Assembly (NCBI RefSeq): GCF_014822185.1
Contig: NZ_QVLR01000041.1
Location: 62,001 to 126,000 of the forward strand
Direction of reading: 5' to 3'
Length of the DNA: 64,000 bases
From: Azoarcus sp. Aa7
GTDB taxonomy: Bacteria; Pseudomonadota; Gammaproteobacteria; Burkholderiales; Rhodocyclaceae
The notes under the pieces were generated by a model, which did not search any database, had not been told where the DNA came from, and saw only the letters and a list, made by a program, of their open reading frames with translations. Shown piece by piece: positions 1 to 64,000 of this stretch (position 1 is its first letter; each line of letters opens with the position of its first letter). The translations under genes were made by a program, and so were the position numbers.

Positions 1-1548
1 CACACCTACATCATCGCCGGCTTCCTGTCCGGCTACTTCAACAAGCGCGACGACGAGTACGGCGGCTCGATCGAGAACCGTGGCCGCTTCCTGCGCGAAG
101 TGATCGCCGCGGTGCGCGCCCGCGTCGGTGCCGACTACCCGGTGTGGCTGCGGCTCGACGCCTACGAGCTGCGCATGGACGGCGGCATCACGCTCGACGA
201 GGCCAAGGTCTTCGCGAAGATGGGCGAGGACGCCGGCTGCGACGCGGTGAGCGTGTCCGCGTACGCCAACATCAGCACCGGCGTCGCCTTCACCGAGGCC
301 CCGCTGGTGCAGCAGAAGGCCGGCTTCCTGCACTGGGCCGCCGAGATCAAGGAAGGGCTGAAGATCCCGGTGATCGCGGTCGGCCGGCTGGAGCCGGAAG
401 TGGCGGATAACGCGATCGCGGCCGGCCAGTGCGACTTCGTCGCGATGGCGCGCAAGCTGCTCGCCGACCCGGAGTTGCCGAAGAAGCTCGCCGAGGGCCG
501 CCCCGAGGACATCCGCCCCTGCATCTACTGCTACGCCTGTGTGAGCCAGATCTTCATCAATGAGCGCGTCAAGTGCGCGGTCAATCCGCTGACCGGTCAC
601 GAGGCCGAGATCCCGCTCGCGCCGGCCGCGAAGCCTGGCCACGTCGTCGTGGTCGGCGGCGGTCCTGGCGGGATGGAGGCCGCGCGCGCGGCGGCACTGC
701 GGGGCCACAAGGTCACGCTGCTCGAACGCAGCGGGCGACTGGGCGGCACGCTGTTCTTTGCCGCACTGGCCTATGCGGAAAACGGCGCCCTGCTCGACTA
801 TCTCGTCACGCAGATGCGCAAGCTCGATATTGAAGTGCGCCTCAATACCGCGGCGACGCCGGAGCTGATCAAATCGCTGGGCGCCACATCGGTGATCGTC
901 GCAAGCGGCGCCGAACGCAACGCCCCGCCGATCGCCGGTGCGGAGCTCGACCACGTGTGGTCGGGCGACGAACTGCGGCGCCTGATGACCGACGACCGCG
1001 CCGAGGAGATCGCCAAGCGCAAGCTCTCGCTCGCCCAGCGCGCGCTGATGAAGGCCGGCAGCCTGGTCGGCGTCACCGACAGCACCGACGCGATCCAGAA
1101 CCTGTCGCGGGTGTGGATGCCGCTCGGCAAGAAGGTGGCCATCATCGGCGGCGGCCTCGTAGGGGTCGAGCTGGCCGAGTTCCTCGTCGACCGCGGCCGC
1201 GAGGTCGTGGTGCTGGAGGAAGGCCCCAGCCTCGGACGCGAGCTCTCCATCGTGCGCCGCTGGCGCGTGCTCGACACCCTGCGCCAGCACGGGGTCGTGC
1301 TGCACACGAAGGCGAAGGTCGAATCGATCGACAAGAAGAAACTGACCTGGACCGACGCCGAAGGCAATCGCCACGAACTCGCGGCCGAGTCGGTGGTGCT
1401 GGCCGTGGGTGCGCGGCCCGACGACAGCCTGGCGCGCACGCTCGAAGCGGCCGGCGTGCCGGTGAGCGCCGTCGGCGATGGCGCTCAGCTCGGCTACATC
1501 GAGGGCGCAGTCAAGTCGGGCATGCTCGCCGGGCTGGCCGTCGGTTAA
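1..1548 (+). CDS. NADH:flavin oxidoreductase, 2,4-dienoyl-CoA reductase-like (5' end outside window)
   Basis: The reading frame is open from base 1, so the start codon lies upstream; 515 residues are visible. The first part is the end of an old-yellow-enzyme TIM barrel with the DEYGGS..NR motif typical of the family. A [4Fe-4S] cluster motif CIYCYAC plus a later Cys follows, then a Rossmann FAD/NAD half with GGGPGGMEAA and a second dinucleotide motif GGGLVGVELAE. This order (OYE barrel, Fe-S, two Rossmann folds) is that of 2,4-dienoyl-CoA reductase (FadH), trimethylamine dehydrogenase and 2-enoate reductases, which reduce activated C=C bonds. The exact substrate cannot be read from the sequence. 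Neighbouring steroid-like catabolic genes make an enoyl-CoA or enone substrate plausible (inference). Confidence 0.85.
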   Translation, partial: HTYIIAGFLSGYFNKRDDEYGGSIENRGRFLREVIAAVRARVGADYPVWLRLDAYELRMDGGITLDEAKVFAKMGEDAGCDAVSVSAYANISTGVAFTEAPLVQQKAGFLHWAAEIKEGLKIPVIAVGRLEPEVADNAIAAGQCDFVAMARKLLADPELPKKLAEGRPEDIRPCIYCYACVSQIFINERVKCAVNPLTGHEAEIPLAPAAKPGHVVVVGGGPGGMEAARAAALRGHKVTLLERSGRLGGTLFFAALAYAENGALLDYLVTQMRKLDIEVRLNTAATPELIKSLGATSVIVASGAERNAPPIAGAELDHVWSGDELRRLMTDDRAEEIAKRKLSLAQRALMKAGSLVGVTDSTDAIQNLSRVWMPLGKKVAIIGGGLVGVELAEFLVDRGREVVVLEEGPSLGRELSIVRRWRVLDTLRQHGVVLHTKAKVESIDKKKLTWTDAEGNRHELAAESVVLAVGARPDDSLARTLEAAGVPVSAVGDGAQLGYIEGAVKSGMLAGLAVG

Positions 1549-1589
1549 GGCGGCAGTCAAATACATGAAGCCTACTTGGCCACCTTATT

Positions 1590-1752
1590 CCTCCCCCTTC
1601 AAGGGGGAGGTTAGGAGGGGGATGGGTTTCTGCGGCGTCTGATAACCCATCCCCACCCCAACCCAGGAGTCTCCGCTTCGCTCCGCCGCTGCGGCGGCGC
1701 ACAGCGCTGCTCTGCGAAACCCCGCCTCCGCCCCCTTGAAGGGGAGGGAGTG
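1590..1752. repeat. REP-like cluster of GC-rich inverted repeats
   Basis: The 224-bp gap after the flavoprotein gene holds nested dyads. Bases 1590-1610 form a palindrome of CCTCCCCCTT / AAGGGGGAGG. Bases about 1617-1628 (GGGATGGGTT) pair with 1644-1654 (AACCCATCCC). A diverged copy of the first dyad (CCCCCTTGAAGGGG) lies at about 1731-1746. Repeated extragenic palindromes of this look are common in GC-rich proteobacteria and often act as 3'-end stabilisers or terminators. No gene is visible here. Confidence 0.6.
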
Positions 1753-1772
1753 GCTCTCAACCGGACACCCCG

Positions 1773-2228
1773 ATGAGCACCAGCACGCTCGACATCTGCA
1801 ACCTGCTCTACCGCTACGCTGAGGCCATCGACGAAGGCCGCCTCGAGGACGCCGCGGCGATGTTCCGCCATGCACGGGTGGAGACGGGCGCCGCGACGCT
1901 CGACGCCACGGGCCTGCTCGCGCTGTGGCGCCGCATCCTGATCATCCATCCCTGCGGCACGCCGCGCACGCGGCACCTGATCACCAATCCCATCCTCGAC
2001 ATCGACGAGGCCGCCGGCACCGCGCGGGCGCGCTCGTGTTACACGGTGATGCAGGCCACCGAGGGCTTCCCGCTGCAGGTAATCGCCAGCGGACGCTACT
2101 TCGACCGCTTTGCCCGCATCGACGGGGCCTGGCAGTTCGTCGAACGCGACTACCGTCACCTTGATTTCACCGGCGACCTCAGCCGCCACCTGCGCGTCGG
2201 CAGCCTGCGCCCGCCCCGGGGCGACTGA
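1773..2228 (+). CDS. SnoaL/NTF2-like small protein
   Basis: A 151-residue protein with the alpha+beta cone layout of the SnoaL/NTF2-like superfamily: an N-terminal helix LLYRYAEAIDEGRLEDAAAMF, a middle beta region with RHLITNP, and a C-terminal GRYFDRFARIDGAW..ERDY strand pair. Members include ketosteroid isomerase, scytalone dehydratase and small-subunit dioxygenase-like proteins. The conserved Asp/His pair that would mark a specific enzyme is not decisive here. It stands upstream of the F420 genes, separated from them by a palindromic operator-like site, so it may end a different transcript. Function unassigned beyond the fold. Confidence 0.7.
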   Translation: MSTSTLDICNLLYRYAEAIDEGRLEDAAAMFRHARVETGAATLDATGLLALWRRILIIHPCGTPRTRHLITNPILDIDEAAGTARARSCYTVMQATEGFPLQVIASGRYFDRFARIDGAWQFVERDYRHLDFTGDLSRHLRVGSLRPPRGD

Positions 2229-2246
2229 ACCCCGGTGCAGAGCGAC

Positions 2247-2262
2247 TCGTCCGATCGGACGA
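2247..2262. promoter_or_regulatory. 16-bp perfect palindrome (putative operator) upstream of the F420 genes
   Basis: TCGTCCGATCGGACGA is its own reverse complement and lies 92 bp before the fno-like gene. A 14/16 copy stands in the divergent promoter at 25722-25737, and a weaker 10/16 copy at 30067-30082. The size and symmetry suit a TetR-type dimer. Which regulator binds is unknown; the TetR gene at 12060 is a candidate. Confidence 0.55.
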
Positions 2263-2353
2263 TGCCGCCCGCCCCCCCGTCTCTTAGCGTGGCAGGCATA
2301 GGGAGCGGCCTGCCGACGCAGGCCTCCGCCGACCTCAAAGGAGAGACGGACAG

Positions 2354-3034
2354 ATGGTCATCGACAGCACAGCAACGATCGGCGTGATCGGCGGCACGGG
2401 CAAGCTGGGGGCGGCGCTCGCCCGCAGGTGGGCGAAGGCCGGCCTGCGCGTGGCGATCGGTTCGCGCGATGCCGACAAGGCCCGGGAAGCCGCCTCCGCG
2501 CTGAGCGCCGAGAGCGGCGCGACGGTCGAGTCGGGACGCAACGCCGAGGTGGCAGCCCGTGCCGACCTGATCGTCGTCAGCGTGCCCTTCGCCTCGCAGG
2601 TCGCAACGCTCGAAGAGATCCGCGACGCCGTCGCCGGCAAGATCGTGATCGACACCACCGTCCCGCTGATGCCGCCCAAGGTGATGCGCGTGCAGATGCC
2701 CCCGGAGGGCTGTGCGGCGCTGCGCGCGCAGCAGGTGCTGGGCGACACCGCGCGCGTGGTCTCCGCCTTCCACAATGTCGCAGCCCACAAGCTCGCCACC
2801 GACGAGACCGTCGCGTGCGACGTGCTCGTGTTCGGCGACGACAAGGATGCACGTGCCCAGGCGGTCGCACTCGCCGAGGCCGCCGGCCTGCGCGGCCTGC
2901 ACGCCGGCGCGCTGGCGAATTCGGCCGCGGCCGAGGCGATGACCTCCGTGCTGATCTTCCTGAACCGCAGCTACAGCGTCGACGGCGCCGGCATTCGCAT
3001 CACCGGCAACCTCGACATGACTGCCCTTCCTTGA
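2354..3034 (+). CDS. npdG: F420-dependent NADP+ oxidoreductase (NADPH:F420 reductase)
   Basis: A 226-residue Rossmann protein. The N-terminal GVIGGTGKLGAALARRW is the dinucleotide loop of the Fno family, followed by SRD at the place that reads the NADP 2'-phosphate, and by NAEVAARADLIVVSVPF. The C-terminal part has the VSAFHNVAAHKL motif typical of F420:NADP oxidoreductases. The enzyme passes hydride between NADPH and F420, which in bacteria mostly supplies F420H2 for reductases. It is followed after one base by cofE, so the reductase and the cofactor genes are co-transcribed. A good Shine-Dalgarno (AAAGGAGAG) precedes the ATG. Confidence 0.9.
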   Translation: MVIDSTATIGVIGGTGKLGAALARRWAKAGLRVAIGSRDADKAREAASALSAESGATVESGRNAEVAARADLIVVSVPFASQVATLEEIRDAVAGKIVIDTTVPLMPPKVMRVQMPPEGCAALRAQQVLGDTARVVSAFHNVAAHKLATDETVACDVLVFGDDKDARAQAVALAEAAGLRGLHAGALANSAAAEAMTSVLIFLNRSYSVDGAGIRITGNLDMTALP

Positions 3035-3035
3035 G

Positions 3036-3812
3036 ATGAACACGATGCGTCGCCGACTCAGCTTCGAAGCGCTTCCCGGCATTCCGGAAGTCCGGTCGGG
3101 CGACGCCCTGCACGAGCTCGTCGCACAAGCGCTGGATGCGCACGCGATCGCGCTTGAGGCCGACACCATCGTCGTCGTCGCGCAGAAGATCGTCTCCAAG
3201 GCCGAAGGCCGCTTCGCCTGGCTGGACGAGGTCAGGCCCTCGGACAAGGCCCTCGAACTCGCCCGCATCACCGGCAAGGACGCGCGCCTGGTCGAGCTGA
3301 CGCTGTCGGAATCGACCGACGTGCTGCGCGCGGTGCCGGGCGTGCTGATCGTGCGGCACCGCCTCGGCTACGTGATGGCCAACGCCGGCATCGACCTGTC
3401 CAATGTGCCCGGCGAGGCCGGGCGCGAACGCGCACTGTTGCTGCCGCTCGACCCTGACAAATCGGCCGCCGCGTTGCGCGAGGGACTCCGCGCGCGCACC
3501 GGAAAGACGGTCGGGGTAATCGTCAGCGACAGTTTCGGCCGGCCCTGGCGCAATGGCGTCGTGAACGTCGCGCTGGGCTCGGCCGGCGTTCCCGCCCTGA
3601 TCGACCGGCGCGGCGAGCGCGACCGCCACGGCCGCACGCTGCAGATCACCCAAACCGCCTTTGCCGACGCCATCGCAGCGGGAGCCGCGATCGTGATGGG
3701 AGAGGGCAGAGAGGGGATGCCGGTGGTGCTGGCGAACGGCTTCATGCCCACCGCGCCGGAAGTCGATTGCAAGGCGCTGCTGCGCCCGCTCGAAGCGGAT
3801 CTCTTTCGATGA
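3036..3812 (+). CDS. cofE: Coenzyme F420-0:L-glutamate ligase
   Basis: A 258-residue CofE-type ligase that adds glutamates to F420-0 using GTP. Family features visible are VVVAQKIVSKAEGR near residue 50, a long central region, and VIVSDSFGRPWRNGVVNVALG near residues 163-183. It ends at the stand-alone CofE length, without the C-terminal FMN-reductase domain found in actinobacterial FbiB, so dehydro-F420 reduction must be done elsewhere or not be needed. The start at 3036 is one of two possible ATGs (the other is 3045). Its stop overlaps the start of cofD (ATGA), showing translational coupling. Confidence 0.92.
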   Translation: MNTMRRRLSFEALPGIPEVRSGDALHELVAQALDAHAIALEADTIVVVAQKIVSKAEGRFAWLDEVRPSDKALELARITGKDARLVELTLSESTDVLRAVPGVLIVRHRLGYVMANAGIDLSNVPGEAGRERALLLPLDPDKSAAALREGLRARTGKTVGVIVSDSFGRPWRNGVVNVALGSAGVPALIDRRGERDRHGRTLQITQTAFADAIAAGAAIVMGEGREGMPVVLANGFMPTAPEVDCKALLRPLEADLFR

Positions 3813-4759
3813 ACAATCGGCACATCCTTGCGTTGAGCGGCGGCGTGGGCGGCGCGAAGCTCGCTGACGGCCTGCTGCACGCACTCGACGAAGCGCGGCT
3901 GACCGTGGTCGTGAACACCGGCGACGATTTCACACACCTCGGCCTGCACATCTCTCCCGACGTCGATACCGCGCTCTACACGCTCGCCGGCTTAGCCAAT
4001 CCCGAGACCGGCTGGGGCCGGCGCGACGAGACCTGGACCTTCATGGACGCGCTGGCCCGGCTCGGCGGCGAGACCTGGTTCCGCCTCGGCGACGGCGACC
4101 TCGCCACCCACGTCGAGCGCACCCGCCGGCTCGCTTCCGGGGAAACGCTCTCCGCGATCACGGCCGACTTCGCGCGCTGCCTGGGCATCCGCGCCGACAT
4201 CGTGCCGATGTCCGATCAGGCGCTGCGCACGCGCGTTCATACCGACGAAGGCGTCTTCGACTTCCAGGACTACTTCGTCCGCCACCAGTGCCGTCCGGTG
4301 ACGCGCTCGATTGACTGCAGTCTCGCCCCCGACGCGGCCCCTGCGCCCGCCGTGCTCACGGCACTCGCCGACGACGCGCTCGACGCGATCGTGATCTGCC
4401 CGTCCAATCCCTATCTCAGCATCGCGCCCCTCCTCGCCGTCCCCGGCCTGCGCGCCCGCCTGCGCGACGCGGGCGTACCGATCGTCGCGGTCTCCCCGCT
4501 GGTCGGCGGCGCGGCGGTCAAGGGACCGACCGCGAAGATCATGGCCGAACTCGGCGTGCCGGTCTGCGCGGACGAAATCGTGCGCTACTACGGCGAGCTG
4601 CTCGACGGCTTCGTCCTCGATGTTCGCGACGCGCATCTGCAGGCGCGCATCGCGCTGCCCGTGCATGTCACCGACACCCTGATGCGGACTCCGCAGGATC
4701 GCGTCCGCGTCGCGCGCGAAACCCTGGCGTTCGCCTCCCGCCTCACGCCCCGACACTGA
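3809..4759 (+). CDS. cofD: 2-phospho-L-lactate transferase (LPPG:Fo transferase)
   Basis: A 316-residue CofD/FbiA protein. It moves the phospholactyl-type group from its GDP adduct onto Fo to make (dehydro-)F420-0. Visible signatures are ALSGGVGGAKLADGL at the N-terminus, VVNTGDDFTHLGLHISPDVDT, the GDGDLATHVERTRRL segment, and PSNPYLSI..VSPLVGG..KGPTAK in the C-terminal half. The ATG overlaps the cofE stop by 4 bp. A 308-bp AT-richer gap separates it from cofC, so cofC-fbiC probably has its own promoter. Confidence 0.94.
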   Translation: MNNRHILALSGGVGGAKLADGLLHALDEARLTVVVNTGDDFTHLGLHISPDVDTALYTLAGLANPETGWGRRDETWTFMDALARLGGETWFRLGDGDLATHVERTRRLASGETLSAITADFARCLGIRADIVPMSDQALRTRVHTDEGVFDFQDYFVRHQCRPVTRSIDCSLAPDAAPAPAVLTALADDALDAIVICPSNPYLSIAPLLAVPGLRARLRDAGVPIVAVSPLVGGAAVKGPTAKIMAELGVPVCADEIVRYYGELLDGFVLDVRDAHLQARIALPVHVTDTLMRTPQDRVRVARETLAFASRLTPRH

Positions 4760-5067
4760 AGTCCTTTCGTCGCCCCGCGAAGGAATCGTCACGCCCCAAA
4801 AACCGAGCTTTCTCATGTTTGCCCACAAAGCATAAATAAAAATCAACCAAACTACTGTTCCATATGACTTTTTTAAGTCATTAAACTTTCTGAATAACAG
4901 TCCAAAGCGAGTAGCCGGCGCCATATCCGAGGTGTTTCAATTCTCCCAAGGACGCGCACACAGACCATGCAGACACGACACCACGACCTTCACTTCGCCC
5001 GCCGGACCCAGCGCATCGCCACCCACCGGGCGGAGGATGCGATGCCCCGCGCAGCGGGAGCGCCGCG
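4760..5067. other. AT-rich intergenic region with an 18-bp dyad before cofC
   Basis: No gene is visible. Bases about 4796-4910 are strikingly AT-rich against GC-rich surroundings, and hold ATGACTT-tttt-AAGTCAT at 4864-4881. The region is the likely promoter of the cofC-fbiC unit. No confident -35/-10 pair can be assigned by eye. Confidence 0.45.
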
Positions 5068-5703
5068 ATGAGCTGCTGGGCCCTCGTACCGCTCAAGGCG
5101 CGTCGCTTGGGCAAGAGCCGTCTTGCGGGCGTGCTGGACGAAGCGGCGCGGGCGAGCCTCGTGCAGTCGATGCTCGAGCGCGTCCTCGCCGCACTGGCCG
5201 ACGCGCGCGAGATCGAGCGAATCGCCGTCGTGTGCTGCGAACCTGAACGCGTTCCGCCGGGCGTCCTGAGCCTGCCCGACAGCGGCCAGGGCCTGAACGA
5301 CGCCCTCGCGGCCGGCGCTTCGCGCCTGTGGGCCCGGGGTGCCGACGAACTGCTCGTGATCCACGCCGACCTGCCGCTGGTCCGCGCCGCCGACATCGAC
5401 CGTTTCGTGCGTTGCGGGCGGTCCCAGGGCATGGCGCTGGCTGCAGACCGCCACGGCACCGGCACCAATGCCCTCTTCGTCGCGAGCGTCATGGATTTCA
5501 GTTTTCGTTTCGGCGCGCACAGCCTCTCCCGCCACCTCGCCGCCGCTCACGCGCGCGGCATCGCCCCCGCGCTGCCCGAGCTGGATTCGCTCGCGTTCGA
5601 TATCGACACGCCCGCCGATCTGGCCTGCCTGTTGCCCGAAACGCTCATGCCCACCGCCTACATCCCGCCTCCCACCTCAGCCGGAGCACGACGCCATGCC
5701 TAA
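5068..5703 (+). CDS. cofC: 2-phospholactate (or PEP/3-phosphoglycerate) guanylyltransferase
   Basis: A 211-residue CofC/FbiD-type nucleotidyltransferase. It activates a phospho-acid with GTP for the CofD step. The N-terminal VPLKARRLGKSRLAGVL is the family nucleotide-binding loop. ELLVIHADLPLVRAADI carries the metal-binding Asp, and DRHGTGTNALFV is the conserved substrate loop. The acid used differs among lineages (2-phospholactate in archaea, PEP in mycobacteria, 3-phosphoglycerate in Paraburkholderia rhizoxinica), so the F420 variant made here cannot be read off. The stop overlaps the start of fbiC by 8 bp. Confidence 0.92.
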   Translation: MSCWALVPLKARRLGKSRLAGVLDEAARASLVQSMLERVLAALADAREIERIAVVCCEPERVPPGVLSLPDSGQGLNDALAAGASRLWARGADELLVIHADLPLVRAADIDRFVRCGRSQGMALAADRHGTGTNALFVASVMDFSFRFGAHSLSRHLAAAHARGIAPALPELDSLAFDIDTPADLACLLPETLMPTAYIPPPTSAGARRHA

Positions 5704-8146
5704 TCACCTGCCAAGCCTGCTCGCATGCGTCCGCACGGGTACGCCCCTGTCCGACGACGAAGTCCGCCAGCTGGCCCTGCATGCGCCCCTCGACGCGCTT
5801 CTCGACACGGCGGAAGCCCTGACCCTGACCGGCCATGGCGCCCGCGTCGGCTATTCGCGCAAGGTCTTCATTCCCCTCACCCGGCTGTGCCGCAACACCT
5901 GCGGCTACTGCACCTTCGCGACCACGCCCCGGCGCGTACCCAGTGCCTATCTCGGCGCCGAGGAGATCCTCGCGATTGCGCGTGCGGGCGCCGAGGCGGG
6001 CTGCCACGAGGCCTTGTTCACCCTCGGCGAGCGCCCCGAGTCGCGCTACCAGGCGGCACGTGACGCCCTCGCCGTGCTCGGACACACCTCGACGATCACA
6101 TACCTCGCGGAGATGGCCGCGCTCGTCCATCGCGAGACCGGACTGCTCCCGCACCTGAACCCCGGCACCATGAGCGCCGACGAGATCGCGCTGCTGCGGC
6201 CGGTGGCAGCGTCGATGGGCATCATGCTCGAATCGTCCTCCGCCCGCCTGTGCGAACCCGGCGGACCGCACTGGAAGTGCGTCGACAAGCACCCGGACGC
6301 CCGCCTCGCGACCTTGCGTCGCGCTGGCGAGCTCGCCGTGCCAATGACTACCGGAATCCTGATCGGCATCGGTGAAACACGCGACGAACGGATCGACTCC
6401 CTGCTCGCCCTGCGGGAATTGCACGAGCAGCACGGCCATCTGCAGGAGATCATCGTGCAGAACTTCCGCGCCAAGCCCGGCACCGTGATGGCGGGCGCAC
6501 AGGAACCCGGGGTCGACGACCACGCCTGGACGATCGCCATGGCCCGCTTGATCTTCGGCGCTCACATGTCGATCCAGGCGCCTCCCAACCTGCGGCCCGG
6601 CGAACTCGAACCGCTCCTGAGGGCCGGCATCAACGACTGGGGCGGCATCTCGCCGGTCACACTCGACCACGTGAACCCGGAGGCGGCGTGGCCCCAGATC
6701 GACGCCCTGGCGACCGAGACAGCCCGTCACGGACGCCAGCTGCGCCAGCGCCTGCCGCTGATCCCGTCCTACGTGCGCGAGCTGGCGCGCTGGACCGCAC
6801 CTGCGGTCGGCAGTGCCGTGCTGCGCCGCGCGGATGCGAGCGGATACGCGCGGCCCGATGACTGGCTGGCCGGCAGTGGCAAACCACCCTCCGCGGCGGC
6901 CTTGCAGGGCTTCGCCCGGACATCCGGCCGCGAAGCCTCGCACGCCATCCGCGCCGTGCTTGAGAAGGCGGCCGCCGGCGAGGCGCTGAGCGAGGCCGAG
7001 ATCACACGTCTCTTCGACGCCGACGACGATGACCTGCACGCCGTCCTCGCGGCGGCCGACGCGCTGCGCCGCCAGACGGTCGGCGACGCCGTGACCTACG
7101 TGCGCAACTGCAACATCAACTACACCAACATCTGCCAGCACCGCTGCGGCTTCTGCGCGTTCGCCAAGAGCCATGCCGCCTCCACGCTGCGCGGCCCCGC
7201 CTACCGGCTCGAAGCCGAACAGGTCGCGGCCCGCGCCGAAGAAGCCTGGCTACGCGGCGCGACCGAGGTGTGCATGCAGGGCGGCATTCACCCGCACTAC
7301 GACGGAGAGACCTATCTGTCGCTGCTCGCGGCCGTGCGGCGCGCCACCCCGCAGATGCACATCCACGCCTTCTCGCCGCTGGAGATCCGCCATGGCGCCG
7401 CGACGCTCGGCCTGTCGCTGCGCGACTACCTCCTGCGCCTGCGCGAGGCCGGCCTGCGTACGCTGCCCGGCACCGCCGCGGAGATCCTCGACGACGAGGT
7501 CCGCGCTATCATCTGCCCCGACAAGCTCGACACCGCGCAATGGCTGGAAGTGATGCAGACCGCGCACGAACTCGGCATCCGCAGCACCGCGACCATCATG
7601 TTCGGCCACGTCGACGCGCCGAAGCACTGGGCACGCCACCTCCTCGCGATCCGCCGGCTGCAGGCCGGGACCGGCGGCTTCACCGAGTTCGTGCCCCTGC
7701 CCTTCGTGCATATGGAGTCCCCTCTGTGGCACAAGGGCCGCGCCCGCTCCGGCCCGACGCTGCGCGAGGCGGTGCTGATGCACGCGGTCGCCCGGCTCGC
7801 ACTCCATCCGCTGATCCCGAACATCCAGACCTCGTGGGTGAAGATGGGCGCGGAAGGCGCCGCGCTCTGCCTTCAGGCCGGCGCGAACGATCTGGGCGGC
7901 ACGCTGATGTACGAGTCGATCACGCGCGCCGCTGGCGGCGCGAACGGGCAGCTGATGGAAACCGACGACCTGCGCGCGATCGCGGCACGCTGCCAGCGCC
8001 CGCTGCGGCAGCGAACCACCCTGTACGAAGCGATCGGGCAGGAAAACGATTACGGCACTGAAACCACCAAGGCTTTCGCCCCCTGCACCGGCACGAGGCC
8101 AACGTCACCACCCTGGCCGGTGCTGCGCATCCGCACTCCGGCCTGA
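5696..8146 (+). CDS. fbiC: 7,8-didemethyl-8-hydroxy-5-deazariboflavin (Fo) synthase, CofG-CofH fusion
   Basis: An 816-residue two-domain radical-SAM enzyme that builds the Fo deazaflavin from the ribityl-uracil intermediate and tyrosine. The first radical-SAM motif CRNTCGYC (near residue 65) belongs to the CofG half. The second, CQHRCGFC (near residue 480), belongs to the CofH half and is followed by [18 protein letters not shown], a CofH hallmark. The fused form is the one usual in actinobacteria; archaea and cyanobacteria have separate proteins. The ATG at 5696 lies inside cofC. The in-frame open region runs further upstream to 5468, but that part only shadows cofC. Confidence 0.95.
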
Positions 8147-8237
8147 TCCCACCCACCGATACACCAACCCCGCCCCGGCAAACCGGCGCGGGCAGACCAC
8201 CCACGTCCCGAAATCCTGCAACGAAGCTGGAGAACCC

Positions 8238-9137
8238 ATGACACTCACACACCTGCAACGGCTCGAAGCCGAAAGCATCCACATCATGCGGGAGGTCGTC
8301 GCCGAGGCCGACAACCCCGTGATGCTGTACTCCATCGGCAAGGACAGCGCAGTAATGCTGCACCTCGCGATGAAGGCCTTCCACCCGGCGCGCCCGCCCT
8401 TTCCGCTGCTGCACGTCGACACGCGCTGGAAGTTCCGCGACATGTACCGGTTCCGCGACGAGATGGTGAGCAAGCTCGGGCTCGACCTGATCGTGCACAT
8501 CAACCCCGACGGCGTCGCGAAGGACATCAACCCCTTCACGCACGGCTCGGCGATCCACACCGACATCATGAAGACCGAGGGCCTCAAGCAGGCGCTCGAC
8601 CAGTACGGCTTCGACGCGGCCTTCGGCGGGGCGCGTCGCGACGAGGAGAAGTCGCGCGCCAAGGAGCGCATCTTCTCCTTCCGCACGGCGCAGCACCGCT
8701 GGGACCCCAAGAGCCAGCGCCCCGAGCTGTGGAAGCTCTACAACGCCCGCAAGCACAAGGGCGAGTCGATGCGGGTGTTCCCGCTGTCGAATTGGACCGA
8801 GCTCGACATCTGGCAATACATCTACCTCGAGAACATCCCCATCGTGCCGCTGTACTACTCGGCCGAGCGCCCTGTGGTCGAGCGCGACGGCGCGCTGATC
8901 ATGGTCGATGACGAACGCATGCCACTCCGGGAAGGGGAAGTACCGATGATGAAGATGGTGCGTTTCCGCACGCTGGGCTGCTACCCGCTCACCGGCGCCG
9001 TCGAGTCCGAAGCCGACACCCTGCCGGCGATCATCCAGGAAATGCTGCTCACGAAGACCTCCGAACGCCAGGGCCGCGTCATCGACCACGACTCGGCCGC
9101 CTCCATGGAACGCAAGAAGCAGGAAGGATATTTCTGA
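8238..9137 (+). CDS. cysD: Sulfate adenylyltransferase subunit 2
   Basis: A 299-residue PAPS-reductase/ATP-sulfurylase-superfamily protein. It has the PP-loop [18 protein letters not shown] near residue 30, and the conserved [21 protein letters not shown] segment near residues 130-150. With CysN it makes adenosine 5'-phosphosulfate from ATP and sulfate. A ribosome site (AGCTGGAG) precedes the ATG. It lies one base upstream of cysNC. No cysH or cysIJ reduction genes are in the window; a sulfotransferase gene follows further on, pointing to PAPS as the wanted product (inference). Confidence 0.95.
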
Positions 9138-9138
9138 T

Positions 9139-11046
9139 ATGGCACACGTCTCCGACCTCATCGCCACGGACATCGAGCAGTACCTCAAGGCGCACGAAAC
9201 GAAGAGCCTGCTGCGCTTCATCACCTGCGGCAGCGTCGACGACGGCAAGAGCACCCTGATCGGGCGCCTCCTGTACGAATCGAAGATGCTGTTCGAAGAC
9301 CAGCTCGCCGCCGTCGAGGCGGACTCGAAGAAGTACGGCACGCAGGGCGACGCGATCGACTTCGCGCTGCTCGTCGACGGCCTCGCCGCCGAGCGCGAGC
9401 AGGGCATCACGATCGACGTCGCCTACCGCTTCTTCTCCACCGACAAGCGCAAGTTCATCGTTGCCGACACGCCGGGCCACGAGCAATACACGCGCAACAT
9501 GGTCACCGGCGCCTCGACCGCGGACGCCGCCATCCTGATGGTCGACGCGCGCAAGGGCATCCTCACCCAGACCCGGCGGCACAGCTACCTGATCAGCCTG
9601 CTGGGCATCCGCCACGTCGTGGTGGCCGTCAACAAGATGGATCTGGTCGATTATTCGGAGAAGGTCTACCGCCAGATCGTCCAGGACTACCGCGTGTTCG
9701 CCGCCCAGCTTGGGCTCGCCGACGTGACCTTCATCCCGATGTCGGCGTTCAAGGGCGACAACATCACGGGCCCGAGCGAGACCATGCCCTGGTATCGCGG
9801 CACCACGCTGATGGGCTACCTCGAAACGGTGGAGGTGGACGATACCCGCATGCAGCGCACCCCCTTCCGCCTGCCGGTACAGTGGGTGAACCGCCCGAAC
9901 CTGGACTTCCGCGGCTTTGCCGGCACGGTCGCCAGCGGCGCCATCGCGCCCGGCGACCGCATTCGCGTACAGCCCTCGGGCAAGGAGAGCACCGTCGCGC
10001 GCATCGTCACCCGTGACGGCGACCTCGACCGCGCGGTTGCCGGGCAGTCGATCACGCTGACCCTCGCCGACGAGGTCGACATCTCGCGCGGCGACGTGAT
10101 CTCGACCGTGGAGGCGCCGGCCGAAGTGGCGGACCAGTTCGAATGCACGATCACCTGGATGCACGACGAGCCCATGCTCGCCGGTCGCCCCTACCTGCTG
10201 AAGATCGGCGCGAAGACGGTCACCGCAACCGTCACGGACATCAAATATCAGGTGAACGTGAATACGCTCGAACACGTCGCGGCCAAGACGCTCGAGCTCA
10301 ACGCGATCGGCGTATGCAACCTCAGCCTCGACCGCCCCGTCGCCTTCGACCCCCATCGGGACAACCGCGACACCGGCGGCTTCATCCTGATCGACCGGCT
10401 CTCCAACACCACCGTCGGCGCGGGCCTGCTGCACTTCGCGCTGCGCCGCGCACACAACATCCACCTGCAGCATGTCGACGTGGACAAGGCTGCGCGCGCG
10501 GCGCTCAAGCATCAGAAGAGCTGCATGCTGTGGTTCACCGGCCTGTCCGGCGCGGGCAAGTCCTCGATCGCCAACCTGGTCGAAAAGAAGCTGCACGCGC
10601 TCGGCCACCACACCTACCTGCTCGACGGCGACAACGTGCGCCACGGGCTGAACAAGGACCTGGGTTTCACCGACGCCGACCGCGTCGAGAACATCCGCCG
10701 CGTGGCCGAGGTCGCCAAACTGATGGTCGATGCCGGGCTGGTCGTGCTGACGGCCTTCATCTCCCCGTTCCGCTCCGAACGGCAGATGGCGCGCGCCTTG
10801 GTCGGCGAAGGCGAATTCGTCGAGATCTTCGTCGACACGCCGCTGGAGGTCGCAGAGCAGCGCGACGTCAAGGGCCTGTACAAGAAGGCGCGGCGCGGCG
10901 AACTGAAGAACTTCACCGGCATCGACTCGCCCTACGAGGCGCCCGAAGACGCGGAGATCCGGCTCGAAACGACGCGCCTGTCGCTCGAGGCGGCCGCCGA
11001 CGCCGTGATCGCGGCGCTGCGCCAGCGCGGAATCATCTCCAACTGA
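9139..11046 (+). CDS. cysNC: Bifunctional sulfate adenylyltransferase subunit 1 / APS kinase
   Basis: A 635-residue fusion. Residues 1 to about 430 are the CysN GTPase with P-loop [26 protein letters not shown] and NKMDLVD, followed by EF-Tu-like beta barrels. Residues about 450-635 are APS kinase with its own P-loop [13 protein letters not shown], the DGDNVRHGL motif and FISPFRSER. Together with CysD the protein turns sulfate, GTP and ATP into PAPS in one complex. Such NodQ-like fusions are frequent where PAPS is needed for sulfation, though they also serve assimilation. Transcribed with cysD and followed 57 bases later by cysQ. Confidence 0.95.
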
Positions 11047-11103
11047 CATCCCGCCGGCCCCGCGCGGGGCCGGCCACCCCGTACCTCAACGGAAGGAAGA
11101 ATC

Positions 11104-11886
11104 ATGAACGCGACATCCGATCACCGCAGCCTGCTCGACGCCCTGCTCCCGGTCGCACGCAGCGCGGGCGCTGCCATCATGCAGATCTACGCGACCGACT
11201 TTGCCGTGCGCGGCAAGACCGACGCCTCGCCCGTCACCGAAGCGGACGAACGGGCCGAGGCCCTGATCCTGCCCGAGCTCGCCCGGCTCACCCCCGACAT
11301 CCCGGTGGTGTCGGAGGAGGAAGCGTCCGCCGGCCGCATCCCGGTCGTGGGCGAGCGCTTCTGGCTCGTCGACCCGCTGGACGGCACGAAGGAGTTCATC
11401 AACCGCAACGGCGAGTTCACCGTGAACATCGCCCTCGTCGAACAGGGCGCGCCGGTGCTGGGCGTCGTGTTCGCGCCGGCCCTCGACCGCCTGTTCGCCG
11501 GCGCGGCCGGACTGGGGGCCTTCACGGAGGATCGGGGCGCACGGCGCAGCATCGCGGCCCGCACCCCGCCCACCGAAGGACTGACCGTGGTCGCCAGCCG
11601 CTCGCACGGCGACGCCGAGGCGCTCGCCGCCTTCCTCGCCGGGCGGAAGATCGCCAGCCAGACCAACGCCGGCTCCTCGCTCAAGCTGTGCCTGGTGGCG
11701 GTCGGCGAGGCGGACGTGTATCCGCGCCTGGGCCGCACGATGGAATGGGACATCGCGGCCGGCGATGCGGTGTTGCGTGCCGCCGGCGGCGTCGTTCGCA
11801 CGCTGGACGGGGCGCCCCTGCGCTACGGCAAGCCGGATTTCGCGAACCCGCACTTCGCGGCCTGGGGCGCGAGCACGGCGAGTTGA
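11104..11886 (+). CDS. cysQ: 3'(2'),5'-bisphosphate nucleotidase
   Basis: A 260-residue inositol-monophosphatase-fold enzyme with the metal-binding motifs EEEAS (near residue 76), DPLDGTKEFI (near 90) and WDIAAGDAVL (near 217). It hydrolyses PAP (the by-product of PAPS-dependent sulfotransferases and PAPS reductase) to AMP, relieving product inhibition. It has a clear AAGGAAG ribosome site. It closes the cysD-cysNC-cysQ unit, and a hairpin terminator follows the stop codon. Confidence 0.93.
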   Translation: MNATSDHRSLLDALLPVARSAGAAIMQIYATDFAVRGKTDASPVTEADERAEALILPELARLTPDIPVVSEEEASAGRIPVVGERFWLVDPLDGTKEFINRNGEFTVNIALVEQGAPVLGVVFAPALDRLFAGAAGLGAFTEDRGARRSIAARTPPTEGLTVVASRSHGDAEALAAFLAGRKIASQTNAGSSLKLCLVAVGEADVYPRLGRTMEWDIAAGDAVLRAAGGVVRTLDGAPLRYGKPDFANPHFAAWGASTAS

Positions 11887-11891
11887 GCGGC

Positions 11892-11914
11892 AAAACCGAG
11901 CTTTGCTCGGTTTA
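11892..11914 (+). terminator. Hairpin terminator after cysQ
   Basis: A 10-bp stem AAAACCGAGC / GCTCGGTTTA-like with a TTT loop directly follows the cysQ stop. The T run after it is short, so efficiency is uncertain. Confidence 0.65.
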
Positions 11915-12059
11915 TGTCATACGGAAAATCGCACTCGTTGCATGTGCTTGTTTTTCCGCACTTTTCATGCACACAGCAGACGCGGATGCGGCACCGAATG
12001 CGAGTAGGCAGACCGCAGCCCGTTTGTTCCAATGAACCCGTCACCGGCACGAGAAGCGC

Positions 12060-12722
12060 ATGGCTACCAGTCACTCCCCTCTTCGTCGCAGCCCCACCCA
12101 GTCGCGCGCGGCGGCCACGCTGAAAGCCATTCGCGAGGCCACCCTACGCATCCTGAAGGAGGAAGGCCATGGACGCCTGACCACCAACCGGATCGCGGAG
12201 GTCGCGGGCATCAGCATCGGCAGCCTGTATCAGTACTACGCCGACAAGCATGCGATCGCGGCCGACATCTGCAACGAGCTGCTGATGTCCGAGCTCGACG
12301 AGATCAAGCGCCTCGACCGCCAGACCATCGCCCTCGCCAAGGATTCCCTGGATTCGACGCTGGCCTTCTTCGTCGAGGAGCACGTCGCGCGGCACCGCAG
12401 GCTGTACCAGCAGCTGCAGGACTTCTATCTCGAGATCCACTGGAAATACGACTTCGAGGCTTACTCGCGGAAGCGCTATCCGGACAAGCCGACCACGACC
12501 GACTGGCTGCCTTCGGCGCTGCGACGCCACCAGCAGGTGCTGCGCGTCGCCGATTACGCGCTCGCCGCCCAGATGGTCGTGAACGCCCTCGAAGGCACGA
12601 TCCACGCCACCCTGGACCGGAACCCCGACCTGATCATGACGCGGGCCTTCATCGACGAACTGCACGCGATGCTCGTCCGCTACCTCACGAAAGTGCCCGC
12701 CGAAGGCACCTCGAACGAATAA
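12060..12722 (+). CDS. TetR/AcrR-family transcriptional regulator
   Basis: A 220-residue protein with a TetR N-terminal helix-turn-helix. Helix 1 contains KAIREATLRILKEEG, then RLTTNRIAEVAGISIGSLYQYYADKHAI, the classic HTH with the Y-Y-x-x-K end. The C-terminal ligand domain resembles broad TetR families without a specific match. It leads a rightward run with the sulfotransferase (10-bp gap, AAGGAG ribosome site between). It is the only local one-component regulator gene in the catabolic block, so it may bind the TCGTCCGATCGGACGA sites (inference). Confidence 0.88.
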   Translation: MATSHSPLRRSPTQSRAAATLKAIREATLRILKEEGHGRLTTNRIAEVAGISIGSLYQYYADKHAIAADICNELLMSELDEIKRLDRQTIALAKDSLDSTLAFFVEEHVARHRRLYQQLQDFYLEIHWKYDFEAYSRKRYPDKPTTTDWLPSALRRHQQVLRVADYALAAQMVVNALEGTIHATLDRNPDLIMTRAFIDELHAMLVRYLTKVPAEGTSNE

Positions 12723-12732
12723 GGAGACAGAC

Positions 12733-13917
12733 TTGTTCTACTACTTCGATTTCACCGTCTGGTTCAAGCTGCTGCGCCTGGTGGGCCAGGAGCCGAACCA
12801 GCGCCAGCGGCGCGGGCTCTACAAGCTGCTGCTGCTGCACATTCCCCTGCGCGCGACGATCACCGCGGTGTGCTTCTTCCTCGACGGCATCCTATTCCCA
12901 GGGCTGTGGCTCACGCGGGTGAAGACACCGGTCTTCATCATCGGCCATGCCCGTAGCGGCACCACGTTGGCGCACCGTCTGATGAGCGCCGACAAGCGCT
13001 TCTCGGCCTTCAGGTACTACGAACTGCTGCTGCCCTCGCTCGTGCAAAAGAAGCTCGTACGCCTGCTCGCGTGGGTCGACGCGAATCTGCTCGGCCGTAC
13101 GCTCGAACGCAGGCTGCAGGCCTGGGAGAAGCGCAAGTTCGGCCCCACCCAGCACATCCACAAAATGGGCCTGACGATCCCGGAAGAAGACGACCTGATG
13201 TACTTCAACTCGTGCGCATCGGGCTTCTGGCTGACCAAGCTGCCCTACATGAGCGAGCTGGACTTCTTCCACATCGACCGCCGCCCGGCCGAGAGCCGCC
13301 GGCGGATGATGAAGTTCTACCGCGAGTGCGTGCGCCGCCAGCTGTATCTCAACGGCAGCGCTCGCATCCACCTCAGCAAGAACCCGACCTACTGCGGCCG
13401 CGTCGAGTCGCTGATCGAGGCCTTCCCGGATGCGCGCTTCGTTGTCCTGTACCGCAACCCGTACGAGACCATCCCCAGCCTGCTCAAACTGCTGAACGTG
13501 GGATGGAAGCTGCAGGGCAACCTGTCGCTGGAGCGCATCCGCGAGTCCAACGAGGTCATGACCGGGCTGTCGTACGAGACCTACCTCTACCCGCTCGAAG
13601 TGCTCAGCCGCCATCCCGAAACCCCCTGCGCGGTCATCGATTACCGGCGGCTCACCACCGACCCCAAGGGCACGATCGAGGACGTGTATCGCGACCTCGG
13701 CCTCGACATCACGCCGGACTATGCCGCCTTCCTCGATGCCGAGTCCGCCCGCAACAAGCGCCACGAGACCGAGCACCGCTACAGCCTCGCCGAGTTCGGC
13801 CTCGACGACCGCGAGATCCGGCAGCGCCTCGCGCCCCTGTTCGAAAAATTCCGCTGGGACGAGGACATCCCCGCCACCCACAACGACGACAAGAAGAAGG
13901 AGCCGGCCCATGCATGA
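12733..13917 (+). CDS. PAPS-dependent sulfotransferase family protein
   Basis: A 394-residue protein. VFIIGHARSGTTLAHRLMS near residue 60 is the 5'-phosphosulfate loop of the sulfotransferase superfamily. HLSKNPTYCGRVESLIEAFPDARFVVLYRNP near residues 215-245 is the 3'-phosphate-binding region (K-N-P and R-N-P). The N-terminus has one possible membrane stretch (LLLLHIPLRATITAVCFFLDGI). It belongs to the large bacterial Sulfotransfer_3-type families common in mycobacteria and lipid degraders; the acceptor is unknown. The start is TTG at 12733, chosen for the AAGGAG ribosome site 7 bases upstream. Next to cysDNCQ, it is the likely consumer of PAPS. Confidence 0.85.
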   Translation: MFYYFDFTVWFKLLRLVGQEPNQRQRRGLYKLLLLHIPLRATITAVCFFLDGILFPGLWLTRVKTPVFIIGHARSGTTLAHRLMSADKRFSAFRYYELLLPSLVQKKLVRLLAWVDANLLGRTLERRLQAWEKRKFGPTQHIHKMGLTIPEEDDLMYFNSCASGFWLTKLPYMSELDFFHIDRRPAESRRRMMKFYRECVRRQLYLNGSARIHLSKNPTYCGRVESLIEAFPDARFVVLYRNPYETIPSLLKLLNVGWKLQGNLSLERIRESNEVMTGLSYETYLYPLEVLSRHPETPCAVIDYRRLTTDPKGTIEDVYRDLGLDITPDYAAFLDAESARNKRHETEHRYSLAEFGLDDREIRQRLAPLFEKFRWDEDIPATHNDDKKKEPAHA

Positions 13918-15361
13918 ACCCAACCCCCTGCATGACGAAGTGTTCGCCGCGGTGAAGGCGCACGTCCAACCGAACGATGCCGCCAGCCGCGACGCCGCCT
14001 CCCTGCTACGCGAGGCCTGGGATGGCATGATCGCGCAGCTCGAGGACGCGCGTAACGCGATCGACGACCCCAAGCTGTGGCCCCCGCCAGCCACCCCGCG
14101 CAACCTCGCCGAGGGCTACCGCTACGTGCTCGGCTTCCTGTACGGCTCGATCTCGCGCTGCCTCGGCCCGACGCCCGAGTTCCCCTACTTCGTGCGCGCG
14201 ATCCAGCCGCTCAACCGCTCGACCATCGACAACTGCGACGCCCTCTACCTGATGGCGCCGATCGACGGCAACCACAGCTACACGATCCGCGGACGCGCCG
14301 GCGACACCAGCGCGTGGCGCGGTGAGCAGGCGCCAGCCGGCATGCGCAAGGCGCCGCATTACGTGATCTTCGAGGCGCCCAGCGGCTACTCCGGCGAAAG
14401 CGGCAGCCTCAAGGAGCTCAAGCCCGGTTCGCGCATCAACTGCGCCGAACTCGACAGCACCGAGTTGCAGGTCGAACCCGACGGCAGCTTCGAAATCCTG
14501 CTCGCCCCCGAAAAGCCGCCCGGTTACGAAGGGAACTTCATGCTCACCCGAGGCAGCCGCACCCGCACGCACAAGGACGGCAGCAGCGAGACGCGCGAAT
14601 ACGTCAGCCAACTTGTGATGCTGCGCGAACTCTTCAGCGACTGGAAGAACGAGGATCTCCTCGAGCTCTTCATCTACCGCAACGACCTGCTTGGCAAGCC
14701 GATGCCGCCCTACACGCCGGAAGTCGCGGCCAAGCAGATCGCCGACATCGGCCGCTTCACGCGCAACCAGGTGCATTTCTGGAACGAGTTCTACGCCGTC
14801 GTGTGCGAGTGCTACGGCGACATGAACGGCGACGACCGCTGCTTCATGCCGCGCAACGCGTTCAACCAGCCCAATGCAGCCTCGATCGCGACGGCAGGCG
14901 GGATGGCCACCAACGTGTATTGCGGCGGAATCTTCGAGCTGGCCCCCGACGAAGCGCTGGTGGTCGAGCTGCACCAGCCGGTGGAGCCCGTCTATATCGG
15001 CTTCAGCCTCGGCAACCTGTGGGGCGAATCGCTCGATTTCGCCAACTACCAGAGCAGCCTCGGCGGCCTGCAGGCCCACCGCGACGCCGACAACGTGTAC
15101 CGCTTCGTGATCGCGCACAGCGACCCCGGCATCGCCAACTGGCTCGACACCACCGGCCAACCCGAGGGCTACATGGCCGTGCGTTGGGCGTATCCGGAAA
15201 AGCCCATGGACAATCTCCCTTTGGCCACAGGGAAGAAGGTCCCCCTCGCCGAGGTGCGCCAGCACCTGCCCGCGGACACCCGGCTGATCACCCCCGAAGA
15301 ACGCCGGCATCAGATCGCGATCCGGCAGGAACACGTCCAGCGCCGTTACCGCCAGCACTGA
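13910..15361 (+). CDS. DUF1214-like protein of unknown function
   Basis: A 483-residue soluble protein without signal peptide. The C-terminal third (GGIFELAPDEALVVEL, YIGFSLGNLWGES, LDFANYQSSL) resembles DUF1214 proteins. The N-terminal half has a beta-rich middle with many acidic residues. The start ATG overlaps the sulfotransferase stop by 8 bp, so the two are translationally coupled and probably act on the same compound. I do not know an experimentally proven activity for this family arrangement. The assignment to DUF1214 is from memory of the motif pattern. Confidence 0.65.
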   Translation: MHEPNPLHDEVFAAVKAHVQPNDAASRDAASLLREAWDGMIAQLEDARNAIDDPKLWPPPATPRNLAEGYRYVLGFLYGSISRCLGPTPEFPYFVRAIQPLNRSTIDNCDALYLMAPIDGNHSYTIRGRAGDTSAWRGEQAPAGMRKAPHYVIFEAPSGYSGESGSLKELKPGSRINCAELDSTELQVEPDGSFEILLAPEKPPGYEGNFMLTRGSRTRTHKDGSSETREYVSQLVMLRELFSDWKNEDLLELFIYRNDLLGKPMPPYTPEVAAKQIADIGRFTRNQVHFWNEFYAVVCECYGDMNGDDRCFMPRNAFNQPNAASIATAGGMATNVYCGGIFELAPDEALVVELHQPVEPVYIGFSLGNLWGESLDFANYQSSLGGLQAHRDADNVYRFVIAHSDPGIANWLDTTGQPEGYMAVRWAYPEKPMDNLPLATGKKVPLAEVRQHLPADTRLITPEERRHQIAIRQEHVQRRYRQH

Positions 15362-15374
15362 GGACGACACAGCC

Positions 15375-16226
15375 ATGCCGGACACACTGAAGGACAAGGT
15401 GGCGATCGTCACCGGTGCGAGCCGCGGCATCGGTGCCGCCATTGCCGAGCGCTTCGCTGCCGAGAGCGCGAAGGTGGTCCTCGTCGCGCGCACCATCGAA
15501 CCCGGCGGCAAGCTGCCCGGCTCGCTCGACGAGACCGCCGCCCGCATCCGCGCCCGAGGTGGCGACTGCCTGTGTGTGCAGGCCGACCTCGCCAGCGAGG
15601 CGGAGCGGGAGCGCATTGTCGCCGAGGCGATCGCCGGCTACGGTGGGATCGACATCCTCGTGAACAACGCCGCCTGGGCACGCTTCGGCGCGGGCTACGC
15701 GCAACCGCCCCAGCGAGTACAGCTCGCCTATGCGGTCAACCTCTTCGCGCCGCACCATCTGTCACAGCTCGTCATCCCATCGATGAAGGCGCGCGGCGGC
15801 GGCTGGATCCTGAACCTGTCGAGCGCCACCAGCAACATTCCCGGACCTGCTCCCTACGCCCCCGGCGACCGGGCCTTCCGCTTCCACACGACGCATTCGC
15901 CCGCGCTCTACGGTTCGACCAAGGCTGCGCTCGAGCGCCTCAGCACCGGCATGGCGATGGAGCTCGCCGCCGACAACATTGCGGTGAACACGCTCGCCCC
16001 AGTTGAGGCCGTCGCCAGCGAAGGGGCATTGAAGAGCGGCTCGATCGACGAGCTCGCCCACATGGAGCCGATCGAGGCCATGGCCGAAGCCGCGCTGGCG
16101 CTGTGCTCCCGTCCGCAAGCCGCCCTGTCCGGGCGCATCGTGCTGAGCCTGCCGCTGCTGCGCGAACTCGGCGTCGCGGTGATGCGCCTCGACGGCACCA
16201 CAACGCTGCCCGATTTCACTCTCTAA
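15375..16226 (+). CDS. Short-chain dehydrogenase/reductase
   Basis: A 283-residue classical SDR. It has the cofactor motif TGASRGIG near residue 14, NNAAW near residue 97, a catalytic Ser region NLSSATS, and the YGSTK (Y-x-x-x-K) pair near residue 180. A long loop between the Ser and Tyr strands (YAPGDRAFRFHTTHS) is unusual in length. It likely oxidises or reduces a hydroxyl/keto group on a hydrophobic substrate using NAD(P). It sits 13 bp after the DUF1214-like gene and 24 bp before the F420-type oxidoreductase in the same run. Confidence 0.85.
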   Translation: MPDTLKDKVAIVTGASRGIGAAIAERFAAESAKVVLVARTIEPGGKLPGSLDETAARIRARGGDCLCVQADLASEAERERIVAEAIAGYGGIDILVNNAAWARFGAGYAQPPQRVQLAYAVNLFAPHHLSQLVIPSMKARGGGWILNLSSATSNIPGPAPYAPGDRAFRFHTTHSPALYGSTKAALERLSTGMAMELAADNIAVNTLAPVEAVASEGALKSGSIDELAHMEPIEAMAEAALALCSRPQAALSGRIVLSLPLLRELGVAVMRLDGTTTLPDFTL

Positions 16227-16250
16227 TCCCGCCCGTCCCGGAGCCCCCCC

Positions 16251-17288
16251 ATGTTCGAAATCTTCGCCTCCACCCCGGAACACCTCAACCTCGCCGACAT
16301 CGGCCGCCTCGCGCAGCGCGTCGAAGCGATGGGCTACGACGGCCTGTTCGTGTCCGATGCGATCCACGACGGCCTGCTGCTGGCCTGCCAGGCGCTGTCG
16401 GCCACCAGCCGGCTCAAGGTCGGCACCTCCGTGCTGATCGTCTTCCCGCGTAGCCCGATGAACGTCGCGCTCGCGAGCTGGGACCTGCAGAAGATGTCCG
16501 GTGGCCGCTTCGAGCTCGGCATGGGCACCCAGATCAAGCAGAACATCGAGGACCGCTATTCCGCGCGCTGGCTGCCCCCTGCGGCCGGCATGCGCGAATA
16601 CGTCGGCGCGCTGCGTGCGATCTTCCACGCCTTCCGCACCGGCGAACCGCTCGAATACGTCGGCGAGCACTATCACTTCACCCGCCTGCAGCCCTTCTTC
16701 AATCCCGGCCCGATCGACGCGCCTGACGTGCCGCTCATGCTCGGTGCGGTCGGCCCCAAGATGCTGGAACTGGTCGGCCAGACCGCGGACGGGATGCACA
16801 CGCATCCGACCAATACCTCCGTGCGCTATCTGAAGGAAGTGATCCTGCCGCAGATCGCGGTCGGCACGGCAAACCGCGACGCGGAGCGCGCCAAACCTCT
16901 CGTATGCGCCAGCCAATTCGTCGCCACCGGGCCGGACGATGCGACCGTCGCTTCCGAGCGCGAGCGCTTCCGCGACATGCTTGCCTTCCTCTTCTCGACC
17001 CCCGCGTACTGGCCGAGTCTGGAGCTGTTCGGCTGGCAGCACGTCGGCGAACGCCTGCTCGAACTCACGCGCCAGAAACGGTGGAAGGAAATGCCCTCGG
17101 TATTCAGCGACGAGGTGCTCGACACCTTCCTCGTGACCGGCCGCTACGACCAACTCCCCGAGCGGCTGGTCTCGCGCTTCGGGGGCCTCGTCGACCGGAT
17201 CACGCTGACCGTGCCGGAAAATCCCGCTCACGACGCAGCCGCCGCCGAGGCCATCGAGGCCATCCGAGCCGCCTCGGCACGCTCCTGA
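16251..17288 (+). CDS. LLM-class (luciferase-like) F420-dependent oxidoreductase
   Basis: A 345-residue TIM-barrel protein of the luciferase-like monooxygenase class. The N-terminus (MFEIFASTPEHLNLADIGRLAQRVEAMGYDGLFVSDA) and GRFELGMGTQIKQNIE match the F420-dependent branch known from actinobacteria (TIGR03617 type) better than FMN-dependent ones. It likely transfers hydride from or to F420 on an unknown substrate. It is the only clear F420-using enzyme besides the NADP oxidoreductase in view, which supports that the F420 pathway here serves this catabolic cluster. Confidence 0.8.
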   Translation: MFEIFASTPEHLNLADIGRLAQRVEAMGYDGLFVSDAIHDGLLLACQALSATSRLKVGTSVLIVFPRSPMNVALASWDLQKMSGGRFELGMGTQIKQNIEDRYSARWLPPAAGMREYVGALRAIFHAFRTGEPLEYVGEHYHFTRLQPFFNPGPIDAPDVPLMLGAVGPKMLELVGQTADGMHTHPTNTSVRYLKEVILPQIAVGTANRDAERAKPLVCASQFVATGPDDATVASERERFRDMLAFLFSTPAYWPSLELFGWQHVGERLLELTRQKRWKEMPSVFSDEVLDTFLVTGRYDQLPERLVSRFGGLVDRITLTVPENPAHDAAAAEAIEAIRAASARS

Positions 17289-17325
17289 CCCCAGTTCCGG
17301 TAACACGCACGCCGCATCGCTAAAG

Positions 17326-17367
17326 AACAAGGGGGGCGTCGGTCTGAACCGACGCCCCCCTTGTTTT
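17326..17367. terminator. Strong bidirectional terminator
   Basis: An 18-bp perfect stem (AACAAGGGGGGCGTCGGT with its complement) closes a CTGA loop, flanked by A-rich and T-rich sides. It lies between the converging LLM oxidoreductase gene and the leftward acyl-CoA dehydrogenase operon and would stop both. Confidence 0.9.
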
Positions 17368-17383
17368 ACGTGGCGAAGCGCCT

Positions 17384-18535
17384 TCACTGCGCCTCGACGA
17401 ACTCCCCGTAGCGATCGCAGTGGAAGTCCGCATCCCCCAGTTCAGCCTGTGCGACGCGGATGCGCTTCAGGAACAGGCCCACGTCGAGCTCGTCCGTGAC
17501 GCCCATCCCACCGTGCATCTGCACCGCCTCGCGGCTGATGCGGTGGGCGGCGTCGCCGGCCTTCCATTTCGCGAGGCTCGCGAGCCGGGCACGGCCGGCG
17601 GCGTCGAGCGTGGGATCGTCCATCGCGGCAAGTCCGGCCATCACCGCGCTGCGCGCCAGGTGGAGATGCGCATAGCACCGCGCCGCGCGATGCTGCAGGG
17701 CCTGGAAGGAGCCGATCGGCACGTCGAACTGCACGCGCGTCTTGAGGTATTCGATGGTCATATCGAAGAGGTTCTGCGTCATGCCCAGCAACTCCGCCGC
17801 AAGGCACGCGCGGCCCCGGTCGAGCGCGGCGTCCAAAGCCCCCCACGCACCACCTTCCTGGCCGATCAGCGCGGCTGCGTCCACACACACGCCGTCCAGG
17901 CGCACCTGCGCATGGTTGCGCGAATCGATCATCCGCATCGGCAACACCTGCACGCCTGGGGCGTCCGCCGGCACGAAAAAGAGGCTCAGGCCGTCGCGCT
18001 CGCCAGGCCCACCCGTGCTGCGGGCGACGACGATGAAGGCGTCCGCGCCCACACCGTCCGCGACGAAGGTCTTGTGGCCTTGCAGCAGCCAGCCGTTGCC
18101 CTGACGCTCCGCACGCAGCGCGGTGGCGGCCGGATCGTGACGCGGTTTCTCGTCCAGAGCCAGCGCGATGCGCTTGTCGCCGGCGATCAGCAGCGGCATC
18201 CATTCGGCCTGCTGCGCCTCGGAACCGCCCAGCTCGATCAGCGTGCCGCCGAGCACGATGCTCGACAGCAGCGGCGAAGCTGAGAGATTGCGGCCGATGG
18301 ACTCGAACACCGCACCCAGTCCCATGCAGCCGAAGGCGAGTCCGCCCAGCGCCTCGGGGAAGGGAATCGCGCTCCAGCCCATGTCGACCATCTCGTTCCA
18401 CAGGGCGTCGTCGAAGCCCTCCGCCGCACCCTCGTCGCGCAAGCGCCGCTGCGCGGTGACGGGGCTGCGGGCCAGCAGGAACTCGGCCGCGGTATCGGCC
18501 AGCAGGCGCTGCTCCTCGGAATACACAAGACTCAT
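17384..18535 (-). CDS. Acyl-CoA dehydrogenase
   Basis: A 383-residue acyl-CoA dehydrogenase-fold protein with N-terminal helices (SEEQRLLADTAAEFL), a weakly kept middle beta-domain, and the C-terminal FAD/helix region with AVQMHGGMGVTDELDVGLFLKR. It is the promoter-distal gene of a leftward operon of beta-oxidation genes and follows another dehydrogenase by 13 bp. In steroid degraders such genes are often paired as unlike subunits, one of which holds the FAD. This may be one half of a heteromer with the next gene (inference). Its sequence alone does not fix the chain length or ring substrate. Confidence 0.85.
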   Translation of the reverse strand: MSLVYSEEQRLLADTAAEFLLARSPVTAQRRLRDEGAAEGFDDALWNEMVDMGWSAIPFPEALGGLAFGCMGLGAVFESIGRNLSASPLLSSIVLGGTLIELGGSEAQQAEWMPLLIAGDKRIALALDEKPRHDPAATALRAERQGNGWLLQGHKTFVADGVGADAFIVVARSTGGPGERDGLSLFFVPADAPGVQVLPMRMIDSRNHAQVRLDGVCVDAAALIGQEGGAWGALDAALDRGRACLAAELLGMTQNLFDMTIEYLKTRVQFDVPIGSFQALQHRAARCYAHLHLARSAVMAGLAAMDDPTLDAAGRARLASLAKWKAGDAAHRISREAVQMHGGMGVTDELDVGLFLKRIRVAQAELGDADFHCDRYGEFVEAQ

Positions 18536-18548
18536 GGCAGCCGACTCC

Positions 18549-19754
18549 TCACTTTCCCTGTTTGCCTTCGGGCAGACCCAGCACCCGCTTGGCGATGACG
18601 TTCAATTGCACCTCGGACGAACCGCCAGCGATGGTCTGCGCGAAGCTCCCGAGCCACGCACGGGTCAGCGCGAGCTCGTTGCCGTCGAAGGCCTCGCCCT
18701 CCCAGCCGAGCGCGCGGTGACCCATCACGTCGAGTAGCACTTCGAGCTTGTCCTTCTCCTGCTCGGAATGGACGAGCTTCATGATCGCCATCACGCCCGA
18801 GACGTCCTGTCGGGCACGCATCTCCTCGCCCATGCGCTGGGCGGTGAGCGTGTACGCGTGCTCGTCCATCGCCATCGCCAGCGCGCGGGCGCGCAGCGCG
18901 ACTTCGGCGCTCGTCCCCGCGTCGGCGGGCGGCAGGTAGCGCGCGGCGACCGACAGCAGATCGACATGGTTCGGCAGGGCGAACTCGCCGAACTTCGACA
19001 TCGCGCGGCGTTCGTGCTGCAGCAGCGCCTTCGCCAGCGTCCAGCCGCCGTTCAACGGGCCGACGAGCTGGCGCTTGGGCACCTTCACGTTGTCGAAGAA
19101 GACCTGGCAGAAGGAGGATTTGCCGCTGATGAGATCGATCGGCCGCGCCTCGATGCCGGGCGATTTCATGTCCACGACCAACAGGCTGATGCCCTGTTGC
19201 TTTGGAACGTTCGGGTCGGTGCGCACCAGCATGTACATCCAGTCCGACTTGTCACCGTAGGACGTCCAGATCTTGGTGCCATTGACCACGAAGTGGTCGC
19301 CCGCGTCGACCGCCGAGGTCTTCAGGCTCGCGAGATCGGAGCCCGCATTGGGTTCCGAAAAGCCCTGGCACCAGCGAATTTTGCCACGCGCCATGGGCGT
19401 GATCAGTTCGCGCTTCTGCTCTTCGGTGCCGAATTCGAGCACCACCGGGCCCAGCATCCAGATGCCGAGGTTGATCTGGGGCGGACGGCAGTGCAGGCGG
19501 CGCATCTCGGATTCGAGCACCGCGTTCTGCTCCTGGCTCAGCCCCCCGCCGCCATATTCGGCCGGCCAGTCGGGGCAGAACCAGCCCTTGTCGCGCATGC
19601 GCTCGAACCACAGGCGCTGGTCTTCGGTCTTGAACTCGACCTTCCTGCCGCCCCACACCAGCTCGCCATCGGGCATCGGCGTGCGCATCGATGGGGGGCA
19701 GTTGGCTTCGAGCCAGGCCCGGGTTTCCCTGCGGAATTCGTCGATCGTCGTCAT
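18549..19754 (-). CDS. Acyl-CoA dehydrogenase
   Basis: A 401-residue acyl-CoA dehydrogenase. N-terminal TTIDEFRRETRAWLEANCP, then QGFSEPNAGSDLASLKTSA (the FAD/substrate strand), FVVNGTKIWTSYG, and the C-terminal GGSSEVQLNVIAKRVLGLP, where family members bind FAD of the partner subunit. The ATG at 19754 matches the usual N-terminus; the open frame extends upstream without similarity. It resembles the FadE17/FadE26-type subunits of actinobacterial steroid metabolism, but a specific name is not justified. The 173-bp gap upstream carries an unusual inverted-repeat element. Confidence 0.87.
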   Translation of the reverse strand: MTTIDEFRRETRAWLEANCPPSMRTPMPDGELVWGGRKVEFKTEDQRLWFERMRDKGWFCPDWPAEYGGGGLSQEQNAVLESEMRRLHCRPPQINLGIWMLGPVVLEFGTEEQKRELITPMARGKIRWCQGFSEPNAGSDLASLKTSAVDAGDHFVVNGTKIWTSYGDKSDWMYMLVRTDPNVPKQQGISLLVVDMKSPGIEARPIDLISGKSSFCQVFFDNVKVPKRQLVGPLNGGWTLAKALLQHERRAMSKFGEFALPNHVDLLSVAARYLPPADAGTSAEVALRARALAMAMDEHAYTLTAQRMGEEMRARQDVSGVMAIMKLVHSEQEKDKLEVLLDVMGHRALGWEGEAFDGNELALTRAWLGSFAQTIAGGSSEVQLNVIAKRVLGLPEGKQGK

Positions 19755-19791
19755 TCGCTGTCCCTGTCTTGCGTCACGCCATAGTGACATC

Positions 19792-19928
19792 AGAGCTTGT
19801 GAAAGAAATCGTCGCGAGCGGCCCGAGTTCGTTCCGAGAAGCGCAGCCGTACAAGGGGTACGGCGACGCATTTGCCAAACTCGACAGGGGCGAAATCGGG
19901 TTACGCAGTAGATTCATTCACAAGCTCT
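19792..19928. repeat. 137-bp element with 12-bp terminal inverted repeats and a central hairpin
   Basis: AGAGCTTGTGAA at 19792-19803 is exactly complementary to TTCACAAGCTCT at 19917-19928. In the middle, GCCGTAC (19846-19852) pairs with GTACGGC (19858-19864) across a 5-base loop. The right arm starts at the stop codon of the dehydrogenase gene. The layout suits a small MITE-like insertion or a structured RNA element between two operon genes. I see no open reading frame in it. Confidence 0.6.
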
Positions 19929-21097
19929 CAGCGCACCGTTCGGGGCATGCCCAGCCCGAACTGCGCGATCAGCTCACGCTGGATTTCGTTCGTACCGCCG
20001 CCGAAGGTCAATGTAACCGAGGCGCGCACTTCGTATTCGAGTTCGCCGAGCAGCGCCGCCGCAGCGGAACCTGCGCGCACGAGACCGCTCGCCCCGACGA
20101 TCTCGGACAACTTGCGCAGGACCTCGATCGCCGATTCGGAACCATAGACCTTGGTCGTCGAGGCCAGCGCGACATCCATGCGGTCGTGTTCGAGGTCCGC
20201 GGCGATGCGGAAATTGATCAGGCGCATCGCCTCCAGGCGCGCATAGCACTCGGCGAGCAGCGACCTCACCCACGGCTGGTCGGTCGCGCGACGCCCCTGC
20301 TCGTCCGGGTTCTTGGCCCACAGGTAAACGCGACGGAAGAGACCCGCGACCTTGTCCGACCACGAACCGAGGCCCAGCCGCTCATGGTTGAGCTGCGCGG
20401 TGATGAGCTTCCAGCCGCCGTGCAGCTCGCCCACCAGCATATCGGCCGGCACGCGCACGTTGTCATAGTAGGTGGCCGCGGTGGGGTTGCTGCAGGTCGG
20501 GATCACGGTGTGCGAGAAGCCCGGCAATTTCGTATCCAGGATCAGGATCGACACGCCCTTGTGGCGCGGACGATCCGAATCGGTGCGGGCGGCGAGCCAG
20601 ATGAAGTCCGCCGCCTCGGCGCCGGAAGTCCACAGCTTGTTGCCATTGACGACGAAGTGGTCGCCTTCGGGACGCGCGGTCGTCTTCAGCGCCGCGAGGT
20701 CGCTGCCGGCGCCCGGCTCGGAGTAGCCGATCGAAAACAGGATCTCGCCGGCAGCGATACCCTGCAGGAACTTCGCCTTCTGCGCGGCGCTGCCGTGCTC
20801 CATCAGCGCGGGGCCGACGGTGCTGATGGTGACGAAGGGCAGCGGCGCACCGGCGATGTTGGCTTCTTCGAAGAAGATCAGCTGCTCGGTCGCGGCGTAG
20901 CCCTGGCCGCCGTGTTCCTTCGGCCAGCCGACCGCGAGCCAGCCGTCGCGGCCCATCTTGCGGATGATGCTGCGGTACTCCTCGCCGCCTTCCTTGCCGC
21001 GCAGGCGCGCGCGCAGCTCGGGCGTCATGAGATCCTGGAAATAGTCGCGCACCCTTCGGCGCAGGGCGTGCTGTTCGGGCGTCAGGTCGACGAACAT
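19928..21097 (-). CDS. Acyl-CoA dehydrogenase, FadE29/ChsE1-like
   Basis: A 389-residue acyl-CoA dehydrogenase. The N-terminus FVDLTPEQHALRRRVRDYF, then GWPKEHGGQGY, FSIGYSEPGAGSDLAALKT, NGNKLWTSGAEAADFIWLAART and TQLNHERLGLG closely follow mycobacterial FadE29 (ChsE1) as I recall it. ChsE1 with ChsE2 forms an alpha2beta2 enzyme that dehydrogenates the 3-carbon steroid side chain CoA ester. The C-terminal FGGGTNEIQRELIAQFGLG is the FAD-contact region. The presence of a FadE28-like gene two genes upstream supports the same heteromer here. Confidence 0.85.
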   Translation of the reverse strand: MFVDLTPEQHALRRRVRDYFQDLMTPELRARLRGKEGGEEYRSIIRKMGRDGWLAVGWPKEHGGQGYAATEQLIFFEEANIAGAPLPFVTISTVGPALMEHGSAAQKAKFLQGIAAGEILFSIGYSEPGAGSDLAALKTTARPEGDHFVVNGNKLWTSGAEAADFIWLAARTDSDRPRHKGVSILILDTKLPGFSHTVIPTCSNPTAATYYDNVRVPADMLVGELHGGWKLITAQLNHERLGLGSWSDKVAGLFRRVYLWAKNPDEQGRRATDQPWVRSLLAECYARLEAMRLINFRIAADLEHDRMDVALASTTKVYGSESAIEVLRKLSEIVGASGLVRAGSAAAALLGELEYEVRASVTLTFGGGTNEIQRELIAQFGLGMPRTVR

Positions 21098-21112
21098 GGC
21101 GATGCTCCTCCC

Positions 21113-22291
21113 TTATGCCGTGCCGAGGATCAGGCCGCTGGTCGGCACGCCGGTGCCGGCGGTAACCAGCACGTTCTCGACGCCGCCCACCTGATTCACC
21201 GCAGTGCCGCGCACCTGGCGCACTGCCTCGGCGACGCCGTTCATGCCGTGGATGTAGGCTTCGCCCAGCTGGCCGCCGTGGGTATTGATCGGCAGCTTGC
21301 CGCCGCGCGCATGATGCCCGGCGCGGATAAAGTCCTTCGCTTCCCCGCGCTTGGCGAAGCCGAACTCCTCCAGTTGCGGCAGGACGAAGGGCGTGAAGTG
21401 ATCGTAGATCACCGCGGTCTGGATCGCGTCCGGACCGAGGCCGGACTGCGCGTACAGCTCCTTCGCGACCACCCCCATCTCCGGCAGGCCGGTGATGTCA
21501 TCGCGGAAGTAGGAGGTCATGATCTGCTGGCCCTCGGTGATGCCCTGGGCACCGGCCTTGATGATGACTGGCTTTTGCCGCAGATCGCGCGCGCGTTCGG
21601 CCGAGGTAATGACCATCGCCACCGCGCCGTCGGATTCCTGGCAGCAATCGAGGAGATGCAGCGGCTCGGCAATCCAGCGCGAGGCCTGGTGCTCTTCGAG
21701 CGTGATCGGCTTGCCGTAGAAGAAGGCTGCCGGGTTCGTTGCGGCGAAGTCGCGCACCGCGACCGCGATCCGGCCGAAGTCCTCCGAGGTCGCGCCGTAG
21801 GTGTGCATGTAGCGCTGCGCGAACATCGCCACCCACGCCGCGGGCGTATGGAAGCCATGTGGCATGTACCAGCCGTAGTTCACGTTCTCGAAGATCGGCG
21901 TCGAGGCGAAGCCGTAGCTGCCCGTGCCGAAACGGTACCAGGAGCGTTCGTTCATCGCGCGATAGACCACGACGACCTTCGCGACACCGGTGGCAACCGC
22001 CATGGCGGCGTGCATCACCGGCGCGCAGGCCGCGCCGCCGCCATGCGGAATCTGCGAGAAAAACTTGACGTTCTTGCAGCCCAGCAGGCGCGCGATCTCG
22101 TACTCGGGCACCTTGTCGACCGAGTACGAGCTGAAGCCTTCGACCTCCGAGGGATCGATCCCGGCATCCTTGAGCGCGGCCAGCGTCGCTTCCATGGCCA
22201 GCCGCAGTTCGGTGCGGCCGGAGTTCTTCGAGAATTCGGTCGCGCCCAAGCCGACGATGGCGGCGCGTCCGGAAAGAGACATGTTTGTCAT
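21113..22291 (-). CDS. Thiolase-fold lipid-transfer protein, Ltp2-like (steroid side-chain aldol-lyase type)
   Basis: A 392-residue thiolase-superfamily protein (AAIVGLGATEFSK at the N-terminus; PINTHGGQLGEAYIHGMNG near the C-terminus). It lacks the usual N-terminal nucleophilic Cys context of degradative thiolases and matches the SCP-x/Ltp2 group. In actinobacteria Ltp2 works with the DUF35 domain of ChsH2 as a retro-aldolase that removes the last side-chain carbons of sterols. Here a MaoC+DUF35 fusion lies in the same operon, as expected for that complex. Substrate here is inferred. Confidence 0.82.
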   Translation of the reverse strand: MTNMSLSGRAAIVGLGATEFSKNSGRTELRLAMEATLAALKDAGIDPSEVEGFSSYSVDKVPEYEIARLLGCKNVKFFSQIPHGGGAACAPVMHAAMAVATGVAKVVVVYRAMNERSWYRFGTGSYGFASTPIFENVNYGWYMPHGFHTPAAWVAMFAQRYMHTYGATSEDFGRIAVAVRDFAATNPAAFFYGKPITLEEHQASRWIAEPLHLLDCCQESDGAVAMVITSAERARDLRQKPVIIKAGAQGITEGQQIMTSYFRDDITGLPEMGVVAKELYAQSGLGPDAIQTAVIYDHFTPFVLPQLEEFGFAKRGEAKDFIRAGHHARGGKLPINTHGGQLGEAYIHGMNGVAEAVRQVRGTAVNQVGGVENVLVTAGTGVPTSGLILGTA

Positions 22292-22310
22292 GTGTGCCGT
22301 GCTCCGGATA

Positions 22311-22730
22311 TCAGGGCAGGACCACGCTGACCGTGCCGGTCACGTGGTTTCCCATCGAGTTCTTGCCCTTCAGCGTCACCTCCACGCTGCGCCTGTCGGC
22401 GTCGCAGGCGCTCACTTCGCCCGAGAAGGTCATCGTGTCGCCGGGGTAGTTCGGCGCACCGAGCTTGATCTTCAGTGATCCGAAGCGGGCGCCGGGGCCG
22501 GCCCATTCCTCGACGAAACGCTGCACCAGCCCACTGGTCGTCAGGATGTTCATGAAGATGTGCGGCGAACCCAGCTTGCGCGCGGCCTCTGCGTCGTGGT
22601 GGCCGGGAAAGTAGTCGCGCGTGGCGATCGCGCCGCCTGCGATCAGCGGCACGGTGATGGGGATCGCCAGCTCCGGCAGGGCCTCGCCGGCGCGCACTTC
22701 GTCAAAGCGTCTGGTGTTCTTCGAGGTCAT
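22311..22730 (-). CDS. MaoC-like hydratase, ChsH1-like
   Basis: A 139-residue single hot-dog-fold protein (ITVPLIAGGAIATRDYFPGHHD, then SPHIFMNILTTSGLVQRFVEEW). It resembles ChsH1, which together with the MaoC domain of ChsH2 hydrates the enoyl-CoA of the steroid side chain. The start ATG lies 28 bp inside the end of the preceding dehydrogenase gene, showing tight coupling. A lone hot-dog of this length normally needs a partner subunit, and the ChsH2-like gene two genes upstream supplies it. Confidence 0.82.
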   Translation of the reverse strand: MTSKNTRRFDEVRAGEALPELAIPITVPLIAGGAIATRDYFPGHHDAEAARKLGSPHIFMNILTTSGLVQRFVEEWAGPGARFGSLKIKLGAPNYPGDTMTFSGEVSACDADRRSVEVTLKGKNSMGNHVTGTVSVVLP

Positions 22731-23835
22731 ATTTCCATCCCAGCGTGTCGTTGTTTGCGAGCCAGTCTCCCAGGCGCGCGAGGTTCGCGGCCGCGCCGCC
22801 GAGCGTGATGCCCAGCGCGCGGCTCCAGTACAGGTAACGGTGGATCGGGTAGGTCAGATCGACGCCGATGCCCCCATGCACGTGCTGCGCCTTGTGGCCG
22901 ACGATGTGGCCGGCCTCGCACGCGAGGTACTTCGTCGCGAGCGCCTCGGCCTGCGCGGGCAGGCCGGTGTCGAGGCGGTAGCAGAGCTGCCACAGCGACG
23001 AGCGCAGCGCTTCGAGCGCGATGTAGGCGTCGGCCATGCTCATCTGCACGGCCTGGAAGCTGCCGATCGTGCGTTCGAACTGCTGGCGTTCCGAGACGTA
23101 GGCGACGGTGCGGCGGATCTGCTCGCTGCTCACGCCCAGTTGCAGGGCGGCCAGCGCGGCGATCGCCCGCGGTTCGAGCCATTCCAGCGCAGCCGGTGGA
23201 AGCAGAGCCCCGGCGGGGACGGCGACGTTGTCGAAGCGCAGGTCGGCGACCGCCTCACCGTGCGTCGATACCCCAGCCGTCTTTGTGATGCCGTCGGCGC
23301 GCAGATCCACCAACACCAGGCGCTGCCCGTCGGGGAACTTCGCGACAATCAATCCGCGGCAGCAATCCGCGCCGAGCGGCAATGCCGCGACGGTTCCGTC
23401 AAGCCTCCAGCCGCGGTCCGCCTCCGTCGCCGTCACTGCAACGCCATGCGCGCTCGCAAGGTCGTCGAGCGCCAGCGTCACCAACATGCGGCTCTCGGCG
23501 GCCGCCTTCACGACCTCCGCGCAGGCATCGCCGCCGAAGCGCGCGAGCGTCGCCGCGGCAAGCTGATGGCGCCACAGCGGCACCTGACCCAGCGCACGGC
23601 CCTGCGCCTCGAGCACGAGCATCAATTCGGTCATGCCGAGCGCGCTACCGCCCGCGTCCTCCGGTAGGGCCAGCGCATGCAGGCCGGTCTCGACGCACTT
23701 TCCCCACAGATCTTCCATGAAGGGCTTGCCGCCGGCGTCGAAGGCGCGCAGGCGATCGTCCGTGCAATGGTCGGCGAACAGGCTCCCCGCCATCTCGGCG
23801 ATGGCGCGCTGGTCTTCGCTGAATTCGAAATCCAT
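22702..23835 (-). CDS. Acyl-CoA dehydrogenase, FadE28/ChsE2-like
   Basis: A 377-residue acyl-CoA dehydrogenase-like protein beginning MDFEFSEDQRAIAEMAGSLF. The middle domain is degraded compared with active homomeric enzymes, and the C-terminus has HVHGGIGVDLTYPIHRYLYW. In actinobacteria FadE28 (ChsE2) is the partner of FadE29 and the pair shares FAD sites. Gene order here (ChsH2-like, FadE28-like, ChsH1-like, Ltp2-like, FadE29-like) uses the same parts as the igr operon. The start at 23835 fits the family N-terminus. Confidence 0.82.
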   Translation of the reverse strand: MDFEFSEDQRAIAEMAGSLFADHCTDDRLRAFDAGGKPFMEDLWGKCVETGLHALALPEDAGGSALGMTELMLVLEAQGRALGQVPLWRHQLAAATLARFGGDACAEVVKAAAESRMLVTLALDDLASAHGVAVTATEADRGWRLDGTVAALPLGADCCRGLIVAKFPDGQRLVLVDLRADGITKTAGVSTHGEAVADLRFDNVAVPAGALLPPAALEWLEPRAIAALAALQLGVSSEQIRRTVAYVSERQQFERTIGSFQAVQMSMADAYIALEALRSSLWQLCYRLDTGLPAQAEALATKYLACEAGHIVGHKAQHVHGGIGVDLTYPIHRYLYWSRALGITLGGAAANLARLGDWLANNDTLGWKYDLEEHQTL

Positions 23836-23846
23836 GTCCCCTCCCC

Positions 23847-24860
23847 TTACGGCGCCACGGGGCGGAAGAGCGGCAGCGTCAGTTCGCCGTCGTCGAAGGA
23901 CTGGAACTCGACCTGCACCCGCTGCCCGATCGCGATCTCGTTGCGCTTGACACCGACGAGGCCGGCGATCAGGCGCACGCCTTCGTCGAGCTCGATCAGA
24001 CCGACCGGATTCGGATAGTCGAAGGGCGGCACCTCGGGGTAGTGCATGACGACGAAGGAGTAGATGCTGCCCTGGCCGGCGGATTCGACGGTGTCCCACT
24101 CGAAGGAGTGACACTTCGTGCACACCGGGCCGGGCGGGTGGCGCAGCGTGCCGCAGCACTTGCAACGCTGGATCAGCAGCTTGCCGGCGGCCGCCCCCTC
24201 CCAGAAGAAGCGCGTGTCGTCGCTCATGCCGGGCTTGGGCCGCTTGATTTTCGGCGCCGCCGGCGCGGCATCCGCTTCAGGCGTGGCGGCAGGCTGTGCA
24301 TTGGCAGGCCGGAACTTGAACACGCGGAACAGCAACTCGCCGACCCTTTCGTCACCTCCACCCTCGTCGCCGCCCGGCTTCTCGCTGAAGAAGCTCATGA
24401 TCAGCGTGACGAAGTAGCCCGTGCCGAGCGCGGTCGTCTTCTGCTCACCCACCGAATCGAGCCGCGTCGTGTAGTACAGCTTCTCGCCGACCTTCACGTA
24501 GCGTTCGAAGGTGAGGTCCGAATTGACCGCCACCACCGACTGGTAGCCCTGCCCCTCCATCAGGCGCAGGACCTCGTAGGGGTTCTCGTCCGTCGAGCCC
24601 GGCGGGTAGTTGTTGGGATGCAGGCCTTCGAGGCACCACGCCTGCAGCATCGCGGGCGGCGCCACGATCGCGCCGTACTCGGTCGTCGCGGCGTAGGCGG
24701 CATCGGTGTAGAGCGGGTTCTCGACGCCCATGATCTCGCACCACTGACGGATCATCGGCGCATTGACTTCGTCCCAGGCATAGACGCGGCCGTACTCGCG
24801 CCCCACCATCGCCCGCACTTCGGTCATCCAGTCCTGTTCGGCCAATTTCGTCTCCAGCAT
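23847..24860 (-). CDS. MaoC-like N-terminal / DUF35 Zn-ribbon-OB-fold fusion, ChsH2-like
   Basis: A 337-residue two-domain protein. Residues 1 to about 165 are a hot-dog MaoC/FAS1-type dehydratase domain (REYGRVYAWDEVNAPMI, ATTEYGAIVAPPAMLQAW). A Pro/Ala linker follows, then a DUF35 domain: a rubredoxin-like zinc ribbon with C-x2-C and C-x2-C (CKCCG...CTKC) and an OB fold. ChsH2 of Mycobacterium has this exact plan. Its first domain pairs with ChsH1 in hydration and its DUF35 part pairs with Ltp2 in retro-aldol cleavage. Start at 24860 chosen by domain start; upstream in-frame sequence is non-homologous. Confidence 0.87.
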   Translation of the reverse strand: MLETKLAEQDWMTEVRAMVGREYGRVYAWDEVNAPMIRQWCEIMGVENPLYTDAAYAATTEYGAIVAPPAMLQAWCLEGLHPNNYPPGSTDENPYEVLRLMEGQGYQSVVAVNSDLTFERYVKVGEKLYYTTRLDSVGEQKTTALGTGYFVTLIMSFFSEKPGGDEGGGDERVGELLFRVFKFRPANAQPAATPEADAAPAAPKIKRPKPGMSDDTRFFWEGAAAGKLLIQRCKCCGTLRHPPGPVCTKCHSFEWDTVESAGQGSIYSFVVMHYPEVPPFDYPNPVGLIELDEGVRLIAGLVGVKRNEIAIGQRVQVEFQSFDDGELTLPLFRPVAP

Positions 24861-24880
24861 CTTAGGGTTGTTCGCTTCAC

Positions 24881-25663
24881 TCAATCGTGCGCGGTGGCGG
24901 CGGCCAGGAAGGCCGGCCGCTCCCCGCCGCCATTGAGCAGGAGGTTGCAGCCGCTGGCATACGCAGCCAGCGGCGAGGCGATGTACACGCAGGCATTGCC
25001 GATATCCTCGGGAGAGGCCAGACGCCCGGCGGGGATGGTCGCCCCCACCGCCGCAATGCCGGCTTCGTCGCCGTAATGCAGGTGCGACTGCTCGGTCTGC
25101 ACGAGGCCAGGGCTGACCGCAACGACGCGCACCTTGGGCGCCCACTCCACCGCCAGCGACTGCGCCAGCGACAGCACCGCCGCCTTCGCGGCACCGTAGG
25201 CCGCCGTACCGGGCGAGGCGCGCAGCGCGCTGATGCTGCCGATGAACACGATCACGCCGCCGCCGTCCTGCTCCTGCATCATCGCGTTGGCAAGCTGCGC
25301 AACGTTGAGCGGGGCGATCAGGTTCAGGCGGATGATCCCTTCGTGGAAGCGCGGCGACGCCTTGTCGGCGAGCGCGAAGGGCGCCCCGCCCGCGTTGTTC
25401 ACGAGCACGTCGAGGCGGCCGTGGCGCTCGCGGATCGCCGCGAACAGGGCCTGCAGCGACTCGTAATCGCGCACGTCGGCGGCGATGAACTCCGCCTGCG
25501 CCGTTCCCACCGCGGGCAGCGCCTCCGGCTCGTTGCGCCCGCACACGATGACGCGCGCGCCGGCGGCGAGGAAGCTGCGCGCGATGCCGAGACCCACGCC
25601 TCTCGCGCCTCCCGTCACCAGAACCACCTTGCCCTCGAAATCGAGGCCTGTCCCGATTGCCAC
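24881..25663 (-). CDS. Short-chain dehydrogenase/reductase
   Basis: A 260-residue SDR with VTGGARGVGLGIARSF near residue 15, NNAGGAPF, a Ser in FIGSISALRAS and YGAAKAAVLSLAQSL (Y-x-x-x-K). The start is GTG at 25663, preceded by AGGAG at the right distance; an in-frame ATG at 25774 would add a non-homologous 37-residue tail that crosses the operator site. It is the first gene of the leftward igr-like operon. Likely job: oxidation of a beta-hydroxyacyl-CoA or ring hydroxyl in the pathway. Confidence 0.83.
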   Translation of the reverse strand: MAIGTGLDFEGKVVLVTGGARGVGLGIARSFLAAGARVIVCGRNEPEALPAVGTAQAEFIAADVRDYESLQALFAAIRERHGRLDVLVNNAGGAPFALADKASPRFHEGIIRLNLIAPLNVAQLANAMMQEQDGGGVIVFIGSISALRASPGTAAYGAAKAAVLSLAQSLAVEWAPKVRVVAVSPGLVQTEQSHLHYGDEAGIAAVGATIPAGRLASPEDIGNACVYIASPLAAYASGCNLLLNGGGERPAFLAAATAHD

Positions 25664-25721
25664 TGCGATCTCCTGATTGCTGCCTTGGTCGCAATTTAAG
25701 CAAGCGGTGAAAAGCCCTACG

Positions 25722-25737
25722 TCGTCTGAACGGACGA
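25722..25737. promoter_or_regulatory. Second copy of the 16-bp operator-like palindrome
   Basis: TCGTCTGAACGGACGA matches the perfect palindrome at 2247-2262 in 14 of 16 bases. It lies in the 155-bp gap between the leftward igr-like operon (start 25663) and the rightward enoyl-CoA hydratase gene (start 25819), so one bound dimer could control both. Confidence 0.55.
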
Positions 25738-25818
25738 TGAGGCAGGCCCGACCGGACCGAATAATCGGCTCCACCCCAATCTGAACCTGCGCGCCGAGCG
25801 CGCACGCGCGAGGAATTC

Positions 25819-26604
25819 ATGACCGAAAACAGTGCCCCGCCCGTCCTGCTCGACAGGCCCGAAGACGGCATCGCCGTGCTGCGCCTCAATCGGCCGCAGG
25901 CGGCCAACGCCTTGAGCCTCGAACTGCAGGCCCTGCTCGCCCAACACTTCATCGATCTCGCCGCGGATGAGAGAGTGCGTTGCATCGTGGTCACCGGGGG
26001 TGACACCGTTTTCGCGGCCGGGGGCGACATCACGAGCATGGCCGGCGTCGGCCCCATCGAGATCACGAAGCGCCACACCGAGCGCGTCTGGGGGCCGATC
26101 CAGCACTGCCCCAAGCCGGTCATCGCCGCGGTGTGCGGCTATGCGTACGGCGGCGGCTGCGAACTGGCGATGCTCGCCGACATCATCGTCGCCGGCGAGG
26201 GCGCACGCTTCTGTCAGCCGGAGATCCGCATCGGCATCATGCCCGGCATCGGAGGCACCCAGCGCCTCGTGCGAGCGGTCGGCAAGGTGAAGGCGATGCG
26301 CATGGCGCTCACCGGGAAACCGATCACCGCACGGGAAGCCTGGACCGCCGGCCTCGTCAGCGACCTCGTTCCCGACGATCAGGTCCTCGACACCGCGCTC
26401 GAACTCGCACGCGCGGTCGCCGCGATGCCGCCGCTCGCGGCCGAACAGATCAAGGAATGCATCCTCCTCGGCATGGATGCACCGCTCGAAACCGCGCTCG
26501 CGCTAGAACGCCGCGCCAACGCGGTGCTGTTCGCGTCGCGCGACCAGAAGGAAGGGATGCAGGCGTTCATCGAGAAGCGACCGCCGAAATTCGAGGGGCG
26601 CTGA
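25819..26604 (+). CDS. Enoyl-CoA hydratase/isomerase family protein
   Basis: A 261-residue crotonase. FAAGGDITSM is the oxyanion-hole strand, YGGGCELAM carries the first catalytic Glu, and CQPEIRIGIMPGIGGTQRL the second, so a true hydratase activity is possible. The C-terminal helices (KEGMQAFIEKRPPKFEGR) are of typical length. It is transcribed away from the igr-like operon from a shared promoter region and runs into the oppositely oriented CoA-ligase gene. It likely hydrates an enoyl-CoA of the same pathway. Confidence 0.9.
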   Translation: MTENSAPPVLLDRPEDGIAVLRLNRPQAANALSLELQALLAQHFIDLAADERVRCIVVTGGDTVFAAGGDITSMAGVGPIEITKRHTERVWGPIQHCPKPVIAAVCGYAYGGGCELAMLADIIVAGEGARFCQPEIRIGIMPGIGGTQRLVRAVGKVKAMRMALTGKPITAREAWTAGLVSDLVPDDQVLDTALELARAVAAMPPLAAEQIKECILLGMDAPLETALALERRANAVLFASRDQKEGMQAFIEKRPPKFEGR

Positions 26605-26688
26605 GGCGGCAAGGCCGGCGCCGTGTTGCCGGCTTCAGTCCACCGCAGGGACCATCATTGGCACCCCGCGATTTCCCACGCCGTACGA

Positions 26689-28272
26689 TCACACCGCTGC
26701 AAGCGACCGCAACTCGTTCTTCATCACCTTGTTCGACGCATTGACCGGCAGCGCGGACAAGAAGCGCACGAAGCGCGGCACCTTGTAGTTGGCCATGCGC
26801 TCGCGCGACCACGCGATCAACGCCGGTTCGTCGAGCTGATGACCGGGGCGCAGCACGACGCAGGCGCAGCCGACCTCCCCCATGCGCTCGTCGGGCAACC
26901 CGATCACCGCGACCTGGGCGATGGCGGGGTGCTCGGTCAACGCAGCCTCGATCTCCGCCGGATAGCAGTTGAAGCCGCCGACGATGAACATGTCCTTGAG
27001 GCGGTCGGTGATACGCAGATAACCGCGCGCATCCAGCGTGCCAACGTCTCCCGTATGCAGCCAGCCTTCCGCGTCGATGGTCTCGGCGGTCGCCTGCGGA
27101 TCGGCGAAGTAGCCTTTCATGACGTGGAAGCCGCGCAGGCAGATCTCGCCCGCCTCGCCCGCTTGTAGCGGCCGGTTGTTGCCATCGACGATGCGCACCT
27201 CGGTTCCCGGGATCGCGCGACCGCTAGTGCCGGCGACCGTCTCAGCGTCGTCGGAGGGATCACAGATCGTCGCCAGGCCACCGCATTCGGTCAGCCCATA
27301 AGCCGTCGTGACGACTGAAAAGCCCAGCTCGCGGCGCATGCGCTCGATCAGCACCGGCGGAATCGTCGCGGCACCGGTAACGGCGATGCGCAGGCTGGTG
27401 AGATCCGTCTGCGCCAGCCGCGGGTGGGCCAGCATCGACAGGTACAGCGTCGGCGGCCCCGGCAGCACGGTGATGCGATCTGCCTCGATACGCTGGAACA
27501 CCGCCTCCGCGTCGAACACGGGATGCGGCAGGATCGTCGCGCCAGCGATCAGGCAGGTCAGCCAGCCGGCCTTGTAGCCGAAGGCATGGAAGAAGGGATT
27601 CACGATCAGGTATCGGTCTCCAGCCGCCAGGCCGATCACGCGCGCGTACTCGCTGAAGGCCTGCACGCTGGCGCCGTGGGCGCTCATCACGCCCTTGGGC
27701 TTGCCGGTGGTGCCGGACGTGAACATCAGGTCCGACAAGTCGTCGACCTGCACCGCCGAGGCCCGCACGAGCGCGGCCGCTTCGCTTACCCCGGCTCCGG
27801 GGACGAGGAAATCGGTCCACGTGGATTCGCCCTCGCCGATTCGCCGCCCGGACGCGCCCGGCAGCACGACGAGCCGCTCGAGGCTCCCCGGCCGCAGCGG
27901 CGCCAACATCGCCGGATAATCGACTCCCAGGAACTCCCCGACCACGAACAGCACGCGGGCTCCGCTGCGGCCGATCACGTCCGCCGCCTCCGCGCCCTTC
28001 ATGCGGGTGTTGATAGGCACCATCACCGCGCCGGCGCAATGCACCCCGAGTGCGGCCAGCACCCACTCATGGCAATTCGGTGCCCAGATTGCCACGCGAT
28101 CACCCTGCGCGATGCCCGCCGCCATGAGCGCGCGAGTCACCTGCAGCGCATGCGCGGGCAGATCACGGTAGTCGATGCGCACCGCACCGTCCTCGATCGC
28201 GACGCGCCCCGCATGCGCTTCGGCCGCGTGCAGCAGCAGCCCGGGGATCGTGTCCACCTGCCTACGGATCAT
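26689..28272 (-). CDS. Acyl-CoA synthetase, FadD3-like
   Basis: A 527-residue AMP-forming ligase. Core motif [10 protein letters not shown] near residue 187, [10 protein letters not shown] near residue 325, and the C-terminal [19 protein letters not shown] hinge with a final catalytic-Lys region ([11 protein letters not shown]). The N-terminal stretch ([44 protein letters not shown]) is very like FadD3, which activates the C/D-ring acid HIP left after steroid A/B-ring removal. Named as FadD3-like by pattern only. The gene follows the KSTD-like gene by 12 bp. Confidence 0.85.
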
Positions 28273-28284
28273 GCTCGCGCCTCC

Positions 28285-29994
28285 TCAAGCCGCCGCGGCG
28301 ATGTGATTCGCCGCGACATAGCCGAAGGTCATCGCCGGACCGAGCGTCGCACCGGCGCCCGGATAACCGAGGCCCATCACCGCTGCGGAACAGTTGCCCA
28401 CCGCATACAGGCCGGGGATGGGCGAACCGTCCTCGCGAACCACTTGCGCTTGCTCGTTGGTAAGCAGCCCGCCCTTGGTCCCGATGTCTCCCGCGTCCAG
28501 CCGCATCGCATAGAACGGCCCCTTCTGCACGGGCGCGAGGCAGGGGTTCGGCTTCACGTTGCTGTCGCCGTAGTAACGGTCGAAGACATTGCCTCCCCGC
28601 GCGAAGTCGGCGTCGAGGCCCGTCCGCGCGTACTCGTTCATCTTCCGCGCGGTCTCCTCCAGCCCTTTCGGATCGACGCCGACCTGTGCGGCCAATTCGG
28701 CCAGCGTCGGTGCCTTCCAGTACACCGTGCCCAGCCATTCCTTGCGCAGGCGGCTGTCTGGCATGATTTGCGCCGGCATCAGCGGGCCCATCGCGTAGTT
28801 GAAGCGGAAGCTGGCATCGAAAACCACCCACGCCGGAATCGACCTCGCGCCACTGGCCTGCTGGTCCTTGTACATCGCCTCGACGAACTCGAGGTAGGGC
28901 GCGGCTTCGTTGACGAAGCGCCTGCCCCGTCCATTCACCACGATCGCACCCGGGAAGGCACGCTCGGCGAAGACCCCGCGCGGCTTCTCCTCCTTCGGCA
29001 CACGGATCGTCGGCGCCCACCAGGCCTTGTCGAGCAAGGCGGTGGCCGCGCCGGCCGCAATGCCCGCTTCCAGCGCTGCGCCCATGTTGTTGCCGGGCGG
29101 CGTCGCGCTCCAGCCGGCCTGCGTCGGTTGCGGCAGGTAACGCTCGCGCAGGGTCTGGTTCTGCTCGAAACCGCCGGAACCGAAGATCACGCCGCGCAGC
29201 GCGCGGATCTCCACCTCCCGCCCCTCGCGCACCACGCGCACGCCGCACACTCGGCCGCCGTCCATCACCAGTTCGCGAAACTCGGTCTTCAGCCACAGCG
29301 GCACCTTGCGATCCTGCAGGGAGCGGCGCAACGACGCGATCAGCGCCGTCCCCAGCGCCGCGCGCCGGTCGAACTTCGACTTCCGCCGCCATTTGAAATC
29401 GAGCTTGAAGCGCAGCATCAGGCCCAGCACCATGAAGCGCCAGCCGAACTCGCGCGACATCGCCTTGTGCGCCTGGCGTGCCGTCCACGCGATGCGCCCC
29501 ATCAACAGGTTCGACGGCGCACCCTGACGCAGATGGGGCAACTCGTCGCCGAGCACGCTCGTGTCGAAAAGCTCCGGGTCCAGCGTCCGCCCCCCGGGCA
29601 GGGAGCCCGGCAAGTGCTGGTAGTAGTCGGGATACTTCTCCGCCACCGCATAGCGCACACGGCTCTTCGCCTCGAGGTGCCGGATCATCTTCGGCGCGTT
29701 GTCGAGATAAGCCCTCAGCCGCGTTTCCGGCACGACTCCCCCGGTCGCGGCCTTCAGGTACTGAAGCGCCTTGTCGTAGCTGTCCTTGCCGCCCTTAGCC
29801 GCGAAGTGATGATTGTTCGGGATCCAGATCCCCCCGCCGGAGATCGACGAGGTCCCACCGTACTTGTCGCTCTTCTCGACGACCAGCACCGACAGGCCGT
29901 TGTCCGCTGCAACCAGCGCGGACGTGAGCGCCCCCGCGCCGGAACCCACCACGATCACATCGAACTGATTTTCACCCTGCACATTGCCCGCCAC
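28285..29994 (-). CDS. 3-ketosteroid-delta1-dehydrogenase-like FAD flavoprotein
   Basis: A 569-residue flavoprotein of the fumarate-reductase/KSTD superfamily. The N-terminal FDVIVVGSGAGALTSALVAADNG binds FAD and is followed by SDKYGGTSSISGGGIWIP. The C-terminal GDIGTKGGLLTNEQAQV, GLYAVGNCSAAVMGLGYPGAGATLGPAMTFGYVAA block is the KSTD signature. KSTDs introduce the 1,2-double bond into 3-ketosteroid ring A; related members act on other cyclic ketones. It is the first gene of a two-gene leftward unit with the FadD3-like ligase, just inside the island boundary. Confidence 0.85.
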   Translation of the reverse strand: MAGNVQGENQFDVIVVGSGAGALTSALVAADNGLSVLVVEKSDKYGGTSSISGGGIWIPNNHHFAAKGGKDSYDKALQYLKAATGGVVPETRLRAYLDNAPKMIRHLEAKSRVRYAVAEKYPDYYQHLPGSLPGGRTLDPELFDTSVLGDELPHLRQGAPSNLLMGRIAWTARQAHKAMSREFGWRFMVLGLMLRFKLDFKWRRKSKFDRRAALGTALIASLRRSLQDRKVPLWLKTEFRELVMDGGRVCGVRVVREGREVEIRALRGVIFGSGGFEQNQTLRERYLPQPTQAGWSATPPGNNMGAALEAGIAAGAATALLDKAWWAPTIRVPKEEKPRGVFAERAFPGAIVVNGRGRRFVNEAAPYLEFVEAMYKDQQASGARSIPAWVVFDASFRFNYAMGPLMPAQIMPDSRLRKEWLGTVYWKAPTLAELAAQVGVDPKGLEETARKMNEYARTGLDADFARGGNVFDRYYGDSNVKPNPCLAPVQKGPFYAMRLDAGDIGTKGGLLTNEQAQVVREDGSPIPGLYAVGNCSAAVMGLGYPGAGATLGPAMTFGYVAANHIAAAA

Positions 29995-30066
29995 GTCAGC
30001 ACCTCCCGAAGGGTCGTTCGCGGTGCCTGCAAGACGAGGGGCAAACCAACCCCAAGGGCACCGTCA

Positions 30067-30082
30067 TCGTCCGGGATGATGG
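30067..30082. promoter_or_regulatory. Weak third copy of the operator-like palindrome
   Basis: TCGTCCGGGATGATGG keeps the left half-site TCGTCCG of the 2247-2262 palindrome (10/16 overall) and lies 73 bp upstream of the KSTD-like gene. It could be chance; listed because all three occurrences precede genes of the same catabolic theme. Confidence 0.3.
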
Positions 30083-30200
30083 ACAGCGGGGGCGGGAACA
30101 TCATCGTCAATGCGGACTATGACGAGGCGCAACGAATGGGGATGAAGGACCAGCCTCCCCCGGGCGACGTCGCGTACAAAACAGTTCCAGGAAAATAAAA

Positions 30201-30222
30201 AAGCCCTGATAAATCAGGGCTT
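30201..30222 (-). terminator. Hairpin terminator of the former tRNA-Ser gene
   Basis: AAGCCCTGAT and ATCAGGGCTT form a 10-bp stem; read leftwards it ends in a T run. Its place just past the tRNA 3'-end remnant is that of a normal tRNA terminator. Confidence 0.8.
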
Positions 30223-30234
30223 TGTCTGGCATTC

Positions 30235-30251
30235 TGGCGGAGAGAGCGGGA
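30235..30251 (-). other. tRNA-Ser 3'-end remnant (candidate att site, island left edge)
   Basis: TGGCGGAGAGAGCGGGA is the reverse complement of a tRNA-Ser acceptor stem and CCA end (CTCTCTCCGCCA). The T-arm that should follow is missing and unrelated AT-rich sequence begins. This is the typical footprint of integration into, or loss from, a tRNA 3' end. An intact tRNA-Ser would be expected at the other island end, which I do not see in the window. Confidence 0.65.
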
Positions 30252-30311
30252 AGCTCCAATTTGCTTTGCAAGCATCTGAATAATAAGTGATTTTTTATTC
30301 AGACCTAAGCA

Positions 30312-30337
30312 TTGTAACACCCGCTTGTAACACCCGC
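30312..30337 (+). repeat. Tandem 13-bp repeats, possible integrase arm sites
   Basis: TTGTAACACCCGC occurs twice back to back (30312-30324 and 30325-30337). An inverted core copy GGTGTTAC lies at 30407-30414. Direct short repeats next to an att core are usual for arm-type sites of tyrosine recombinases. The rest of the 29995-30503 gap shows no gene. Confidence 0.55.
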
Positions 30338-30503
30338 AGCAATCGTAGACTGGCACAGTCAGGGAAATCCTACAACCTCGAAATTTACCCTCTTACACTG
30401 AACTCAGGTGTTACTGCGTAATTCACCCAAAAAAGAGGGCATGTCGCAGGCGCTAAGACCGGCTGTGCGTCCGGCGGCTTTTGGTCGCCGGAGCCGCATT
30501 CGT

Positions 30504-31730
30504 TCAGCTGAGTCGCCTGCGATTGGCTTCGATTGCTGATTCGACCCGCTGCAGCGTTGCCTTGCGGATTCCCTCCCCTACGCACATGCTCCGCAGCTCT
30601 CCTGCCTGCTCGACAAACCGCTCTAGCACCGTCGTAGCCCAGCTTTCCTCCAATCCACCTTGCCGTGCGAGTTCCAGCATCTTACTGCGAGTGATATTGC
30701 GGCCCTCCCCGCACACATCCATGTAATGCTCGCCCGCAGGCCCCTCGCAGAAGGTCAAGTCATAGCATGGCGCAAGACGCCAATGCCGGTCTCGGCCGAG
30801 TCGAAACGAGAAATTCTTGCTATGGTCGTCCCGGTTGTTGAATACGACATTGAACACCGCGCGCTCGTACGCCTTGCGTACTTCACGTTCGTCTCGGGTC
30901 AGCATACGCGTGGCACGGAGAAACGTGGTGTAGTCGACGGCGCCGGGGAGGCGGAAGTCGGCGTGCAAGAAGCCGGCAAGCGTGTGAACCGGCACGCGCA
31001 AGCCGTTTTCCACGTCAAACCGTTCGATGCCAAATGCCGCGAGGGTCCTGTCCAAGTCGAAAACTCGTGTGGCCGGCACGTCCAAACCGCAGCGGCGGGC
31101 GAATGTGGCGTACAGATTTTCCAAGGCGCACGTTTCCTTGTGTTCGCCTCGGGCTTGGAATTTCACGAGCCATGGGCTCCCGGTGGGAGTGGGCACGGTA
31201 CTCATCATACCTGTTGAAACTTCATAATGAACCAGCACCTTTGGCCGCGCACCATGCGGGGAGCCGCCCATCAGGGCCAATTGCCGTAGCGCCTCGCTGT
31301 CTTTATCTGCAAGGACCAGCTGAGCCTCTCGGGCAAGCTCCAGAAGGTGCACGTCCTCGGCGGAAGGGCCGTGCTCCGTCGCGGGTTCAAAAGTTAGCGC
31401 GCCAAGGGCTCGACCATTGATGAAGCTCAAACGGTCCAGAGGTGACAGAGCGGCTGGATTCCTGCCGCTCTTCCGGAACAGGCGGTCCATCAACAATAGC
31501 CCCCAACCGTCTGGCAGGGCATCCGCAATGAAGCCGGGCAGTCGGAGCATATGCTCGGGGAACCCCCCGTAGGCTTGCTGGCGCAACTTCAAATGGCGCG
31601 GGGACAGTTCCAGCCCTTCCCGCAGTGCGTCCGCAGAATACTCGAAGAGCAGCGTCGCGCCGTTGTCGGCCAATGTGCCAAGCAACCACCGCTCGCCCCA
31701 ACCCTCGTAATAGACGAGAACCTTCTTCAT
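30504..31730 (-). CDS. hipA: HipA-like serine/threonine kinase toxin
   Basis: A 408-residue HipA-family protein. Motifs: GGSPHGARPK (phosphate-binding loop), FNNRDDHSKNFSF (catalytic Asp and metal-binding Asn) and LAPCYDLTF (DFG-like). HipA kinases phosphorylate glutamyl-tRNA synthetase or other translation proteins and are held in check by HipB. The ATG overlaps the hipB stop by 4 bp. N-terminal domain (VYYEGWGERWLLGTL) is present, so it looks intact. First coding genes inside the island edge. Confidence 0.88.
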   Translation of the reverse strand: MKKVLVYYEGWGERWLLGTLADNGATLLFEYSADALREGLELSPRHLKLRQQAYGGFPEHMLRLPGFIADALPDGWGLLLMDRLFRKSGRNPAALSPLDRLSFINGRALGALTFEPATEHGPSAEDVHLLELAREAQLVLADKDSEALRQLALMGGSPHGARPKVLVHYEVSTGMMSTVPTPTGSPWLVKFQARGEHKETCALENLYATFARRCGLDVPATRVFDLDRTLAAFGIERFDVENGLRVPVHTLAGFLHADFRLPGAVDYTTFLRATRMLTRDEREVRKAYERAVFNVVFNNRDDHSKNFSFRLGRDRHWRLAPCYDLTFCEGPAGEHYMDVCGEGRNITRSKMLELARQGGLEESWATTVLERFVEQAGELRSMCVGEGIRKATLQRVESAIEANRRRLS

Positions 31731-32086
31731 GACATGCCTTCGGGCCTTCGTTTGCGCGAGGCACGCTTGCGCTTGCCTTGCTCGCTGCGTTCCATCTCGA
31801 AGATCGTGCGAGCCTTGAGTTCGAATAGGTGTTGCAACTCATCGACGAGATTGAGCGCTTGAGCGACACGCACAATCGAGGCCAAGGTGCTCTGGCCGGA
31901 GTTCTCGAGCGTATTCACCGTTCCCCGCGAAACCCCAGCGCGAGCCGCAAGCTCCACCTGCTGTATGCCCTGCGCCAAACGTGCCGCCTTCAAACGGCGG
32001 CCGAGCTCCGCACAAATTTCGTCGGAAGTTGCAAATCCAAAGTCCAACATTCTGGGCGTAATGTCCAATTTGTGCACACTATGCAT
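31727..32086 (-). CDS. hipB: HipB-like XRE-family antitoxin
   Basis: A 119-residue helix-turn-helix protein: RRLKAARLAQGIQQVELAARAGVSRGTVNTLEN is the XRE/Cro HTH. The basic C-terminal tail (KRKRASRKRRPEG) is unusually charged. By family it represses its own operon and neutralises HipA. The ATG at 32086 sits in an AT-rich promoter patch (TATAATTTTAAG on the other strand). It overlaps hipA by 4 bp, the standard toxin-antitoxin arrangement. Confidence 0.85.
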   Translation of the reverse strand: MHSVHKLDITPRMLDFGFATSDEICAELGRRLKAARLAQGIQQVELAARAGVSRGTVNTLENSGQSTLASIVRVAQALNLVDELQHLFELKARTIFEMERSEQGKRKRASRKRRPEGMS

Positions 32087-32344
32087 ATAATTTTAAGCGT
32101 TACTTGTAGTTGCGTCAACCATTCATGGCGTTAATGATCATAAAAAAGGGCTTAACTAGACAATCGCACCACTTATGCACAGAATGTTGAACGTAAGCAA
32201 TGCACTTCCCGGCGTCCCGCAAGGCAGGTTCCACCGCAATATTCACGACCAGGTACAAGCCACGCTGTGGCTTTTTTGGTCAGCTGCGTAGTAATGCCCC
32301 TTAACTCAAGCACTCCTCTGAAGTGCAAGCGGCCAGGCGGCAGT

Positions 32345-32428
32345 ATCTGCTCGACAATCTGCTCACAACTTGAAGTATCTGCTCGCTATGGCACAATCCG
32401 CTCAACACTGAGCAGATTTTGGGCAGAT
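32345..32428. promoter_or_regulatory. Array of six ATCTGCTC-type sites upstream of the Fic gene
   Basis: Direct copies ATCTGCTC at 32345, 32357 and 32377, a one-mismatch copy ATCCGCTC at 32396, and inverted copies GAGCAGAT at 32410 and GGGCAGAT at 32421 run right up to the start codon. The encoded protein has an N-terminal winged helix that could bind them, giving autorepression. The rest of the 32087-32344 gap shows nothing coding. Confidence 0.65.
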
Positions 32429-32430
32429 AC

Positions 32431-33795
32431 ATGAGCAAAGTGACACCGGAAGTCGTCCTCAAGGCCATCCGACGCCTCACTGAGGCGGGCCGGTCGGAGG
32501 TTTCCTCCACGGACGTCATTTCTGCCACGCAAGGCAGCTCGGCCACCGTCCGGCGTTATCTCGATGCGCTGTGCGCCAATGGCACGGTTACACGTAGTGG
32601 GCAGGCTCGGGCAACGCGCTACCGCCTCGTGGAAGGAGCTACCGCCCCAGAACCTGGCGCCACCTTGGCTAAGGCCGAGACGGGAACCCGTCCCCATCCG
32701 AGCGAGGTTCCGGCAGCCATTGAGCTCGGCAAGAAACTCGACATGCCGTTGGCCGCGCGGGACCCCGTGACATACCGACGTGAGTTTGTCGAAAACTACG
32801 TGCCCAACGAAAGCTGGTTGATGCCGCAAGCTCTGGCCGAAGAGCTCTATCTCTCAGGACGCCTGCGAGATCAGCAGCCGGCGGGCACCTACGCGCGCAA
32901 GGTTCTGGAGCAACTGCTCATTGACCTGTCCTGGTCGTCCTCTCGACTGGAGGGCAACCGCTACACCTTGCTGGCGACCGAGGAGTTGTTCAAGCGAGGA
33001 ACGGCTGGCAGCGATGCCGACGCGGTGATGCTACTCAATCACAAGACAGCCATCGAGTTTCTGGTGGATGCAGTCCCGATCCAAGGTCTCTCCACTTCGC
33101 TCGTCAGAAACTTGCATGCAGTGCTCATGCAGGACCTGCTGGCGGACACAGACGCGCTTGGCGCCATCCGCAACAAGCTGGTCAACATCAGCGACACGGT
33201 GTACGTGCCAACCCAGGTGCCGGCCGTTCTCGGGGAGATGCTGGAGACCATCCTGACCAAGGCCAGGCTCATCAAGCATCCGGTCGAAGCCGCCTTTTTC
33301 CTCTGGGTCAACCTGGCGTACCTGCAGCCGTTCGAGGATGGCAACAAGCGCACCAGCCGTCTGGCAGCGAACATCCCACTGATGCTCTATAACTGCGCGC
33401 CGCTCTCGTTCCTGGATGTCGACCCGCACGACTATGCTCGCGCGATGATCGGTGTGTACGAATTCCGCGATGTCGCGCTCGCCGTCGACCTGTTCGCCTG
33501 GACCTACCGGCGCTCGATCAAGAAGTACGTCGTCGTAATGGAATCAATGCGCGCGCCGGACCCGCTGCGGCTACGCTACCGTGAGAGCCTGACCAACGCC
33601 ATCGGCCTGGTGGTCAGAGACCGAAAGTCCGCAGAGGACGCGATTGTCGAGCTCGGGCTCACTGAGGACACGGCGCCTGGCTACAAGGCCATGCTGCTTG
33701 ATGAACTGACGAAACTGGAGGTGTTCAACTGCGCGCGTTACCGGCTGACGCTGAGCGCTACGCAAGCCTGGATTGACGCCGGCCGCCCGCAATGA
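32431..33795 (+). CDS. Fic-domain protein with N-terminal winged helix
   Basis: A 454-residue protein. Residues 1-70 form a winged-helix-like DNA-binding region (STDVISATQGSSATVRRYLDAL). The Fic domain follows, with an inhibitory-helix motif SSRLEGN near residue 172 and the core QPFEDGNKRTSRL near residue 298. The core His of HPFxDGN is Gln here, so the usual AMP-transfer chemistry is doubtful, although I recall related Fic subfamilies with the same change. A C-terminal extension of about 110 residues is also HTH-like. ATG at 32431 is preferred over a TTG 12 bases upstream. Confidence 0.85.
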   Translation: MSKVTPEVVLKAIRRLTEAGRSEVSSTDVISATQGSSATVRRYLDALCANGTVTRSGQARATRYRLVEGATAPEPGATLAKAETGTRPHPSEVPAAIELGKKLDMPLAARDPVTYRREFVENYVPNESWLMPQALAEELYLSGRLRDQQPAGTYARKVLEQLLIDLSWSSSRLEGNRYTLLATEELFKRGTAGSDADAVMLLNHKTAIEFLVDAVPIQGLSTSLVRNLHAVLMQDLLADTDALGAIRNKLVNISDTVYVPTQVPAVLGEMLETILTKARLIKHPVEAAFFLWVNLAYLQPFEDGNKRTSRLAANIPLMLYNCAPLSFLDVDPHDYARAMIGVYEFRDVALAVDLFAWTYRRSIKKYVVVMESMRAPDPLRLRYRESLTNAIGLVVRDRKSAEDAIVELGLTEDTAPGYKAMLLDELTKLEVFNCARYRLTLSATQAWIDAGRPQ

Positions 33796-33823
33796 GCGCA
33801 TAGTGGAATCATTCACGCTTCGC

Positions 33824-34087
33824 CTACCAAGGATTGTCGTCTTCGGGGCGCTCGCGCGTCTGAACAATGAACTCGGCGTTCAACGCCATCAACACGGTCA
33901 GAAGCTGATCGAAGGACACTGACTCAGGCGCCCGCTCAATCGCAGAAATCCGCTCCTGCGACAAACCGATACGTGCCCCCAATTGGGTCTGACTCCAGCC
34001 GCGGGCCTTGCGCAGGCGCTGAAGCAGGGGGCTAAGTTGCCCCGTCGTTCTGACCAAGCCGACATACATGGAATTATTCTCAATCAA
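33824..34087 (-). CDS. XRE-family helix-turn-helix protein, HipB-like
   Basis: An 87-residue protein with LLQRLRKARGWSQTQLGARIGLSQERISAIER (XRE HTH) followed by SVSFDQLLTVLMALNAEFIVQTR, as in HipB-type antitoxins. No hipA-like partner is adjacent; the neighbour is the convergent Fic gene, 28 bp away. It may be an orphan antitoxin or a remnant of a second hipBA module, or may regulate neighbouring genes. AT-rich sequence upstream (34088-34150) could be its promoter. Confidence 0.8.
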   Translation of the reverse strand: MIENNSMYVGLVRTTGQLSPLLQRLRKARGWSQTQLGARIGLSQERISAIERAPESVSFDQLLTVLMALNAEFIVQTRERPEDDNPW

Positions 34088-34377
34088 GAATATCTACAGT
34101 TTATTCTTGATTTGAAATATCCGAAAATCTGCTGAAAATCTTCATCTTCGCGCCCTTGTCACCTTCACCTGGATCGACCTCGCCAGCTGGTTCATGCGTA
34201 TGCTTCCAACAACAACATTCCGTGAGATCGGCCCCGCGTACGGGCCGAAAAGTCACAACAAAACAGTGCGGCAAGTAACGATATATTCATAGGCCATACT
34301 CCGATGATCTGCAGTGACGACACCATTAAGGTGGAAGCCCTCATCCGGCCTGTGTATGTTTGCTCGCCGGAGGTGCA

Positions 34378-34812
34378 GTGATCCTGTTCTTGGATTTCGA
34401 CGGTGTGCTGCACCCTTGGCCGTGCCAACCGGATGCAACGTTCTCCGCCGCTCCGCGGTTGCTCGCCGTTCTTGGGGATTTTCCCGGCGTCGATGTCGTC
34501 GTGTCGTCCTCGTGGCGACTCCTCATGCACACGAAGGCGTGGCAACAGATCCCCATAGCGCTACGCGCTCGCATTATTGGCCACACGCCGGAGATCCGGC
34601 GGCGCGAACACGGAATGTCGGTCGCGGAGTTGCCGCCGTTGCGGCACGCAGAGATCTTGCGTTACCTGGCTGAAAGCGGCCAACCGGACCGCCCATGGAT
34701 CGCGCTCGACGATGATGCGCGGCTTTTTCCGATCGATTGCCCGAAACTGATTCTCTGTCCTCACGGGTTTGGCGAAAAGGAAGCGATACGACTTCGGGAA
34801 GCCCTGCTGTAA
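34378..34812 (+). CDS. HAD-fold protein (Swiss-army-knife RNA-repair HAD type)
   Basis: A 144-residue protein starting with the HAD nucleophile motif LFLDFDGVLHP, then VVSSSWR (motif II) and IALDDDARLF (acidic motif IV), a set seen in the small HAD domains of the SAK RNA-repair group and related stand-alone phosphatases. GTG at 34378 is chosen as start because GGAGG lies just upstream and the motif begins at residue 2. No partner ligase or kinase gene is next to it. Function beyond phosphohydrolase fold is unknown. Confidence 0.75.
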   Translation: MILFLDFDGVLHPWPCQPDATFSAAPRLLAVLGDFPGVDVVVSSSWRLLMHTKAWQQIPIALRARIIGHTPEIRRREHGMSVAELPPLRHAEILRYLAESGQPDRPWIALDDDARLFPIDCPKLILCPHGFGEKEAIRLREALL

Positions 34813-35033
34813 GCGAATACCTCCGCTCGCAGCGCCGTGTGCAAATATCGGGCTCCGTCCTCACTCACCACCTTCCACGAGCCAGACGAATCGCCTCTGG
34901 CCGGACCCGCGGAGGCGTGCGGCTAAGGCGTCCGCCCCGGACATCGCCCTGCCCTCTTGTCGACGAGGAGCCGTCTGCCACGAAGTAAGGGTGGAAAACC
35001 GCACACCCAGCGTTCGGGAGCTCCCATCTGTTT

Positions 35034-36071
35034 TCAGCATTTCGGTGCGACTGCACCGGCTCTCGACCGCCCGGCCTTCTTCTGCTCCTGCAGCGACTTC
35101 TCGACGGCCCTAATTTGCTCGTCGCGGAGCTCCACCTCGCGTCGTATGAGCGCGGCTTCTGTCGCGCGAGCTGTGAGCTGCCCGCGCATCGCCTCCAACT
35201 GCGTCGTTTGCTCTTCCACGAGCTCCCGCATCCTTGTCAGGCCTCCCTCCGCAACGCCCAACTTCTGACGAACATCCCCCAGTTGCCGCTGAAGTGCGGC
35301 GTACTCGCTGCGATGACGTTCGACGAGATCCGCGCCAGTCTGACGCTCGTGGGCCAGTTCCTTCTGCACCTTCGCTGCCGCCGTGCGTTCACGGTCGATC
35401 TCGAGCAACGCTCGCTTTTCGGATGCTTCGTGGCGATTTTCTGAAACCCGCAAGGAATCACGCAGTTTCTCAAGCTCGACCGAGAACGCTTGCCGCGCCT
35501 CGGCGAGTGCGGTCTCAAGCGTCTCCAACCGCTCTTTCGCCGACACGGACTGCGCACGCAACGACTCCGTCATTGCGCGTTCAGCGGCCAGGCCGCGCTC
35601 CAACGCGAGGTTGCGCTCCGCGGCAACGTCCAACGCTTCCCGCAGCTGTTCGAGTTCGTCGATCGCGGCCTGTTGGTCGCTCTCGGCGTTTTGGCGTGCG
35701 ACATCGGCTTCTACGACTCGGGCGTCAGCTTCTTGGCGGAACGCGCTGAGACTCTCCTGAGCTTCCGCCTGCGCATCTGCCCATAGCCGTCCGACGAGTT
35801 CGCCGGCCGCGGCTTTGAGGGATTCCGGCAGATCCGGATGTTCGATCCGGACACGGCTCTTCTCCCGCAATTCCTCCCAGAAGTGAGCCAAAGCCTCCGC
35901 TGGGGCCGACATGCTTCCTTTCTTGACGAGCTGATAGAGCTTGTTCGCCGTCGGCGTGACGCCATAGCGGAAAAACAATAACGCACAGACCTCGCGATAC
36001 AGGTCTTGGGTGTTCGAGGCTGTCTCGCGCAGCGCGTCGATGTCCTCACGAATTTTCTTTTCGACGTTCAT
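35034..36071 (-). CDS. KfrA-like coiled-coil DNA-binding protein
   Basis: A 345-residue protein. Residues 1 to about 105 match the KfrA N-terminal DNA-binding region (DIDALRETASNTQDLYREVCALLFFRYGVTPTANKLYQLV). Residues about 110-325 are one long heptad-rich coiled coil full of Glu/Ala/Arg/Leu. KfrA proteins are plasmid-borne autorepressors that bind inverted repeats in their own promoter. The gene is divergent from the recombinase; the 155-bp gap has two inverted repeats. Such KfrA-like/integrase neighbours recur in integrated elements in my experience of genomes. Confidence 0.8.
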   Translation of the reverse strand: MNVEKKIREDIDALRETASNTQDLYREVCALLFFRYGVTPTANKLYQLVKKGSMSAPAEALAHFWEELREKSRVRIEHPDLPESLKAAAGELVGRLWADAQAEAQESLSAFRQEADARVVEADVARQNAESDQQAAIDELEQLREALDVAAERNLALERGLAAERAMTESLRAQSVSAKERLETLETALAEARQAFSVELEKLRDSLRVSENRHEASEKRALLEIDRERTAAAKVQKELAHERQTGADLVERHRSEYAALQRQLGDVRQKLGVAEGGLTRMRELVEEQTTQLEAMRGQLTARATEAALIRREVELRDEQIRAVEKSLQEQKKAGRSRAGAVAPKC

Positions 36072-36130
36072 GTCGGCAGTGCTGCAAATGGACGTAACGG
36101 GTCAATATTGAATCGGATTGCCAAGTAATA

Positions 36131-36199
36131 CAACGTATACCGTTGATTATTTTATTGACTTTCTACATTTTTTGACATTATGACTCTAATGTCGAAAAA
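36131..36199. promoter_or_regulatory. Two inverted repeats in the kfrA-like/integrase divergent promoter
   Basis: CAACG-tatac-CGTTG lies at 36131-36145. GACATTA (36174-36180) pairs with TAATGTC (36187-36193) across TGACTC, and the arms are extended by T and A runs. The gap is AT-rich. These are good candidates for binding sites of the KfrA-like protein. Confidence 0.6.
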
Positions 36200-36226
36200 T
36201 TGCGGCACGTTCACGGTTAAGAAATA

Positions 36227-37438
36227 ATGAGTACTGGGATCGCTCCGAGGATACGCAAAATGGCTGATTCCCTCTTGGTTCCCGGCCCATTCGAGGGCCT
36301 TCGGCTTCCATCGGATCTGGACGGCAGTCACGGCCACAATCGTGCCGTCGGCAAGGTTGCCCAGATTGCGGCAGCCAACGACCTGCAGGCCATTCAAGCG
36401 TGGCTCGCGCGCTTTGCCGACACGCGCACGACCTTCGATAACTACCGCAAGGAAGCCGAGCGGCTGTATCTCTGGGCGGTGTTTCAGCTCGGACGGCCGA
36501 TCTCATCGCTCACGCACGAGGACTTCCTCGTGTACCAGCGGTTTCTTTCCGATCCGCAGCCGCGCGACAAGTGGGTGGCCGGCGCCGGTCGGAAGCACCC
36601 GCGAGGGGATCCGCGCTGGCGTCCGTTCTACGGACCACTGTCCCCGTCGAGCCAGCGGCAAGCAATGGTGATCCTCAACGTGATGTTCGCGTGGCTCGTG
36701 CAGGCCGGCTACCTGGCCGGCAACCCGCTGTCGTTGTCGCGACACCGCACCCGGCGGCCGAAGCCACGCATTACGCGCTACCTCGACGCCGATCTCTGGC
36801 AGGAGGTGAAAGCCTATATCGAGGGGCTGCCGTGCGAGACCGATCGGCAGCGGGCGCACTATTTTCGAATTCGGTGGCTCTTCACCCTCCTCTACTTGGG
36901 CGGGCTGCGGATTTCCGAAGTCGGCTCCAACACCATGGGCGCCTTCTTCTGCCGGCGCGATCGCGACGGCGAGGAGCGTTGGTGGCTGGAAGTGCTCGGC
37001 AAGGGCGAGAAGGAACGATTGGTGCCGGCCACCAACGAGATGATCGTGGAACTCGCCCGGTACCGCCGTGAATGTGGGCTTGCGCCCTACCCCACGCCCG
37101 CCGAAGACACGCCGCTCGTGCTTCCCATTGGCAAATCACGGGAACCGCTCACCCGAGCCGCGCTGCACGCGATCGTGAAAAAGGTCTTCGACGGCGCAGC
37201 GTCCCGGCTACGGCAACGTGGCGAGGGATATGCCGCTCGAGCCGATCAACTCGAGCGGGCCTCCGCTCACTGGCTACGGCACACCGCTGGTTCGCATATG
37301 GCTGATCAGCAGATTGACCTGCGCTCGATCCGCGACAATTTGGGGCATGAATCGCTGAAGACCACCAGCCAGTACTTGCACACAGATGATGATGTTCGTC
37401 ACAAGGAGACGGAACAAAAGCATCGGATCGGTTGGTAG
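36227..37438 (+). CDS. Tyrosine recombinase / site-specific integrase
   Basis: A 403-residue phage-integrase-family protein with an N-terminal SAM-like core-binding domain (residues about 50-160) and a full catalytic domain: Arg in LYLGGLRISE (about 228), Lys in GKGEKERLV, HWLRH (His about 348, Arg about 351), LGHESLKTTSQYLH with the Tyr nucleophile near 383. All catalytic residues are present. It lies inside the island 6 kb from the tRNA-Ser remnant rather than right beside it, so it may belong to a nested element. Promoter shared with the KfrA-like gene. Confidence 0.9.
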   Translation: MSTGIAPRIRKMADSLLVPGPFEGLRLPSDLDGSHGHNRAVGKVAQIAAANDLQAIQAWLARFADTRTTFDNYRKEAERLYLWAVFQLGRPISSLTHEDFLVYQRFLSDPQPRDKWVAGAGRKHPRGDPRWRPFYGPLSPSSQRQAMVILNVMFAWLVQAGYLAGNPLSLSRHRTRRPKPRITRYLDADLWQEVKAYIEGLPCETDRQRAHYFRIRWLFTLLYLGGLRISEVGSNTMGAFFCRRDRDGEERWWLEVLGKGEKERLVPATNEMIVELARYRRECGLAPYPTPAEDTPLVLPIGKSREPLTRAALHAIVKKVFDGAASRLRQRGEGYAARADQLERASAHWLRHTAGSHMADQQIDLRSIRDNLGHESLKTTSQYLHTDDDVRHKETEQKHRIGW

Positions 37439-37758
37439 ACACCGATTGGCCCGACGCTCCCCGCCCAGCTCAATATTCATACAGGCCGCCGGGTGTGCGG
37501 CATTGCTGACGACGCTGAAATGGTCAGCAGCGCGATTCAAACGATCCTTCGTCGATCACCACTCAACTGGAGGTCTTGGTGGATTTCATGGAGGGGGCTT
37601 ACCCGATCTGTGCAGTCACGAGGACTGAAGTCTGCAGCAGATGTTGCTTAGAGGACGATTTCCGCGGAGTGCTGCAGCACGGTCGATATGCCTGATACAT
37701 TGCTGCAGCGGCATGGATAGTTCCCTTGAGATCGCAGTTTGGAGACAATGTCGGGACT
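37439..37758. other. Intergenic region upstream of the IetAS-like genes
   Basis: No gene is seen. Three CTGCAGC boxes (37632, 37672, 37703) are spaced 40 and 31 bp, the middle one inside GTGCTGCAGCAC. They could be regulator sites, or may be chance in GC-rich DNA. The region probably holds the promoter of the ATPase-protease pair. Confidence 0.4.
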
Positions 37759-38763
37759 ATGGCAACTGGCGACCAACTCAAGGCCCTACTTCGCTCCCAC
37801 TTGGAGGGAGACGAGCGGCATTTTTTTTCCGTGGCGATGCAGATGGCGGCCCACGAAGCGAAGCAGGGTCACGGGAAGCTGGCTGAGGAGTTGCGCGAGC
37901 TTATCGATGCGGCAAAGCAGCGTCGAGCCGAGGCAGTGCCAGGTCGAGGTGCCGTTCCCATCGCTAGGCCGAAGGGCGAGCTCGCATCGCTTCTGCACGT
38001 GTCCTATCCGGCACGGAAGCTTGCCGATATGGTGCTCGCGCAGGAAGTAGCGGAAGCGCTCCAGCAAGTTCTCAAGGAGCAGCGTCACCAAGGGAAGCTG
38101 CGCAGCCACGGCCTCCAGCCACGCCGCAAGCTCTTGCTCGTGGGTCCGTCGGGGACGGGGAAGACCATGACCGCGGCGGCTCTCGCAGGAGAACTGAGCA
38201 TCCCTCTGTTCGTTGTCCGTTTAGATGCTCTTATCACGAAGTTCATGGGCGAAACGGCCGCCAAACTTAGGCAGGTGTTCGATGCCGTCAGCGAAACCCG
38301 GGGCGTGTACTTCTTCGATGAATTCGATGCGATCGGCAGTCAGCGGGGACTAGCCAACGATGTGGGAGAAATCCGCCGGATCCTCAACAGTTTCTTGCTG
38401 ATGATCGAACAGGATGAGTCGAACAGTGTGATCGTCGCCGCAACCAATCATCCGGACATCCTCGATCAAGCGCTGTTCCGCCGATTTGACGACGTGATCG
38501 AGTACCACGTGCCTACTGACAGCGAAGCCAAGGACCTCCTGCGTAATCGCCTCAGCCGCTACATGGCGAAGACCACTGACTGGGGCAGCTTAGCCATCGC
38601 TGCTCAAGGCCTGAGCCACGCGGACATTACGCGGGCGATGGAAGACGCCATCAAGGAAAGCGTGATGCACGACCGCGAGACGGTCAGCGGCCAGGAACTA
38701 CTGGGCCTGTTGCAGCAACGCCAGGTGATGCGGCAAAGGGCGCTGCAGACAAACAAAGAATAA
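37759..38763 (+). CDS. ietA: AAA+ ATPase, IetA-like (anti-phage IetAS system)
   Basis: A 334-residue AAA+ ATPase. N-terminal helical region, then Walker A GPSGTGKT (near residue 129), Walker B FFDEFDAIG (near 185), sensor-1 ATNHPD and the arginine-finger region LFRRFDDV. It stands 15 bp upstream of a subtilase gene. The ATPase + S8 protease two-gene unit is the make-up of IetAS, reported by Gao et al. 2020 to restrict phage T4. The ATG at 37759 is preferred; a TTG at 37726 would add 11 residues. Mechanism (ATPase gating a suicidal protease) is inferred. Confidence 0.82.
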   Translation: MATGDQLKALLRSHLEGDERHFFSVAMQMAAHEAKQGHGKLAEELRELIDAAKQRRAEAVPGRGAVPIARPKGELASLLHVSYPARKLADMVLAQEVAEALQQVLKEQRHQGKLRSHGLQPRRKLLLVGPSGTGKTMTAAALAGELSIPLFVVRLDALITKFMGETAAKLRQVFDAVSETRGVYFFDEFDAIGSQRGLANDVGEIRRILNSFLLMIEQDESNSVIVAATNHPDILDQALFRRFDDVIEYHVPTDSEAKDLLRNRLSRYMAKTTDWGSLAIAAQGLSHADITRAMEDAIKESVMHDRETVSGQELLGLLQQRQVMRQRALQTNKE

Positions 38764-38778
38764 TCTCCAGGTTTTCGC

Positions 38779-41265
38779 ATGGCTGATCAGCCGATCCACA
38801 GGCCTCATTTCGTCCTTCTTAACACAAGCAAGACCGAACCCTACGCGTCACCGGGACGCGCAGGGCCGAAACCGCCCGTTCCACCCCAAGACCGAATCCA
38901 GCACGCGGCAGTGCTCCGTGAGCAGCTTCAGGAGGTGGCGGCAGCGCAGGGATCGCTCGTCGCACAGCAAAAGGATGCCAACCTCGAAGTTGGCGTCGGA
39001 ATCCAGGTCGAATTCGAGAGTTTCGACAGCGTAAGGCTGGCGACCGAAAGCTTAGCGCGCGACCGTAGCGGCATCGAACTGATGAACGTGCGAAAGCGTG
39101 AAGAAAAGGTATTCGCCACGGTTTTCGTCCCGGATGGAAAGCTCGTTCACTTCGAGCACATCCTGACCGCGTATGCAGAACAAGAGACACAATCCGGTCA
39201 GCCCAAGAACCAGCCCTTGGTCGACGCGATCCAGACGGTCCGCGCTGCAACTTTCGAGTCTCTCTGGACTGACGCACCTGAAGCACTTCCGGCGGATATG
39301 GAGCAGCCCATCTGGTGGGAGGCCTGGCTTCCCGCCGGAGAGCACCGCCTACGCACGATTGATGAATTCAGGCGAATCGCCGAACTCTCAGGCATGCAGA
39401 CGCGGGATCAAGCCGTGCACTTTCCGGAGCGATCTGTAGTCCTCATGTATGGCTCTCAGGCGCTTATTCTCAGCTCCCCGTTGCTACTGAACGCAATCGC
39501 CGAGCTGAGACGCGCGAAGGACACAGCGGAGTTCTTCGATTCGTTGCCAGTCGAAGATCAAGACGGTTGGGTGGATGAACTGCTAACCCGGGTTACGCCC
39601 GGTGCATCGTTGCCGATTTGCGTCACGCTACTGGACACCGGGGTCAATATCGGCCATCCGCTCCTCACGCCCCACGCTCACACCACCGACCTCTACTCGA
39701 TCAGCGAAGCGTGGGCTACCGACGACACCAACGGTCATGGAACACAGCTGGCCGGCCTCGTGATGTACGGTGATTTGGCGCGTGCGCTCGAATCCAACCA
39801 TGCTCTCGAGATTTCGCACGGCCTTGAGTCGGTGAAGGTACTGCGCCATACCGGCGATAACCAAGGCGAGGTATTCGGTAGCCTAACGGGAGCAGCAGTG
39901 ATGCTCCCAGAGGAAGCAAACAATGACCGCACTCGTGTATTCGCGATGGCAATCACGGCAAGAGATGGTCGCGATCGAGGCCGTCCATCGTCGTGGTCAG
40001 CTGCGGTGGACCGGTTGGCGTGTGACTACGACAATCAGGGCGAAAAGCCTCGGTTGTTCGTGATCGCCGCCGGCAACAGCAACAACGATTCGTGGGGCGA
40101 CTATCCGGCCAGCTTGTCAACCGACAGCATTCGAGATCCAGGGCAAGCGTGGAATGCACTCACTGTTGGTGCCTACACGCAGCTGACCGACATTACCGAC
40201 AAAGATGCTGAGGATTATAGAGCCGTCGCTGAAGTAGGTGCGCTAAGTCCGTACACGACGACCTCAGCGACATGGCCCCGAGAGTGGCCTTGGAAACCCG
40301 ATGTGGTCTTTGAAGGCGGGAACGTAGGCAAGGATTCCGAAGCCTTCTGCAGCACGTTTGTCAGCCTGTCGTTGCTGACGACGCATCACCAGCCAACCGA
40401 GCGGCTCTTCTGGACCACCTGGGCAACCAGTGCGGCAACCGCGCTCGGAGCAAACTTCGCTGCGAAGTTGTGGGCGTCTTACCCTCAATTCTGGCCGGAG
40501 ACAGTCCGGGCTATGATCGTCCACTCTGCCCGGTGGACGGATGCGATGCTGACGGAGTACCTCCCTAACGGCAGGTCGCAGCAGGCTCTGACCAGCCTGT
40601 TGCGGCACTGCGGCTACGGCGTCCCCAGCCTTGAGCGCGCACTTTGGAGCGCAGCCAACTCGTTGAACCTGATTGTCCAGGATTCACTCCAGCCCTATGA
40701 GAAAACGAGCAGTGGCATCAAGACTCGGGACATGCACCTGCATGACCTGCCGTGGCCACAGGATTCGCTCTTGGCGCTTGGCAACACGCAAGTGACTCTG
40801 CGTGTAACGCTGTCGTATTTTATTGAGCCGAATCCTGGGGAGCGTGGTAACACGGACAAGTACGCATACCAGTCGCACGCCTTGCGATTCGCGGTGCGCC
40901 GCCCGCTCGAAACTGAGGCCCAGTTCCGCGCCCGAATTAATCTGCGTGCTCAAGAAGAAGAGGCTGGGCTACCTGGATCCAGCGCAGGCGACGGCGGCTG
41001 GTTCCTCGGTCGACTTCGAGCTCGTGGCTCGATCCTCAGTGATAGCTGGACTGGAAGTGCGGCGGAACTGGCCAATCGCGGTCAATTGGCCGTCTTCCCG
41101 GCAATGGGTTGGTGGCGCAATCGTCCGGCGGTTGGCCGTTTCGACCGGACGGCTCGCTATGCGCTGGTGGTGTCCATCGAAGCACCGACGGTGGAACAGG
41201 ACCTCTACGCAGTGGTCGAGCACCTGATCGCACAAACCCAGATTGCAGCCGCTGTTGCCACGTAA
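38779..41265 (+). CDS. ietS: Subtilisin-like S8 serine protease, IetS-like
   Basis: An 828-residue cytoplasmic-type subtilase with no signal peptide. The catalytic triad is intact: Asp286 in LLDTGVNIGHP, His320 in NGHGTQLAGLV, Ser551 in WATSAATALG; the oxyanion Asn is in FVIAAGNSN. About 280 N-terminal residues precede the protease domain and may bind the ATPase or sense a trigger; about 250 residues follow it. The absence of a signal peptide plus coupling to an AAA+ gene fits an intracellular defence protease (IetAS) and not a secreted nutrient enzyme. Confidence 0.84.
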   Translation: MADQPIHRPHFVLLNTSKTEPYASPGRAGPKPPVPPQDRIQHAAVLREQLQEVAAAQGSLVAQQKDANLEVGVGIQVEFESFDSVRLATESLARDRSGIELMNVRKREEKVFATVFVPDGKLVHFEHILTAYAEQETQSGQPKNQPLVDAIQTVRAATFESLWTDAPEALPADMEQPIWWEAWLPAGEHRLRTIDEFRRIAELSGMQTRDQAVHFPERSVVLMYGSQALILSSPLLLNAIAELRRAKDTAEFFDSLPVEDQDGWVDELLTRVTPGASLPICVTLLDTGVNIGHPLLTPHAHTTDLYSISEAWATDDTNGHGTQLAGLVMYGDLARALESNHALEISHGLESVKVLRHTGDNQGEVFGSLTGAAVMLPEEANNDRTRVFAMAITARDGRDRGRPSSWSAAVDRLACDYDNQGEKPRLFVIAAGNSNNDSWGDYPASLSTDSIRDPGQAWNALTVGAYTQLTDITDKDAEDYRAVAEVGALSPYTTTSATWPREWPWKPDVVFEGGNVGKDSEAFCSTFVSLSLLTTHHQPTERLFWTTWATSAATALGANFAAKLWASYPQFWPETVRAMIVHSARWTDAMLTEYLPNGRSQQALTSLLRHCGYGVPSLERALWSAANSLNLIVQDSLQPYEKTSSGIKTRDMHLHDLPWPQDSLLALGNTQVTLRVTLSYFIEPNPGERGNTDKYAYQSHALRFAVRRPLETEAQFRARINLRAQEEEAGLPGSSAGDGGWFLGRLRARGSILSDSWTGSAAELANRGQLAVFPAMGWWRNRPAVGRFDRTARYALVVSIEAPTVEQDLYAVVEHLIAQTQIAAAVAT

Positions 41266-41526
41266 TTGGCTGGAGCCTTCGTTCAGCCCCAACGGCCGCT
41301 GGGTGGCCGGCGCGGCAAGCAGACTACGGCCGCTCGCTCGCCGGGAGCTGAACGGCCGTCCCAGCCGACGACCAGAAGTCGGGGTTGCTCCCCTGCCCTT
41401 CTTCGCTTGACATTATCCCCCAGGGTCGGCAACCGTACCGGTCGTTCGGCCGAGAGCCAAGCAAACGTTCAAAACGTCTTGTCAAGCGACATGGAGATTT
41501 GCCCCCTGACACTTCATGCATGGGCG
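41266..41526. other. Non-coding stretch between ietS and the IS66 element
   Basis: No convincing gene. The sequence is GC-rich, with short overlapping reading frames only. It ends in the target-site copy CATGCAAC that flanks the IS66-family insertion. Confidence 0.5.
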
Positions 41527-41568
41527 CATGCAACGTAAGCGTCCGCCCGAGACCGTCTTGACTGACGG

Positions 41569-42153
41569 TCAGACCTTGATCGGGTGGAGGCGCAAATCGA
41601 TTGCCGAGATGTCAAACGCGGCGGGATCGAACGGTGCCCCGTACCATTCAAGCATGTCGTGGTGTTCAGGATGGTTCGGATCGGCCATCACCGCAACGAA
41701 GTCGGCATAGCCGGGAGCGCCGCCGACATCCTCGGGCGGAGTGGCATTGGCGCCGGTAAGGCAAAGCGCCGTATCGAAGAGCGGTTCGGGTGGCAGGCGG
41801 CGTTCGACCTTGATGCGGTGCTCCCAGTCGTCGCCGAAGTCGTAGACGTAGCGGAAGGATTTTGCGCCGTAGAGCGCGGTCGCGAGCCGCACGCGCTGTT
41901 CATTGCGAACGGGCTCGAAGTCGTAATCGGGATCGGGGACGCCGTAGCGCTCGCCGGCGATCTCGAACTCGTGCAGATGGCAGTCGTGCCAGCCCATCAC
42001 GGCCTGGATGACCCGATGCAGCTTCGGCAGCGTAATGGTTTCCGGCACCACCACCCGGCGCCAAATGGCCGGCTTGATCCAGGCCAGTTCAATCCGCAAT
42101 TGCAGCAGATGCGGCGCGGGCCGCGCCTTCGGGAGTCGTACGACAGTGCCCAT
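41569..42153 (-). CDS. Plasmid pRiA4b ORF-3-like protein (IS66 passenger)
   Basis: A 194-residue PRiA4_ORF3 family protein: LLQLRIELAWIKPAIWRRVVVPETITLPKLHRVIQAVMGW, then HLHEFEIAG..YG and YVYDFGDDWEHRIKVE, the family hallmark. The biochemical role of this family is not established. It begins 2 bp after the tnpC stop and lies inside the inverted repeats, so it moves with the element. Whether it helps transposition or is a true passenger is unknown. Confidence 0.88.
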   Translation of the reverse strand: MGTVVRLPKARPAPHLLQLRIELAWIKPAIWRRVVVPETITLPKLHRVIQAVMGWHDCHLHEFEIAGERYGVPDPDYDFEPVRNEQRVRLATALYGAKSFRYVYDFGDDWEHRIKVERRLPPEPLFDTALCLTGANATPPEDVGGAPGYADFVAVMADPNHPEHHDMLEWYGAPFDPAAFDISAIDLRLHPIKV

Positions 42154-42155
42154 GG

Positions 42156-43685
42156 TCAGGCGGCCTTGCGCCGGGGTTCGGATTGGTCGCGCCCCAGATT
42201 CCAGGGCAGCAAGTCTTCGATGCGGTTGATCGGATGTTCGGCGATGCGTGCCAACACGTCGCGCAGATACGCTTCCGGGTCCAGACCGTTGAGTTTGGCC
42301 GTACCGATCAGGCTGTAGAGGGCCGCCGCGCGCTCGCCTCCGGCGTCCGAACCACCGAAGAGGAAGTTCTTTCTTCCCAAGGCCACCACGCGTAGCGCCC
42401 GTTCGGCGGCATTGTTATCGATCTCGATGCGCCCATCCTCGGTGTAGCGGATCAGCGCCCGCCAGTGATTCAGCCCGTACTGGATCGCCTCGCTGATGCC
42501 GGATTTGCGCGACACGCGCCGGCTCTGCGCGTCCAGCCAACTCCGCAAGTCCTCCAGTAATGGACGCGCCTGGGCCCGCCGCACCGCGCGGCGGATGGGC
42601 GGTGACTCACCACGGACGCTCGCTTCGATCGCGTAGAGCTGACCGATCCGCGTGAGCGCCTCGGCGGCAATCGGGGAGGCCTGTGCCCGATGCACATCGA
42701 AGAACTTGCGTCTCAGATGGGCCCAGCAGGCGGCTTCCTGCACCTGCCCGGTCGCATAAATCGCATTGAAACCCGCATAGGCGTCGGCCTGCAGGATGCC
42801 GGTGAAGGCGCGCAGATGGCGCTGCGGGTGCTCGCCCTTGCGATTGGGCGAGTACGCGAACCACACCGCCGGATGGTCATTGCTGCCGGCCGGGCGATCA
42901 TCACGCACGTAAGTCCACAACCGTGCGGTCTTGGTCCGTCCTTCGCCGGGTGCGAGCACCGGCAGCGGGGTGTCGTCGGCATGCACCTTGTCGGCGGCGA
43001 GCACATAGCGGCGCAGCGCCTCGACCAGCGGAGCAAGCAGTTGTGCCGATTGCCCGACCCAGTCGGCGAGCGTCGAGCGGTCGAGCTCGATGCCCGAGCG
43101 CGCATAGATGGCGCTTTGCCGATACAGCGGCAGGTGGTCGCAGAACTTGCCCACCAGCACATGCGCGAGCAAGGCCGGCCCGGGCAGTCCGCGCTCGATC
43201 GGCCGTGCGGGGGCTGCCGCCTGCATGATGCGATCGCAGCGCGAGCAGGCGAGCTTCGGACGCACGTGCCGGATCACCTTGAAGTGGGCGGGCACGTACT
43301 CGAGCATCTCCGAGACGTCCTCGCCCAGCTTCACGAAGGTGCTGCCGCAGTCGGGACAGTTGCCCTCGGCGGGCGCATGTTCGACCGTCTCGCGCGGCAG
43401 GTGATCGGGCAAGGGTTTGCGGGCGGGGCGTTTCGGTGACGACGCCGCGCCGGAGGTCGTGTCCGGCGACGCGTCTGCAGCGGCTTCGCGCCGGGCAGTC
43501 TCGATGCCCTCAAGGGCGAGCTCGAGCTGGGCGAGCGTGCCGTCTAATTGCTCCGAGCGGCGACCGAACTGCATCCGGCGCAGCTTGGCGATGATGAAGT
43601 TCAGGCGCGCGATCTCGGCCTGCTGGGCCGTCACCAGGGCCTTGAGTACAGCCTGGTCATCGGGAAGGGGCGTCGTCGCGTGCAT
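42156..43685 (-). CDS. tnpC: IS66-family transposase (TnpC)
   Basis: A 509-residue transposase. N-terminal leucine-zipper-like helix ([27 protein letters not shown]), a zinc-finger region C-P-D-C (near residue 112) and C-S-R-C (near 153), then the DDE core: [20 protein letters not shown] and NNAAERALR. The C-terminal [16 protein letters not shown] segment is the IS66 tail. No frameshifts or stops, so it should be active. It starts 60 bp after the tnpB stop. Confidence 0.95.
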
Positions 43686-43745
43686 GACGTGAGTCTACGC
43701 GATGCCGCGGTGTGTGAACAGCCCCCAGGGGGCATGCCCCGATCT

Positions 43746-44093
43746 TCAGGCCGCGCACTCGGGTTGCCAGGTCCGCTCGGGCCTTCGCCAGTCGATGCCT
43801 TCGAGCAGCATCGACAGCTGCGCCGCGGACAGATGCACGGCCCCCTCGGTCGCCTGCGGCCAGATGAAGCGGCCCCGTTCGAGGCGCTTCGCGAACAGGC
43901 ACAGCCCGTCCCCGCTCCACCACAGCAGTTTCACGAGATCGCCCCGCCGCCCGCGGAAGATGAAGACGTGCCCGGAGAATGGATTCTCGGCGAGCGCCCC
44001 TTGCACGATCGCCGCCAGACCGTCCATGCCGCGACGCATGTCGGTCACGCCGGCCACCAGCCAGATGCGCGTGCCTGCCGCCAAGCCGATCAT
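43746..44093 (-). CDS. tnpB: IS66 accessory protein TnpB
   Basis: A 115-residue protein of the IS66 Orf2 family: RIWLVAGVTDMRRGMDGLAAIVQ, GHVFIFRGRRGDLVKLLWWSGDGLCLFAKRLERGRFIWP. It is needed for IS66 transposition together with TnpA and TnpC; its biochemical role is not clear. The ATG overlaps the tnpA stop (ATGA), the usual coupling in this family. The start at 44093 fits the family N-terminus exactly. Confidence 0.94.
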   Translation of the reverse strand: MIGLAAGTRIWLVAGVTDMRRGMDGLAAIVQGALAENPFSGHVFIFRGRRGDLVKLLWWSGDGLCLFAKRLERGRFIWPQATEGAVHLSAAQLSMLLEGIDWRRPERTWQPECAA

Positions 44094-44542
44094 GCCCGTT
44101 CGGCCAGGCAGTCGAGGACCGTGCGCAGTGTGTCCCGACTGACCTCGCCGAGCACCCGCACGGTCGCGCCGCCGATCAGAATCTCGAGCGCGGCCGCCGG
44201 CTTGACGCCCTTCGGTGCCAACGGCTGGCCGACTGACGGCGACACGGTCATCACCGGCAACAGTTTCGGCCCTTCGCACACGTGCGGTCGCCGGGCCGCG
44301 CGATGCGCCGGCTGGGGTTCGCCGAACCACCCTGCACGGTAGTGGCGGCGCCACTTGAACAGCAGGTTCGCGTTGATGCCGTGTTCGAGGGCGAGCTTCG
44401 CCACCGAGATCCCCGGCTCGCAGGCGAGCGCGGCAAGGTGGCGTTTGAAGTCGATCGGGTAGTTCGGGCGCCCCTTGCGGGTCACCCGGGTGATGCCATT
44501 CGTGGCCAAAGTGGTCCCCACCAGAAATTTGGTGGGCACCAC
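44090..44542 (-). CDS. tnpA: IS66 TnpA (helix-turn-helix protein)
   Basis: A 150-residue IS66 Orf1/TnpA-type protein: RPNYPIDFKRHLAALACEPGISVAKLALEHGINANLLFKWRRHY is the transposase HTH. The C-terminal half contains GVKPAAALEILIGGATVRVLGEVSRDTLRTVLDCL, also usual for TnpA. The start is uncertain: GTG at 44542 is the furthest plausible start 50 bp inside the element end. Confidence 0.88.
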   Translation of the reverse strand: MVPTKFLVGTTLATNGITRVTRKGRPNYPIDFKRHLAALACEPGISVAKLALEHGINANLLFKWRRHYRAGWFGEPQPAHRAARRPHVCEGPKLLPVMTVSPSVGQPLAPKGVKPAAALEILIGGATVRVLGEVSRDTLRTVLDCLAERA

Positions 44543-44780
44543 TTTGGGCGATCTAGATCACGGGAAAAAGGCGGTGCAGACCGGACGCTTACCATGCAAC
44601 GGATAGGCGCGCCGGCAATCCGCGCTTGAACACGTTACGTGGCTCCAAGAGACCTTGAGAATTCGTTAAACGGATGCCATTCCATGTAGCCGGGCTTCGG
44701 AAATTCTTACGGAGCGCAAACTACGGGCCAACGACGGCTTCCACATGTTCCTTTGTGGCGGGTCGAGTGCCAGCAACGGA

Positions 44781-47075
44781 TTAGCTCCCCTTCCAGGTGT
44801 AACGCACGCCGATCCACGCGCTGCGCGGCGTGCCGGGGGCGACGAACCGTTCATGGCGCCATTCGCCGGGATCCGCGGCAAACGCGTTGCCCGCGCCGAC
44901 GAAAGGATTCTCCGCCAGCGCACCGGCGGTCACGTAGCGCTTGTCGAAGAGGTTGTCGATGCGGCCGAACAGGGTCCAGCCGCGCGCGAACCGGTAGTCG
45001 GCACTCACATTGACGACGGCATATCCGGGAAGCTTCCCGCGGCCTCCGAACTCGCCGTCGGGTTCATGGCGGTTGTTCTCGTTCCCGCGCACATATTGGC
45101 CGGAGTATGCGAGGAGGTCGGCCCCGAGGCGAAGGGCGTCGCCGGCGCGCCAGTCGAGACCGAGCTTCAGGCTGTGCCGTGGCAGTCCCGGAAGCCGGTC
45201 GCCGCGCGAAACGCGGATTTCGTCGTCGGGACAGCCGTCACCCTCCGTGCTGTTGTTCTCGGCGAGGATGCAGGCGGAGGACTGGAAGGTGGCCTCGAGG
45301 TAGCTGTAGTTCACCCGCCAGTCGAGGGCGCCTCTTTCCCCGGTCAGGCCCAGTTCGATGCCCTGGCGGCGGGTGCGCCCGAAATTGGTGAAATAGCCGA
45401 GGCTGCCGCCCGTGCCGACGAAGAGGATGTCGTCGCGGTTGGTGCTGCGGAAGGCGCTTGCGTTCCACTGCACGTTTCCGGCGAGCTTGCCACGCACCCC
45501 GAGCTCGAAGGTCCGGGTGACGACCTGATCGAGGAAAGGGTCAGCGGCCATCGCATTGGGCAGGCTGCAGGCATTCTCGGGATCCGCACAGCCCAGTTCG
45601 ATCGGCGTCGGCGCGCGGTTGCCCTGGGAGAAGCCGCCGAAGACGGTAACAGCCGGCGCGGCTTGCCAAGTGAGGCCCAGCGCGGGGTTGAGCTTGTGAT
45701 AGGTGAAGTCGCCGTTGAGGGTGTCGCCCATGCGGTCCCGGTTGATGACCCTGGTGCGATTGAAACGCAGCGAGCCGGTCATATGCACGGAGGGGGCCAG
45801 CATGACGGTGTCGGTGGCATGGACGCTGATGGTTCGGGTGCGGCCGAGCAGGCTGTTCACCTGATCCTCGTCCTCTGCCGCGGCGATGCCGCGGCTCCCG
45901 GTGAGTTCGCCGCCCTGCTCACTCTGGCGGAAGCCGGCACGGCTGCGGTCGTGGGACACGCCGACGGCGAACTGGTGCGCACCGGCGATGCGGCTCCACT
46001 GAAGAGCCAGCCCCGCGGCGTTCTGGTCGGTGCGGGTGCGGTTGAGCGCACCGCTTTCCGGGCCGTCGCCGGCGGTGAAGCCGGCATCGGCCCATTCCTC
46101 GAACTCGTTCTCATACTCGTCGTTGCCGTCGCCGTTGAGCGTGCGGGTGCGGGTGCGCCGCGCGTAGATCGTGCCGGAGATCTGGTCGTTGTCGTTCAGC
46201 CAATGGCTCCCGGAGAGCGCCAACAACGTGCTCCGGTTCTTCGTCTGGTCCGGATGGGTGAAGATCGCCTCACGCCGCTGGCGCTGCATGCTCTCCGGCA
46301 CCAGACCGTTGCCGATCAGGTCGGTGCTGGCGTGAGCGAGGGTCAGCGCGACATCCGTCCCCCACTTGGTCCATGCGAGCTTGCCGAACAGCTGGCCGAC
46401 CTCCGACGGAGAACGGTCGCGCCATCCGTCCTCCTTCATCCCCTCGGCAGCGACAAACCAGGAGAGTTCGTCGCGCTTGCCGCCGTGCTCCACGGATCCG
46501 CCGCGGCGATTAAAGGAACCACCGTACAGCTCCATCGCGCCGCCCGGGTGAGTGTCGCCGCGCTTGGTCTGGATTGCCAGCGCGCCCCCGAGGGTGTTCA
46601 GTCCGTAAAGCGGGTTGGAGCCGGGCACGAGCGTCATCGTCGCGATCGCCGCCTGGGGGATCAGATCCCAATTGACCACATCGCCGAACGGCTCGTTGAC
46701 GCGCACGCCGTCGAGGAACACGGAGAGGCCTTGGGGTGTTCCGAGCAGCGGCGAGGCGGAAAAGCCACGGTAATTGACATCGGCCTGGTAGGGGTTGCCC
46801 TGGATCTCGTTGACATTGACGCTGGGCAGCCTGCGCTGCAGGTCCTCGGCCAGTGACACACCGCCCGCCTCGCGCAGTTGCCGGCTGTTCAAGGTCTGGA
46901 CATTGGCGGGGACCTGTTCTCTTGGAAGGCCGATACCGGGTAGCGGCGTGGTGCCGACGACCTCCACCGGCGCGAGCTCGACCGTCTCGGCGGCCGCGAC
47001 CGTCGTGACAGGTCCCAGGGAAGCGATCAGGATCGCGAGTGCTTTGCGGATCGGTGGCCGGCGGTCGGGCTGCAT
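44781..47075 (-). CDS. TonB-dependent outer-membrane receptor
   Basis: A 764-residue receptor. Signal peptide ALAILIASLGPVTTVAAAE, a TonB-box-like stretch after it, the plug domain (PANVQTLNSRQLREAGG, DVNYRGFSASPLLGTPQGLSVFLDGVRVNEPFGD, GSNPLYGLNTLGGAL) and a beta barrel ending WIGVRYTWKGS. The ligand cannot be read from sequence; members of this group are often annotated for iron or copper compounds. It is divergent from a sensor kinase/response regulator pair, so it is likely under their control. ATG at 47075 is chosen for the signal peptide. Confidence 0.87.
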   Translation of the reverse strand: MQPDRRPPIRKALAILIASLGPVTTVAAAETVELAPVEVVGTTPLPGIGLPREQVPANVQTLNSRQLREAGGVSLAEDLQRRLPSVNVNEIQGNPYQADVNYRGFSASPLLGTPQGLSVFLDGVRVNEPFGDVVNWDLIPQAAIATMTLVPGSNPLYGLNTLGGALAIQTKRGDTHPGGAMELYGGSFNRRGGSVEHGGKRDELSWFVAAEGMKEDGWRDRSPSEVGQLFGKLAWTKWGTDVALTLAHASTDLIGNGLVPESMQRQRREAIFTHPDQTKNRSTLLALSGSHWLNDNDQISGTIYARRTRTRTLNGDGNDEYENEFEEWADAGFTAGDGPESGALNRTRTDQNAAGLALQWSRIAGAHQFAVGVSHDRSRAGFRQSEQGGELTGSRGIAAAEDEDQVNSLLGRTRTISVHATDTVMLAPSVHMTGSLRFNRTRVINRDRMGDTLNGDFTYHKLNPALGLTWQAAPAVTVFGGFSQGNRAPTPIELGCADPENACSLPNAMAADPFLDQVVTRTFELGVRGKLAGNVQWNASAFRSTNRDDILFVGTGGSLGYFTNFGRTRRQGIELGLTGERGALDWRVNYSYLEATFQSSACILAENNSTEGDGCPDDEIRVSRGDRLPGLPRHSLKLGLDWRAGDALRLGADLLAYSGQYVRGNENNRHEPDGEFGGRGKLPGYAVVNVSADYRFARGWTLFGRIDNLFDKRYVTAGALAENPFVGAGNAFAADPGEWRHERFVAPGTPRSAWIGVRYTWKGS

Positions 47076-47235
47076 GATAGTCCTCGTAGTCTGCTGGTAT
47101 CCGTCGGTGGGTCGCCTGTGCCGTGGTCCCGCCGGCTGCACGTCGCAGCGTACGCAGGCCGCGCCTTGCCTTCCATAGGAAAAATTCCCGATTTTCTCGA
47201 TGCGCCTCCTATCGGGCCGACGTGATACTCCCCCC

Positions 47236-48654
47236 ATGGAACTGACCTACGTACTGTTGCGCCGCGCAGCGGCGATTTCGCTTGCCTGTCTGCTCTGCGT
47301 CCTGCTGCTCGCGGTGTGGCAGGCGCGATCGGACGTGCGTCGGGAGGGGCTGGGCGCAGGGCAGCTTGCGCAGCTGAGCAGCCAGCTCGCCGCTTTGCAG
47401 AACGTTGCGGAAAGCGGGCTCCAGGAGAAGATCGGGGCCCTGCGCGAGGTGGGGCATTTGCGCCACCTCGACTTCCGGCTCGAAGATGCGGGCAGCGGGG
47501 AACTACTGGCGCAGTCGAAGGCGGAGGAGTTGCCGCCGCTCGCGATGCGACCCTTCCTGTGGCTGCTGAACCTCTTTGCGCGCCCGCATGCCGCGGAGGA
47601 GTCGTCCTGGCATCTCGAGCGTGCGGATGGCCGCAGCTTTCGCGTCACGCTGACCACGAATCCGTTCAGCGAGCAAAGAGAGGCATTCGACGACATCGTC
47701 GGCGTCACCGGTGTCCTGCTCCTCTATAGCCTGTGCCTGCTGGTGGCCCTGTACTGGGCGGTCCGTCATGCCTTCGCACCGCTGCGCCGCATTCTGGACA
47801 CCATTGACGCATTCGAACGCCAGGACTATCGCGCACGGCTGCCGGCGATGCGTATCCGCGAAATGGATGTGATCGCGCGTGCGCTCAACCACTTGGCAGC
47901 GGCACTGGGCGAGATACAGGAGGAGCGACGCCTGCTCAGCCTGAAGCTGCTGACCCTGCAGGAGGACGAGCGCAGTCACATCGCCCGCGAACTGCATGAC
48001 GAACTCGGCCAGTCGCTCACCGCGATGCGTGCGGACGCGACCTATCTGCTGCGGCGGACCGCTCAGCAGCCGGAACTGCACGCTGTCGTCGCGGAACTGG
48101 AGCAGCAATGCGCCCGTGTCCAGCAGGACATCCGCAACCTGCTGGGCTGGCTCGGCAAGCCGAACGATGCAACGAACCGCGGGCCGATTCCGATCGACGA
48201 GCTCGTCGAGGCCTTGGTCGAGAGCTGGCGTAACCGTCCGGGCCAAACGATCGAATACCGGCTGACGGTCGACCTCGGCGACATCGATATCCCGCAAGCT
48301 CTGGCACTGACCCTGTACCGCATGACCCAGGAGGCGCTGACCAACGTGGCCCGCCACGCCGACGCCAAGACGGCGGCAGTCCGCCTCGTCGCCCGCCCCG
48401 GGCGGGCCATCGAGTGGTCAGTATGTGACGACGGCGTCGGCATCGGCTCGTACAACGAGGCATTGCAGCAGGGCAACGGCTTGGCCGGCATTCGTGAGCG
48501 GGTCTGGGCACATGGTGGCGAACTGGAAATGCTGGATCGGGGGCCAACGGGCGCGGCGCCGGGGCTGCGTCTGGTCGCATGCTTTCCTTGCCCGGAAGCG
48601 GAACGCGCTTCAGGCGCCCCTAGCATGCGCAACGACGAACTGGAGGCCAACTGA
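47236..48654 (+). CDS. Sensor histidine kinase, HisKA_3 (NarX/UhpB) type
   Basis: A 472-residue membrane kinase. TM1 (ISLACLLCVLLLAVWQA) and TM2 (GVLLLYSLCLLVALYWAV) enclose a periplasmic sensor of about 130 residues. A HAMP region follows (AFAPLRRILDTIDAF), then HisKA_3 with the phospho-acceptor His in DERSHIARELHDELGQSL, and the HATPase domain with TQEALTNVARHADA (N box) and DDGVGIG (G1 box). The ATG at 47236 with GAT..CCCC upstream starts just before TM1. Its stop abuts the start of the response regulator. Confidence 0.9.
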   Translation: MELTYVLLRRAAAISLACLLCVLLLAVWQARSDVRREGLGAGQLAQLSSQLAALQNVAESGLQEKIGALREVGHLRHLDFRLEDAGSGELLAQSKAEELPPLAMRPFLWLLNLFARPHAAEESSWHLERADGRSFRVTLTTNPFSEQREAFDDIVGVTGVLLLYSLCLLVALYWAVRHAFAPLRRILDTIDAFERQDYRARLPAMRIREMDVIARALNHLAAALGEIQEERRLLSLKLLTLQEDERSHIARELHDELGQSLTAMRADATYLLRRTAQQPELHAVVAELEQQCARVQQDIRNLLGWLGKPNDATNRGPIPIDELVEALVESWRNRPGQTIEYRLTVDLGDIDIPQALALTLYRMTQEALTNVARHADAKTAAVRLVARPGRAIEWSVCDDGVGIGSYNEALQQGNGLAGIRERVWAHGGELEMLDRGPTGAAPGLRLVACFPCPEAERASGAPSMRNDELEAN

Positions 48655-49287
48655 ATGACCTGCCTGCGCGTGGCAATCGCCGACGATCACGCCGTGGTGC
48701 GCACCGGCTTTAGACGGTTGTTGGAACTCGAGCCGAATGTCACCGTGGTGGCGGAATTTGGCGACTGCGAAACGGCATACACGTGGCTGTGCGCCAATCA
48801 CGCCGATATTCTTGTTCTCGATCTTTCCATGCCCGGCCGCGGCGGCCTCGAAACGTTGCGGCGACTGAAAGCCAGAGTGCCAACGCTGAAAATCCTCGTC
48901 TTCAGCATGCATGGCGCGCCGGCAATGGTCAGTCAGGCGATGCAGGCGGGAGCCGACGGCTATTTGACCAAGAGCAGCGCGCCGGACGCGTTGATCTCGG
49001 CAGTGCTGGACCTCGGCGCGGGCGGGCACCCGTTGTCGCAGGAGGCCGCACACGCCTTGAACGAAGCCGGGAACGACAGCCAGGCGCCCCATTTGGTGCT
49101 GTCGCCACGGGAATTCCAGGTATTCACCCTGCTCGCACAGGGGCTGGCGGTAGACGAGATCGCCGGGCGGCTGTGTGTCAGCGGCAAGACCGTGGCCAAT
49201 TATCAGACAGCTATCCGGCAGAAAACCGGTCTGGGCAACGCGCTGGAGATGTTTCGCTACGCGCGAACCCACGCATTGCTCGAGTGA
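48655..49287 (+). CDS. NarL/LuxR-family response regulator
   Basis: A 210-residue regulator. The receiver has acidic pair IADDH, phospho-acceptor Asp in ILVLDLSMPG and Lys in LTKSSAP. The LuxR-type HTH (LSPREFQVFTLLAQGLAVDEIAGRLCVSGKTVANYQTAIRQKTGL) is C-terminal. The start codon follows the kinase stop directly, so the two are one operon. The obvious nearby target is the divergent TonB-dependent receptor gene across a 160-bp gap. Confidence 0.92.
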   Translation: MTCLRVAIADDHAVVRTGFRRLLELEPNVTVVAEFGDCETAYTWLCANHADILVLDLSMPGRGGLETLRRLKARVPTLKILVFSMHGAPAMVSQAMQAGADGYLTKSSAPDALISAVLDLGAGGHPLSQEAAHALNEAGNDSQAPHLVLSPREFQVFTLLAQGLAVDEIAGRLCVSGKTVANYQTAIRQKTGLGNALEMFRYARTHALLE

Positions 49288-49698
49288 GCCGAAATGCGCC
49301 TGCCCTCCACCCCTTATCGATTGGCTCGGCGGACTCCGGGCCAGCCCCTTTCTGGTAGATTACGGGACTGCGACGGACTCGTCCGCCGAAGAGAGCACGT
49401 CGGACCGTCTGTCACCATTACGCGCGACAAGAGCGCAGGAAAAGCAACTTCGCATTATGCGAAGAGTGAATGCACTCATCATCGACGCCACCCAGGACGC
49501 ACGGCGGAGGACGACGCCGGCCAAGTGTGTGGCGACTGTCCGCTGTTCGAAGGTGCATCAAGGTCCGGTTGTGGCCGAGGCTGTATATTAACGGTTGACG
49601 ATGCGCCAGCTGTCGGGCCGCTTCCACGCGGCCCTTGGCAACCCAAGTCATTCGATGACGACGAGGCGACGCTGTTGAGGTCGTAAAATGGGCCTGCT
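49288..49698. other. Non-coding stretch with a 17-bp dyad
   Basis: No convincing gene is seen in these 411 bases. CTTCGCA (49448-49454) and TGCGAAG (49458-49464) form a perfect dyad around TTA. The stretch separates the two-component genes from a decayed transposase and may include further transposon debris. Confidence 0.45.
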
Positions 49699-49990
49699 TC
49701 AGACTCTCATCGCCACCATCGGCGCCTCGTTTCCCATCAGCTTCATCACCGGCGTCAGGTTGTACGCCAGAACGTGCAGACTCGTCTCCGTTCTGACGCG
49801 TTCGAGCTCCCTGGTCAGGAAATGGGTTGCGCCCATCTAGGCCTTGAGGGTGCCAAAGGGGTGTTCGACGGTCCGACGGCGGATCCGTATGCTGTCAGGC
49901 GCGTCATCGAGCCGCGCCTGCATGACCTCCAGCTCTTCCTCATGCAATTCGCGATGGCCACCTGCTTTCATGGAGCGGCCTCCCCGCACA
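49699..49990 (-). pseudogene. IS1182-type transposase, C-terminal remnant with in-frame stop
   Basis: Read on the minus strand, the frame gives MKAGGHRELHEEELEVMQAR, then RTVEHPFGTLKA, a TAG stop, MGATHFLTRELERV and LHVLAYNLTPVMKLMG before a terminal TGA. This is the conserved C-terminus of IS1182/IS5-group DDE transposases; the position of the stop is where homologues have Trp. About 95 codons survive and the N-terminal domain and IS ends are missing, so it cannot be functional. Confidence 0.8.
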
Positions 49991-50084
49991 GGAAACATAC
50001 GCCACCCCGATCAACCCGACTACGTTTCGGATTGAAGTGTCTGCAGGGCGCGGTGCCATTCATTTTGGCGCGTCCATGCCGAAA

Positions 50085-50555
50085 TCATTTTCCGGCGTTG
50101 CGGGCGCGGGCACCGCCATGCACGCCGTGCACATGCCCACCCTCGTTACTCGCTCCCTGGCGCGGGGGCTGTGACAGCTCGTTCAGGATGCCGCAGTGGG
50201 CTGCGTCCCGCGCGTCGTGACACCTTTCGCGCAAGCTCCGGAGTTGCCGCTCCAGCGCGCGAAGTTCGCGGATACGTGCCGCGACATGGCCGATGTGCGC
50301 GTCGAGCAACGTGTTCACGTCGCCACAGTTCTCGCCCGGCGCATCCTTGAAGCGCAGCAGGATGCGAACCTCGTCCAATGCCATATCCAGCGATCGGCAA
50401 TGGCGGATAAACGACAAGCGCTCCACGTGACTCGCGTCGTAAATGCGGAAATTTCCTTCCGTACGCGCCTGGGCAGCCAGCAACCCTTCGCGCTCGTAGT
50501 AGCGGATGGTCTCTACCGGGGTGCCGGTGACTCTTCCCAGTTCACCGATTTTCAT
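50085..50555 (-). CDS. MerR-family heavy-metal regulator (CadR/PbrR type)
   Basis: A 156-residue MerR-family activator: KIGELGRVTGTPVETIRYYEREGLL is the HTH. The metal-site Cys residues in RHCRSLD, ENCGDVN and RDAAHCGIL match CadR/PbrR, which sense Cd(II), Pb(II) or Zn(II). A His-rich tail GGHVHGVHGG resembles that of CadR. It is divergent from the P-type ATPase gene, with a MerR-type overlong-spacer promoter between. The ATG at 50555 is chosen by homology; an upstream in-frame ATG adds 14 non-conserved residues. Confidence 0.88.
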   Translation of the reverse strand: MKIGELGRVTGTPVETIRYYEREGLLAAQARTEGNFRIYDASHVERLSFIRHCRSLDMALDEVRILLRFKDAPGENCGDVNTLLDAHIGHVAARIRELRALERQLRSLRERCHDARDAAHCGILNELSQPPRQGASNEGGHVHGVHGGARARNAGK

Positions 50556-50606
50556 CTTGCATTTCCCTCCACGCGGGGACAAATGTCGTGCCTGCATTCT
50601 AGGTGC

Positions 50607-50637
50607 TTGACTCTGTAGTGACTACAGATTGTTAAAT
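50607..50637 (+). promoter_or_regulatory. MerR-type promoter of the P-type ATPase gene
   Basis: -35 TTGACT (50607-50612) and -10 TTAAAT (50632-50637) are separated by 19 bp, the overlong spacer that MerR-family activators correct by twisting DNA. The spacer holds the 15-bp palindrome CTGTAGT-g-ACTACAG (50613-50627). This closely resembles pbr/cad promoters. Confidence 0.85.
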
Positions 50638-50666
50638 GACCTTGTGACCAGACAAGGGAATTGAGC

Positions 50667-53069
50667 ATGAGCAAATGCAACGTCGGAGACTGCGGTTGTG
50701 CCTCCGTACCGCGATCGCCGGGCGACTCTTCCGCCAACGCCCCCCAGTGGAAGCCATCGCGTCTCGACGACGTCGACTGCCCCACCGACGCGGCGCTGGT
50801 CCGCAACAACCTGGAGCCCCTCGACGGCGTGACGGGACTCGATCTTGCGCTGACACTGCGCACGTTGGACGTGAGCGATCACATGCACTCACCGGCCGCG
50901 GTCGACGCGGCCTTGGCGGCCAGCGGCGAGCTGGCACCACGCATCGAGATAACCAGCGCCCCGCTGCGCACGACGCTCACGATCGCCGGCATGGACTGCC
51001 CCACCGAGGAGGCGTTGATCCGGAGCAAGCTCGCCGGCATGGTCGAAGTGGCGGCGCTCGATTTCAACCTCGTCCAGCGTCGCCTGAGCGTGACGCATCG
51101 TCCGGGGGCATTGGACGCGGTCCTCGGCGCCCTAAAAGCCATTGGTCTCGAGGCGAAGGTCGAAGCCGGGGGTACGGAGAGCGCTGCGCCTCCGGCCAGA
51201 TCCGCACCGATGACCCACCGGTGGCCAATGGTTCTGGCGGGAGTCACCGCAACATTGGCCGAGGGGGTGTATTGGCTCAACGGCGGCGACCACTGGATCG
51301 TACTGGCGCTCGCACTCGTGTCGATCCTCAGTGGCGGCCTGTCGACCTACAAGAAAGGCTGGATCGCCCTCAGGCATCGCAACCTCAACATCAACGCACT
51401 CATGTCGATTGCCGTGACCGGCGCGATGCTCATCGGACACTGGCCCGAAGCGGCAATGGTGATGTTCCTCTTCACGCTAGCCGAGGTAATCGAAGCAAAA
51501 TCGCTGGACAGGGCGCGCGACGCGATCCGCGGCCTGATGGAACTCGCGCCCGACACCGCGACCGTGCGCCAGGGCGATGGAAGCTGGGTGGCCATGCCGG
51601 CCACGGCGGTGCCCTTGGAGGCCGTGGTACGCATACGTCCGGGTGAGCGGATCGCGCTCGACGGCGTGGTGATCAGCGGACGTTCTACGGTGAATCAGGC
51701 GCCCATCACCGGCGAGAGCCTGCCGGTCGATAAGGCCGAGGGCGACAACGTGTTCGCCGGAACGATCAATGAAGCGGGATCGCTGGAATATCGCGTGACG
51801 GCCGAGGCGAGCCATTCCACCCTGGCCCGCATCATCCACGCGGTCGAATCGGCCCAGGGTAGCCGCGCGCCCACCCAGCGCTTCGTTGACCAGTTCGCCC
51901 GGATCTACACGCCCGCCGTGTTCGCCGTCGCGCTGCTGGTGGCGAGCGTGCCGCCGCTGGCTTTCGGCGGTGCATGGATGGACTGGATCTACAAGGCCTT
52001 GGTGCTGCTGGTGATTGCCTGTCCGTGCGCACTGGTGATCTCGACGCCGGTCACGATCGTCAGCGGTCTCGCCGCGGCCGCCCGCAAGGGCATTCTGGTG
52101 AAAGGCGGCGTGTATCTCGAAGAGGGACACAAGCTCGCCACGCTGGCGCTCGACAAGACCGGCACGATTACGCACGGCAAACCCGCCCAGACGGACTTCA
52201 TGGTGTTGAGCGGCGACGCGAACCAGGCCCATATCCTGGCGGGAAGTCTCGCCGTACGCTCGGATCACCCAGTCTCGCTGGCGATCGCCCGCGCCGCAGT
52301 CGAAATGGGATGGGTGTTACGCGAGGTGGCCGATTTCGCCGCCATTCCGGGCCGCGGTGTGCGTGGCAGCATTGATGGTCATGTCTATCAACTTGGCAAT
52401 CATCGACTGATTGAGGAACTCGAGCTGTGTTCGCCCGAGATCGAAAAGACGCTCGACATGCTTGAGCGTCAAGGCAAGACGGCGGTGCTGTTGGCGGACC
52501 AGACCGGGGTGCTGGCGATCTTCGCAGTCGCCGACACGCTGCGCGAGACGAGCCGTCAGGCCATCGCCGATCTGCATTCCCTGGGCGTGAAGACGCTGAT
52601 GCTCACCGGCGATAACGCCCATACGGCCGAAGCGATCGCCCGCGCGGTGGGTATCGACGAAGCAAGGGGCAACCTGCTGCCCGAAGACAAACTCAGCACC
52701 ATCGAATCGTTGCTGGCGCACCCGAAGGGGGGCAAGGTCGGCATGGTCGGCGACGGCATTAACGACGCGCCCGCGCTGGCCCGCGCGGACATCGGCTTCG
52801 CGATGGGAGCGGCGGGCACGGACACCGCGATCGAGACCGCGGACGTGGCGTTGATGGACGACGACCTGCGCAAGATCCCCGCCTTCGTGCGCCTGTCGCA
52901 GGCCACATCCGATGTACTGATCCAGAACATTGTGGTGGCGCTTGGCATCAAGGCGGTGTTTCTTCTGCTGACCATGACCGGGCAAGCCACGATGTGGATG
53001 GCAGTATTCGCGGACATGGGGGCGAGTTTGCTGGTCGTGGCAAATGGACTGCGCTTGTTGCGGCGATAG
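50667..53069 (+). CDS. P1B-type heavy-metal ATPase (Cd/Pb/Zn exporter)
   Basis: An 800-residue CadA/ZntA/PbrA-type pump. The N-terminus has a Cys-rich start (KCNVGDCGC) and two heavy-metal-domain units, both of the CPT variant (DVDCPTDAALV, GMDCPTEEALI). The transmembrane metal site is CPC in VIACPCALVIS (near residue 452). The phosphorylation site is DKTGTITHGK (Asp near 496). GDGINDAPALARADIGFAMG is the hinge. It exports soft divalent metals from the cytoplasm. ATG at 50667 is preferred over an in-frame TTG at 50661. Confidence 0.92.
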   Translation: MSKCNVGDCGCASVPRSPGDSSANAPQWKPSRLDDVDCPTDAALVRNNLEPLDGVTGLDLALTLRTLDVSDHMHSPAAVDAALAASGELAPRIEITSAPLRTTLTIAGMDCPTEEALIRSKLAGMVEVAALDFNLVQRRLSVTHRPGALDAVLGALKAIGLEAKVEAGGTESAAPPARSAPMTHRWPMVLAGVTATLAEGVYWLNGGDHWIVLALALVSILSGGLSTYKKGWIALRHRNLNINALMSIAVTGAMLIGHWPEAAMVMFLFTLAEVIEAKSLDRARDAIRGLMELAPDTATVRQGDGSWVAMPATAVPLEAVVRIRPGERIALDGVVISGRSTVNQAPITGESLPVDKAEGDNVFAGTINEAGSLEYRVTAEASHSTLARIIHAVESAQGSRAPTQRFVDQFARIYTPAVFAVALLVASVPPLAFGGAWMDWIYKALVLLVIACPCALVISTPVTIVSGLAAAARKGILVKGGVYLEEGHKLATLALDKTGTITHGKPAQTDFMVLSGDANQAHILAGSLAVRSDHPVSLAIARAAVEMGWVLREVADFAAIPGRGVRGSIDGHVYQLGNHRLIEELELCSPEIEKTLDMLERQGKTAVLLADQTGVLAIFAVADTLRETSRQAIADLHSLGVKTLMLTGDNAHTAEAIARAVGIDEARGNLLPEDKLSTIESLLAHPKGGKVGMVGDGINDAPALARADIGFAMGAAGTDTAIETADVALMDDDLRKIPAFVRLSQATSDVLIQNIVVALGIKAVFLLLTMTGQATMWMAVFADMGASLLVVANGLRLLRR

Positions 53070-53120
53070 GGGCGAAGACGTCCGAAGTTTTTCGGGTCGA
53101 CAAGGCAAGGAGAGTGCGAA

Positions 53121-53639
53121 ATGAAGAAGACGATCTTGATTGCAGCATTGGTAACCGCCTCCTTCTCGGCAGTGCCGGGGATGGCCCAGCAGACGGCGGC
53201 CCCGCCCGCGAAAGACGCTCAGGTTCGACAGCAGGCGCCCGACGTTGCCGAGTTCGACAAGCAAATGGCGCAGATGCAGCAGACCATGCAGCGGATGCAG
53301 GAGCAGATGGAGAAAATCCGCTAGACCCAGGATCCGCAGGAGCGACAGAAGCTGCTTCAGGAGCACTGGGAAACGATGCGCAACGGCATGGGAACGATGT
53401 ACGGCATGTGGGGGCCGGGGATGATGGGCTGCTGTGCCGGCGGCCCGATGATGAGTGGGGGCATGAAGGGCGGCCCCATGATGGGCTGGCGCGGAATGGG
53501 AGACTACTACTCGAAACTCACTCCGGACCAGATGAAGCAGCGCCAGTACATGATGGATCGGTACATGGGCATGCAGCAGCAGATGATGGATCACATGATG
53601 CAGCATCAGAATTACATGTGGATACCGCCTTCTCGGTGA
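53121..53639 (+). pseudogene. Small secreted Met-rich protein gene interrupted by an in-frame amber codon
   Basis: The frame starts with a signal peptide (KKTILIAALVTASFSAVPGMA) and a coiled-coil-like KQMAQMQQTMQRMQEQMEKI. A TAG occurs at 53322-53324. The same frame continues open for 104 more codons (QERQKLLQEHWETMRNGMG, GMWGPGMMGCCAGGPMM, and a Met-rich tail) to a TGA at 53637-53639. One C-to-T change (CAG to TAG) explains it. The full product would be a periplasmic Met/Cys-rich protein, as often found in metal-resistance clusters. A 67-residue truncated protein may still be made. Confidence 0.75.
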
Positions 53640-53780
53640 GGTGGATGGGTAGCCGGCCCCCGGTCTGCCGGCTTTGGCTTCAGGCCCAGTCGTTTCTGGT
53701 TGGGCTCCTTTCCCGACGGCGCTATCGACAAGCGCGTTCCCTGAAAACATTGCTGCATCATTACTGGAACTGAACCCGAA

Positions 53781-54245
53781 TTGACCAAGATCGACCGATG
53801 CTTGCGGGGCAATACTCTATTTGGCACCGCCTGGTTTCTGATGCTTGCGTGTTTCGGGGTCAGTAGCGTCGCGACGCTCGGTACGCTCGCGCTCAGCGGA
53901 ATCATGCAACTACCGTGTTGCGTACTGTGCCTGTATCAGCGGATCTTCCTGTTTCCCTTGGTTCCCGTATCTTTCGCGGGACTCATCATCTTCGACCGCC
54001 GGGTGGTGTACTTCGCACTCCCGTTAGCCGGTATCGGCTGGCTGCTCGCGGTTGTCCACCTGCTTCTGATTACGGAAACCATACCCGCGGCAGAGGCATT
54101 CAAGTCCTGCATCCAGGGCATACGCGACTCAAAGCTACAAGCCAATATGTGGTTCGGTTTCGAGACGATTCCACTGTTGTCGACGGTGGCGTTTTCCGTC
54201 ATCGGCGCACTGTTGGTCGCGGCGCACTTCAAGAGCTCAAAATGA
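53781..54245 (+). CDS. dsbB: Disulfide bond formation protein B (DsbB/BdbC-like)
   Basis: A 154-residue four-helix inner-membrane protein. LPCCVLCLYQRIFLF holds the C-x-x-C quinone-side pair plus the conserved Arg; the second periplasmic Cys is in EAFKSCIQGIRDS. DsbB re-oxidises DsbA using quinone. The start is TTG at 53781; no good ATG lies before the first helix. The stop overlaps the start of a tiny truncated gene, which is where a DsbA-like partner would be expected. Confidence 0.83.
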   Translation: MTKIDRCLRGNTLFGTAWFLMLACFGVSSVATLGTLALSGIMQLPCCVLCLYQRIFLFPLVPVSFAGLIIFDRRVVYFALPLAGIGWLLAVVHLLLITETIPAAEAFKSCIQGIRDSKLQANMWFGFETIPLLSTVAFSVIGALLVAAHFKSSK

Positions 54246-54313
54246 ATACAAGCATTCGCATTGTCGCGCACCTCTTTGTCCTGGCACTGATGGGTACGCC
54301 AGCCCTTGGATGA
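54242..54313 (+). pseudogene. Truncated secreted-protein gene (signal peptide only)
   Basis: The 23-codon frame MNTSIRIVAHLFVLALMGT-PALG is a signal peptide whose mature part is missing. Its ATG overlaps the dsbB stop (ATGA), so it was the next gene of the operon, probably a DsbA-like thiol oxidoreductase (inference). The frame ends at the junction with a P-type ATPase fragment. Confidence 0.6.
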
Positions 54314-54435
54314 CCGTATTCACCGACAGGCGGGCAGGCCTGCTGGTGGTGGCGAACGAATTGCGGTCATTGCCGAATAAGATCGCGAACCCCGTGAGGC
54401 GTTGCCAATCTCGTAGAGCGAGGAGACGGTCTTGA
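54310..54435 (+). pseudogene. C-terminal fragment of a heavy-metal P-type ATPase
   Basis: The 41-codon frame starts MTVFTDRRAGLLVVANELRS, which aligns with the C-terminus of the intact pump at 50667-53069 (MAVFADMGASLLVVANGLRL). The rest of the gene is absent, and it continues into unrelated Arg-rich codons. It marks a recombination or deletion junction fused to the truncated gene upstream. The following bases to 54473 show no gene. Confidence 0.7.
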
Positions 54436-54473
54436 TCGCAGCATGGCTTGCCGCGCCACACCGACAGCCGCTC

Positions 54474-54812
54474 CTAAATTCCCCCCGACGGCTGCAGCGC
54501 AATGACCGCCATGCCGGCCAGTGCGATGGCCGCACCTGCGATATCCCAGCGCGTCAGCAGCACGCCATCGATGAACCGCAGCCACAGCAAGGCAACGGCG
54601 ATGTACATGCCCCCATACGCCGCATAAGTTCGTCCAGCTGCGGTCGGATGCAGCGTCAGCAGCCAGGCGAACAGTGCCAGGGACAGCGCAGCCGGGATCA
54701 ATAGCCAGGCGGTCTTGCCCTGCTTCAGCACCAGGAACGGCAGATAGCAGCCAATGATCTCGGCGAGCGCCGTGACCGCGAACAGCGCGCTCAATCTTGC
54801 CAGTTCGATCAT
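54474..54812 (-). CDS. YnfA family (UPF0060) small membrane protein
   Basis: A 112-residue protein of four transmembrane helices, with [18 protein letters not shown] and [24 protein letters not shown] typical of YnfA/UPF0060. The family resembles small multidrug-resistance transporters; transport substrates are not settled. The start overlaps the merR stop by 4 bp, so it is co-transcribed with merR, an uncommon placement that suggests a link to the mercury genes. Confidence 0.88.
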
Positions 54813-55222
54813 GGGCGCCCCTGCAACGAAGCGATGAGCGGGCAGGTTACCGCCCCATGTGACGATCCGCAGCGGGTAACCAACTGGCTCAGCACCGCCT
54901 CGATGTTGCGCAGATCAGCGAGTCTCACTCGCACGTCCCCCAGTTTGCGCTCGGCGAGGCTGCGCGCCTCGTCGCAATGGGCGCCGTCCTCCAGTTTCAG
55001 CAGTTCGCCTACTTCATCCAGCGAAAAGCCGAGCCTTTGTGCAGATTTGATAAAGCGCACGCGGGCAAGGTCGTCGTCGGAGTAGCGGCGAATGCTGCTG
55101 CGCGGCCGCTCAGGTTCGGGAAGCAGGCCCTTGCGCTGGTAGAAACGGATGGTCTCGACGCCGACGCCTGCCGCCTCTGCCAGAACGCCGATGGTGAAAC
55201 CGGCGCAGAGGGTTTTCATCAT
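54809..55222 (-). CDS. merR: Mercuric resistance regulator MerR
   Basis: A 137-residue Mer[30 protein letters not shown]; the three Hg-binding Cys are present ([22 protein letters not shown], the last two nine residues apart as in Tn501 MerR). It represses and, with Hg(II), activates the divergent merT promoter. Two adjacent ATGs (55222 and 55219) are possible. Overlaps ynfA downstream. Confidence 0.93.
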
Positions 55223-55224
55223 GC

Positions 55225-55255
55225 TTGACTCCGTACTTAAGTACGGAAGTAAGCT
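55225..55255 (+). promoter_or_regulatory. mer operator-promoter
   Basis: -35 TTGACT (55225-55230) and -10 TAAGCT (55250-55255) are 19 bp apart. Between them CCGTAC (55231-55236) and GTACGG (55241-55246) form the MerR dyad. This is nearly the canonical Tn501/Tn21 mer promoter; only 31 bp remain to the merT start region. Confidence 0.92.
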
Positions 55256-55261
55256 TACACC

Positions 55262-55636
55262 ATGCACCCGAAAAGCTCGATCGAGACTCTCCCGCGCCGT
55301 GACGGGCGCGGCAGCCTGCTCACCGGCGGTGTGGCGGCCATCCTGGCTTCCGCCTGTTGCTTGGGGCCATTGGTGCTGCTTGCGCTCGGCTTCTCCGGTG
55401 CATGGATTGGTACGCTGACTGCGCTCGAACCCTATCGCCCGCTGTTCATCGCACTGGCCGTGGTGTCGTTGGTGCTGGCCTGGCGACGCATCTGGCGACC
55501 AGTCGTTGCGTGCCCGCCAGGCGCAGGGTGCGCGCTCCCGCCGGTCAACCGGCTGTACAAGCGGCTGTTCGCGGTCGTGGCCGTGCTGGTGCTGGTCGCG
55601 CTGGTTTTTCCCACCATGGCGCCCTGGTTCTACTGA
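55262..55636 (+). CDS. merT: Mercuric ion transporter MerT
   Basis: A 124-residue inner-membrane protein with three transmembrane helices. The first helix holds the Cys pair in [16 protein letters not shown], and the cytoplasmic loop has the second pair in [11 protein letters not shown]. MerT takes Hg(II) from MerP and moves it into the cell for reduction. The short GTG/ATG spacing to the mer promoter and a following merP show a normal mer order. Confidence 0.92.
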
Positions 55637-55650
55637 GAGGAGATCCGCAC

Positions 55651-55938
55651 GTGAGAATACGTCCGCTGGTGCTGGCATGGTTGGCCACGTTCGCCCTGCC
55701 GGCATGGGCGGCATCCACGACGGTCACGCTGTCCGTGCCGACGATGGACTGTCCGGTCTGCCCGATCACCCTCAAGAAAGCGCTGAGCAAGGTTGCCGGA
55801 GTGGAGGCGGTCACGGTGAGCCTCGACCGGCGCGAAGCTATCGTCACCTTCGACGACGTCAAGACCACTGTCGAGGCGCTGACCCGCGCCACGCGGGACG
55901 CGGGTTATCCGTCGGGCCTCACGGAGCGCAAGCCATGA
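55651..55938 (+). CDS. merP: Periplasmic mercuric ion-binding protein MerP
   Basis: A 95-residue protein with a signal peptide ([14 protein letters not shown]) and a heavy-metal-associated domain. The metal motif is MDCPVCP in place of the usual GMTCxxC. The start is GTG at 55651 with GAGAGGAGA upstream. MerP collects Hg(II) in the periplasm and hands it to MerT. The stop overlaps the next start (ATGA). Confidence 0.9.
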
Positions 55939-56180
55939 GCGGGATCGATCTCGAATCGACGCTGTCCTGTCCGTCCTGCGGTCACGCGAAGACAGAAACG
56001 ATGCCGACGGACGCCTGCCAGTGGTTCTATGAGTGCGAGCGGTGCCACACCGTATTCAGGCCGCTGCCAGGTGACTGCTGCGTGTTTTGCTCGTACGGCA
56101 CCGTGCCTTGCCCACCGGTTCAGGCGCTCGGCCGCCCGCGTACCCCCAGGGGCATCAGCCACTCTCGCCCGACAGACTGA
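55935..56180 (+). CDS. GDCCVxC domain-containing protein
   Basis: An 81-residue Cys-rich protein: CPSCGHAKTETMPTDACQWFYECERCHTVFRPLPGDCCVFCSYG. The GDCCVxC motif defines a small family found next to mer and other metal genes; some members carry selenocysteine at the last Cys, here it is plain Cys (TGC). Six to seven Cys suggest metal binding. The role is not proven. The 3' end overlaps the convergent sensor-kinase gene by 26 bp. Confidence 0.87.
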   Translation: MSGIDLESTLSCPSCGHAKTETMPTDACQWFYECERCHTVFRPLPGDCCVFCSYGTVPCPPVQALGRPRTPRGISHSRPTD

Positions 56181-57486
56181 AGCCGATTGTCGTCCTGCCG
56201 GCCGACGACTGGGCGAAGGTGTTACCACCATGCATACGTGCGATCGCCGCGACGATCGACAATCCAAGGCCGTGATTGAAGTCCCCGTGTTCGCGCGCCA
56301 AATCCGCCCGATAGAAGCGGTCGAAAAGACGGGGCAGATCCTGCGCAGGAATCACTGGACCGACGTTGCTGACGGATAACCGTACGGCGCCGGCGGTGCC
56401 CGGCTCGATAGCCACGTCGATGACAGACCCCCGCTCGGCGAACCGGGTGGCATTGGCGAGGAGATTCGATAGTGCCCGCCGCAACAAGGGTGCATCGAAT
56501 GCACCACTACTGTCCCCACGCACGCGAACGCTCACGCCGGCTTCCTGCAGCGCGGCATCGTGGAACTCGACCACCTCCGCAGCAACCCCGGCAAGCCTGC
56601 CAACAGGCTGCCGGCGGGCACGTTCGCCCCGATCCGCTTTCGACAGGAACAGCATGTCATTGACGAGACCCGCCAGGCGATGCAGGTCCTCGAGGTTTGA
56701 TCCCAGCACGTCCCGCAACTCGGGAATGCCGCGTTCGCGGCTCAGGACGAGTTCGGTCTCGCCGATCAGTGTCGCCAGCGGCGTGCGCAGTTCATGGGCG
56801 ACGTCCGCATTGAAGCCTTCCAGTTGCCGGTATGCGTTGTCCAGCCGCACAAGCAGCGCGTTGAACTGCGCGACCAGCGGCTGCAGTTCCTGCGCCTGCG
56901 CGGAGCCGTCCAGCGGCTGTCCGACATTTTCCGGACTGAGCGCGGCCGCTTGCCGAGCCAGGTCGCGAACAGGCAACAGCGCGCGCCGCACGAGCCACGC
57001 CCCCCCGCCGGAGACGAGCACGGCGCCGGCCAGCGCACTCGCCAGTAGCGTCCACGCCAGTTGCCTCAGCAATTGGGCATCGGAACTGCTGTCGAGCGCC
57101 AATTCGGCACGCAGCACGACTGCGCCCGACCACGGTGAAGGGATCTCGAATTTAACCCGACGCAGGTTCGCGGGGGGCTCGGGGGCCGGTGGCGTCATGT
57201 AGAGGAGCGTCTCGGCGTCCGCGGTCAGCCGCAGTTTGAGGTCGGCGTGGCCGATGAAGAAATCGTCGAGTTTGTGACGTAGGCTCGGCAGGTCCTCCGG
57301 CGTCGCGATCTCGCGGACAAGGTGGCGGATCACGTCCTGCTTGTGCCGCAGCTCCTCAGCCTGCCTGGCGGAAAAGTTGAGGCTGGTGGCCACATACACG
57401 ACGGCGCAGACGAATCCGAGCCCGATGAAGGTCTGCACGGCAAGCCACCATGACAGCCAACGGCCAAGCGAACGCGAATTACGCAT
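56155..57486 (-). CDS. Heavy-metal sensor histidine kinase (CusS-like)
   Basis: A 443-residue kinase: two TM helices (LSWWLAVQTFIGLGFVCAVVYV; LASALAGAVLVSGGGAWLV) around a periplasmic domain of about 120 residues, HAMP, HisKA with the acceptor His in DVAHELRTPLATL, and HATPase with NLLANATRFAE and HGLGLSIVAAIARMHGG. It belongs to the CusS/CopS/IrlS group. Its gene follows the regulator gene by 2 bp. Probable signals are Cu, Ag, Zn or Co; it likely controls the adjacent czc-like operon. Confidence 0.88.
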   Translation of the reverse strand: MRNSRSLGRWLSWWLAVQTFIGLGFVCAVVYVATSLNFSARQAEELRHKQDVIRHLVREIATPEDLPSLRHKLDDFFIGHADLKLRLTADAETLLYMTPPAPEPPANLRRVKFEIPSPWSGAVVLRAELALDSSSDAQLLRQLAWTLLASALAGAVLVSGGGAWLVRRALLPVRDLARQAAALSPENVGQPLDGSAQAQELQPLVAQFNALLVRLDNAYRQLEGFNADVAHELRTPLATLIGETELVLSRERGIPELRDVLGSNLEDLHRLAGLVNDMLFLSKADRGERARRQPVGRLAGVAAEVVEFHDAALQEAGVSVRVRGDSSGAFDAPLLRRALSNLLANATRFAERGSVIDVAIEPGTAGAVRLSVSNVGPVIPAQDLPRLFDRFYRADLAREHGDFNHGLGLSIVAAIARMHGGNTFAQSSAGRTTIGFSLSGESG

Positions 57487-57488
57487 CC

Positions 57489-58175
57489 TCAGGGCTCCCG
57501 GTCTTCCAGGACGTAGCCCATGCCGCGCACGGTGTGCAGCAACTTCCTCGCGAAGGGGTCATCGAGCTTGCTGCGCAGGCGGCGCACGGCAACCTCCACA
57601 ACATTCGTATTGCTGTCGAAGTTCATGTCCCACACCTGCTCGGCCAGCGCGGTGCGCGACAGCACCTGTCCGTGCCGACGCAAGAGCAAGGTCAGCAGCG
57701 TGAATTCCTTGGCCGTCAGATCGAGCCGCTGCCCGGAGCGCGACGCCTTGCGCCGCACCAGATCGAGTTCGAGGTCGGCCAGGCTGAGGACCGTGAGATC
57801 CTGACCGGCCGTCGGAATGGCGCCACGCCGCAACAGCGCGTGTACGCGTGCGAGCAGTTCGGACAGGGCGAAAGGTTTTACGAGATAGTCATCCGCCCCC
57901 GCCTGCAGCCCCTTCACGCGATCCTCCACCTTGTCCCGCGCGGTGAGCATCAGCACCGGTACGTGCTTGTCGCGCCGCATTTCGCGCAGGACGGCGAAAC
58001 CATCCAGGCCCGGCAGCATGACATCGAGCAGGACGAGATCGTAATGCCCTTCGATCGCGAGGTAGCGCCCCTCGGTGCCGCTGTGGGCGACATCCACGAC
58101 GTAGCTGCTCTCGGTCAGCGCCTTGCGCAGGTATTCGGCGAGCTTCGGCTCATCTTCGACGACCAGGATTTTCAT
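57489..58175 (-). CDS. Heavy-metal response regulator (CusR/CopR-like)
   Basis: A 228-residue OmpR-family regulator: acidic pair in [16 protein letters not shown], phospho-acceptor Asp in [13 protein letters not shown], Lys in [15 protein letters not shown]; winged helix with [21 protein letters not shown] typical of CusR/CopR/IrlR. The ATG at 58175 is the family start; 12 extra upstream codons are non-homologous. A perfect cop-box-like palindrome lies 35 bp upstream in the divergent promoter. Confidence 0.92.
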
Positions 58176-58209
58176 GCGCGAATTATCGCGAAGAGCGCAG
58201 TGCGGCGAC

Positions 58210-58225
58210 ATTACGAATTCGTAAT
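58210..58225. promoter_or_regulatory. cop/cus-box-like palindrome
   Basis: ATTACGAATTCGTAAT is a perfect 16-bp palindrome in the 167-bp gap between the CusR-like gene and the rightward czc-side genes. It closely resembles the recognition sequence of CusR/CopR regulators (ATTACnnnnnnGTAAT). Confidence 0.82.
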
Positions 58226-58342
58226 CGGGCTGTTCGCGATTCGACGTGGACGGTTTTCTACAGTACGTCCCGTGTCCGGCCGGACTGCAACGGACGTTGC
58301 CCGAGCCGGACCGTCCCCTGCATCGACGAAAGGAAGCCCATC

Positions 58343-58681
58343 ATGTCCAAGATCCGTACCGCCACCCTCGTGCCCTTGCTCGCCGCCGTCCTCGCCGCGC
58401 CGACCGCGGCACTTGCCGGTTCGCTGTGGCACCCCGCCAACAATGAAGCCGGTTTCACCTTTCATCCCGACCATTCCACAAGCACCAAGACGCGCACCGA
58501 AGTGCTGAAGGAACTCGAAGAGGCGAAAGCCGATGGCAGCTACTCGTACCTGCTGCGCGGCCTGCCCCCGCCTTCCCGCGACGTCGGACCGGGCAAAACC
58601 CGCGAAGAGGTGATCAACGAGCTGCTGAGCATGACGCCCGAGGAGCGGGCACGCATGGACGAGCTCTATGGTGACAATTGA
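58343..58681 (+). CDS. DUF4148-like small periplasmic protein
   Basis: A 112-residue protein with a signal peptide (VPLLAAVLAAPTAALA) and a mature part with KTRTEVLKELEEAKADGSYS and GPGKTREEVINELLSMTPEE, like DUF4148 proteins often induced by metals in betaproteobacteria. No activity is known. It stands first downstream of the cop-box palindrome and thus is probably the first gene of the regulated set. Confidence 0.75.
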   Translation: MSKIRTATLVPLLAAVLAAPTAALAGSLWHPANNEAGFTFHPDHSTSTKTRTEVLKELEEAKADGSYSYLLRGLPPPSRDVGPGKTREEVINELLSMTPEERARMDELYGDN

Positions 58682-58808
58682 CGCGGTGGAGATATGCGCG
58701 CGGGCCGGATGCCACGCAACACGTGACATCGCATGGCCCCACGCAGTCTCGCCGTGAGTCCTCAGCAGTCCAGTCCCCATTTTCATTTTCTTTCCTCTTG
58801 CCGCTACA

Positions 58809-59165
58809 ATGCGCCGCATGCGCCGCTGGCTTGCGATTCTCTTCATGGTGTTCCTGCCGCTCCAACTGGGTTGGGCCGCGGTGAGCGCCTACTGCCAGCA
58901 CGAGTCGGGGGCGGCGGCGAACCACCTGGGTCATCATGACCACCAGCATCAGGCCGCGGCTGGCGACGAGCCCGGATCGAAAGCAGCAGGAACCGATTTC
59001 GATTGCAGCTTCTGCCAGGCGGCGACTTGCACCGCACTGCCGAGCGATGTGGGAGCGTCATCGACCGACATCCTGACTTCCCTCGCCATCGCCTCCACTC
59101 CGATGGGGTTGCTCCCGGGACATCCCTCCGAGCCCGAACGTCCGAAATGGGGCCTCCCTGCCTGA
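58809..59165 (+). CDS. czcI: CzcI-like / DUF2946-type small protein
   Basis: A 118-residue protein with an N-terminal signal/TM segment (WLAILFMVFLPLQLGWAAVSAYCQHE), a His-rich stretch HLGHHDHQHQ and a CSFCQAATC segment, the layout of CzcI, a regulator-type protein upstream of czcCBA in Cupriavidus. How CzcI acts is not settled. It precedes the outer-membrane factor gene by 131 bp. An alternative start is the second Met (58818). Confidence 0.78.
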   Translation: MRRMRRWLAILFMVFLPLQLGWAAVSAYCQHESGAAANHLGHHDHQHQAAAGDEPGSKAAGTDFDCSFCQAATCTALPSDVGASSTDILTSLAIASTPMGLLPGHPSEPERPKWGLPA

Positions 59166-59296
59166 TCGGCAGGGTGGTCGCTTTCATTCTCTTTCCGGCA
59201 GTTTCACCGTTATGAACGGTATTGCCGCGCGTCCATTGCGATCGAGCTGATCGCGCCTTGCCGATTTTCCGTGTCTCGTCATCAACGGAGAATTGG

Positions 59297-60559
59297 ATGT
59301 TTCGAAGAATTCGCATCAACTGGCTGCCGGGGCTGCTGCTCGGACTCGCGGCCAGTGGGGCGTGGGCACAAGCCACGCCCCCCGCATCACCGGTCGTAAC
59401 AACGCTCCAACAGGCATTCAACGCTGCGTGGGCGCGTCAACCCGAAGCCCAGTCGTTTGACATGCGCCGGACGGCTGCGCAGGCGCGACGTGAGAGCGCC
59501 GACAACTGGTCGGCCGAACCGCTGGCACTCGAAGTATCGGGCAAGACCGACCAAATCCACCGCAACGACGGCAGCCGTGAATACGAGATCGGTCTCGCGG
59601 CGCCGCTGTGGTTGCCCGGCGAACGTGCATCGACCGCGGCCCTTGCCGATGCCGAAGTGCGCACGAGTACGAGCCGCACGCTTGCGGCACAACTGCGCAC
59701 GGCCGCTGCGGTTCGGGCCGCGTACTGGGATTGGCAGCGCGCGCGGATCGATGTCCTGGTCGCACGCGAGCGGCTTGCCAGCGCCCGCGAACTCACCTCG
59801 GATGTATCGAAACGGGTTCGGGCCGGCGATCTCGCACGGGCCGACCAGCATCAGGCGGACGGAGCGCTCGCGACCGCAGAAGCGGCGCTCGCCGAAGCCA
59901 GCGGCGCGCTCGCGGGTGCGGAACAGCAGTTGCGCGCCCTGATAGGCATGGCACCTGCGCTTGCTGGCGAAGGGCTCGCCGTGGCCGAAGCAGAGCCCGT
60001 CCCTGCCACCCCCTCTGCACCAGAAGTGGGGCATCCTGCTGTCGCCGAACTACGCGATCGGGCGGAGCTTGCCCAACGCAGCATGAACCTCGCCGGGATT
60101 CAGGGCCGCGCCAATCCCGAGTTGCGTCTGGCGACGACGCGCGAGCGTGGCGCATCCGGCGAATCCTGGCAACAGACGGTGACGATCGGCGTACGCATTC
60201 CGTTCGGGTCCGATACCCGCAACCGCGCCCGCGTTGCCAGCGCCAGTGCCGAGGCGATCGAAGCCGAAACCCAGCTGAGGCTGGAACGCGAACGCCTGAC
60301 GGCCGAAGTGGATACGGCGCGCGTCCGGGTCGAATCGGCGCGCACCCTGGTCGCCTCTGCCGAGCGGCGCGCGCAGTTGGCCCGCGAGTCGCGCGGCTTC
60401 TTCCAGAAGGCGTTCCGCCTCGGCGAAACCGATCTGCCGACCCGCCTGCGCATCGAACTCGAGGCCGCCGAAGCCGAGCGTCAGGTGGCGCGCACCCGCA
60501 TCGAACTGGCCGCGGCCGTATCCGCGCTGCGGCAGGCCATGGGCCTTCTTCCCGAATGA
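59297..60559 (+). CDS. czcC: Outer-membrane efflux protein, CzcC-like
   Basis: A 420-residue TolC-family protein: signal peptide (LPGLLLGLAASGAWAQA), repeated long helices with ALAEASGALAGAEQQLRALIG and EAETQLRLERERLTAEVDTARVRVESARTLVASAERRAQLARES, and the terminal RQAMGLLPE. It forms the outer duct of the RND efflux complex. ATG at 59297 gives the signal peptide; the longer frame upstream is not conserved. Its stop overlaps the next start (ATGA). Confidence 0.9.
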   Translation: MFRRIRINWLPGLLLGLAASGAWAQATPPASPVVTTLQQAFNAAWARQPEAQSFDMRRTAAQARRESADNWSAEPLALEVSGKTDQIHRNDGSREYEIGLAAPLWLPGERASTAALADAEVRTSTSRTLAAQLRTAAAVRAAYWDWQRARIDVLVARERLASARELTSDVSKRVRAGDLARADQHQADGALATAEAALAEASGALAGAEQQLRALIGMAPALAGEGLAVAEAEPVPATPSAPEVGHPAVAELRDRAELAQRSMNLAGIQGRANPELRLATTRERGASGESWQQTVTIGVRIPFGSDTRNRARVASASAEAIEAETQLRLERERLTAEVDTARVRVESARTLVASAERRAQLARESRGFFQKAFRLGETDLPTRLRIELEAAEAERQVARTRIELAAAVSALRQAMGLLPE

Positions 60560-61140
60560 ACACCAGGAACCCGAACATGAAACCTTCCCCTACCCTGGCG
60601 GCGTGGAGTCTTGCCGCCGTCCTTGCGGGCTTCACGCCTCAGGCCTTGGCCGGCGAAGGCCACGACCACGGTGACGCCCCGGCGCCCATGGCCGGCCCGG
60701 CGCTACCGCGATTCACCGCCGTTTCGGAGCTCTTCGAGCTGGTCGGCGTGGTCGATGGCGAGAACATCACCCTCTATCTCGACCGCTTCGCCGACAACAG
60801 CCCGGTCAAGGACGCGACGCTGGAGCTGCAACTCGACGGCAAGGCGATTTCCGTCGAGCCACATGCCGACGGCGAGTTCGAAGCCACGCTGCAGGATGCA
60901 CTCAAACCGGGCGTCGTGTCCGTGACCGCCACGGTCGTGGCCGGACAAGACACCGACCTCCTTGCCGGCGAGCTGGATCTGCATGAAGAGGCCACCGAGG
61001 TGCACGCCGAATCGGCCGGACCAGGCGTGAAACCCTACGCGGGATGGGTGGGCGCCGGCGTTCTCGTTCTTGGACTCGTCGGCTGGGCCGCGCTGCGCAA
61101 GGGAAACGCCCGCACCCGTTCGGCCGGAGGTGTCGCATGA
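60556..61140 (+). CDS. His-rich membrane-anchored periplasmic protein between czcC and czcB
   Basis: A 194-residue protein: signal peptide (AAWSLAAVLAGFTPQALA), His-rich GEGHDHGDAPAP, a beta-rich domain (LFELVGVVDGENITLYLDRFADNSPVKDATLEL), an acidic part, and a C-terminal TM helix (WVGAGVLVLGLVGWAAL) followed by a basic tail. The domain looks like an extra periplasmic domain seen in some metal-efflux adaptor proteins, here as a separate gene. It overlaps both neighbours by 4 bp, so it is an integral part of the operon. Two starts are possible (60556, 60577). Function is not established; metal delivery to the pump is an inference. Confidence 0.7.
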   Translation: MNTRNPNMKPSPTLAAWSLAAVLAGFTPQALAGEGHDHGDAPAPMAGPALPRFTAVSELFELVGVVDGENITLYLDRFADNSPVKDATLELQLDGKAISVEPHADGEFEATLQDALKPGVVSVTATVVAGQDTDLLAGELDLHEEATEVHAESAGPGVKPYAGWVGAGVLVLGLVGWAALRKGNARTRSAGGVA

Positions 61141-62249
61141 AACCGGGAATTCTGTTGGTCATGCTGTGCCTTGTTACGGCAAGTGCATCGTGGAACGCAT
61201 TCGCTGGCGACGGGCACGATCACGGCGACGAAGGCTCCGCGCCCGTCGGAGGCAACGGTCCGCGACGCTTGCCCGACGGCAGCGTATTCCTGCCCAAGCC
61301 GGCACAACGCCAGATCGGCGTGCGCACGCTGGTCACGGAAGCCGGCAACCTGCCGCGCACAGTGACGCTGGCTGGCAAAGTGGTGATGGACCCCAACGCG
61401 GGCGGAAAGGTGCAGGCGCTGGTCGCCGGCCGCCTCGAAGCCGGACCGCGCGGCTTGCCCGGGATCGGACAGGCGGTGAAGAAGGGCGAGGTGCTCGCGT
61501 ACGTCGTGCCATCAGCGGGACAGATCGAGCGCTCGAACCAGATGGCCCAGCTCGCCGAATTGCGGGCTGCCAAAGTGCTCGCGGAAAAGCGCGTATCGCG
61601 GCTGAAGGAGCTCGCCGACACGGTGCCGCGCAAGGAGATCGAAGCGGCCGAGAGCGAACTCGCGAGTCTCGCGGCCCGCGCGACGGCGGTGGGTGCGGGG
61701 CTCAGCAATCGCGATGCGCTCGTGGCGCCCGTCGCGGGTGTGATCGCATCGAGCAACGCGGTCGCCGGGCAAGTCGTCGACGCGCGCGAACTGGTGTTCG
61801 AGATCGTCGATCCGAAACGGCTGCGCGTCGAGGCGCTGGCCTACGATGCCGACACCGCCATCGATGTCGCAGGCGCGAGCCTCGCGGTCGGCGAGCAACG
61901 CGTGAGACTCGACTTTCTCGGCGCGGCGCGCAGTCTGCGCGAGCAGGCGCTGCCGCTCGCTTTCGGTGCGGCGGGCGATTCCTTGGCGCGTTTCGCTGTC
62001 GGGCAACCGGTCGAGGTGTTCGTGCAAACGCGCAGCACACTGCAGGGCGTCAGCGTGCCCGCGGGATCGGTGCTGAAGAACCCGGCGAACCAGACCATCG
62101 TGTGGGTCAAGACCGCGCCGGAGCGCTTCGAGCCCCGCACCGTCACGACCGCGCCGCTCGACGGGGCGAATGTGGCGGTGACGTCGGGCCTCGCGGCCGG
62201 GGAGCGCGTCGCCACAAACGCGGCCACCCTGATCAACCAGATCCGCTGA
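61137..62249 (+). CDS. czcB: RND efflux periplasmic adaptor, CzcB-like
   Basis: A 370-residue membrane-fusion protein. Signal peptide (ILLVMLCLVTASASWNAFA), a His-rich start GDGHDHGDEG shared with the protein encoded just upstream, a lipoyl-type half GKVQALVAGRLEAG..VKKGEVLAYVV, a helical hairpin, the second lipoyl half DALVAPVAGVIASSNAVAGQVV, and a beta-barrel. It links the inner-membrane pump to the outer-membrane duct. Overlaps the preceding gene by 4 bp. Confidence 0.9.
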   Translation: MKPGILLVMLCLVTASASWNAFAGDGHDHGDEGSAPVGGNGPRRLPDGSVFLPKPAQRQIGVRTLVTEAGNLPRTVTLAGKVVMDPNAGGKVQALVAGRLEAGPRGLPGIGQAVKKGEVLAYVVPSAGQIERSNQMAQLAELRAAKVLAEKRVSRLKELADTVPRKEIEAAESELASLAARATAVGAGLSNRDALVAPVAGVIASSNAVAGQVVDARELVFEIVDPKRLRVEALAYDADTAIDVAGASLAVGEQRVRLDFLGAARSLREQALPLAFGAAGDSLARFAVGQPVEVFVQTRSTLQGVSVPAGSVLKNPANQTIVWVKTAPERFEPRTVTTAPLDGANVAVTSGLAAGERVATNAATLINQIR

Positions 62250-62264
62250 CGGGGAGCCCGACCG

Positions 62265-64000
62265 ATGTTCAAGTGGCTACTCGACAATAGTCTCGGCAAC
62301 CGGCTGCTGGTGATCATCGCCAGCCTGGTGCTGATGGCCTACGGCGCATTCACGCTCACACGCACGCCCGTGGACGTGTTCCCGGACCTCAACAAGCCGA
62401 CGGTCACGATCATGACCGAATCCGGCGGCATGGCGGCGGAGGAAGTCGAACAACTCATCACCTTCCCGCTCGAAACGACGATGAACGGCCTGCCCGGCGT
62501 GGAGGCCGTGCGCTCCATCTCCAGCGCGGGGCTGTCCTTCGTTTATGTGACCTTCGACTGGAGCACGGAGATCTTCCGAGCCAGGCAGATGGTGTCGGAG
62601 CGCCTGTCCGCGATGGAGGAAGGACTGCCGGAGGACGTGATTCCACGCATGGGACCGATCAGCTCCGTGATGGGCGAAATCATGCAGATCGCGATCCCGA
62701 TCGACACCGCGAAGATCTCGCCGATGCAGGTGCGCGAATACGCGGACTGGGTGCTGCGTCCGCGTCTCATGGCCATCCCCGGCATCGCGCAGGTCATCCC
62801 GATCGGCGGTGAAGTACGGCAGTTCCAGGTGCAGCCGGATACGCGACGCATGGCGGAACTCGGCATTGCGCTGGAACAGATGGAAGCGGCGATCCGCGGC
62901 TTCTCGTCGAACACCTCGGGCGGCTTTCTCGAGCTCACCGGCCGCGAATACCTGATCCGCAACCTCGGACGCACCTCGAATCTGGAGGATCTGAAGAATC
63001 TCGCGATTACCGCACGCGACGGTCAGCCGATCCTGATGCGCCAGATCGCGGCCGTGACCTTTGCCCCGGCGCTGCGACGTGGCGATGCGGGATTCGAGGG
63101 CAAACCGGCGGTCATCCTCGGCATCCAGAAGCAGCCGACCGCGGACACCATCCACCTCACCCGCTCGATCGAGGCCGCGCTCGACGAAATGAAGAAATCG
63201 TTGCCGACTGGCATGGATGCGCCGGTGGTGACTTTCCGTCAGGCGAGCTTCATCGAGGCGTCGATCGGCACGCTCCAGGGCAAGCTGATTGGCGCGTCCG
63301 TGTTCGTAGCGGCGATCCTGTTCTTCTTCCTTGGCACGCTGCGGCCGACGGTGATTGCGCTCACTGCGATCCCCGTGTCGATCTTCATGACGGCGCTGGT
63401 ATTCAAGTATTTCGGCCTGTCGATCAACACCATGACCCTCGGGGGGTTGGCGATCGCGATCGGCGGCCTCGTTGATGATGCGGTGGTCGGCGTCGAGAAC
63501 GTGCTGCGCCGGCTCAAGGAAGAGCGGGTCAAGCATCCCGATCACCGGCTCCACCCTATCGAACTCGTCGCGCACGCGACGATGGAAGTGCGCTCGGCCA
63601 TCCTCTACGCGACGATCATCATCGTGCTGGTGTTCCTGCCGTTGTTCGCGTTGCCAGGTATGGAGGGGCGGCTTTTCGTGCCGCTCGGTATCGCGTTTAT
63701 CGTCTCGACGCTGGCGTCGCTGGTCGTGTCGGTGACGGTGACCCCGGTCCTGTCCTTCTATCTGCTGCCGCGCATGAAGTCGCTTGAACACGGCGACACG
63801 CGCCTGCTAGCGTGGCTCAAAATGCGTTATCGCAGCACGCTGCAGGGGGTGCTCGATCGGCCCAAGGCGGCCGTGACTGCAGGAGCGATGGCCGTCCTGA
63901 TTGCTGCGGTGGCCGTGCCGTTCTTCCCGACCACGTTTCTGCCGCCCTTCAACGAAGGCACCCTGCTGATTGGCATGCGGCTCAACCCAGGGGTCACGCT
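62265..64000 (+). CDS. czcA: Heavy-metal RND efflux pump, CzcA/CusA-like (3' end outside window)
   Basis: 578 codons of an HME-RND pump are present; family members have about 1030-1060. N-terminal FKWLLDNSLGNRLLVIIASLVL is TM1, then RTPVDVFPDLNKPTVTI, the porter domain, and TM4 with GGLVDDAVVGVENV, which carries the proton-relay Asp residues of HME pumps. The TM4 pattern with two Asp does not exactly match CzcA or CusA, so the metal (Zn/Cd/Co versus Cu/Ag) is open. Frame open to the window edge. Confidence 0.92.
   Translation, partial: MFKWLLDNSLGNRLLVIIASLVLMAYGAFTLTRTPVDVFPDLNKPTVTIMTESGGMAAEEVEQLITFPLETTMNGLPGVEAVRSISSAGLSFVYVTFDWSTEIFRARQMVSERLSAMEEGLPEDVIPRMGPISSVMGEIMQIAIPIDTAKISPMQVREYADWVLRPRLMAIPGIAQVIPIGGEVRQFQVQPDTRRMAELGIALEQMEAAIRGFSSNTSGGFLELTGREYLIRNLGRTSNLEDLKNLAITARDGQPILMRQIAAVTFAPALRRGDAGFEGKPAVILGIQKQPTADTIHLTRSIEAALDEMKKSLPTGMDAPVVTFRQASFIEASIGTLQGKLIGASVFVAAILFFFLGTLRPTVIALTAIPVSIFMTALVFKYFGLSINTMTLGGLAIAIGGLVDDAVVGVENVLRRLKEERVKHPDHRLHPIELVAHATMEVRSAILYATIIIVLVFLPLFALPGMEGRLFVPLGIAFIVSTLASLVVSVTVTPVLSFYLLPRMKSLEHGDTRLLAWLKMRYRSTLQGVLDRPKAAVTAGAMAVLIAAVAVPFFPTTFLPPFNEGTLLIGMRLNPGVT

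Follow-up and report, generated by a model that had tools for sequence, protein, structure and literature searches.

The operon described here is of a kind already known, and the same gene set has been proven by mutants in a betaproteobacterium, Comamonas testosteroni TA441, where ORF40-44 encode ChsH2, ChsE1, ChsH1, Ltp2, and ChsE2 and were shown by mutant analysis to take off the propionyl side chain (as described in PMC12502768). The bile-acid cluster tabulated for Stutzerimonas stutzeri Chol1 runs Shy2, Scd2B, hydratase, Sal2, and Scd2A, followed by Scd1A and Scd1B (PMC8399759), and the region after ORF44 of TA441 is reported to differ from that of Chol1 (PMC12502768). Azoarcus sp. Aa7, the source of the DNA analyzed here, has been described as a betaproteobacterial denitrifier that has several clusters of steroid genes and the 9,10-seco as well as the 2,3-seco pathway (PMC8399759). 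The window is a stretch of 64,000 nucleotides of this genome, whose other contigs were covered by searching only. The core of its operon has the same five genes as TA441 ORF40-44 in the same order, likened by function rather than by sequence (PMC12502768), and is then followed by two further dehydrogenases, which sets it apart from TA441.

Gene content, order, and catalytic residues of the operon

An eight-gene run occupies the minus strand at 17384-25663, from the start of sdrA (25663) to the end of acdC (17384), with intergenic gaps along that direction of 20, 11, -29, 19, 15, 173, and 13 bases. The first gene, sdrA (24881..25663), encodes an SDR oxidoreductase (NCBIfam PRK07856, 392 bits against a cut-off of 255). 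The core then comprises a ChsH2-like gene (23847..24860), whose product joins a non-catalytic MaoC half to a zinc-ribbon/OB (DUF35) part (Pfam FAS1_DH_region, zf-ChsH2, and OB_ChsH2_C; PDB 6ok1_B and 4wnb_A), a FadE28/ChsE1-like acyl-CoA dehydrogenase subunit (22702..23835; PDB 6wy8_A, Tcur3481, 246 bits), a ChsH1-like catalytic MaoC hydratase subunit (22311..22730; PDB 4w78_B/4wnb_B), an Ltp2-like retro-aldolase for a C3 side chain (21113..22291), and acdA, a FadE29/ChsE2-like acyl-CoA dehydrogenase (19928..21097; PDB 6wy8_B, Tcur3483, 402 bits). Two more acyl-CoA dehydrogenases complete the run: acdB, a candidate Scd1A-like subunit (18549..19754; PDB 6wy9_A, Tcur3483, 156 bits), for which the start was taken at 19754 and the longest frame begins at 19871, and acdC, a candidate Scd1B-like subunit (17384..18535; PDB 6wy8_A, 134 bits, with ordinary dehydrogenases close behind). 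A sequence-only reading had assigned FadE28-, FadE29-, ChsH1-, ChsH2-, and Ltp2-like genes to one operon with two extra acyl-CoA dehydrogenases and an SDR; its coordinates agree to the base, the domains are as it described, and the three additional genes are acdB, acdC, and sdrA.

Of 80 fetched loci, 78 share the order of the five-gene core and 72 keep that of all eight genes, which argues against a chance arrangement; the loci come partly from related species and are not independent (Fisher values on them are guides only), and the count drops matches of <40% identity and is blind to genes matching no window query. The eight exceptions to the longer order are short contigs (L033, L096, and L097) and loci without sdrA and/or acdB/acdC (L022, L088, L092, L094, and L095). 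Promoter and terminator scans gave a signal no higher than that of shuffles.

All five core proteins find their best solved-structure matches, with wide margins, in steroid side-chain enzymes, including the Tcur3481/3483 structure (6wy8), which we take to be such an enzyme. The active-site glutamate is the catalytic residue of acyl-CoA dehydrogenases, and in the alignment it is kept in acdA (within HER) and acdB and absent from the FadE28-like protein and acdC. Two dehydrogenases with the glutamate and two without it make two likely pairs, of which the FadE28-like protein and acdA would form a heteromeric ChsE1-ChsE2 type of enzyme with the catalytic glutamate in one subunit. The ChsH1-like protein has an Asp/His dyad (Asp39-x4-His44), and the ChsH2-like protein has no D-x4-H motif and carries CxxC pairs at residues 233 and 247; the split between a catalytic ChsH1 with the dyad and a ChsH2 without it has been described (PMC11321319), and the two products, with the DUF35 part of ChsH2, are predicted to constitute a heteromeric MaoC hydratase.

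The Ltp2-like protein scores over the cut-off of NCBIfam PRK07855 (689 against 469 bits), and its best structure match reaches 553 bits (6ok1_A) against 165 bits for the next. The catalytic pair of C3-side-chain aldolases is intact, with YDHF from residue 296 and a second tyrosine at Tyr346, while the genome's own Sal-like protein has YDCY and glutamine at these sites, the same residues by which C3 aldolases are told from Sal in PMC12329534. In a 42-row tree, the window Ltp2 groups with actinobacterial and proteobacterial Ltp2 in a clade of 30 rows (support 99/98), apart from the Sal clade (100/100) and from the genome's other thiolase-like proteins; the tree includes some long branches outside the clade, is without TcLtp2, and represents A. 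diolicum by a paralogue (L021) rather than by its Ltp2. Because one protein outside the clade (L110) also has YDHF and the tyrosine, the motif alone is no proof of an Ltp2. A candidate second Ltp2 on another contig (C30:30861-32024) was rejected, having YDCF and histidine and falling in a separate clade. The clustering with non-steroid families that the sequence-only reading had named as counting against itself was thus seen neither among the best matches of the five core proteins nor for Ltp2.

Linked steroid genes, distribution, and predicted substrate

Divergent from the operon lies echA, an enoyl-CoA hydratase gene (25819..26604, plus strand; NCBIfam PRK08138, 414 bits against a cut-off of 355) that has this orientation in 71 of the 80 loci. 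It is followed on the minus strand by genes for a FadD3-family CoA ligase (26689..28272; PRK07656, 735 against 657 bits) and a flavoprotein like 3-ketosteroid delta-1-dehydrogenase (KSTD; 28285..29994). Both neighbors had been named before, and the first assignment holds; the KSTD-like protein stays below the NCBIfam cut-off for 3-oxosteroid 1-dehydrogenase (578 against 788 bits), but its best solved match (7p18_A, 721 bits) is annotated '3-oxosteroid 1-dehydrogenase' and is presumably a Sterolibacterium enzyme, and the protein may work in the same way even though it falls outside the curated model. Further, the genome possesses KshA, a mark of aerobic degraders that use the 9,10-seco route, on contig C30 (KshA_C, 205 bits against a cut-off of 23.3, with the Rieske domain too), and the operon's own contig carries a candidate for a second such mark, the HsaC/TesB extradiol dioxygenase, in an HsaC-like protein (C41:15657-16619) that at 263 bits stays below the HsaC cut-off of 450, as well as, 64 kb from the operon, genes for the Sal-like protein and a Shy-like protein (zinc ribbon and OB fold ahead of MaoC). 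No P450 (PF00067) was matched in the genome by a search that was positive in 7 of 14 control genomes.

KshA was present in 48 of the 49 operon-carrier genomes searched (those of the 80 loci excluding L032 and L069-L098), and among 300 genomes of the order, Ltp2 exceeded its cut-off in three and KshA in four, with three in common (the Azoarcus genome included). With the structure matches, the Ltp2 clade, and the KshA and HsaC-like genes of this genome, this supports the steroid-type degradation that had been predicted. In three genomes sampled from the same genus no Ltp2 exceeds the cut-off, so the operon is an accessory trait, and its patchy presence together with a copy on a Vibrio plasmid suggests that it moves between lineages. 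Thauera terpenica 58Eu, which was isolated on a terpene, and many Pseudomonas are among the carriers, and retro-aldol cleavage is chemically general; a non-steroid branched cyclic substrate, a terpenoid or naphthenic acid, was first suspected from the many fluorescent Pseudomonas and was dropped on the KshA count, and given also the coincidence of Ltp2 and KshA in the order and the steroid-type core with its Ltp2 placement, it is very improbable.

The run very probably serves an Aromatoleum-like bacterium as its operon for the C17 side chain of steroids, and a bile acid or a comparable steroid acid is the likeliest growth substrate. The side chain is probably first desaturated, while still five carbons long, by the acdB/acdC pair, after which Sal and Shy would remove acetyl-CoA. 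The FadE28-like/acdA pair would then desaturate the CoA ester of a C22 acid with a three-carbon side chain (activity on C22 steroid CoA esters is predicted), ChsH1-ChsH2 would hydrate the C17 double bond, and Ltp2, anchored through the DUF35 part of ChsH2, would split the resulting tertiary alcohol in a retro-aldol step that yields a 17-ketosteroid and propionyl-CoA, with the KSTD-like and FadD3-like proteins contributing ring steps. This narrows the compound to a steroid whose C17 side chain is carboxylic, most likely a bile acid. Aromatoleum- and Thauera-type bacteria are thereby shown to have the complete genes for a side chain of the bile-acid type.

A bile-acid-type side chain is favored because the genome is without a P450, and sterol degradation led by a Cyp125/Cyp142-type enzyme was rejected on the same ground. 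Cholesterol or phytosterol could instead have its isoprenoid chain opened by an S25DH-type molybdenum hydroxylase. The genome encodes one full-length class II DMSO-reductase alpha subunit (C34:4725-7583), which at 871 bits is below the family cut-off of 984.75 and could equally belong to an ethylbenzene or p-cymene dehydrogenase, enzymes that are usual in Aromatoleum. The match of the KSTD-like protein to 7p18_A also speaks for this route. Sterolibacterium, a cholesterol degrader, uses S25DH-type hydroxylases (PMC7411048, PMC6016249) and also has a Shy (PMC12329534), which weakens the bile-acid inference, but the Sal/Shy pair characterized in the latter source acts on bile acids and excludes flat cholesterol rings. 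We consider service to sterols by way of such a hydroxylase unlikely.

Because acdB and acdC match C3-side-chain enzymes weakly, their C5 role is assigned from position. Their low similarity to the side-chain pair, the 173-base gap ahead of acdB, and three Endozoicomonas loci (L088, L092, and L094) with the five-gene core and no acdB/acdC in the fetched stretch would also suit action on a ring C/D intermediate; against this, the two genes are placed as Scd1A/Scd1B are in Chol1 and come after the core genes at 73 of the 80 loci, and such a role is improbable.

The adjoining F420 and PAPS genes

Next to the operon, on the plus strand, lie F420 genes (2354..8146: NpdG/Fno at 2354-3034, CofE at 3036-3812, CofD at 3767-4759, and CofGH at 5696-8146) and genes for PAPS supply (CysD, CysNC, and CysQ, 8238..11886), all over NCBIfam cut-offs, and a cassette of conserved gene order (12060..17288) encoding a TetR regulator (12060-12722), a sulfotransferase (12733-13917), a DUF1214-like protein (13910-15361), an SDR (15375-16226), and an F420-type LLM (luciferase-like) oxidoreductase (16251-17288). 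No CofC occurs among the window frames scanned, and one is found on C30. KstR-type regulation by the TetR protein was rejected, since the match reached 19 bits where the cut-off is 280. The block at 2354-17288 is linked to the side-chain operon in Thauera, Aromatoleum, and Pseudomonas, and genes for making two unusual cofactors, F420 and PAPS, often accompany it. The cassette was not found within 20 kb of the Nocardia and Nonomuraea Ltp2 loci, and 10 plasmid records were examined out of 22 that matched DUF1214.

The block might, rather doubtfully, be a previously undescribed steroid-processing module coupling sulfonation to F420 chemistry. At a guess, CysD-CysNC would make PAPS and CysQ clear PAP, the sulfotransferase would put sulfate on a steroid hydroxyl to create a leaving group whose elimination or oxidation would be assisted by the DUF1214-like protein and the SDR, and the LLM enzyme would reduce or oxidize the product with F420 supplied by CofD/E/GH and NpdG. 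A literature search found no paper naming DUF1214 and sulfotransferase together, and the words steroid and cholesterol are absent from the main text of an F420 review (PMC8498797). With the block, F420 gains a role in Proteobacteria that can be put to the test and DUF1214-sulfotransferase pairs a first handle, and it, rather than the side-chain operon, is the stronger lead.

Comparison with described clusters

Compared by locus tags, the Chol1 order equals that of the window operon, including Scd1A and Scd1B after the core; the published table leaves unnamed a locus tag that lies between Scd2A and Scd1A, and the CoA ligase StdA1 comes next in Chol1, whereas the window operon ends at acdC (PMC8399759). 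The actinobacterial loci of Nocardia and Nonomuraea differ from the window operon in gene order, and their proteins share 39-66% identity with those of the window (31-33% for the FadE28-like protein). The mycobacterial igr operon also contains cyp125, whereas the window genome has no P450, and with that gene counted the earlier claim of a full igr parts list fails. Taken from chsE1 to ltp2, as in PMC12502768, the claim stands: igr and the window have the same five enzyme parts, and the catalytic residues are as in the actinobacterial enzymes.

Gene content and family assignment of the side-chain operon

The sequence-only reading had proposed an igr-like steroid side-chain operon, accompanied by KSTD-like and FadD3-like genes, and the operon is real, with both the gene run and the family matches of the core proteins bearing out the claim. 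Eight genes lie on the minus strand in the order sdrA-chsH2-fadE28-like-chsH1-ltp2-acdA-acdB-acdC (window 17384-25663). From sdrA to acdC, the intergenic spacing is 20, 11, -29, 19, 15, 173, and 13 bases, and the 173-base gap upstream of acdB leaves room for acdB and acdC to form a unit of their own. An enoyl-CoA hydratase gene (25819-26604) is encoded on the opposite strand, followed by a second minus-strand unit (26689-29994) consisting of a FadD3-family ligase and a KSTD-like flavoprotein separated by 12 bases. The window covers positions 62001-126000 of contig C41, which spans 147 kb of a 5.39 Mb genome in 107 contigs. Directly after the KSTD gene the G+C content falls from ~0.67 to 0.59, and this segment (30001-44542) is an inserted stretch bordering the steroid region, with a HipA-type gene (30504-31730), a small helix-turn-helix gene (31727-32086), and two IS66 transposase genes (42156-43685 and 44090-44542).

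The core proteins were each searched against all solved chains. Ltp2 matched 6ok1_A at 553 bits (165 bits for the next best), ChsH2 matched 6ok1_B, the DUF35 partner in the same structure, at 139 bits, followed by 4wnb_A and 4w78_A (94 and 93 bits; next, 55), and ChsH1 matched 4w78_B and 4wnb_B at 105 bits (next, 40). The FadE28-like protein (6wy8_A, 246 bits; 4x28_D, 155; then 66) and AcdA (6wy8_B, 402 bits; 4x28_A, 387; then 136) matched subunits of two entries titled ‘Tcur3481/Tcur3483’ (6wy8) and ‘acyl-CoA dehydrogenase’ (4x28), which are dehydrogenases acting on steroid side chains in Thermomonospora and Mycobacterium, respectively. The top chains for AcdB and AcdC were also side-chain dehydrogenases, but weakly so (156 and 134 bits), and for AcdC ordinary dehydrogenases scored close behind. 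The KSTD-like protein matched 7p18_A at 721 bits, yet fell under the NCBIfam cut-off. Acyl-CoA dehydrogenases use a glutamate as their catalytic base, and in the alignment this residue is present (HER) in AcdA and AcdB and missing from the FadE28-like protein and AcdC. AcdA and AcdB share 31-32% identity, as do the FadE28-like protein and AcdC, and two subunits with and two without the glutamate suggest that the four may assemble as two mixed pairs.

In a study of these aldolases, the Ltp2 catalytic pair is given as Tyr294, within a YDHF motif, and Tyr344, while Sal, the aldolase for five-carbon side chains, has YDCY and a glutamine (PMC12329534). The Ltp2 of the window has YDHF starting at residue 296 and Tyr346. 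According to a second study, a His/Asp dyad is found only in ChsH1 (PMC11321319); the window ChsH1 has Asp39-x4-His44, and no Asp-x4-His motif was found in the window ChsH2. In a 42-sequence tree, whose L021 row represents a paralogue rather than the A. diolicum Ltp2, the window Ltp2 falls inside a 30-row clade (support 99/98) alongside the Ltp2 of Nocardia farcinica and Nonomuraea, with the Sal clade and other paralogues from the same genome outside. The motif is not a clean marker of the clade, as a long-branch sequence outside it (L110) has YDHF and the tyrosine and three rows within it have YDAF. Sequences L106, L107, and L108 form a sister clade to Ltp2, in which YDAF replaces YDHF and the second tyrosine is retained. 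Contig C30 of the same genome (30415-32024) encodes a free-standing zinc-ribbon/OB protein beside a thiolase-like protein that has YDCF and a histidine; this pair forms a clade of its own and has a 99% match in a genus mate.

Distribution and co-occurrence with ring degradation

With ChsH2 as the query, the GTDB species collection yielded 131 relatives, the closest named being those of Aromatoleum toluolicum (95%, best segment), A. toluclasticum (94%), A. evansii (92%), and A. diolicum (87%), with Thauera, Parazoarcus, and Zoogloea at ~80%, which suggests an Aromatoleum-like host. Among the best 80 loci of the 131, the core order chsH2-fadE28-chsH1-ltp2-acdA is kept in 78, the eight-gene order in 72, and the divergent hydratase in 71. 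The KSTD-like gene (at least 50% identity) and the FadD3-like gene lie inside the fetched stretch in 38 and 13 of these 80 loci, respectively, and are thus looser companions of the operon. Hosts among the listed relatives include Aromatoleum, Thauera, Zoogloea, Pseudomonas, Marinobacterium, Endozoicomonas, Paraburkholderia, and Pandoraea. The operon is accessory; an Ltp2 above the cut-off occurs in 9 of 150 sampled genomes of the family, including this one, and in none of the three other same-genus genomes in that sample. Copies above the cut-off number six, five, and three in three genomes of the family (G469, G368, and G424), which suggests several side-chain variants per genome. The same hydratase-SDR-ChsH2-ACAD-ChsH1-Ltp2-three-ACAD run (10777-19713) is carried by plasmid pVa1 of Vibrio alfacsensis (fish source), which is typed non-mobilizable and has an Ltp2 85% identical to that of the window as well as ETF and ferredoxin reductase genes. 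Ltp2 is also present on two more V. alfacsensis plasmids.

The ring-degradation enzyme KshA was found in 48 of the 49 carrier genomes searched, the sole miss being a Zoogloea MAG and one match being a fragment at a contig start. Across 300 genomes of the order, including this one, Ltp2 above the cut-off was present in three and KshA (E 1e-20 or better) in four; the three genomes with Ltp2 are all among those with KshA, leaving one that has KshA but no Ltp2. With the genome under study excluded (2/2 vs 1/297), Fisher’s P is 6.7e-5, a guide only, as related species are not independent. The predicted role in steroid side-chain degradation is supported by the matches of the core proteins to steroid enzymes, the fit of the Ltp2 residues and clade, and the co-occurrence of KshA.

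The KshA of this genome (C30; 205 bits, with a Rieske domain) has a ferredoxin-reductase-type gene 4 kb away that may encode KshB. About 64 kb left of ltp2 on C41 are an HsaC-like dioxygenase (263 bits; HsaC cut-off, 450), a Shy-like protein with the domain order of the Sal partner Shy (a zinc ribbon and an OB fold ahead of MaoC), and a Sal-like protein bearing YDCY and glutamine, such that aldolases for both five-carbon and three-carbon chains are present. A search for P450 across the genome found none. One class II DMSO-reductase alpha subunit (C34, 4725-7583; 871 bits, cut-off 985) could serve a less likely molybdenum route to sterols. A xanthine-dehydrogenase-type molybdoenzyme lies close to steroid-type genes on C30 (18516-22347), and this enzyme and the C34 subunit may take part in anaerobic steroid steps.

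The adjoining F420, PAPS, and sulfotransferase cassette

Ending 95 bases from acdC is a plus-strand cassette (2354-17288) with genes for F420 (npdG, cofE, cofD, cofGH) and PAPS (cysD, cysNC, cysQ), tetR, a sulfotransferase, a DUF1214-like protein, an SDR, and an LLM protein. The LLM (TIGR03617, F420-type), like the genes for F420 and PAPS, scores above its curated cut-off, and the DUF1214 match is just below the Pfam cut-off (23.4 vs 25). Second F420 gene sets occur elsewhere in the genome, with npdG, cofC, and cofGH on C30 (64213-67958) and cofD on C103 (31893-32801).

The cassette and the steroid operon are linked in eight genomes, including this one. Of the 31 carriers searched, 7 have a close relative of the DUF1214-like protein (80-95%, spanning 466 to 483 of its 483 residues). 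No close relative was found in 299 further genomes of the order, which gave three weak matches (30-35%). All seven have cofD, as against 3 of the other 24 carriers; cofD itself is no rarity in the order (21 of 300 genomes, including this one). The cofD and DUF1214 genes occupy a single contig in six of the seven, at a distance of 4.8 to 24.2 kb (9.2 kb in this genome), and in A. toluolicum they lie near the ends of two contigs. With contigs paired by their length, the cassette and the side-chain operon are on one contig in all seven, with 9 to 37 kb between the DUF1214 gene and chsH2 in six and direct adjacency, as in the window, in A. toluolicum. Thauera sp. 28, Thauera sp. 2A1, and a proteobacterial MAG retain the full order npdG-cofE-cofD-cofGH-cysD-cysNC-cysQ-tetR-sulfotransferase-DUF1214-SDR-LLM, and T. 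butanivorans retains it except for the SDR. In T. terpenica the halves are separated, and the stretch examined has neither npdG nor cofGH. In Pseudomonas linyingensis the run is Sal-Shy-cysD-cysNC-cysQ-tetR-sulfotransferase-DUF1214-LLM, with no SDR and with the F420 genes facing it. Four Thauera and one MAG among the seven do not amount to seven independent events; the recurrence in Pseudomonas counts. T. terpenica also has a second ChsH2-ChsH1-Ltp2 set (G008, contig C70, ~136000-141000; 37-60% to those of the window) adjoining a distant DUF1214-like gene.

Distant DUF1214 relatives match the cassette pattern in part. Six stretches gave only weak matches (L119-L121 and L123-L125). A sulfotransferase-like gene occurs in two of them, in one case together with cysD, an LLM-like gene occurs in a third, and the other three lack all of these genes. 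A DUF1214 match was present on 22 plasmid records; ten of these were examined, and nine of the ten were annotated. A sulfotransferase lies within 6-8 kb of the DUF1214 gene on six of the nine (three directly adjoining, one separated by one gene, and two 3-4 kb away) and is absent from that range on three. PAPS genes are alongside on two, from Tsukamurella (cysD, cysC) and Paraburkholderia sprentiae (cysQ, cysD, cysN), and on the Novosphingobium resinovorum plasmid an LLM-class F420-dependent gene also lies two genes further on. The use of the DUF1214-sulfotransferase pair may be wider than steroids.

Among the papers searched, mostly those outside subscription, none combined ‘DUF1214’ and ‘sulfotransferase’, and among those listed, judged by title and abstract opening, none dealt with F420 or PAPS in the breakdown of steroids by bacteria. 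Rv3529c of Mycobacterium tuberculosis is presumably sulfotransferase-like. It appears in a cholesterol gene list with Rv3520c (coenzyme F420-dependent oxidoreductase), Rv3530c (possible oxidoreductase), and Rv3531c (PMC6429209). For Sterolibacterium, a figure legend places CofC, CofD, and CofE genes beside steroid genes (PMC6678751).

Comparison with known operons

The operon itself is of modest interest, its type being known, and the adjoining cassette is the reason for a second look. A study of Comamonas testosteroni TA441 describes mutants of ORF40 (MaoC-DUF35), ORF41 (ChsE1), ORF42 (ChsH1), ORF43 (Ltp2), and ORF44 (ChsE2), which correspond, as judged by order and function, to the five core genes of the window (PMC12502768). 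In a second report, Azoarcus and Zoogloea strains degrade bile acids, and the rising locus tags of Chol1 run Shy2, Scd2B, hydratase, Sal2, Scd2A, Scd1A, Scd1B, and StdA1, with one unnamed tag between Scd2A and Scd1A, a likeness to the window operon as judged by order and function (PMC8399759). With these precedents in TA441 and Chol1, the window operon belongs to an already known type.
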